The notes under the pieces: generated by a model | What the model saw: the letters and a program-made list of their open reading frames with translations, nothing else | What the model was told of the DNA's origin: nothing | Database searches by the model: none | Origin: a virus | IMG/VR virus record: IMGVR_UViG_3300025694_000034 | Coordinates: 1 to 24,730 of that record | Length of the DNA stretch: 24,730 nucleotides | Direction: 5' to 3' (one strand) | Program-made: the position numbers and the translations under genes | Part shown: in pieces, positions 1 to 24,730 of the stretch | How positions within the stretch are numbered: position 1 is the first letter of the stretch | How the letters are laid out: every line of letters starts with the position of its first letter

Positions 1-1
1 T

Positions 2-613
2 TCTCTTTGCAACAAGCGCCTCCCATCGTCTTCAAGGAAGGCTTTAAAATATTTAAATTCTCGGGGCATAACCCAGAAAGACATAAGAAATTGGAAAATT
101 GGATACAGTACAGGAGGTAAATATGGGGGCCGGATTATTATTCCCAGTTATAATTGGGAAGGTGATGCTAATTATTTTATTGCTCGTTCTTTTCTGGGCG
201 ATTGGAGACGATACTTGAACCCACCAGTAGGCAGAGATATTGTGTTTAATGAACTTTATGTTGATTGGGATGAGGAAGTTGTGTTAGTTGAGGGCGTTTT
301 TGACGCTATTATCGCAGGTTCCAACGCAATACCCATTTTAGGGTCTACTTTGCGTGAAAACTCTCGCTTATTTCAACAGATTGTGTTAAACGATACTCCA
401 GTCTACTTAGCACTTGACAAAGATGTTGAAAGCAAAAGGAATTGGATAATCAAGTCCTTTTTGAGGTATGACATCGAGTTGTATATAATTGACACATCTG
501 ATTACGATGATGTTGGCTCTATGACTCGTGAGCAGTTTCTTGAAAAGAAAGAGAAAGCAATCTTGGCAGACTTAGATGAAATAATGATTTTTGACAAATT
601 AAGAGCAATTTAA
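2..613 (+). CDS. DNA primase, TOPRIM-domain C-terminal part (5' truncated by window edge)
   Basis: An open frame runs from base 2 without a stop to TAA at 611-613, so the gene begins upstream of the window. The visible part starts with a segment resembling the end of the DnaG-type RNA polymerase core (YLNSRGITQKDIRNW...GYSTGG, then RIIIPSYNWEG). It continues into a TOPRIM fold: the motif VLVEGVFDAI has its catalytic Glu at bases 290-292, ILGSTL follows, and the acidic pair DKD sits at 416-424. This order matches bacterial and phage primases that lay down RNA primers at the replication fork. A TTG at 215 is only an internal codon, because coding similarity extends well upstream. The next gene starts in the TAATG overlap at 613. 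It may be the T4 gp61 equivalent, but too little is visible to assign that name. Confidence 0.75.
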   Translation, partial: SLCNKRLPSSSRKALKYLNSRGITQKDIRNWKIGYSTGGKYGGRIIIPSYNWEGDANYFIARSFLGDWRRYLNPPVGRDIVFNELYVDWDEEVVLVEGVFDAIIAGSNAIPILGSTLRENSRLFQQIVLNDTPVYLALDKDVESKRNWIIKSFLRYDIELYIIDTSDYDDVGSMTREQFLEKKEKAILADLDEIMIFDKLRAI

Positions 614-807
614 TGGAAGTAGGAGATTTGGTTACAATTAACAATGATTTTAGAAATCCTAAGTTAACATACTATTTAACAGCCCAGCATTCATTTGATG
701 ATATAGGAATTATAACATGTGTTATGGTTTATTCCTGTACGGTTTACTGGATTAATAAAGAGGTTTCAACATCGATTGCTAAACCAATTTTAATGAAAAT
801 TTCTTGA
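613..807 (+). CDS. Small hypothetical protein, possible SH3-like beta-barrel
   Basis: This 64-residue protein starts in a TAATG overlap with the primase stop, implying translational coupling. I do not recognise its function. The pattern MEVGDLVTI, then IGIITCVM, then CTVYWIN and a terminal PILMKIS alternates short hydrophobic strands with turns. That resembles the small SH3/KOW-like barrels that are frequent in phage replication regions. There is no signal peptide or membrane segment. The gene ends inside the -35 box of the promoter for the lipoprotein cassette, so it closes the upstream operon. A role in nucleic acid or protein binding would be inference only. Confidence 0.5.
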   Translation: MEVGDLVTINNDFRNPKLTYYLTAQHSFDDIGIITCVMVYSCTVYWINKEVSTSIAKPILMKIS

Positions 808-832
808 CAAATTATAACCAATCGGTTATATT
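804..832 (+). promoter_or_regulatory. Sigma70-type promoter for the lipoprotein cassette
   Basis: A perfect -35 hexamer TTGACA (804-809) is followed after exactly 17 bases by TATATT (827-832). This is near-ideal for a host housekeeping sigma factor. The spacing, the position 28 bases before the start codon at 860, and a terminator after the two downstream genes all support it. It is the clearest host-type promoter in the window. Confidence 0.75.
813..830. promoter_or_regulatory. Palindrome inside the promoter spacer, candidate operator
   Basis: TATAACC (813-819) and GGTTATA (824-830) form a perfect 7-base inverted repeat around AATC. It fills the space between the -35 and -10 boxes and overlaps the -10. 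A dimeric repressor bound here would block RNA polymerase. No regulator gene is visible in the window, so the protein could be encoded elsewhere in the phage or by the host. Chance occurrence in AT-rich DNA is possible but is less likely at this exact place. Confidence 0.45.
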
Positions 833-859
833 ATAAACACTCAACAAAAGGAGACTAGA

Positions 860-1054
860 ATGAGTATTTTACTTTATAGCATGTTGTTTGCATGCTCAGG
901 CGACAAAGCCGACGACACAGCAGTTGCTGATGAACCAGCAACCGAACCAGCGACAGAGCCTGCGACAGAGCCAGCAGTAGAACCAGTTGATTCTGGAGAC
1001 ACAGGCGAAGATACAGGTGCTGAAGATACAGCACAAGACTCAGGAGGTGAATAA
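860..1054 (+). CDS. Short phage lipoprotein A with acidic PATEP repeats
   Basis: This 64-residue protein has a very short hydrophobic leader (MSILLYSMLFA) ending at a lipobox-like LFAC with Cys12. That suggests signal peptidase II processing and lipid anchoring in the envelope. The mature part is low complexity, dominated by Asp, Glu, Ala, Thr and Pro, with tandem PATE units and a DTGEDTGAEDT tail, and has no recognisable domain. The leader lacks the usual basic n-region, which is odd. The start is fixed by AAGGAG about eight bases upstream. It lies directly behind the promoter and overlaps the next lipoprotein gene by TAATG. Possible roles are receptor masking, superinfection exclusion or an outer-membrane lysis component; none is proven by sequence. 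Confidence 0.65.
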   Translation: MSILLYSMLFACSGDKADDTAVADEPATEPATEPATEPAVEPVDSGDTGEDTGAEDTAQDSGGE

Positions 1055-1299
1055 TGAGTATTTTACTATCAATCCTAATCGCATGTGGCGGAGACGCTAC
1101 TGAGACAACTGAAGTTGCGGAAACAACCACGACGGAAACAACCATAGTCGTTGAAACAACAACAACTGATAATGGTGGAACCGAAGAGGTTACAACTGAA
1201 ACAACTGGTACTACTGAAACCGAAGGTGTAACAACCGTAAATGAAGGTACAACAGAAGTCACCAATGGCGATAACGAAACTACAATAGTTAACGAGTAG
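1054..1299 (+). CDS. Short phage lipoprotein B with Thr/Glu-rich repeats
   Basis: This 81-residue protein starts in a TAATG overlap with the preceding gene, behind a strong AGGAGG. Its leader MSILLSILIAC again ends at a lipobox Cys (residue 11). The first 14 bases of the coding sequence are identical to those of lipoprotein A, suggesting that the two leaders are duplicates. The mature part is almost entirely Thr, Glu, Val, Gly and Asn in TTET and VTTE-like repeats, giving an extended, highly acidic, Thr-rich stalk. No catalytic motif is visible. An intrinsic terminator follows the stop, so the pair forms its own transcription unit. Confidence 0.62.
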   Translation: MSILLSILIACGGDATETTEVAETTTTETTIVVETTTTDNGGTEEVTTETTGTTETEGVTTVNEGTTEVTNGDNETTIVNE

Positions 1300-1310
1300 T
1301 TTATAGGGTT

Positions 1311-1341
1311 AGCGGCTCCCTTCAAAAGCCGCTCTTTTTTT
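1311..1341 (+). terminator. Intrinsic terminator after the lipoprotein pair
   Basis: AGCGGCT (1311-1317) pairs perfectly with AGCCGCT (1327-1333) across a 9-base loop and is followed by C and seven T residues (1335-1341). It ends only a few bases before the ribosome-binding site of thioredoxin. Expression of downstream genes therefore needs read-through, antitermination or an unseen promoter. Confidence 0.85.
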
Positions 1342-1352
1342 ATGGAGAACAA

Positions 1353-1673
1353 ATGAAAGAAATCAGTGACGGAAATTTTATATCAGCAATCAATAACCAA
1401 GACTTATGTGTTGTTGACTTTTATGCGAATTGGTGTATGCCATGTAAGATAATGGATAAGGAAGTAAGCCATATCGATGAGACTAACGCAGATATAGGCG
1501 TTTATAAATTTAATGTTGATAAAGGCGTAGGAGTTTGGAGTAAAGTAAAAGAAGAATTTTCAGTTCGTTCTATACCTTTTCTAGTTTTTTATCGTAATGG
1601 AAAGCCTATACACTCGGCAGTTGGATATAAAAATGCAGCCCAAATTCAAGAAATACTTGACAACCTTTCCTAA
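1353..1673 (+). CDS. trxA: Thioredoxin
   Basis: This 106-residue protein has the usual length of a single-domain thioredoxin. The redox motif WCMPC occupies residues 27-31 after the VDFYANW strand, and the cis-proline loop is RSIPF (Pro75) followed by LVFYRNGKP. It is therefore a cytosolic dithiol-disulfide oxidoreductase. In phages, thioredoxins can supply reducing power to ribonucleotide reductase or act as polymerase processivity partners; neither use is shown here. The central dipeptide is MP rather than the GP of E. coli Trx, which may shift the redox potential. The start is supported by GGAG at 1344-1347, just after the terminator T-tract. Confidence 0.92.
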   Translation: MKEISDGNFISAINNQDLCVVDFYANWCMPCKIMDKEVSHIDETNADIGVYKFNVDKGVGVWSKVKEEFSVRSIPFLVFYRNGKPIHSAVGYKNAAQIQEILDNLS

Positions 1674-1706
1674 ACAGGATACATTATAGATAACAAAGGA
1701 GAACTT

Positions 1707-4700
1707 ATGCTAGCTTGCCATATTAGTGACACACATATACGAAACTTAAAATACCACTGGGAATACAGGCAATCTTTTGCCGATCTATACAACAAATTGC
1801 GAGACCAAAAACCAGATGTCATTATCCATACGGGAGACATCGCACACACAAAAACTCAACTCTCTCCGGAGTATTTTGAGCTAACAGCAGAGTTCTTGTC
1901 TACATTGGCAGACATTGCTCCTGTAATTATAATCGCAGGTAACCACGATGGAAACCTCAAGAACCCAGATCGCCAAGATGCGATCACACCTATCGTAACT
2001 GCTCTTCAACATCCGAACTTAACATTTCTTAAGAATTCCGGTGAGTACCAGTTTAACAATGAAATCACATTCAATGTCCTCTCTGTCTTTGACCGAGAGA
2101 ATTGGGTTCAACCCACAGATTTATCAAAAATCAACATTGCTCTTTACCATGGTTCCATCTCAGGATGTGAGACAGGACAAGGCTTTAAAATAAGAGATGG
2201 TGATGATACATCCGAAATCTTTAAGGATTTTGATTATGCCTTCCTTGGCGACATTCATAAACCACAGGTTATGGATAGAGAAGGTCGTGTCAGATATGCT
2301 GGTTCGACTTGCCAACAGAATTATGGAGAAGACCCACGAAAAGGTTATCTTCTTTGGAACATTCAAAGCAAAGATGAGTTCTCCGTAAGGCACGAGGTTC
2401 TTGTTAATCCAAGGCCATTTCTCACAATCAACCTAACAGAAGATGGAGAACTACCAGAGACACATATTCCTCCGAATGCTCGGCTTCGTGTTGTGTCACG
2501 ATATAACATTCCCCTTACAAAGCTAAGACAAGCTGTTGATGCCGCAGAAACTAAGTGGCGACCATTCAGTGTTACTTTTGTAAACAAAGGCGCAGGTTCT
2601 AACAGCCAGAACCAAGGCATGCTTGCCGATGGTCGCTTTGAAAATCTTAGAGACATTCAGGTTCAAGAAGAGATGATTGAAGAATTCCTTGCCGATAAAG
2701 AGTTGGGTGAAGGAGTATTAGAGAAAGTCCTTGAGCACAATAAAAACTATAATAGAATCGCAGAGGAACAAGAAGATGTCTCTCGTAATGTTATATGGTC
2801 CATTAAAGAAATGCAATGGGATAATCTTTTTAACTACGGAGAGAAGAATAAGATTTCTTTTGAAAACCTCAACGGAATCGTCGGGATCTTCGGAAAGAAT
2901 TATTCAGGCAAGTCCTCTATTGTGGATTCCGCTCTCTATTCTATCTTCAACGATACATCCAAAGGTGAGCGAAAAAATGTCCATGTTATCAATCAAAATA
3001 AAGACCAAGCCCGAGGCCGTATTGACATCCAAGTTGGTGACAACCTCTATAGAATTACCCGCGATTTGGCAAAGATTACCTCTAGTTCGAACAAAGTATC
3101 AGCCAAAGTGGAACTTGACTTTGCTGTCTTTGATGGCACCGAATGGCAACCATTGAATGGAACAACACGCAATGAAACTGATGCTAATATTAGAAGACAC
3201 TTCGGGACCATTGAAGATTTTCTTTTGACCTCGATGGCTTCTCAGATGGACTCTCTGTCTTTTGTTAAAGAGGGCTCGACCAAACGAAAAGAGATTCTCG
3301 CAAAGTTCCTTGACCTTGATTTGTTTGACGCTAAATTTAAATTAGCAAAAAAAGATACAACGGAAACAAAATCTGTTATCAAGCATCTTCGCTCAATGAA
3401 TTGGGATCTTGAGATTCAGAAGAAACAAGACATTCTTGATGATATCGAGATTGATATTATAGCAAATAATACAAGATGTAAACAAATTGATTCTGATCTT
3501 ACGCTCACAAGCGCAGAACTTAAAGCACTAGAAGAGGCAATTAACGCAATCCCTGCTGAAATTATTGATATTAATAAAGTTAACGCATCGATTGCTAGAA
3601 AGCAAGATCAAATAGCATCACTGACCTCTAAAAACTTCGCTTTGATGGCTAAAACTTATGATAATAAGCAAACTTTATCACAAGTAACTACCTTCGTTGA
3701 TACATTCGACCTTGAAGTACTGAACCAAGAAAAACAAAGGCATAATGACCTTGTTTGTGAAAAATCTTCAAATTCTTCGGACATTCGTGGACTATCTACC
3801 ACAATTTTAAACGAGGAGAAGAAAATGAAACTCCTCGATGGCATACCCTGCGGGGATTCTTTCCCAACCTGTAAATTTATTGCTGATGCCGTAAAAGCTC
3901 AAGAAGGAATATCAGATTTGAAAGAGAGAATGGCAAACTTAAAAATGGTTAGCGAAAACATCGAAGCCAAAATTTCAACTCTCAACATTGATGAGGTTGA
4001 AGAGAAAATCGCTTCTTATTATTCAATCGTATCTCGCAAAGAGAATTTACAAACAGAAATTGAACGAGACGAATTACAAGTCGAGAACAATAAAAAACAA
4101 ATTAAAATTATAAATAATGATCTTGAAACCCTTTTCTCAACTCAAAGTCTCTATGAAGAAAATAAAGAAGCCATTGAAAATAAAGAGTCATATCTCACTC
4201 AGCGAGATCATTATGTCCAAAAGAAGCAACATCTTCAAAAAGAGAATGAACAATGTAAAGTTTCTCTTCAAGAGTTTTATATTGAGAAAGGCTCAACGCA
4301 ACAAGCCATTGATGGTTATACTGAGCGAAAAGCAGAGCTTGAGGACAAAGAAAAAGAATTCATTGCTCAAGATTTGTTTCTAGAATGTATGCATTCAAAC
4401 GGCATTGCCTACAATGTCATTCGTCAAATGCTTCCGGTCCTTAACGAAGAGATTGCCAAAATCTTAACCAACATCGTTGATTTTGAAGTATTCTTTGTTG
4501 ACAACGGAAAATCATTAGACATCATGCTTAAGCATCCCAAATACGATGGAAGACCATTATCAATGGGCTCTGGCGCCGAAAAGACATTATCAGCAATGGC
4601 AATACGATTAGCTCTGATTTCAATAACAAATTTACCAAAATCAGAATTATTCATCTTAGACGAACCAGCAACAGCTTTAGATCAAGAGCATATGGATGGT

Positions 4701-4838
4701 TTTATTAAAATGTTAGAAATGATCAAATGTCAATTCAAGACTGTCTTATTAATCTCGCATCTAGATTCTCTTAAAGATTGTGTTGAACAAACTATTGATA
4801 TACAAAAGAAAGATGGCTATGCTTTTGTAAATATTTAA
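1707..4838 (+). CDS. 47-46: Fused SbcD-SbcC / gp47-gp46 recombination endonuclease
   Basis: This 1043-residue single chain carries both halves of the Mre11-Rad50 (T4 gp47-gp46) complex. The N-terminal part has the metallophosphoesterase motifs D8-x-H10, GD44, GNH80D, LYH148 and GDIH184. From about residue 375 it becomes an SbcC/Rad50 ATPase: Walker A GKNYSGKS (396-403), a long coiled-coil middle, a hook-like CGDSFPTC (Cys715 and Cys722), the signature LSMGSGAEK (951-959), Walker B FILDE (Asp985-Glu986) and the H-loop LLISH (His1018). The family processes double-strand DNA ends for recombination-dependent replication. There is no stop or frame break between the halves. In T4 they are separate genes, so this is a genuine fusion unless a sequencing error removed a stop. 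It starts after AAAGGAG. Confidence 0.92.
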   Translation: MLACHISDTHIRNLKYHWEYRQSFADLYNKLRDQKPDVIIHTGDIAHTKTQLSPEYFELTAEFLSTLADIAPVIIIAGNHDGNLKNPDRQDAITPIVTALQHPNLTFLKNSGEYQFNNEITFNVLSVFDRENWVQPTDLSKINIALYHGSISGCETGQGFKIRDGDDTSEIFKDFDYAFLGDIHKPQVMDREGRVRYAGSTCQQNYGEDPRKGYLLWNIQSKDEFSVRHEVLVNPRPFLTINLTEDGELPETHIPPNARLRVVSRYNIPLTKLRQAVDAAETKWRPFSVTFVNKGAGSNSQNQGMLADGRFENLRDIQVQEEMIEEFLADKELGEGVLEKVLEHNKNYNRIAEEQEDVSRNVIWSIKEMQWDNLFNYGEKNKISFENLNGIVGIFGKNYSGKSSIVDSALYSIFNDTSKGERKNVHVINQNKDQARGRIDIQVGDNLYRITRDLAKITSSSNKVSAKVELDFAVFDGTEWQPLNGTTRNETDANIRRHFGTIEDFLLTSMASQMDSLSFVKEGSTKRKEILAKFLDLDLFDAKFKLAKKDTTETKSVIKHLRSMNWDLEIQKKQDILDDIEIDIIANNTRCKQIDSDLTLTSAELKALEEAINAIPAEIIDINKVNASIARKQDQIASLTSKNFALMAKTYDNKQTLSQVTTFVDTFDLEVLNQEKQRHNDLVCEKSSNSSDIRGLSTTILNEEKKMKLLDGIPCGDSFPTCKFIADAVKAQEGISDLKERMANLKMVSENIEAKISTLNIDEVEEKIASYYSIVSRKENLQTEIERDELQVENNKKQIKIINNDLETLFSTQSLYEENKEAIENKESYLTQRDHYVQKKQHLQKENEQCKVSLQEFYIEKGSTQQAIDGYTERKAELEDKEKEFIAQDLFLECMHSNGIAYNVIRQMLPVLNEEIAKILTNIVDFEVFFVDNGKSLDIMLKHPKYDGRPLSMGSGAEKTLSAMAIRLALISITNLPKSELFILDEPATALDQEHMDGFIKMLEMIKCQFKTVLLISHLDSLKDCVEQTIDIQKKDGYAFVNI

Positions 4839-4854
4839 ATACGGCTTTACTTCT

Positions 4855-4870
4855 TATAAATGACTATTTA
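4855..4870 (+). promoter_or_regulatory. Candidate T4-like late promoter
   Basis: TATAAATGACTATTTA lies 25 bases before the start of the first virion-type gene at 4895 and just after the recombination gene ends. It closely resembles the T4 late -10 element TATAAATA, which is often followed by CTATT. There is no -35 box, as expected for promoters read by a gp55-type sigma factor. Its location at the switch from DNA metabolism to small structural-type genes supports the call. Confidence 0.5.
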
Positions 4871-4894
4871 GTGTAAAATAAGGGTATGCTTACA

Positions 4895-5329
4895 ATGAAA
4901 ATAACAAAAGAAGAACTTTCTAACATTATCAGAGAAGAAACAGCAGCTTGTCTTGCAGAATATGAAAAAGAGAAAGGTGCTGACGGCAAAGCTTGTTGGG
5001 ACGGCTATAAGCATGCTGGAACCGAAGATGGAAAAGATAAATGCGTCAAGATGGAAGAAGCAGAAACCATAGATGAAGAAACCGACAAAGATCGTATGGC
5101 TTGTAATAAACCTCGTTATATAAAAAAGGGTGAACCGGGCCACGGTAAGAAGCAAAAGGTTGTAAAAGCTTGCGATAAGGGCAAAGAAAATATTGTTCGT
5201 TTTGGTGATGCTAACATGAGAAACAATAGTGATAAACCTAAAAATAAAACAAACTTTAGAAAAAGACATAATTGTAAAGACAAAAAAGATAAAACAAAAG
5301 CTGGCTATTGGTCATGTAAGGATTGGTAA
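4895..5329 (+). CDS. Basic hypothetical protein with MKITK..L..IIREE leader
   Basis: A longer frame opens at 4886, but AGGG at about 4881-4884 is correctly spaced only for ATG 4895. That start gives MKITKEELSNIIREE, the same leader as three other genes here. The protein has 144 residues. After the leader come Cys-containing segments (CWDGYKHAGTEDGKDKC) and a Lys-rich body. The tail ends FRKRHNC...KAGYWSCKDW, a motif I associate with uncharacterised proteins of marine T4-like phages. It has no signal peptide or membrane helix. Strong positive charge and scattered cysteines would suit a DNA-associated internal virion protein, but that is inference. Confidence 0.6.
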   Translation: MKITKEELSNIIREETAACLAEYEKEKGADGKACWDGYKHAGTEDGKDKCVKMEEAETIDEETDKDRMACNKPRYIKKGEPGHGKKQKVVKACDKGKENIVRFGDANMRNNSDKPKNKTNFRKRHNCKDKKDKTKAGYWSCKDW

Positions 5330-5330
5330 A

Positions 5331-5780
5331 ATGAAATTAACAAAAGAAGCTTTAAAGCAAATAATCAAAGAAGAACTTGAAGGAGTTCTTGAAGCGTATA
5401 TGGGACCAATGGGACCACGAGGAAGAGGCGGCTATAAGCCATCGGGTCAACAAGCACGAATGGCCCCTGATCTAGCCTTCAAATTATTATCTTTCGGATG
5501 GAATGAGCTTGAGGAAGATCAAAGGCAAGAAATAGAAGCCTTGGCGAAAAGGCAAGCCGACATTGGCAAAACTAAACTTCGTGATGCTGTCGCGAAGGCG
5601 AAGAAGCCAGAAGTGGAAGAAGGTATGCTGGGGAAATTTAGAGATGCTATCATGGGACCTGAAACTGAAAAAGATAAGAAGGACGCAAAAGTCCGTCAAC
5701 AAAAGATGCAAACTAGAAAAACGCAAACCCCGTCTTCAAGCATGAAGCTCCGTGGTCCATTTGAAGAGGACAAAAAATAA
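5331..5780 (+). CDS. Hypothetical protein with MKLTKEALKQIIKEE leader
   Basis: The frame is open further upstream, but the start at 5331 follows the previous stop by one base, has AAGG upstream and yields the recurring leader. The 149-residue product then has a short Gly/Pro stretch (YMGPMGPRGRGGY), a compact helical part (LAFKLLSFGWNELEEDQRQE) and a charged, Lys-rich tail ending LRGPFEEDKK. Function is not recognised. The leader ends in I-I-K-E-E, which fits the T4 gp21 cleavage rule (Ile/Leu-x-Glu), so this may be a processed, capsid-packaged protein. It overlaps the next gene by TAATG. Confidence 0.6.
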   Translation: MKLTKEALKQIIKEELEGVLEAYMGPMGPRGRGGYKPSGQQARMAPDLAFKLLSFGWNELEEDQRQEIEALAKRQADIGKTKLRDAVAKAKKPEVEEGMLGKFRDAIMGPETEKDKKDAKVRQQKMQTRKTQTPSSSMKLRGPFEEDKK

Positions 5781-6112
5781 TGGATAAAGAACAAATAAAA
5801 GAACTTGGTGAAAAAGCTAAAGAAGAACTCAACGAACTCAAGGAAGATGTCAAAGAACGACTTGAGAGCGATGGAGTTTCTCTAGCAAAAGAAAAAGTCA
5901 AAGAGGTTGCTAAAAAAGTATCAACTAAAAATTCTTTGTTAGACAAAATGCTTGGGAAAATTATCTCTCGTAAATTGCTTGTATTTGTTACAGCAACTGT
6001 ACTTCTCGCACAATACGGCCTTGATCCAGACACTTGGGGAATGATTGCTATTGTTTATATCGGCGGACAATCTGTCGTCGATACAATGAAGATGTGGCGA
6101 CATGGAAGATAA
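5780..6112 (+). CDS. Small membrane protein, holin-like candidate
   Basis: This 110-residue protein has a charged, helical N-terminal half (residues 1-60, rich in Glu and Lys) and a C-terminal half with two hydrophobic segments, LLVFVTATVLLAQYGL and WGMIAIVYIGGQSVV, separated by a short polar turn. That is a hairpin membrane topology with the soluble part outside the bilayer. Its neighbours downstream look like spanin components, so a holin or holin-like role in lysis is plausible; no holin signature proves it. TAATG overlaps on both sides place it in a translationally coupled chain. It could instead be a structural or host-membrane factor. Confidence 0.5.
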   Translation: MDKEQIKELGEKAKEELNELKEDVKERLESDGVSLAKEKVKEVAKKVSTKNSLLDKMLGKIISRKLLVFVTATVLLAQYGLDPDTWGMIAIVYIGGQSVVDTMKMWRHGR

Positions 6113-6513
6113 TGAACCTACTCAAGCTTCGTAAGTACTGGCAACTTACTTGCTCTTTTGCCAAAGCGCATTGGAGAGGGTTAGTTGTGGGTGCTGCGAT
6201 GTTGCTGTGCTATTTCTACGGAAAGAAAGTAGAAAAGAAAATGAAGTTAGATAGAGCCATGGCCTTGGCTCAATGGGATAAAGACAAAAAAGAAATTGAA
6301 AGATCTTATGAGTCTGAAATGGCCAAGAAAGCCAAAGCCAAAGAAAAATATGATGCCGCCATGCTAAAGGCCGAAGAAGCTAGAAAAAATGCAACCGATG
6401 AATTTGACAGAGTAAAGGCAGCAGAATTAAAGAAAATGATTAAGAAAGCCAAGTCCGACCCTGATGAGATTGATCGAATTCTTGAGGACAGCTTAGGGAT
6501 AAAGAAAGTATGA
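6112..6513 (+). CDS. Membrane-anchored coiled-coil protein, inner-spanin-like
   Basis: The start at 6112 in the TAATG overlap is preferred over in-frame upstream codons, which lie inside the previous gene. The 133-residue protein has one membrane helix near the N-terminus (GLVVGAAMLLCYFYG, about residues 24-38). A long Lys/Glu/Ala-rich helix follows with strong coiled-coil character (about 40-115), then a short tail. Basic residues flank the helix on both sides, so orientation is not certain. An N-terminal anchor plus periplasmic coiled coil is the layout of Rz-type inner spanins. The following gene overlaps by ATGA and encodes another envelope protein, as in spanin pairs. Confidence 0.5.
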   Translation: MNLLKLRKYWQLTCSFAKAHWRGLVVGAAMLLCYFYGKKVEKKMKLDRAMALAQWDKDKKEIERSYESEMAKKAKAKEKYDAAMLKAEEARKNATDEFDRVKAAELKKMIKKAKSDPDEIDRILEDSLGIKKV

Positions 6514-6905
6514 TTTTATTATTATGGGCATCTCTTGCTTGGGGCGAAGCACAATTCACCCAACTAGAAGAAGGTGATGTTGCTCCGTTTGCTGGTCGCT
6601 TATTGAACGATGAAGCAATTTCAAAGCTTTTAGTAGATCAACAATTAGCTGGCGATGAATGCCAAATTGCGGTGGACTATGAGCTAGACATTGCTATGGC
6701 TCAATGGAGCTATCGAATGTCAATTCAAGAGCTAACCCTTGAAGGAAAGATCGAAAGATCAGAAGCTCTTGTTGAGTCTCAAAAAGAACAAATAGTATAT
6801 CTCCAACAACAAGTTAAACCAGCGAAGCCATTTATTTGGATCACAACGGGATTTATCGTTGGAACATTATCTTCGTTAGGAATTTACCATTCTGTTAAGG
6901 ATTAG
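6510..6905 (+). CDS. Signal-peptide and C-terminal-TM envelope protein, spanin-like
   Basis: This 131-residue protein starts with a hydrophobic leader (MILLLWASLAWGEA) and continues with a polar part containing APFAGRLLNDEAISKLL. A helical stretch with two or three heptads (residues 70-100) follows, and it ends with a membrane segment (FIWITTGFIVGTLSSLGIY). A secreted middle tethered at its C-terminus resembles unimolecular or partner spanins. The leader lacks a lipobox Cys, so it would not be a classical outer-membrane o-spanin. One Cys lies mid-protein in DECQI. The ATGA overlap with the coiled-coil gene suggests that the two products work together. The assignment rests on topology and context only. 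Confidence 0.48.
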   Translation: MILLLWASLAWGEAQFTQLEEGDVAPFAGRLLNDEAISKLLVDQQLAGDECQIAVDYELDIAMAQWSYRMSIQELTLEGKIERSEALVESQKEQIVYLQQQVKPAKPFIWITTGFIVGTLSSLGIYHSVKD

Positions 6906-6907
6906 CC

Positions 6908-7444
6908 ATGAGAGTAAAAATAAAAAGAAATATTAAAGAAGGCCCCAAAGAACTGACTCCGTTTAAGCTTTCTAATACACAAGACAAGATAGCCAAACAG
7001 ATAGAAGAGTTCTATGCGAAAAAGAAAAGATACAGCGGCATTGAAGAGATAGGCGAATGGAAAGGCTATGAACTTCGCAAGATAGTTGGTAAATTTGATA
7101 ATACACACAGATGGTTCTTATACGATGATGGAGAGCCAAAACTTTTTGTTAAGTTCTCCGGCTATGGCGATCCACAATCGTCAGAGTATGGATTACAAAT
7201 AAATAACATCCGCAAGACCAAAGGTGCTGAAGGTGAATTCAAAGCTAGTGATTTCTATAAGTTCCTCATGGAACAAGAAGATATAAACCCAAATGGTATC
7301 TTATACAGCGATAGCCAACAAACTCCCGGCGGTAAAGAAATTTGGGATAGACTGAGAGCAGACTCTCTGAGAGCAGACTCTAAAATTGATTTTAAAGACC
7401 TCGGCAATGTTTATCGAGCGAAATTTAAGGCAGAAGAATCATGA
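6908..7444 (+). CDS. Hypothetical protein, possible acetyltransferase-like fold
   Basis: This 178-residue soluble protein begins MRVKIKRN two bases after the previous stop. The later part, FYKFLMEQEDINPNGILYSDSQQTPGGKEIWDRL, has the look of proteins in T4-like phages annotated loosely as N-acyltransferase-like, where a Gly-Gly-Lys turn precedes a helix ending in Trp. No acetyl-CoA loop is clear enough to be sure. A 15-base exact tandem duplication repeats LRADS near residues 149-158. Its stop is shared in an ATGA overlap with the next gene, whose N-terminus (MRIKIIR) resembles this one. Confidence 0.5.
   Translation: MRVKIKRNIKEGPKELTPFKLSNTQDKIAKQIEEFYAKKKRYSGIEEIGEWKGYELRKIVGKFDNTHRWFLYDDGEPKLFVKFSGYGDPQSSEYGLQINNIRKTKGAEGEFKASDFYKFLMEQEDINPNGILYSDSQQTPGGKEIWDRLRADSLRADSKIDFKDLGNVYRAKFKAEES
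7352..7381 (+). repeat. 15-bp exact tandem duplication inside a coding gene
   Basis: The unit CTGAGAGCAGACTCT occurs twice in direct succession (7352-7366 and 7367-7381), duplicating the residues LRADS in frame. It looks like a recent slippage event that kept the reading frame. Confidence 0.9.
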
Positions 7445-7851
7445 GAATAAAAATAATAAGATCATCTAGCAAACTTGCATGCCCAAAGGCAACACAAGAT
7501 TTAGAATTAAATACAAAAAATAGAGATGCTTCTATTGAAGCAGAGCACATACAATACGGACCTCTAAACTTGACTGACGAAGGCTATTGGGAAAGAGCAG
7601 CAGATCATTGGAACACCGATGTAAAGACAGCCAAACAATCATTGTGCGGCAATTGCGTTGCATTTGATATTAGCCCTCGTATGGAAGAGTGCATGCCCGG
7701 TGAAGTATCTGACGGAGATGGAAAACTTGGTTATTGTTGGATGCATCATTTCAAATGCCATAGTGCTCGCACATGTTACACTTGGGCCGATGGTGGTCCG
7801 ATAAAAGAAGATAAAATATCAAATGATTGGCAGAAAAAATCGGAGGACTAA
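7441..7851 (+). CDS. Cysteine-rich hypothetical protein, HiPIP-like Cys spacing
   Basis: The 136-residue product begins MRIKIIRSSSKLACPKA in an ATGA overlap. The second half contains CGNCVAFD, EECMPG, GYCWMHHFKCHSARTCYTWADGGPI. That is a C-x2-C pair followed by several single cysteines near aromatic residues, recalling high-potential iron-sulfur proteins or a metal-binding knuckle. The cysteine region resembles an uncharacterised family I associate with marine T4-like phages. There is no signal peptide, so it would act in the cytoplasm or inside the virion. Iron-sulfur or zinc binding cannot be told apart from sequence alone. Confidence 0.55.
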   Translation: MRIKIIRSSSKLACPKATQDLELNTKNRDASIEAEHIQYGPLNLTDEGYWERAADHWNTDVKTAKQSLCGNCVAFDISPRMEECMPGEVSDGDGKLGYCWMHHFKCHSARTCYTWADGGPIKEDKISNDWQKKSED

Positions 7852-8225
7852 TGTCGAAAGATCCAAATTATGTTGTAAAAATAGAACAAGCGATAGCTGA
7901 AAAATACGGTGAAGAAACAATCCAAAATCCTAAAAAAACTTGGACCGATGAGAAAGAAAAACAATATATATCTCAGCTTAAGGATTTTTATTCTCCATCT
8001 GGTAGCGATGAAGAATTTGAGAAGAAAGAAATAAATGGTGTTTTAATACCAAAAAAACTACTTAATAGTGATTCTAATCGCTCATGTCCTGTTTGTTCTG
8101 TTTATACTACTAAATCACAAGACGATCTTTATTTTACTAAGTTTAGTTGTTGTTTTAAGTGTTATGTACAATGGGTAGAAGGCCGAGAAGAAAGATGGAA
8201 AACCGGCTGGAGACCAAGCAAATGA
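7851..8225 (+). CDS. Zinc-ribbon-like hypothetical protein
   Basis: The start at 7851, in a TAATG overlap with GGAGG directly upstream, is preferred over an in-frame ATG at 7827 inside the previous gene. The product has 124 residues. Its N-terminal half is polar and helical (KIEQAIAEKYGEETIQNPKKTW). The C-terminal half has CPVC and CCFKC pairs about 20 residues apart, a zinc-ribbon-like arrangement, followed by YVQWVEGREERWKTGWRP. The compact ribbon with aromatic and basic residues suggests nucleic-acid or protein contact. Its function is unknown. Confidence 0.55.
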   Translation: MSKDPNYVVKIEQAIAEKYGEETIQNPKKTWTDEKEKQYISQLKDFYSPSGSDEEFEKKEINGVLIPKKLLNSDSNRSCPVCSVYTTKSQDDLYFTKFSCCFKCYVQWVEGREERWKTGWRPSK

Positions 8226-8605
8226 AACTTACAACAAAAATTCTTAAGCAAATGATTGCTGAAGAGATGAACAATGCGGCACCTATTAAAGAAGGTTATA
8301 AAGAAGCCTTGGGTGAATTTCAAAATTTAGTACAAGAGTACAGCCTTAGTCGCGAAGACATTCTTGGAATAGCTGATATGCTTTTCCCTATAGACGAACA
8401 GCAATTGTCCGAGGGTATGGAAAATATTACTCCTGAGAATTTAGAACTTGTTCTGGATGCCGTAGTAAAAATGGCTGGTATTTTTGGACCAGCAATTATG
8501 GCTACTGTAACAGGGTCAGCAGTTTATAAACAAATCATGGGACGGAAAGCTGAAATTGATCAAGAAGCCGGATTAGATGAAACGAAGGTTAAAGAGGAAT
8601 TATAA
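8222..8605 (+). CDS. Hypothetical protein with MKLTTKILKQMIAEE leader and one TM segment
   Basis: ATG 8222 overlaps the previous stop (ATGA) and gives the recurring leader; the frame opens earlier only within the preceding gene. The 127-residue protein continues with an acidic helical region (EYSLSREDILGIADMLFPIDEQQ) and a hydrophobic stretch, MAGIFGPAIMATVTGSAVY, near residues 85-103. It ends in a charged tail. The leader again ends with an Ile-x-Glu-Glu. A membrane segment in a protein with a putative capsid tag would be unusual, so this member is the weakest fit to packaging and might be a membrane or ejected protein. Confidence 0.55.
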   Translation: MKLTTKILKQMIAEEMNNAAPIKEGYKEALGEFQNLVQEYSLSREDILGIADMLFPIDEQQLSEGMENITPENLELVLDAVVKMAGIFGPAIMATVTGSAVYKQIMGRKAEIDQEAGLDETKVKEEL

Positions 8606-8606
8606 T

Positions 8607-9143
8607 ATGAGTTCAACAACATTAGAAATTATACAAGGTCTTGCTCAAGCAGCCTCAAGAGCATACGATGGCGCTCATGTCGCTGATTACAACGACGATG
8701 GCCGTGAAAGATCTGCCGGTCTCAAAAGAGAAGAAGGAAACCCAATTATTGATAGTCGTGTTATTGATGGTTTCAAAGTTCGCTTTTCTGGTCCAACGAT
8801 GATCTTAACCTATCAGTCTGAGATCAAACTGAAAGAAGTTTATGCTGGTGGGTTTGAAAACGACATCGACAGACAACTAAACGAAATCAAAAAGTTTTTA
8901 CAAAAAGAATATAAAGTTATAACAGGCAACCCAATCACATTGACTAAAGATGGAGAAAGCAATATTCTTGTTCAATCTTCATCTCGTGTACACTCTTGGG
9001 TTCAAGCGACCCAAGTTTATAAAATTGGTAAAATTGATGCTGAAGGAATTCTTCAGCCATCTGAGCCAACAGTTCGTGAGGTCACAAAGAAGTTTTTAAA
9101 ACAAGCAAAAGCTAAACGACCGAGCAACGATACAAGGAAATAA
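8607..9143 (+). CDS. Conserved hypothetical protein upstream of terminase
   Basis: ATG 8607, preceded by AGAGGAA at good spacing, is chosen over in-frame codons inside the previous gene. The protein has 178 residues. It begins with a helical MSSTTLEIIQGLAQAASRAYDGA, continues through GLKREEGNPIIDSRVIDGFKVRFSG and LTYQSEIKLKEVY, and ends with a basic tail (KKFLKQAKAKRPS). I recognise the pattern as one found beside terminase in marine T4-like phages but know no function. It sits where a small terminase or neck gene could be, yet nothing in it shows a DNA-binding small-terminase fold. It joins terminase by TAATG. Confidence 0.5.
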   Translation: MSSTTLEIIQGLAQAASRAYDGAHVADYNDDGRERSAGLKREEGNPIIDSRVIDGFKVRFSGPTMILTYQSEIKLKEVYAGGFENDIDRQLNEIKKFLQKEYKVITGNPITLTKDGESNILVQSSSRVHSWVQATQVYKIGKIDAEGILQPSEPTVREVTKKFLKQAKAKRPSNDTRK

Positions 9144-10726
9144 TGGGATTTGAGTTATCAAAGAAGGAAATTGTAAAGGAAATTGTAAAATCTGGTAAAG
9201 ATCCGGTTTACTTTATAAACAACTATTGTCGTATTTCCCATCCCCTTAGAGGACTGATACCTTTCAAAACCTTCCCCTACCAAGATGATTTGGTACAAGA
9301 TTTTAATGATTTCCGTTTTTCGGTTATTCTCAAAGCCCGACAGCTAGGCATCTCAACGATTACTGCCGCCTACATTGTCTGGCTTATTTTATTTCACCGT
9401 GATAAGAATGTCATGGTATTGGCAACGAAATTTGCCACGGCTGCCAACTTGGTAAAGAAAGTAAAAGCAATGATGAAGAATCTACCAGACTGGATTCGCA
9501 TCACAGATATCTCAATTGATAACAGAACTTCGTTTGAGTTAACCAATGGCTCACAGATTAAAGCCTCGTCAACCTCTGGTGATGCTGGTCGTTCGGAAGC
9601 CCTCTCCCTCCTCGTAATTGACGAGGCTGCTTTTGTTGATGGCCTTGATGAACTCTGGACTGCTCTCTATCCTACTCTATCAACTGGTGGTCGTTGTATA
9701 GCCCTTTCAACGCCTAACGGTGTCGGTAACTGGTTTCACAAGACCTTTGTTGATGCTGAGGACAATCAAAACGATTTCAAATCTGTCGTACTCCCATGGG
9801 AGGTACACCCAGAGCGAGATCAAGAATGGTTTAGAAATGAAACCAAAAACATGTCGCGTCGTCAGATAGCACAAGAGCTTGAATGTAACTTCAACTCATC
9901 TGGTGAAAATGTTCTTAATTCCGAAGATATGGAATGGGTCCACACTTGTGTGAGCGATCCTGTCTATCGGGTAGGCTTTGATAGAAATTTCTGGATTTGG
10001 GAGAAGTATCAAGATGATTCTAAATATTTGCTGGTGGCTGATGTGGCTCGTGGTGATGGAGCAGATTATTCGGTTTTTCATATCATCAAGCTTGGGACAA
10101 TGGAAATAGTTGCGGAGTATCAAGGTAAGCCATCTCTTGACTTATATTCCGACATTCTCTTTGATGCTGGTAATGAATACGGCAAATGCCTTTTAGTTGT
10201 CGAGAACAATGGAATTGGCATTTCGGTTTTAGAAAAGCTAATCTTAAAAAATTACTCTAATCTCTACTATTCAATTAAAGGATCGCACGAATTCATCGAG
10301 CAACATAAGGCGGATTATGTATCCAATTCAGTTCCCGGCTTTACTAACTCTTCAAAAACTAGGCCACTAATTATAGCGAAAATGGAAGAGTACATAAGAA
10401 ACAAACTAATTACTGTTAGATCTTCACGACTTTTTCATGAATTCAAGACTTTTATTTGGCATAATGGGAGACCACAAGCAATGCGATCATACCACGATGA
10501 TCTGGTTATGGCGTTATCAATCGCATGCTGGGTTCGAGATACAGCGATAGAAGTAGACCAACGAGATGTAGCCTATAAGAAAGCAATGATGGGCGGCATG
10601 ATGATGTCTAAAACTCAAATGCAAACCACCATTAAGGGCCAATCGGCTCATAAAGAAGATTTTTATAATAAGCATAAAGATTCTATACAACAGACTAAAG
10701 ACTTTGTATGGATTTTTAAAGGATAG
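9143..10726 (+). CDS. 17: Terminase large subunit (gp17-like packaging motor)
   Basis: This 527-residue protein combines the packaging ATPase and headful nuclease. The Walker A-like loop is KARQLGIST (64-72), Walker B with catalytic Glu is LLVIDE (156-161), and the coupling motif is STPNG (189-193). The RNase H-type nuclease follows, with Asp300 (VADVARGDGADYS), Glu354 (VVENNGIG) and the acidic pair in YHDDLVMAL (Asp452-Asp453). It docks on the portal to pump DNA and cut concatemers. It is shorter than T4 gp17 (610 residues) but has all key residues. It starts in a TAATG overlap and is followed within four bases by the portal gene, without the tail sheath and tube genes that separate them in T4. 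Confidence 0.95.
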   Translation: MGFELSKKEIVKEIVKSGKDPVYFINNYCRISHPLRGLIPFKTFPYQDDLVQDFNDFRFSVILKARQLGISTITAAYIVWLILFHRDKNVMVLATKFATAANLVKKVKAMMKNLPDWIRITDISIDNRTSFELTNGSQIKASSTSGDAGRSEALSLLVIDEAAFVDGLDELWTALYPTLSTGGRCIALSTPNGVGNWFHKTFVDAEDNQNDFKSVVLPWEVHPERDQEWFRNETKNMSRRQIAQELECNFNSSGENVLNSEDMEWVHTCVSDPVYRVGFDRNFWIWEKYQDDSKYLLVADVARGDGADYSVFHIIKLGTMEIVAEYQGKPSLDLYSDILFDAGNEYGKCLLVVENNGIGISVLEKLILKNYSNLYYSIKGSHEFIEQHKADYVSNSVPGFTNSSKTRPLIIAKMEEYIRNKLITVRSSRLFHEFKTFIWHNGRPQAMRSYHDDLVMALSIACWVRDTAIEVDQRDVAYKKAMMGGMMMSKTQMQTTIKGQSAHKEDFYNKHKDSIQQTKDFVWIFKG

Positions 10727-10729
10727 AAG

Positions 10730-12667
10730 ATGGCATCACGAAAAAAAACAAGAAATGGTAAAAACCCAAACAACGAAAATAATGAATTATTCAAAGCGCT
10801 GACTAGATTATTTTCAGGACCTATTGTAACTCGACGGACTCAAACGGGTCGTGATTTACGACGACGACATTTAGATGTCTACGCCAGTCAGTTCCGTACA
10901 CCTTCTGGACAACAATTTAAAAAAATTGATCAGTATAGTCCACTAACTCAACTCGGAGCCAATATGGTTGCTAATCGCAACCGATCCGAAAGATATATAG
11001 ATTTTGACGAGATGGAGTATACACCAGAGATTGCTTCGTCATTAGACATCTATGCGGATGAAATGACAACACACTCAGCCTTACAGCCCATGCTTAATGT
11101 TAAGTGTACTAACGAAGAAATTAACTATCTTCTTCAAAACCTTTATCACAAAGTTCTTAATATAGATTACAACCTTTTTGGATGGTGTCGTACCATGTGT
11201 AAATACGGAGACCTATTTCTTTATTTAGACATTGATGATAAAATGGGAATCCAAAATGTAATTGGCTTACCTCCTCAAGAGATCGAAAGATTAGAAGGCG
11301 AAGATCCTGCTAATCCTAATTATGTTCAATACCAATGGAATTCCGGTGGACTTACCCTTGAAAACTGGCAAGTTGCTCATTTTCGTATTTTAGGTAATGA
11401 CAAATTTGTGCCTTATGGAACTTCTGTATTAGAACCAGCTAGAAGGATTTGGAGACAATTGATTTTACTTGAAGATGCGATGATGGCATATCGAATTGTT
11501 CGATCTCCTGAGCGTCGTGTTTTTAAAATCGATGTTGGTAACATCGCACCTGAAGATGTAGAACAATACATGCAGAAGGTTATGACTCAGATGAAGAGAC
11601 ACCAAGTTGTTGATCCATCAACTGGTCGTGTAGACCTTCGCTACAATCCTCTTTCAATTGAAGAAGATTATTTTATTCCTGTCCGAGGCGGCAGTACCTC
11701 AGAAATCTCTAATTTACCCGGAGGACAATTTACTGCTCAGATAGAAGATGTTAAATATTTACGAGACAAACTCTTTTCAGCTTTAAAGGTACCTCAATCA
11801 TATCTATCGATGGGAGAAGGAGCAACTGAAGATAAAACAACCTTAGCTCAAAAAGATATTCGATTTGCTAGAACAATTCAAAGACTACAGAGAGTGGCTA
11901 TTTCTGAATTAGAAAAAATTGGAATTATTCACTTATATACTTTAGGATTTAGAGGCGATGATCTTCTTAGCTTTAAACTATCTCTTAACAACCCATCAAA
12001 GATAGCTGAACTTCAAGAGCTAGAACACTGGAAACAGAAGTTTGAAGTTGCCGCTGCTGCTACTGAAGGATACTTTTCAAAGCGCTGGGTCGCAGAAAAT
12101 ATGTTTGGAATGTCCGCAGACGAATTTGTTCGTAATCAACGAGAGATTTTCCATGATAAGAAATTTTCTGTTGCTCTTGAAAATGTAGGACAACCAGATG
12201 AAGAAGCCGGAGGCGGCGGTGGTGGCCTTGGAGATCTTGGCGACCTTGGTGGAGATGACCTTGGTGGTGATGAAGATTTAGGTGATCTTGACTTAGGTGC
12301 TGGTGACGAAGGTGAAACAGAAGATGCTGGTGGTGACGAGGAAACAACCCTTTTAGCCACACCTCCCGCCAACAGAGATGATGGCAAGCGAGGACCTTAT
12401 AAAAGACACAAATCTTCATATGATAAAGGAAGATTAACAAAGAATTATAAGAATGTCGCTACTTCGGGTGAAGTCCGTGGATCAACCAAAAGAACCACCT
12501 TTCCGGGTAAGATGGGAGATAGCGGTCTTGACTCTTTAACTAAAGGAATGTTTGAAGAAATAATAGTGCATGAGGATTTAGAAGAGAAAAAACTATTTAA
12601 AACAAACAATGAGATTAAAAGTTTACTAGAAAGCTTAATTATTAGGGATGACGAAGATGAAACATAA
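10730..12667 (+). CDS. 20: Portal protein (gp20-like) with C-terminal extension
   Basis: This 645-residue product is the dodecameric head vertex channel through which terminase packages DNA. Portal-type features include the N-terminal PIVTRRTQTGRDLRRRHLD, YTPEIASSLDIYADEMTT, the stretch AHFRILGNDKFVPYGTSVLEPARRIW, SPERRVFKIDVGN and the C-terminal core LFSALKVPQSYLSMGEG, all close in style to T4 gp20. From about residue 494 a Gly/Asp/Leu-rich linker (repeated GDLG and DDLG) leads into a basic segment and an acidic helical tail, making it about 120 residues longer than T4 gp20. The next gene begins inside its last codons. Confidence 0.93.
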   Translation: MASRKKTRNGKNPNNENNELFKALTRLFSGPIVTRRTQTGRDLRRRHLDVYASQFRTPSGQQFKKIDQYSPLTQLGANMVANRNRSERYIDFDEMEYTPEIASSLDIYADEMTTHSALQPMLNVKCTNEEINYLLQNLYHKVLNIDYNLFGWCRTMCKYGDLFLYLDIDDKMGIQNVIGLPPQEIERLEGEDPANPNYVQYQWNSGGLTLENWQVAHFRILGNDKFVPYGTSVLEPARRIWRQLILLEDAMMAYRIVRSPERRVFKIDVGNIAPEDVEQYMQKVMTQMKRHQVVDPSTGRVDLRYNPLSIEEDYFIPVRGGSTSEISNLPGGQFTAQIEDVKYLRDKLFSALKVPQSYLSMGEGATEDKTTLAQKDIRFARTIQRLQRVAISELEKIGIIHLYTLGFRGDDLLSFKLSLNNPSKIAELQELEHWKQKFEVAAAATEGYFSKRWVAENMFGMSADEFVRNQREIFHDKKFSVALENVGQPDEEAGGGGGGLGDLGDLGGDDLGGDEDLGDLDLGAGDEGETEDAGGDEETTLLATPPANRDDGKRGPYKRHKSSYDKGRLTKNYKNVATSGEVRGSTKRTTFPGKMGDSGLDSLTKGMFEEIIVHEDLEEKKLFKTNNEIKSLLESLIIRDDEDET

Positions 12668-13460
12668 TAAGAAAAGAAATACCGCTTTTCTTTACGAGTG
12701 CTTAGTTAAAGAATTAACAAAGGCAATTGTTAGAAATCAAGATGAAAGAAAACAAAAAATAGTAGAGATACTAAAGAATTATTTTTCATCAGGAACAGTC
12801 CTTAAAGAGGAATTAAAAATTTATAGTTCTCTTCTTGAGGGAACAGGTCACACAGATAATTCTCAATCTCTTAGGGTAATCTACGAGATCAAGAAAGATT
12901 ATGAAAATTTAGATCGCAAGAAAGTCTTCAATGTACAGACTACCTTGATTAAACAAATAAACGAAACATTCACTCCAAAAATCTTTTCTAATTTTGTGCC
13001 CAATTATAAAAACATAGCTACTGCTGGGCTATTTTTTAATCAATCAAGGCTCCCTGCCAAAAAGCGACTTTTAATTGAAAAGCGTGTAATAGAGTTTCGT
13101 ATTGAAAAATTAAATGAATCCAAAATGCAACACATAGACAATCTTACTTATAAGACTTTTGTCAACAAATTTAACGAAACCTATTCCGAATCGTTGAGAC
13201 CGGAACAAAGAGATTTATTAACTAATTTTATTGTGTCTTTCTCGGACAATGGCTTAGGTTTAAAATCTCATATGAATGAAGAGATAGGAAGATTGAAAAA
13301 ATCTTTATTAAATCTTGAAAATAATACATATGTCGATAATGCTCAAAAAGTTGTCGATAAACTCAATAATTTTAGCAAAAGGCGCATAGACGAACAAATG
13401 CTTAGGGATCTCTTTTACATCCAAGATTTAGTCTATGAGGTAAAGAAAAATGGCAATTAA
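12657..13460 (+). CDS. Conserved head-module protein after portal
   Basis: ATG 12657 is preferred over 12648 because GGGA upstream is correctly spaced only for it; both lie within the end of the portal gene. The 267-residue protein is rich in Lys, Asn and Leu, mostly helical, and starts MKHNKKRNTAFLYECLVKELTKAIV. No catalytic motif is visible. T4 carries the small core genes 67 and 68 after gene 20, so a prohead core or portal-associated role is possible from position; the sequence itself does not match gp67 or gp68 recognisably. It overlaps the next gene by 11 bases. Confidence 0.6.
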   Translation: MKHNKKRNTAFLYECLVKELTKAIVRNQDERKQKIVEILKNYFSSGTVLKEELKIYSSLLEGTGHTDNSQSLRVIYEIKKDYENLDRKKVFNVQTTLIKQINETFTPKIFSNFVPNYKNIATAGLFFNQSRLPAKKRLLIEKRVIEFRIEKLNESKMQHIDNLTYKTFVNKFNETYSESLRPEQRDLLTNFIVSFSDNGLGLKSHMNEEIGRLKKSLLNLENNTYVDNAQKVVDKLNNFSKRRIDEQMLRDLFYIQDLVYEVKKNGN

Positions 13461-14067
13461 TGTTAAATTAGCAGGTAGTTCCCAACTGCCTCCTCCCGAT
13501 ACTTCAATCAGTGTCTCAATTAATCCTTCTTCGCCTAAAATTGGAGTTGCCTTAAACAACCCAAAAATAAATGAAGTTAAATTTAATTTAAATATTCGTG
13601 AAGCAAATAATGGTGATTTAATGATTTTTGATCATCCTGAAATTGATATTGTGGTTATGGTAGAGCAAAAAAAGGTTATGACATTTGCTAAAGATTTAGC
13701 AACAGATACAGTTTATGGAACTTCTAGTCGTCTTATGGAAAGACTTCGACGAAAAGGAATACTTCAATTTGACACCATACAGGGTGGGAATATCTATGGT
13801 TCTCTAGAGGGAATCATGTTAGAAATGAAAAACACTGAAAAGAAAGATAATTTAATTCCACTAGTTCTCAACCAGATTTCAGAATGGATTGAAGAAGAAC
13901 GACCGGCATGGGTTAGCATGGAAGATTATGAACAAATGTATGATGATTATTTAACCCATCCTGATGCTGAAGATTCAACAGCACTTGGCAAGGTCCCCGA
14001 AAAAGCAGAGAAAGGCTCAATCCGCCCTTACATTTTCGGCGCCTATCCATACGGGGGCTATTACTAG
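13450..14067 (+). CDS. Conserved hypothetical head-module protein
   Basis: This 205-residue soluble protein starts within the preceding gene. Residues 1-50 are a Pro/Ser/Asn-rich, strand-forming region. The middle is well ordered: LMIFDHPEIDIVVMVEQKKVMTFAKD, then YGTSSRLMERLRRKGILQFDTIQGGNIYGSLEGIML. An acidic segment follows, and the tail ends IRPYIFGAYPYGGYY. No known domain is recognised. Its place between portal and protease suggests a part in head assembly, and Tyr/Gly-rich termini often make docking contacts, but that is conjecture. Confidence 0.55.
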   Translation: MAINVKLAGSSQLPPPDTSISVSINPSSPKIGVALNNPKINEVKFNLNIREANNGDLMIFDHPEIDIVVMVEQKKVMTFAKDLATDTVYGTSSRLMERLRRKGILQFDTIQGGNIYGSLEGIMLEMKNTEKKDNLIPLVLNQISEWIEEERPAWVSMEDYEQMYDDYLTHPDAEDSTALGKVPEKAEKGSIRPYIFGAYPYGGYY

Positions 14068-14069
14068 AG

Positions 14070-14411
14070 ATGAATATAAGCTTTTTAGAATTTGACGCAG
14101 GCTGGCTTTGGTTTATCCTCGCCGCATACGGCCTCACACAAATTCTTGTTTATGGATCAGTCTTTGATAAAATCCGTCCTGCTAAGGATGCTTATCGTGG
14201 CTGGGGTAAAGTTTGGCATTGTCCTATGTGTATGGGTTTTTGGGTTGGTGCCCTTTTATTCACCTTAAACGGCTTTACCGAACTATTTACATTTGATTAT
14301 ACATTCGCAAACTTTTTAATTTGCGGGTGGATGGCATCAGGAACATCGTATTTTTTGAGTATGCTTGTGAACGATGACGGAATAAAGATTAACACTAAGG
14401 AGCAATCATGA
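14070..14411 (+). CDS. DUF1360-like small membrane protein
   Basis: This 113-residue protein has three hydrophobic helices: LWFILAAYGLTQILVY, a second after the motif WHCPMCMGFWVGALLF, and LICGWMASGTSYFLSML. The C-x2-C pair within HCPMCMGFW at the membrane edge is the hallmark of DUF1360-type proteins, a family present in phages and bacteria whose function is not known to me. Its Shine-Dalgarno sequence is weak (GGGGG about 12 bases upstream), so translation may depend on the preceding gene, which stops two bases earlier. Its stop TGA overlaps the start of a micro-ORF. Confidence 0.7.
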   Translation: MNISFLEFDAGWLWFILAAYGLTQILVYGSVFDKIRPAKDAYRGWGKVWHCPMCMGFWVGALLFTLNGFTELFTFDYTFANFLICGWMASGTSYFLSMLVNDDGIKINTKEQS

Positions 14412-14461
14412 CTAAGAAATGGATGTTACAACCAGTTCGTCGCTGTTGCAGCGGGTCCTAA
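14408..14461 (+). CDS. 17-residue micro-ORF, possible leader peptide
   Basis: ATG 14408 overlaps the stop of the membrane-protein gene (ATGA) and has a strong AAGGAG seven bases upstream. It encodes MTKKWMLQPVRRCCSGS and stops at 14459-14461. ATGA coupling recurs throughout this genome, which supports real translation. The end of the frame contains a small hairpin (CGCTG-TTG-CAGCG) and a GC-rich hairpin follows immediately. It could be a regulatory leader peptide whose translation governs termination, or a tiny Cys-Cys functional peptide. It is too short for similarity-based proof. Confidence 0.5.
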   Translation: MTKKWMLQPVRRCCSGS

Positions 14462-14463
14462 CT

Positions 14464-14486
14464 CGGGCGGGTAGCGCCCGTTTGAA
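14464..14486 (+). terminator. GC-rich hairpin, terminator or attenuator
   Basis: CGGGCG (14464-14469) pairs with CGCCCG (14475-14480) over a five-base loop, followed by TTT, GAA and TTTT. The stem is strong for such AT-rich DNA, but the U-tract is interrupted, so termination may be partial. It lies three bases after the micro-ORF stop and upstream of the gene at 14505. Confidence 0.6.
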
Positions 14487-14504
14487 TTTTATGAGAGACT
14501 AACA

Positions 14505-14849
14505 ATGAAACTTACAAAAGAAAGACTTAAACAAATTATTAAAGAAGAAATAAGCAAGGTTACTGAAGTATATGGTAATTATATTCCCGGTGAGACAGCA
14601 CCCGGAAATACTGATATGGGTTACGGCAAGGCTCCGCAAGACGATCTTGAGCCGAATGCTCCACGAGAAATTACTGTTGATGAAAGAGAACAACTAGAAT
14701 CTATAGTCAGACTAATGACTTCTGATGAGCTTGTAGATCTTATGAGTAAGTTGGATGATGAAACAAAAAAACTTGTAATGAAAGACTTTTTGGGACAATC
14801 AGGACGCAACAATGAATTTGGTAATCCAGCTTATGATTTAGAGCGATAA
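14505..14849 (+). CDS. Acidic protein with MKLTKERLKQIIKEE leader, next to protease
   Basis: This 114-residue protein starts with the clearest copy of the recurring leader. A Gly/Pro-rich stretch (YIPGETAPGNTDMGYGKAPQD) follows, then an acidic helical domain (ITVDEREQLESIVRLMTSDELVDLMSKLDDETKKLV) and the tail NEFGNPAYDLER. It lies directly upstream of the prohead protease, a position where T4 has the small core genes 67 and 68. That makes a core or internal head protein likely by context. Ile12-x-Glu14 fits the gp21 cleavage rule. Confidence 0.62.
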   Translation: MKLTKERLKQIIKEEISKVTEVYGNYIPGETAPGNTDMGYGKAPQDDLEPNAPREITVDEREQLESIVRLMTSDELVDLMSKLDDETKKLVMKDFLGQSGRNNEFGNPAYDLER

Positions 14850-14850
14850 A

Positions 14851-15459
14851 ATGTCTAAGAAACTTTTACAAGAATATTACGAACTATGCCCCGATGGTAT
14901 GTGTCCCGACCTTCTCACCGAAAGAGAGAAGAAAGAGATCTCCAATGGAGCAATGTATTTAACAGGCCGTATTCAGACTGCCGACAAGCAGAACGGAAAT
15001 GGACGAGTGTATCCTTTTGAAGTCCTAAAGCGTGAGGTCGATAATTATAAAAAGATTGTTGCCGACCATCGTGCTTGTGGAGAACTTGATCATCCAGATG
15101 ACTCTGTGGTGAATCTCAAGAATGTATCACACATGATTGTTGATTGCTGGTGGGAAGGAAAAGATGTAATGGGCAAAATGAAAGTCCTTGACACTCCTTC
15201 TGGCAAGACACTAAAAGAACTTATAAATGCTGGAGTTAAGCTCGGCATATCTTCTCGCGGACTTGGGTCTGTTAGAGAAAGCATGGGCAAGACAGTTGTT
15301 GAAAATGATTTCCAATTAATCTGCTTTGATATTGTCTCAGAACCATCAACTCCAAATGCTTTTGTCTCACCAGACAAGCAAGCAGCATCTCCCATGAGAA
15401 TGCGAGAGAACAAACAAAATACAATTGACGATCTATTTAACAAGATCTTGAGGGATTAA
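14851..15459 (+). CDS. 21: Prohead maturation protease (gp21-like)
   Basis: This 202-residue serine protease shows the herpesvirus/T4-type prohead protease fold. YLTGRIQTADKQNGNGRVYP is the typical first strand pair, GELDHP supplies the catalytic His81, and LGISSRGLGS supplies the nucleophile (Ser134 or Ser135). FDIVSEPSTPNAFV closes the domain. In T4 the enzyme sits inside the prohead and cuts scaffold, capsid and internal proteins after Ile/Leu-x-Glu. Potential substrates in this window are the scaffold, the capsid protein and the MKLTK-leader proteins. It overlaps the next gene by TAATG. Confidence 0.92.
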   Translation: MSKKLLQEYYELCPDGMCPDLLTEREKKEISNGAMYLTGRIQTADKQNGNGRVYPFEVLKREVDNYKKIVADHRACGELDHPDDSVVNLKNVSHMIVDCWWEGKDVMGKMKVLDTPSGKTLKELINAGVKLGISSRGLGSVRESMGKTVVENDFQLICFDIVSEPSTPNAFVSPDKQAASPMRMRENKQNTIDDLFNKILRD

Positions 15460-15890
15460 TGGATAAAAAAGAATTAAAGAAAATGCTTAAGCCTTTAATT
15501 AAAGAGTGCATCAAAGAAGTAATGTTCGAAGATGGCACTCTTTCCACTATTATTAGTGAAGTTATGAAAGGTACAGGAGCTTCTCAACCAATTGTTGAGA
15601 ATAGACGGCCAAAAACTCCTCAAGTACAAACTCGTTTGGAAAGTGACGACGAGGCTAAAGCAAGAATTAAAGCAAAACAACAAAAGCTCATGGAAGCAAT
15701 GGGAACCGGTGCCTACAATGGCGTTAATCTTTTTGAAGGAACCACTCCAGCGCCGTCACCATCGTCAGCTAAGGGACAAGGTGCTCTATCCGGAGTTGCC
15801 TCAAATGACTCTGGAGTTGACATTACTAAACTAATGGGCAAAACATCAGCCATTTGGCACAAGATGAAAGAGAAAAAAAATGGGATATAA
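15459..15890 (+). CDS. Hypothetical protein between protease and bS21
   Basis: This 143-residue protein begins with an amphipathic helix, MDKKELKKMLKPLIKECIKEVMFEDG, related in style but not identical to the MKLTK leader. The middle is disordered and Pro/Ser/Gly-rich (TTPAPSPSSAKGQG). It ends with VDITKLMGKTSAIWHKMKEKK. There is no catalytic motif. Its position between protease and scaffold and its small size suggest a prohead core or internal protein. It overlaps the bS21 gene by 11 bases, so the two are probably translated together. Confidence 0.55.
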   Translation: MDKKELKKMLKPLIKECIKEVMFEDGTLSTIISEVMKGTGASQPIVENRRPKTPQVQTRLESDDEAKARIKAKQQKLMEAMGTGAYNGVNLFEGTTPAPSPSSAKGQGALSGVASNDSGVDITKLMGKTSAIWHKMKEKKNGI

Positions 15891-16095
15891 TTATCAATAC
15901 AAATTAAAAAGAGGTGAAGATGTCGCCCGAGCAATCAAAAAGTTTTCACGCAAATGTAAGAAACTTGGTATTGTTCAAGAAATACGAGATCGTAGACATT
16001 ATATAAAACCTTCAATGAAAAAGAGACTCGCTAAAAAACGAGCCATTGCGCGTCATCGTAAAGAACTGGCAAAACAAAGAAAATCAACTAATTAA
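15880..16095 (+). CDS. rpsU: Phage-encoded ribosomal protein bS21 homologue
   Basis: This 71-residue, strongly basic protein matches bS21 in length and in its characteristic run: RAIKKFSRKCKKLGIV, then EIRDRRHYIKPSMKKR and a Lys/Arg helix with AIARHRKELAKQRK. In bacteria bS21 sits on the 30S platform near the anti-Shine-Dalgarno end of 16S rRNA and aids initiation. Phage copies are known in some marine and giant phages and may replace the host protein to favour viral mRNAs. Here it starts inside the previous gene with only a weak GAGA ribosome-binding site, which is odd in a genome with otherwise strong sites. Its place among virion genes suggests late expression. Confidence 0.85.
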   Translation: MGYNYQYKLKRGEDVARAIKKFSRKCKKLGIVQEIRDRRHYIKPSMKKRLAKKRAIARHRKELAKQRKSTN

Positions 16096-16112
16096 TACGG
16101 TAGGAGTGTAAA

Positions 16113-16502
16113 ATGTCTAATATTTATAGTGCTGGTTTAAGCAATGTGGGATCATATCAAGTAAGTGGAATACCATTCTTGTCAGGGACATTAGATGCTA
16201 CTAATGGGTTACTTATAGATTTTCCTTATGTTTCGAGATGGGTAGTAGTACACAATTCTGGCACAGTCGGCGGTCCCGGATTAAATATTACGCTTAATCC
16301 AAATACCAATGTAAATGTTTATACTATTCAGGCTGGACAACAATCTCCAAGACTGGAATTAAAATTAACTGGACTAGCCTTAGAAGGCGGTGTTGCTGGT
16401 GGTGTATCTGTTATAGCTGGATTAACTAATCTTCCTGTATCAAGAATAAATAACATCAGCCCATCAGGTTCTAACTGGTCAGGCTCTGTTGGAGTAGGTT
16501 AA
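16113..16502 (+). CDS. Putative virion surface or decoration protein
   Basis: This 129-residue protein is rich in Gly, Ser, Asn and Val and poor in charge, typical of a beta-sandwich. It opens SNIYSAGLSNVGSYQVSGIPFLSG, has VSRWVVVHNSGTVGGPGLNITL in the centre and ends SPSGSNWSGSVGVG. The pattern resembles uncharacterised structural proteins of marine T4-like phages. It starts after AGGAG and is followed by a TAATG overlap. Small size and position between protease and capsid genes fit a head decoration protein or fibre base; this is inference. Confidence 0.55.
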   Translation: MSNIYSAGLSNVGSYQVSGIPFLSGTLDATNGLLIDFPYVSRWVVVHNSGTVGGPGLNITLNPNTNVNVYTIQAGQQSPRLELKLTGLALEGGVAGGVSVIAGLTNLPVSRINNISPSGSNWSGSVGVG

Positions 16503-17164
16503 TGGCTGAATTTGGCTGGGCTTATATTGAGTGCTCAAGTTCTGGTGGTGGCAGTGGTTCTGGGTCAGCAGCCGCTGGCCCAACTGGATCTGTCCAGTTC
16601 AAACATGCTGGTATCTCAATCACTGGTTCAGATTACTTTATTTTTCATACTGCCTCTGCTCCTTTCGAATTAAGGCTTACTGGTACTCTATCTGTCAGCG
16701 GAACTATTAATGCGAACGAACTTAATATTAATGTAACCAATAAAAGTGTCATTAATCTTGATGTCTCTGGTAATACTAAGTTCGGAGACACTGAAGATGA
16801 TACTCACCAATATACAGGAAGCTTCTTTATTAGTGGAGCAATGTATAAGACATTTAAAGAAGTAACAGGCCCTCTGGGCACAATTTATTCAGCTAGCATT
16901 GCGGATTATTATATTGGTGTTAGTGGTAGTAATAGCTATATCATACGACTTCCTAGCGCTAGTGCTGGAACTGCTGGTAGAACTTTAGTAATTAAAGATG
17001 AATGGAATTCTGGAAGTGCCCGTGTTGGAGACCCAATTACGGTTTACCCAGCCCATCTTTCTAGTGATTTAATTGATGGCTCTACGCAGTATTTGATTGA
17101 AGGAACAGAAATGGCAGCTATTTCTTTATACTCGACAGGTAACGGTCACTGGTTTGTATTCTAA
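16502..17164 (+). CDS. Putative fibre/decoration protein, paralogue 1
   Basis: This 220-residue, Ser/Gly-rich beta protein starts in a TAATG overlap. After a flexible GGGSGSGSAAAGPTGSVQF linker comes INANELNINVTNKSVINLDVSG with KFGDTEDDTHQYTGS, a segment shared with the next gene. The C-terminal ~95 residues (IIRLPSASAGTAGRTLVIKDE, IDGSTQYLIEGTEMAAISLYSTGNGHWFVF) form a domain found also in the next two genes. That domain type occurs at the tips of phage fibres and decoration proteins. No enzymatic motif is seen. Confidence 0.6.
   Translation: MAEFGWAYIECSSSGGGSGSGSAAAGPTGSVQFKHAGISITGSDYFIFHTASAPFELRLTGTLSVSGTINANELNINVTNKSVINLDVSGNTKFGDTEDDTHQYTGSFFISGAMYKTFKEVTGPLGTIYSASIADYYIGVSGSNSYIIRLPSASAGTAGRTLVIKDEWNSGSARVGDPITVYPAHLSSDLIDGSTQYLIEGTEMAAISLYSTGNGHWFVF
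16706..16818 (+). repeat. Copy 1 of a 113-bp diverged coding duplication
   Basis: This segment aligns without gaps to 17691-17803 and encodes INANELNINVTNK.VINLDVSG.TKFGDT.DDTHQ.TG in both. Differences are mostly at third codon positions, so the protein is conserved by selection after duplication. Confidence 0.85.
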
Positions 17165-17183
17165 TTCAGAGAGGTAATTAAAA

Positions 17184-18131
17184 ATGAGTTATAATATAAT
17201 TACCGGCTCTGTGACGACCACTGGATTAGAAATTTCTGGTGCTTTCAGCGGATCATACATGGGTGATGGCGCAGCTTTAACAAGTGTAAGTCACTTCGGT
17301 CAAATTGATTTTGATCAACAGAGAGTTGCTTTATTTTCTAATACAGCCGATTCTTTTGGAGAATTAGATTTAAAAGGCGTAAGCGGATTTAATTATTTAA
17401 CCTCAAGCAATACCTTAGAAGTTCCCGGTACTGGTTCATTTCCTCGTCTTAATTTGCTAGATATACAATCTGGAAGTGTGCCAATTGAAAGATACTTGGG
17501 TATAACACACGCTGGTGAAGTGGTCTTAACTTCTTCTACTGGTGGTGGTATCCTAACCTCGGGTTCTGGCCCGATTAACTCAGTCCAAATCCATACAGGT
17601 GCTGGAATGCTATCTGGGTCAGCATCGCTTTTATTTAACGCTTCTACAAACACAATGGTATTAACCGGAACCTTAGATGTCTCTGGAGCAATTAACGCCA
17701 ATGAACTCAACATTAATGTAACTAATAAAAATGTCATTAATTTAGATGTCTCGGGCTCGACGAAGTTTGGAGACACTCCAGACGACACCCATCAATTAAC
17801 AGGCAGTGTTTTAATAAGTGGTTCATTAGCGGCAACGCATAGAGTCATTAGTGTTTCTTCATATACTATTTTGTATACAGACTATTTGGTTGGCGTAAAT
17901 ACACAAACGATTAGTGCTATTTGTACTTTAACTTTGCCTCTTGCCAATACTTTACCAGATGGGCAAATGTTAGTTATAAAAGATGAACAAGGATCAGCAA
18001 ATACTTGGAATATTAAAGTTACTTCTAGTGGTGCCGATACTATTGACGGCCAAAGCAGTATTATGTTGGAATCGTCCTATGGTGCCCTAAACCTATATAC
18101 CAATGGAAATGATAAATATTTTATTTATTAA
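17184..18131 (+). CDS. Putative fibre/decoration protein, paralogue 2
   Basis: This 315-residue protein is low in charge and rich in Ser, Thr and Gly. Near the N-terminus it has SYMGDGAALTSV, a fibre-type GDG..LT motif also found four times in the gene at 19796. In the middle it carries the INANELNINVTNK segment duplicated from the preceding gene. The C-terminal domain (LPLANTLPDGQMLVIKDEQGSANTWNIKV, then IDGQSSIMLESSYGALNLYTNGNDKYFIY) matches those of its two neighbours. A structural, exposed role is likely. A structured intergenic region follows. Confidence 0.6.
   Translation: MSYNIITGSVTTTGLEISGAFSGSYMGDGAALTSVSHFGQIDFDQQRVALFSNTADSFGELDLKGVSGFNYLTSSNTLEVPGTGSFPRLNLLDIQSGSVPIERYLGITHAGEVVLTSSTGGGILTSGSGPINSVQIHTGAGMLSGSASLLFNASTNTMVLTGTLDVSGAINANELNINVTNKNVINLDVSGSTKFGDTPDDTHQLTGSVLISGSLAATHRVISVSSYTILYTDYLVGVNTQTISAICTLTLPLANTLPDGQMLVIKDEQGSANTWNIKVTSSGADTIDGQSSIMLESSYGALNLYTNGNDKYFIY
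17691..17803 (+). repeat. Copy 2 of a 113-bp diverged coding duplication
   Basis: It pairs with 16706-16818 over the same length without insertions or deletions. It shows that the two neighbouring genes share a central module as well as a C-terminal domain. Confidence 0.85.
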
Positions 18132-18144
18132 TGTAAATTAGGAA

Positions 18145-18160
18145 TTTATAAGTCTATTTA
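18145..18160 (+). promoter_or_regulatory. Candidate late promoter, second example
   Basis: TTTATAAGTCTATTTA resembles the element at 4855 (TATAA followed by CTATTTA) and lies in the 108-base gap before the 479-residue repeat protein. The match to the T4 late consensus is weaker, and AT-rich gaps give chance matches. Confidence 0.3.
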
Positions 18161-18165
18161 AAGTA

Positions 18166-18223
18166 GCGCCAGTGATGTCTCTAAAACCCTGTGTTGACGG
18201 GCATCACAGCCATGGCGCGTTTT
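18166..18223 (+). terminator. Long bulged hairpin, terminator or RNA element
   Basis: GCGCCA (18166-18171) pairs with TGGCGC (18213-18218), and GTGATG (18172-18177) pairs with CATCAC (18202-18207), leaving a five-base AGCCA bulge on the 3' side. A smaller CCC/GGG pairing lies within the apical loop. TTTT follows at 18220-18223, then GGAGG for the next gene. Termination is possible but the U-run is short. The structure could also protect the 5' end of the downstream mRNA. Confidence 0.6.
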
Positions 18224-18239
18224 ATGGAGGATATAAATT

Positions 18240-19679
18240 ATGGCTTATAAATTTCAATTAGGTTCCGCGCAAATGTCGGGTAACCTATTGCAAGAAGGTA
18301 CACTTACTTCTGAAGGCGCTTTTGTTGGTGAAACAACAATTTCAGGTGCTGGTCAGATCGCTGGTGGATCTCTTGACATTCTAGGTGCTGCTGATATCGA
18401 TGGTGCCCTTACTGCTGCTAGTATCGTTTCTGATGCTCAAGTTAATGCTGGTACAAATCTTTCTGCTGCTGGTGAAATCGCTGGTGCTTCTTTAGACATA
18501 GCAGGTGCTGCTGACTTTGACGGTGCTCTTACCGCTCTTTCTGTTGCTTCTGATTCATTTGTTAACGCTGCTACTAATGTTTCTGCTGCTGGCGAAATCG
18601 CTGGTGGTTCTTTAGACATAGCTCTTGCTGCTGATATCGATGGTGCCTTAACTGCTGGTTCTGTTGCTTCTGATGCTGCTGTTACTGCCGTAACAAATGT
18701 TTCTGCTGCTGCTCAACTTGCTGGTGACAACCTTAATCTTGGTGGTGGTAACGCTACTGTTTCTGCTGCTGGTGCTCTTTTTGCTGCTACTTCAATTTCT
18801 GGTAATTCATTAGCGCTTCACGGTGGACTTGCTAGCATTTCTGCTGGTGGTGTTATTGACTTTGCTTCTGGTGATGTTCGTGGTGCCTTAACTGCTGGTT
18901 CAGTTAGTTCTGATGCTACTGTTGTTGCTGCTACAAATGTTTCTGCTGCTGGTGAAGTTGCGGGTGGTTCACTTGATATCGCACTTGCTGCTGATATCGA
19001 TGGTGCTCTTACTGCTGGTTCAGTTAGTTCTGATGCTACTGTTGTTGCTGCTACAAATGTTTCTGCTGCTGGTCAAGTTATTGGTGCAGATTTAGTTTTC
19101 GGAAATGCTGTTAAGCTCGGTGCTGATACAGTTATTGATGTAAACGCTAACATTACTGCTGGAACAGCTAACCTTTTCGCAATCTCAGGTTCTGAAACAC
19201 TTCAGATCGCTGGTACTGTTCGACTTGATGGTGTTTCGAATGCTGATGCTCCGGCAATTGCTGCTGATAGTATCTATTTCTTGGATGCTACCGACAGTCT
19301 CATGAAGGCTATGACAATGAGTGAATACGCTACTGCTATCGCTGGTCCGGGTCTTACTGCTACTAACGGTCAGTTAAGTTCTGATGCTGCTGCTGCGCCA
19401 AACGGTATTGGCAATGCGAATGCTAGCTTGGTTGAAGGTTTCAACTATGGTACAACCACTTTTGATGCTGATCGTACTTGGACACTTCCAGCGTCACCAT
19501 CTGCTGGTGATCTTGTTCGTGTTAAAGCTCCTAATAGTTTAGGTGGATTTAAGATTAACATTGCTCGTGGAGACGCGGGTCATTCAATTGACGGTGTTGC
19601 GGGACCAATAGAATTAGAATCAGATGCTGGTGCTCTTTCATTCGTCTATGTTGCTGCTAACGATTGGAGAATTATCTAA
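18240..19679 (+). CDS. Ala/Gly-rich repeat structural protein, paralogue 3
   Basis: This 479-residue, almost Lys-free protein is built mainly of 40-residue repeats of the type AAGEIAGGSLDIALAADIDGALTAGSV.SDA. Residues about 36-280 hold six phased units, one of them diverged. Such SLDI..AADIDGALT repeats predict a beta-solenoid or extended fibre shaft. The C-terminal ~80 residues (WTLPASPSAGDLVRVKAP, SIDGVAGPIELESDAGALSFVYVAANDWRII) form the same terminal domain as in the two upstream genes. A GGAGG site precedes the start and a terminator follows. An abundant head fibre or decoration protein is the best guess; a tail fibre is an alternative. Confidence 0.65.
   Translation: MAYKFQLGSAQMSGNLLQEGTLTSEGAFVGETTISGAGQIAGGSLDILGAADIDGALTAASIVSDAQVNAGTNLSAAGEIAGASLDIAGAADFDGALTALSVASDSFVNAATNVSAAGEIAGGSLDIALAADIDGALTAGSVASDAAVTAVTNVSAAAQLAGDNLNLGGGNATVSAAGALFAATSISGNSLALHGGLASISAGGVIDFASGDVRGALTAGSVSSDATVVAATNVSAAGEVAGGSLDIALAADIDGALTAGSVSSDATVVAATNVSAAGQVIGADLVFGNAVKLGADTVIDVNANITAGTANLFAISGSETLQIAGTVRLDGVSNADAPAIAADSIYFLDATDSLMKAMTMSEYATAIAGPGLTATNGQLSSDAAAAPNGIGNANASLVEGFNYGTTTFDADRTWTLPASPSAGDLVRVKAPNSLGGFKINIARGDAGHSIDGVAGPIELESDAGALSFVYVAANDWRII
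18346..19080 (+). repeat. Phased 120-bp coding repeat array
   Basis: Matching segments such as GCTGCTGG.GA.ATCGCTGGTG end at 18360, 18480, 18600, 18720, 18960 and 19080, exactly in a 120-base register. The unit ending near 18840 has diverged but 18841-18900 is back in phase with 18601-18660. The longest exact repeat is 63 bases (18891-18953 and 19011-19073), showing recent duplication or gene conversion. Confidence 0.9.
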
Positions 19680-19701
19680 TCATACGATTGGATTATTTTT
19701 C

Positions 19702-19716
19702 TATACCATTGGTATA
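19702..19716. promoter_or_regulatory. Short perfect palindrome in intergenic gap
   Basis: TATACCA and TGGTATA flank a single T. It lies between the stop of the repeat protein and the downstream terminator, so it is transcribed with that gene. It could be an operator-like site or merely AT-rich chance; no promoter boxes are clear around it. Confidence 0.25.
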
Positions 19717-19725
19717 TATTTCTGT

Positions 19726-19755
19726 GGAGGTTGGCTTCGGCCAGCCTCCCTTTTT
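19726..19755 (+). terminator. Intrinsic terminator with UUCG loop
   Basis: GGAGGTTGGC (19726-19735) pairs with GCCAGCCTCC (19740-19749) with one G-U wobble around a TTCG tetraloop, followed by C and five T residues. It closes the transcript of the repeat protein. Confidence 0.9.
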
Positions 19756-19795
19756 ATTATCTAGAGCCTAATTATGGATAGTAAGAGGAAATAAA

Positions 19796-21157
19796 ATGGC
19801 GTATTCGAAACCCAGCACAAAAATGAAGAAATTGGGATCAAAATTAATTGATACACATGAAGAACAAATAATTGTCGGAGCGAAGACTTTTAACCAATTG
19901 ACAGCCTCAGTGGGTATTTCTTCTAAAGGACCAGTTGAAGCACCTTCATTCCACGGAGACGGCTCGCATTTGACAGGAATGTCTTATGTAACACCAGCAG
20001 GAAACAATGGAGAATTACAATTTAATAATGAAGGCCAATTTTCTTCAACGGAAAAAATAGTTTTTGATAATGACACCCTTAATGTCACCGGTAAAATTAC
20101 TACTAATACAGTAATAGCTGATGAAATACTTGGAGATGGCGCAGGGCTCATAAATGTAAGTGTTGAATCGAAAAACATTGCTGGGATGATAACAGCAGAA
20201 CAGATTAATACCCAAGGTGCTATTCAAAATATTAATGGTAATTTAGAAGTTATCCTTTCAGATAAAAGTGGACTTGTAGTAAAAGAAGGCGGCCTAGGTA
20301 TTAGCTTATCAAATTTTAATCATACTAAATATTCGGATAGTCTAAGTATAATAGTTGCCAATTCAATGAATTCTAATTTTAAACTTAGTCTACAAACAAT
20401 TGAAGAGCACATCAAAGCTAACGCTTCTAAATTAAAAGGTACTATCCCAAATTCTATACTTCCTAAAATTATTTATGCGAATGCCTTTGTGGGAGATGGT
20501 TCTCAATTAACTAATGTAACTGCCGAACCTGTTCCTACTGGTGAAGATTCAGAGGTTCAATTTAACTTAAACGGAACTTTTGGTTCAACTGCTAATTTTG
20601 CGTACTTAAATGATTCTAATATGCTTAAGGTTCACGGAACTGTTAATGCTTCAACTGCTGTTAAAACTAATGAAGTTCATCTCAACAGTATGATCATTGG
20701 CGGAGATATTATTATAGATACAAATAAAAACTTTAATGTAACTAGAATAAGGTGTGAAGATGCCTATGTAAATCAAAACTTAATGGTAATTGAAGATGTT
20801 ATTGCGAATAAATTTATTGGCGATGGGTCAGAGTTAAGCGGATTACCCGTACAAAGCTTTGAAAATTATAAAGAAAATAGTGTTCTTTTCTGTGGCGCTT
20901 CTGAAGGTGAAATTAAGTCTTTACCCGTCATTACCTTCAATGATCCAAATTTATTGATGAATACAGATGTTAAAATCAATGGCAACTTAGTGGTAGAAAA
21001 AGAAATACAGTTTGGAATTACTACGACAAAGCCGAAGTCACAGGATATGGTTAATAATTCTGCTCAATTCTATTTAGATGAAAGTAATTCCGATCTAAGA
21101 ATTAAAATTAAATTAGGTGATGGCACCATTAAAGAAGGCTCTATTTGGGTGGATTAA
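19796..21157 (+). CDS. Putative fibre protein with GDGS.LT repeats
   Basis: This 453-residue protein carries four copies of a fibre-type motif: SFHGDGSHLTGM, EILGDGAGLINV, AFVGDGSQLTNV and KFIGDGSELSGL. Two repeated modules of the form GNNGELQFNNEGQFSSTEKIVFDND and DSEVQFNLNGTFGSTANFAYLND lie between them. These features are typical of trimeric phage fibres and of the linking parts of tail or head fibres. The C-terminus (LYLDESNSDL-like FYLDESNSDLRIKIKLGDG...GSIWVD) resembles fibre attachment ends rather than a receptor-binding tip. The start follows AGAGGAA. It is more charged and less Ala-rich than the preceding gene. Confidence 0.62.
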   Translation: MAYSKPSTKMKKLGSKLIDTHEEQIIVGAKTFNQLTASVGISSKGPVEAPSFHGDGSHLTGMSYVTPAGNNGELQFNNEGQFSSTEKIVFDNDTLNVTGKITTNTVIADEILGDGAGLINVSVESKNIAGMITAEQINTQGAIQNINGNLEVILSDKSGLVVKEGGLGISLSNFNHTKYSDSLSIIVANSMNSNFKLSLQTIEEHIKANASKLKGTIPNSILPKIIYANAFVGDGSQLTNVTAEPVPTGEDSEVQFNLNGTFGSTANFAYLNDSNMLKVHGTVNASTAVKTNEVHLNSMIIGGDIIIDTNKNFNVTRIRCEDAYVNQNLMVIEDVIANKFIGDGSELSGLPVQSFENYKENSVLFCGASEGEIKSLPVITFNDPNLLMNTDVKINGNLVVEKEIQFGITTTKPKSQDMVNNSAQFYLDESNSDLRIKIKLGDGTIKEGSIWVD

Positions 21158-21199
21158 TCTCTAATCTTCTTTTTCCTCACAAAAACACTAATTAATGGT

Positions 21200-21214
21200 G
21201 ATAAACTATTTCTA
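21200..21214 (+). promoter_or_regulatory. Candidate late promoter upstream of scaffold
   Basis: GATAAACTATTTCTA lies just ahead of AGGAG and the start at 21227. It shares the ATAAA..CTATTT pattern with the elements at 4855 and 18145. The short distance to the start codon would leave little or no untranslated leader, which weakens the call. Confidence 0.25.
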
Positions 21215-21226
21215 GGAGAAATCTGA

Positions 21227-22429
21227 ATGTCTTCAATGTTAGAACAAGCGATTATTGATGCTACCACACTTCGCGAAGCAGCACTTAAAAGTGCGGAACA
21301 GGCCATCATTGAAAAATATGCCCCTCAAATAAAAGATGCCGTTGAGCACCTATTAGAAAATAATGACCCACAACCCTCAATGGCTGTCGGATCATTTGTA
21401 AAGCACCTTGAATCTAATCAAACTGGACATATACGATCAATTGATGAAGATGGATATCAAGTCGAAGGCGTAGATGGCCAAGTTTTCTTGGCAGAAGCAG
21501 ACGAGCTAGAAGAAACCGAAGTGCTTCAAGAAGAAGAAATGGGTGGAAATATTGCCTCTGTTGCAACATCTCAAGCCGTTGAAGCACCAATAGCTTCCGC
21601 TCCTGCTAGTGTCGTAGACCCTAACGCAGAAGCAGAACTCTCAATGGAGTTTGAATTTGATCCGTCCGATTTTGAAATTGATCTCGGAAGTATTCAACAA
21701 CAAGCTCAAGCAGATCCAGACTCATCAGGAGAAACCCCAATTTCTACTTCTGAATTATTAGATGATCTCACTAATGAGCCAGAAATTGAAACTGATGAGA
21801 ATACAATTGATGCTGAACTAGAATTACAAGAAGTTGTTGATCTTGTCTCTGAAATTCTCGCCGAAGAGGAAGAAGTGATTGAAGAAGAACTAGTTGTAGA
21901 TACAAGCCAACAAAAGCATGGTTGGACAGTTACAGATGTAGGAACACGCACCTACGACCAAGAATTAAGTCTTGCAAGATTGCAAGGGACAGAAGCCAAG
22001 AAGGAAAATGAACTCCTTAACAAAGCCCTTGAAGATATCAAAGAGACAATGAATAATAATAAAAAAGATACTTTACAAATCATTGATGTTGTAAAGCAAC
22101 TAAAAGAAAAACTCGATGAGACCCTTATTTCTAATGCTCGTCTTGTTTATATGAATAAAACTTTAAGCGATGCCTCCCTGAATGAGCGACAAAAACATAA
22201 AATTGTTGAAGCCATCGCAACGGCAAACTCAGCCGAAGAAGCTAAGACTCTACATGAGACTCTAACTGCTACAGTGGGATCAAGTTCTAAAACTGCTCCA
22301 AAATCACTAAGCGAGTCTGTAAATAGAAAATCTAATCTTTCTTCGATGATGCCTAGGCGAAATGATAATGTGGTTACCGAGTCCCTGTCATTTGCTGATA
22401 GAATGAAAAAACTCGCTGGTATTAATTAA
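21227..22429 (+). CDS. 22: Prohead core scaffold protein (gp22-like)
   Basis: This 400-residue protein is strongly acidic and helical, with a Glu-rich centre (SEILAEEEEVIEEELVVD) and a C-terminus LSFADRMKKLAGIN, an end typical of T4-like gp22 proteins. In T4, gp22 builds the assembly core on which the capsid forms and is then degraded by gp21. Many Ile/Leu-x-Glu sites here would allow that. Residues about 53-92 (GSFVKHLESNQTGHIRSIDE...GYQVEG) look like a small beta-barrel insert, unusual in a scaffold. It is longer than T4 gp22 (269 residues). The gene lies directly upstream of the capsid gene, as in T4. Confidence 0.8.
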   Translation: MSSMLEQAIIDATTLREAALKSAEQAIIEKYAPQIKDAVEHLLENNDPQPSMAVGSFVKHLESNQTGHIRSIDEDGYQVEGVDGQVFLAEADELEETEVLQEEEMGGNIASVATSQAVEAPIASAPASVVDPNAEAELSMEFEFDPSDFEIDLGSIQQQAQADPDSSGETPISTSELLDDLTNEPEIETDENTIDAELELQEVVDLVSEILAEEEEVIEEELVVDTSQQKHGWTVTDVGTRTYDQELSLARLQGTEAKKENELLNKALEDIKETMNNNKKDTLQIIDVVKQLKEKLDETLISNARLVYMNKTLSDASLNERQKHKIVEAIATANSAEEAKTLHETLTATVGSSSKTAPKSLSESVNRKSNLSSMMPRRNDNVVTESLSFADRMKKLAGIN

Positions 22430-22453
22430 AACATTTTTGGAGGTATTAAAAAA

Positions 22454-24208
22454 ATGTCTATTATAGAATCTCTAACAGAGGGTATGGTCCAACGCGATAT
22501 GGCGAAAGAAGGTGCCGCTCTCTTAAACAAATGGAGCCAAACAGGACTTCTTGAAGGATTGGAAACAGATCACTCAAGAACGACTATGGCTCGATTGCTT
22601 GAAAACCAAGCCAAGGAACTTCTTCGTGAAGCTTCTACAATGGCTTCTGGGGATGTAGAAGGTTTTGCTTCTGTCGCATTTCCTATCGTTCGTCGCGTAT
22701 TCGCCGGACTTATTGCTAATGATCTTGTAAGTGTTCAACCGATGTCTTTGCCATCTGGTTTGATCTTCTTCCTTGACTTTACAACATCAGCAGATGGTGC
22801 TGGTCTTCCAAGACTTGGATATCCAACTCCTGCTAGTTCACTCTATGGTGGTGGACGAATTGCTGCTCAAATTACCGGTGGTGTAATTTTGACTGGTCAA
22901 GATGCTGAACGCGGTCCTTACGCGCTCAACAACGGTTATTCATCTCCTACAGCAAGTATTGCTATTACAACAACACTTGTTGGTTCAGGTACTGTTGGTG
23001 AAGGTGGAACTTCTATTTTCGCATCACCACAGAAAGGCGCACTTGGTGGCACTGATTATGACAACATTACTCTTCTTGATTTTGATGTTGACCTTGTAAG
23101 TGGTTCTGCTTGGGCCGCTGCTACAGTTCCAAAATCACTACTTACAACTGGTCAATTCAATTTTGATGATTATATAACCATCTCTATGACTGGTTCTGGT
23201 GGAGCTACTGACGGTGCTCTTGTTCGACGATTAACTCGCGAAGATCCTTATAATTCTGCTAATGTACTTTTCATCTTGGGTGCTACTGGATCAGAAAACG
23301 CAACAGCCATGGCAACTGAGCTTGATGCTACAACTGCTGCTAACGCTGCTATCACTGATAACTTTACCAATGGTGGATCTGTTGGTTCTATTATTGGAAC
23401 AGACACATGGGGATTAGAAAACAATCCTAACATTCCAGAAATCGACATCAAAGTTGATTCTGTAGCAATCACTGCTGTAACTAAGAAATTGAAAGCAAAG
23501 TGGACCCCTGAATTGGGTCAAGACTTGAATGCTTACCATAACTTGGATGCTGAAGTGGAATTGACTTCAATTCTTTCTGAGCAAATTGCTCTTGAGATTG
23601 ATCAAGAAATCCTTGAAGATCTTATTCGTGGTGCTGAAGCTGGTGTTTATTACTGGTCTCGTTCACCGGGTCTTTTCGTTAATCGTACTACTGGTATTGA
23701 AGTTGGAGCTTCTTCTGCTGCTCCTGATTTCACTGGTACCGTATCAGAATGGTATGAAACCCTTCTTGAAACGATTAATGATATCTCAGCCCAAATCCAT
23801 CGTAAGACACTTCGTGGCGCTGCTAACTTTGTAGTTTGTGGACCAGAAGTTGCTAACATTATGGAATTCACCACTGGTTTCCGAGCCAATGTAACTGCTG
23901 ACGCAGACAAAGGTGACATCGGCGCTGTTAAGGTTGGATCTCTTTCAAGAAAGTTTGATGTATATGTTGATCCATACTTCCCACGGAACCTTGTTCTCGT
24001 AGGTCGTCGTGGTAATTCATTCCTCGAAAGTGGATATGTATATGCTCCGTATGTACCTCTCCAAGTGACACCTACCATCTTCGGCCCAGAAGACTTCGTT
24101 CCTCGCAAAGGCGTAATGACTCGCTATGCGAAGAAAATGGTTCGTCCTGACATGTACGGTCTTGTTATCGTTCGTGGACTTCTTGGTGAGTCTGGTTCTT
24201 CTGTCTAG
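22454..24208 (+). CDS. 23: Major capsid protein (gp23-like)
   Basis: This 584-residue HK97-fold capsid protein is close to T4 gp23 in several blocks: IVRRVFAGLIANDLVSVQPM, LKAKWTPELGQDLNAYHNLDAEVELTSIL with LEIDQEILEDLI, and FDVYVDPYFPRNLVLVGRRG followed by SGYVYAPYVPLQ. Residues 57-60 read L-R-E then A, a good gp21 cleavage site, so about 59 residues would be removed on maturation. Residues about 150-330 form a Thr/Ser/Gly-rich stretch that probably holds the surface insertion domain and explains its extra length over T4 gp23 (521). A GGAGG site precedes the start. A strong terminator follows. Confidence 0.95.
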   Translation: MSIIESLTEGMVQRDMAKEGAALLNKWSQTGLLEGLETDHSRTTMARLLENQAKELLREASTMASGDVEGFASVAFPIVRRVFAGLIANDLVSVQPMSLPSGLIFFLDFTTSADGAGLPRLGYPTPASSLYGGGRIAAQITGGVILTGQDAERGPYALNNGYSSPTASIAITTTLVGSGTVGEGGTSIFASPQKGALGGTDYDNITLLDFDVDLVSGSAWAAATVPKSLLTTGQFNFDDYITISMTGSGGATDGALVRRLTREDPYNSANVLFILGATGSENATAMATELDATTAANAAITDNFTNGGSVGSIIGTDTWGLENNPNIPEIDIKVDSVAITAVTKKLKAKWTPELGQDLNAYHNLDAEVELTSILSEQIALEIDQEILEDLIRGAEAGVYYWSRSPGLFVNRTTGIEVGASSAAPDFTGTVSEWYETLLETINDISAQIHRKTLRGAANFVVCGPEVANIMEFTTGFRANVTADADKGDIGAVKVGSLSRKFDVYVDPYFPRNLVLVGRRGNSFLESGYVYAPYVPLQVTPTIFGPEDFVPRKGVMTRYAKKMVRPDMYGLVIVRGLLGESGSSV

Positions 24209-24234
24209 TATTAGATAGTAACCTTTTTACTACT

Positions 24235-24266
24235 AACCCCTCGGTCTTCGGATCGGGGGGTTTTTT
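24235..24266 (+). terminator. Strong intrinsic terminator after capsid gene
   Basis: AACCCCTCGGTC (24235-24246) pairs over 12 positions (two wobbles) with GATCGGGGGGTT (24251-24262) around a TTCG tetraloop, ending in six T residues (24261-24266). It is the strongest terminator in the window and insulates the highly expressed capsid gene. Confidence 0.93.
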
Positions 24267-24285
24267 ACTTACAAGACATACTAGT

Positions 24286-24306
24286 TATAATGAATCTTGG
24301 GATTCA
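24286..24306 (+). promoter_or_regulatory. TATAAT box followed by inverted repeat
   Basis: TATAAT (24286-24291) is followed at once by TGAATC-TTGG-GATTCA, a six-base inverted repeat (24291-24306), 39 bases before the next start codon. A good -35 box at 17 bases is absent, so promoter activity is uncertain. The inverted repeat may be an operator or a 5' hairpin of the next mRNA. Confidence 0.3.
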
Positions 24307-24344
24307 CAATGTATTTGACATGATTATAAACGGAGGGTTAAAAC

Positions 24345-24730
24345 ATGGGAAGTAGAAGAATAGGTCTTGCGAGAACGCAAGCATTGATACAACAATTAAA
24401 AAGAGAACTACAAATGAATGGTTCTAAATTTGTAGGAGAAAAAGAAAAGATAGTAGCGACCGCAGCGGCAAAGACATTAACTGCGGCTGATAGTGGGGCA
24501 ACAATTGTTTGGTCTCATGATGCCGGTACAGGATTTAATATAACATTACCAAAATGCGCTACTGGTTTACGCTTTACCGTAAGATTTGAAATAGGAACAG
24601 CCATAGCTGGACATCATATCACGGTTGGTGATGCGGGAGATCGTTTTTTTGGAACAGCAACAGTTGTAAGTACAACTAATGATAAACTTGCTGTACAACA
24701 AAAAGCTAAAGCACTTACAGATGCTAAATT
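24345..24730 (+). CDS. Structural-type hypothetical protein (3' truncated by window edge)
   Basis: The start ATG 24345 follows GGAGG, and the frame is open to the window end (128 residues visible). It begins MGSRRIGLARTQALIQQLKREL, a basic helical segment that I recognise from uncharacterised marine T4-like phage proteins, usually near capsid genes. Then comes a beta-rich stretch (LTAADSGATIVWSHDAGTGFNITLP, HHITVGDAGDRFFG), similar in style to the C-terminal domain of the fibre paralogues at 16502-19679. It is probably a virion protein; function unknown. Confidence 0.6.
   Translation, partial: MGSRRIGLARTQALIQQLKRELQMNGSKFVGEKEKIVATAAAKTLTAADSGATIVWSHDAGTGFNITLPKCATGLRFTVRFEIGTAIAGHHITVGDAGDRFFGTATVVSTTNDKLAVQQKAKALTDAK

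Follow-up and report, generated by a model that had tools for sequence, protein, structure and literature searches.

Why should four otherwise unlike proteins of one viral locus open with nearly the same residues? This question is raised by the 24,730-nucleotide stretch of an IMG/VR virus record analysed here and hereafter called the window. The leader, MK(L/I)T..LKQIIKE, is common to all four proteins, whose ORFs and N-termini are as the first-pass annotation gave them (MKITKEELSNIIREE for the gene at 4895, MKLTKEALKQIIKEE for 5331, MKLTTKILKQMIAEE for 8222 and MKLTKERLKQIIKEE for 14505), and in each of them I-x-E at residues 12-14 is followed by E. The longest ORFs of three of the four begin upstream, at 4886, 5229 and 8159, but the conservation of the leader supports the annotated start codons over these upstream ones. 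The four bodies fall into four different BLAST clusters, in agreement with their description as unrelated, and the product of the gene at 14851 is indeed a prohead protease of the gp21 type (Peptidase_S77, E 1e-30) (Table 1). The AlphaFold model of the 14505 protein, with a helix at residues 5-19, was of too low quality for use (pLDDT 47.8). We propose that the leader is very probably a propeptide resembling the capsid targeting sequence (CTS) of T4, which would load proteins into the prohead and be cut by gp21, and which would have been expanded into a general cargo code. The first-pass annotation had already put forward the core of this idea, a capsid-targeting propeptide that the gp21 homologue cuts, and independent sequence tests support it well.

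Table 1. Tagged genes and head genes of the window, in window coordinates
Feature	Position	Strand	Remarks
Class A tag, 14 codons, MKITKEELSNIIRE	4895..4936	+	profile score 32.4 (in G008)
LAE at residue 22 of 4895 protein, possible second site	reaches 4960	+	
Tagged protein with C-terminal domain phrog_7595, about residues 57-144	4895..5329	+	
Class A tag MKLTKEALKQIIKE	5331..5372	+	profile score 57.3 (in G008)
Tagged protein, no family match	5331..5780	+	
Class A tag MKLTTKILKQMIAE	8222..8263	+	profile score 31.3 (in G008)
Tagged protein with hydrophobic stretch	8222..8605	+	tagged homologues in L004, L008, L076
Terminase large subunit	9143..10726	+	
Portal protein gp20	10730..12667	+	
Class A tag MKLTKERLKQIIKE, gene immediately 5' of gp21	14505..14546	+	
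Tagged protein with predicted role in prohead core or as cargo	14505..14849	+	
gp21-type prohead protease (Peptidase_S77), predicted tag-cutting enzyme	14851..15459	+	
Probable scaffold protein gp22	21227..22429	+	position and conservation only; no family match
Major capsid protein gp23	22454..24208	+	
LLRE, predicted gp21 cut after capsid protein residue 59	22619..22630	+	

The set of tagged proteins had been expected to be larger elsewhere, and a search of related phages suggested. In G008, whose 43 kb represent essentially the same virus as the window (proteins 99-100% identical), just the same four appear; the expectation holds in relatives, where many more were found. A profile of leader residues 1-16 recovered 595 non-redundant tagged proteins from the phage contigs examined, with 22-32 matches apiece in four contigs of 100-306 kb, 16 in LR756508 (a 484-kb uncultured phage), one weak match each in Flavobacterium phage immuto and Mel-JY01, and no match in RM378, LR756511, RAS14, cyanophage ACG-2014d or T4. 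The tagged bodies are mostly unrelated, 151 of them forming 105 body clusters. A loose motif gave 111 matches in 83 records including the window, every one on the gp21 strand. Since the 107 matches outside the window compare with a mean of 0.05 per shuffle (11,210 stop-to-stop frames), the leader is not due to chance; a Shine-Dalgarno-like stretch lies upstream of 96 of these 107. Searches by tblastn for cultured tagged phages with the 22-residue consensus and with two tagged proteins returned nothing, for which the low-complexity filter is perhaps responsible, and the four records matched by the protein L056:9280 are about 26% identical to it, two of these carrying a polynucleotide kinase annotation. 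A cellular origin of the leader was rejected, since an exact degenerate pattern run against 84,980 species genomes, where looser variants could still occur, found seven stretches on five contigs of four metagenome-assembled genomes, as against at least 120 stretches in viral contigs. In the open-access literature, subscription journals and preprints being outside its scope, we found neither the tag strings nor any work joining capsid targeting sequences, phage N-terminal tags and metagenomes.

Among the 595 proteins, conservation is greatest at residues 14, 12 and 8, then at 2, 4 and 11, and fades past 22. The tag almost always has the published gp21 motif, (I/L)-x-E, at its end: when proteins were chosen on residues 1-11 alone, (I/L/V/M)12-x-E14 was present in 506 of 522, with I or L in 495. 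Some sets keep this ending less well: (I/L/F)xE stands at residue 14 in 31/44 proteins of the G014 cluster, in 35/43 of G030 and in 6/20 of LR756508, where I is often replaced by V. A looser set held 18 proteins of 539 lacking the motif at residues 12-14, and (ILVM)xE was found at residue 18 in 9 of those 18 versus 49 of the 521 with the motif (Fisher p 2.4e-5). Residue 18 lies one helical turn beyond 14. Residue 22 shows strong enrichment of a second (I/L)xE (167/595, versus 1-10 per position at 28-45). The phages' own capsid protein seems to carry the same type of site, as L-(R/K)-E precedes the mature domain in all 13 distinct aligned capsid proteins, with a hydrophobic P4 in 12, and is read as the capsid cut because of this location; the LLRE of the window has the P4-P1 pattern of the tag's IIKE.

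The leader is not the only tag of its kind. Clustering N-termini blindly, with no cleavage rule built in, recovered the MKTYQEFIAE group in T4, which we take to be the known CTS. In the jumbo contig G013 it grouped 14 proteins under a second tag, MKxLRQYIRQ(I/V)LLE; their (L/I/V)xE stands at residue 14 in 12 cases and at residue 15 in two. In immuto it grouped four proteins with a common MKKS(Q/E)(L/I), whose residues 10-12 read IKE in gp095 and gp080, VQE in gp072 and neither in gp094. Two tags with the spacing of class A, classes B and C, one of them T4-CTS-like, substitute for it on homologous proteins. Differing tags were found on homologous bodies in 8 of 78 multi-member clusters, some of these eight being held together by a single weak match, for example one of 51 residues at the end of a 625-residue protein; L056:9280 (tag A) and L014:4062 (tag C) are 67% identical, and L053:9415 (tag A) and L040:7802 (tag C) 75%. 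Class C resembles MKTYQEFIAE (W/F..(F/Y)-(L/V/I)-x-E), partly through pattern construction, and the class B and C counts outside the blind clustering come from patterns already containing the (I/L/V)xE end. Despite their differing sequences, the tags would share one design, with hydrophobic residues 6, 3 and 2 before the final glutamate, which is usually residue 14.

Judged by eye in swapped pairs, the body follows residue 22 where the tag is long (three A/C pairs) and residue 14 where it is short (A/B pairs). Removal after residue 14, as first suggested, thus probably holds for short tags only. In the mechanism that we propose, the leader would form an N-terminal amphipathic helix, hydrophobic at residues 8, 11 and 12 (in long forms also 16, 19 and 20), and dock its protein, while the prohead grows, onto its scaffolding core. 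Cleavage by gp21 would follow after the terminal (I/L)-x-E, at residue 14 in short tags; in long tags it would fall at a further (I/L)xE, most commonly at 22, sometimes at 18, 21 or 27, and perhaps at more than one site. The cut would free the protein inside the head, where it would remain with the packaged DNA, probably to be delivered into the host. That the tag instead makes proteins part of the scaffolding core (like T4 gp67, gp68 and gp22), to be cut up and lost, is suggested by the several (I/L)xE sites inside the tag and by the 14505 gene, which lies directly before gp21 where T4 has gp67/gp68, but is unlikely given that the bodies are very diverse, some of them enzyme-like, and that (I/L)xE is low and flat over residues 28-45, the last position examined being 45.

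Tagged phages also appear to encode the gp21 (S77) protease. Among the 80 leader-pattern matches listed, gp21 was present in 14 of the 16 viral contigs of at least 70 kb, the other two (98.6 and 90.6 kb) perhaps being fragments and the 16 not being wholly independent, as G024 looks like a piece of the G015 virus. The control, an arbitrary 14-mer, gave gp21 in 3 of 12 such contigs among the 80 matches listed, and the leader in none. Less favourable to the proposed role, a scan placed tag A on only 16 of the 49 genes that immediately precede gp21 and on 5 of the 74 that follow it; one more tagged gene beside gp21, in L030, was overlooked by the scan because of its start codon. The domain of the 4895 protein, a relative of which is annotated as HVA1 family, carries tag A in the window and a T4-type CTS in C48C1, a Kyanoviridae phage that has gp21, and has no tag in three phages that lack gp21; its homologues in G003, immuto and L221 bear no recognised tag, although G003 and immuto nevertheless have gp21. 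The (I/L)-x-E end, the exchange of tags and the distribution of this domain together tie the leader to the T4 CTS and to gp21.

These findings also bear on whether the leader could be a docking helix for some other phage or host structure, such as RNA polymerase, the membrane or a replication site, with (I/L)xE a side effect of amphipathicity. Several bodies are enzyme-like (RNase T-like exonuclease, AAA_33 P-loop protein, GNAT) and could act in the cytosol, which is a point against packaging and for such a helix. The hydrophobic residues follow a helix-like pattern, and the tagged arrays of G013 and G030 are distant from gp21 and the head genes. We nevertheless consider such a docking helix quite unlikely, since E14 is retained in proteins chosen without regard to it, its loss is accompanied by xE at 18, a T4-CTS-like tag is exchanged with class A, and one domain goes untagged where gp21 is absent. 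Spread of a homologous segment by recent gene duplication, with no targeting role, is very improbable: tagged genes do occur in tandem arrays, and codon identity among the tags of one contig (0.45-0.71 versus 0.37-0.49 expected from codon usage) indicates that recent descent accounts for some of the similarity, but the bodies form too many clusters, three tags of different sequence and equal spacing sit on homologous bodies, and MKVGDLV, another shared N-terminus from the blind search, has no (I/L)xE peak. Tandem duplication or a DNA-level element was likewise rejected as the main cause, as bodies are mostly unrelated and codons vary.

Returning to the prohead-loading propeptide, we lean towards the broader view that a modular address code is in use among marine T4-like and jumbo phages, in which body-exchangeable tags would load about 10 to more than 30 proteins per virion, mostly injected effectors. 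From a non-redundant set of 584 complete tagged proteins, the 150 longest gave few matches among the Pfam and PHROGs families listed; PADLOC returned DEDDh twice and PglZ once. Proteins carried and injected by phages usually need proteomics to identify; if our reading is right, the tag would let the cargo of a virion, anti-defence proteins among it, be listed from sequence alone. Cargo proteins could then be predicted by the hundred in uncultured marine and jumbo phages; most of them belong to no known family, and they would be a likely source of proteins for host takeover and anti-defence. The tag itself would be a compact, swappable putative packaging signal.

The closest known counterpart is the T4 CTS of the internal proteins IPI, IPII and IPIII (with the propeptide of Alt), likewise short, N-terminal and borne by different proteins, which is cut by gp21 after (L/I)xE (PMC9026906, PMC3012670). 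An N-terminal peptide of about 10-20 residues on otherwise unrelated proteins is what the tagged phages appear to have in common with T4-type CTS systems. According to PMC9026906, T4 CTS residues 4 and 7 serve targeting and 8 and 10 processing; counted back from the cut, these correspond to leader residues 8, 11, 12 and 14. The earlier description of the tag as different from that of T4 is therefore right for the class A sequence, which has spacing alone in common with MKTYQEFIAE, and for its length, but the key residues are equally spaced and a T4-CTS-like tag can take its place. The tags here have at least 14 residues (second sites at 22 or 27) as against 10 in T4, form three classes, of which A and B differ from the CTS in sequence, and number 8-32 per long contig by the profile, where T4 has 3-4. 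SPN3US gp53 and gp54, alike in their first 15 residues and otherwise diverged, and other phiKZ-type head proteins also have prohead-protease propeptides, but several of these exceed 100 residues, the motif is AxE or SxE, and gp53 and gp54 are paralogues (PMC5694885). Packaged effectors have been proposed to include ADP-ribosyltransferase and 2H domains (PMC9503650); whereas MuF-fused or polyvalent virion effectors are addressed through fusion to structural domains, the proteins described here would be addressed by a short, predicted cleavable tag.

We consider it highly likely that the leader MK(L/I)T..LKQIIKE (tag A) is a prohead-loading propeptide resembling the T4 capsid-targeting sequence (CTS). 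The four leaders claimed by the first-pass annotation are real, and their ORFs start as it had written them. The window represents part of a T4-like phage: PHROGs or Pfam searches identify terminase, portal, gp21 protease and gp23 capsid protein, and these genes lie in T4-like order; among phage records its capsid protein ranked the uncultured phage LR756508 first, followed by Flavobacterium phage immuto and Microcystis phage Mel-JY01. The LR756508.1 protease reads as if fused or interrupted. The small basic window protein presumably resembles ribosomal protein bS21, and Mel-JY01 has a gene annotated RpsU at a similar position. The 1043-residue ORF, with nearly full-length homologues in phage contigs G002, G003 and G004, seems to unite two functions that T4 assigns to different genes, gp47 (phosphoesterase) and gp46 (ATPase).

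Coordinates of the leaders and associated features
Record	Position	Feature
Window	4895, 5331, 8222, 14505	starts of ORFs with tag A
Window	14851	gp21 homologue
Window	1707-4838	single ORF, 1043 residues
Window	7441-7851	protein without recognised tag
Locus L239	2843	similar to window 7441-7851, starts with tag C (MRLLLENWRRFLAE)
Window	15880-16095	basic protein, 71 residues, just past gp21 region
Contig G013	37954-38459	4895-type gene, apparently split; frame change between tag and domain
LR756508.1 (L307)	156507-158102	two Peptidase_S77 matches; open frame of 576 residues stated for each

As the first-pass annotation had proposed, the leader pattern was searched in related phages, where it is far commoner than the window alone shows. 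A first survey covered 80 loci surrounding gp21 relatives, plus three other records; in these, a loose motif matched 111 ORF starts, every one on the gp21 strand, against a mean of 0.05 in shuffled frames. A first profile gave 155 tagged ORFs, with 105 BLAST clusters among 151 bodies (proteins minus tag); across every locus collected up to that stage, including many picked by a leader pattern, a profile gave 737 matches, reducing to 595 non-redundant proteins. Contigs G001-G004 carry 8-11 tagged proteins each, and larger or denser contigs more matches (G013, 27; G014, 26; G030, 32; G029:C25, 22), with 0 in the reversed DNA of each of the latter. Short tagged genes form tandem arrays in G013, G014 and G030 (L246-L260, L266-L281, L286-L299), distant from head genes in G013 and G030. 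Arrays also occur on contigs filed under bacterial metagenome-assembled genomes, NHDW01000006.1 (305838 bases; L240, L243, L244) and PBIO01000025.1 (L242), which look like phage; in the former, terminase, portal, gp21 and gp23 were matched as well.

The tag accompanies gp21. Peptidase_S77 was found in 16 of 20 records picked by leader pattern, comprising 2 of 4 metagenome-assembled genomes and 14 of the 16 viral contigs that reached 70 kb or more among 80 matches listed of at least 120; among 12 arbitrary viral contigs in this size range, 3 had the protease and none the leader. Of the two leader-carrying viral contigs lacking Peptidase_S77 (98.6 and 90.6 kb), the former looks like a piece of the G015 virus, which encodes it. 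In G029 protease and tags lie on different contigs.

The conserved part of the leader is, judged by its residues, a CTS-like pattern. Among 522 proteins selected on residues 1-11 alone, (I/L/V/M)12-x-E14 is kept in 506 (I or L in 495) and E15 in 439. Under looser selection, 18 of 539 proteins lack the 12-14 motif, and 9 of these 18 have it at 18, one helical turn on, versus 49 of 521 (p 2.4e-5). At positions that played no part in selection, the 595 show an excess of (I/L)xE at 18 (54), 19 (26), 21 (56), 22 (167), 26 (15) and 27 (26), the baseline at residues 28-45 being 1-10 per position. T4 gp21 cleaves after L/I-x-E, and within the CTS residues 4 and 7 are important in targeting and 8 and 10 in processing (PMC9026906); counted from the cut, these equal leader residues 8, 11, 12 and 14. 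The same phages' capsid proteins have L-(R/K)-E ahead of their mature domain, in each of the 13 distinct proteins aligned, incomplete ones (<450 residues) being left out. An MKVGDLV-like N-terminus common to several small proteins of G002, G030 and G029:C25 showed no (I/L)xE peak.

Blind N-terminal clustering of T4 yielded, beside paralogue groups, one group of MKTYQEFIAE (twice), MKTFKEFIKE and MKTFKEFTST (the last lacking the site), which we take to be the CTS. Such clustering also found a second tag (B), MKxLRQYIRQ(I/V)LLE, on 14 G013 proteins; a third (C), ENWRKFLKE-like, was found among gp21 neighbours. The numbers of distinct proteins found by profile and pattern searches were 617 for A, 29 for B and 48 for C. 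Tag length is set at 14 by construction for A and B. Of the 48 C tags, measured from the closest Met upstream, 20 have 14 residues and 22 have 16 or 17. At -6, -3 and -2 from the final E, each of the three classes is hydrophobic or aromatic, which the search patterns for B and C partly require.

Tags are exchanged between homologous bodies, with more than one tag class in 8 of 78 multi-member body clusters. In the best pairs, tag A or C is found on an AAA_33 P-loop protein (67% identity), a function-unassigned protein (75%) and a third pair (63% over 115 residues), and A or B on another (75% over 55 residues). By eye, bodies of the three A/C pairs start past E22 of the long A tag, a form with a second (I/L)xE most often at residue 22, and past E14 or E16 of C; in the A/B pair, with A in short form, the body starts past E14 in both. 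From these body starts, the cut probably lies behind the tag's final (I/L)xE. The cut after residue 14 put forward by the first-pass annotation thus probably applies to short tags only. Window 7441-7851 and its L239 relative, compared by eye only, are perhaps another tag gain or loss.

A further test comes from the C-terminal domain of the 4895 protein, which is untagged in CRP-3, HTVC106P and SIO1, where Peptidase_S77 was not found; it follows a T4-type CTS (MKKFKQYIDE) in Kyanoviridae phage C48C1, where Peptidase_S77 is present, and tag A in the window virus, G001 (diverged), locus L225 and G030. In G014 and G004 the N-termini are different ones, with ILE and INE at their ends, and in G003, immuto and L221 no tag was recognised.

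The 150 longest of 584 tagged proteins, searched against Pfam and PHROGs, gave few Pfam matches, the cargo being mostly of unassigned function. Those matches include RNase T-like exonucleases, the AAA_33 protein, GNAT acetyltransferase, YkuD, leucine-rich repeats and pentapeptide repeats; a tRNA-ligase-type phosphodiesterase, presumably of the 2H superfamily, fell below the cut-off. Capsid, tail and replisome proteins were not found among the families listed (25 of 41 from Pfam, 25 of 27 from PHROGs), apart from a single PHROG with the name DNA polymerase exonuclease subunit. The cargo may act in host takeover or anti-defence. PMC3012670 describes T4 internal proteins as very varied defence proteins with the CTS alone conserved, and the family profile of the tagged cargo fits theirs. 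Class C resembles the T4 CTS in spacing and aromatic residues, in part through the way its search pattern was built. Sequence, length, multiplicity and scale are where the leader is novel; its principle is already known.
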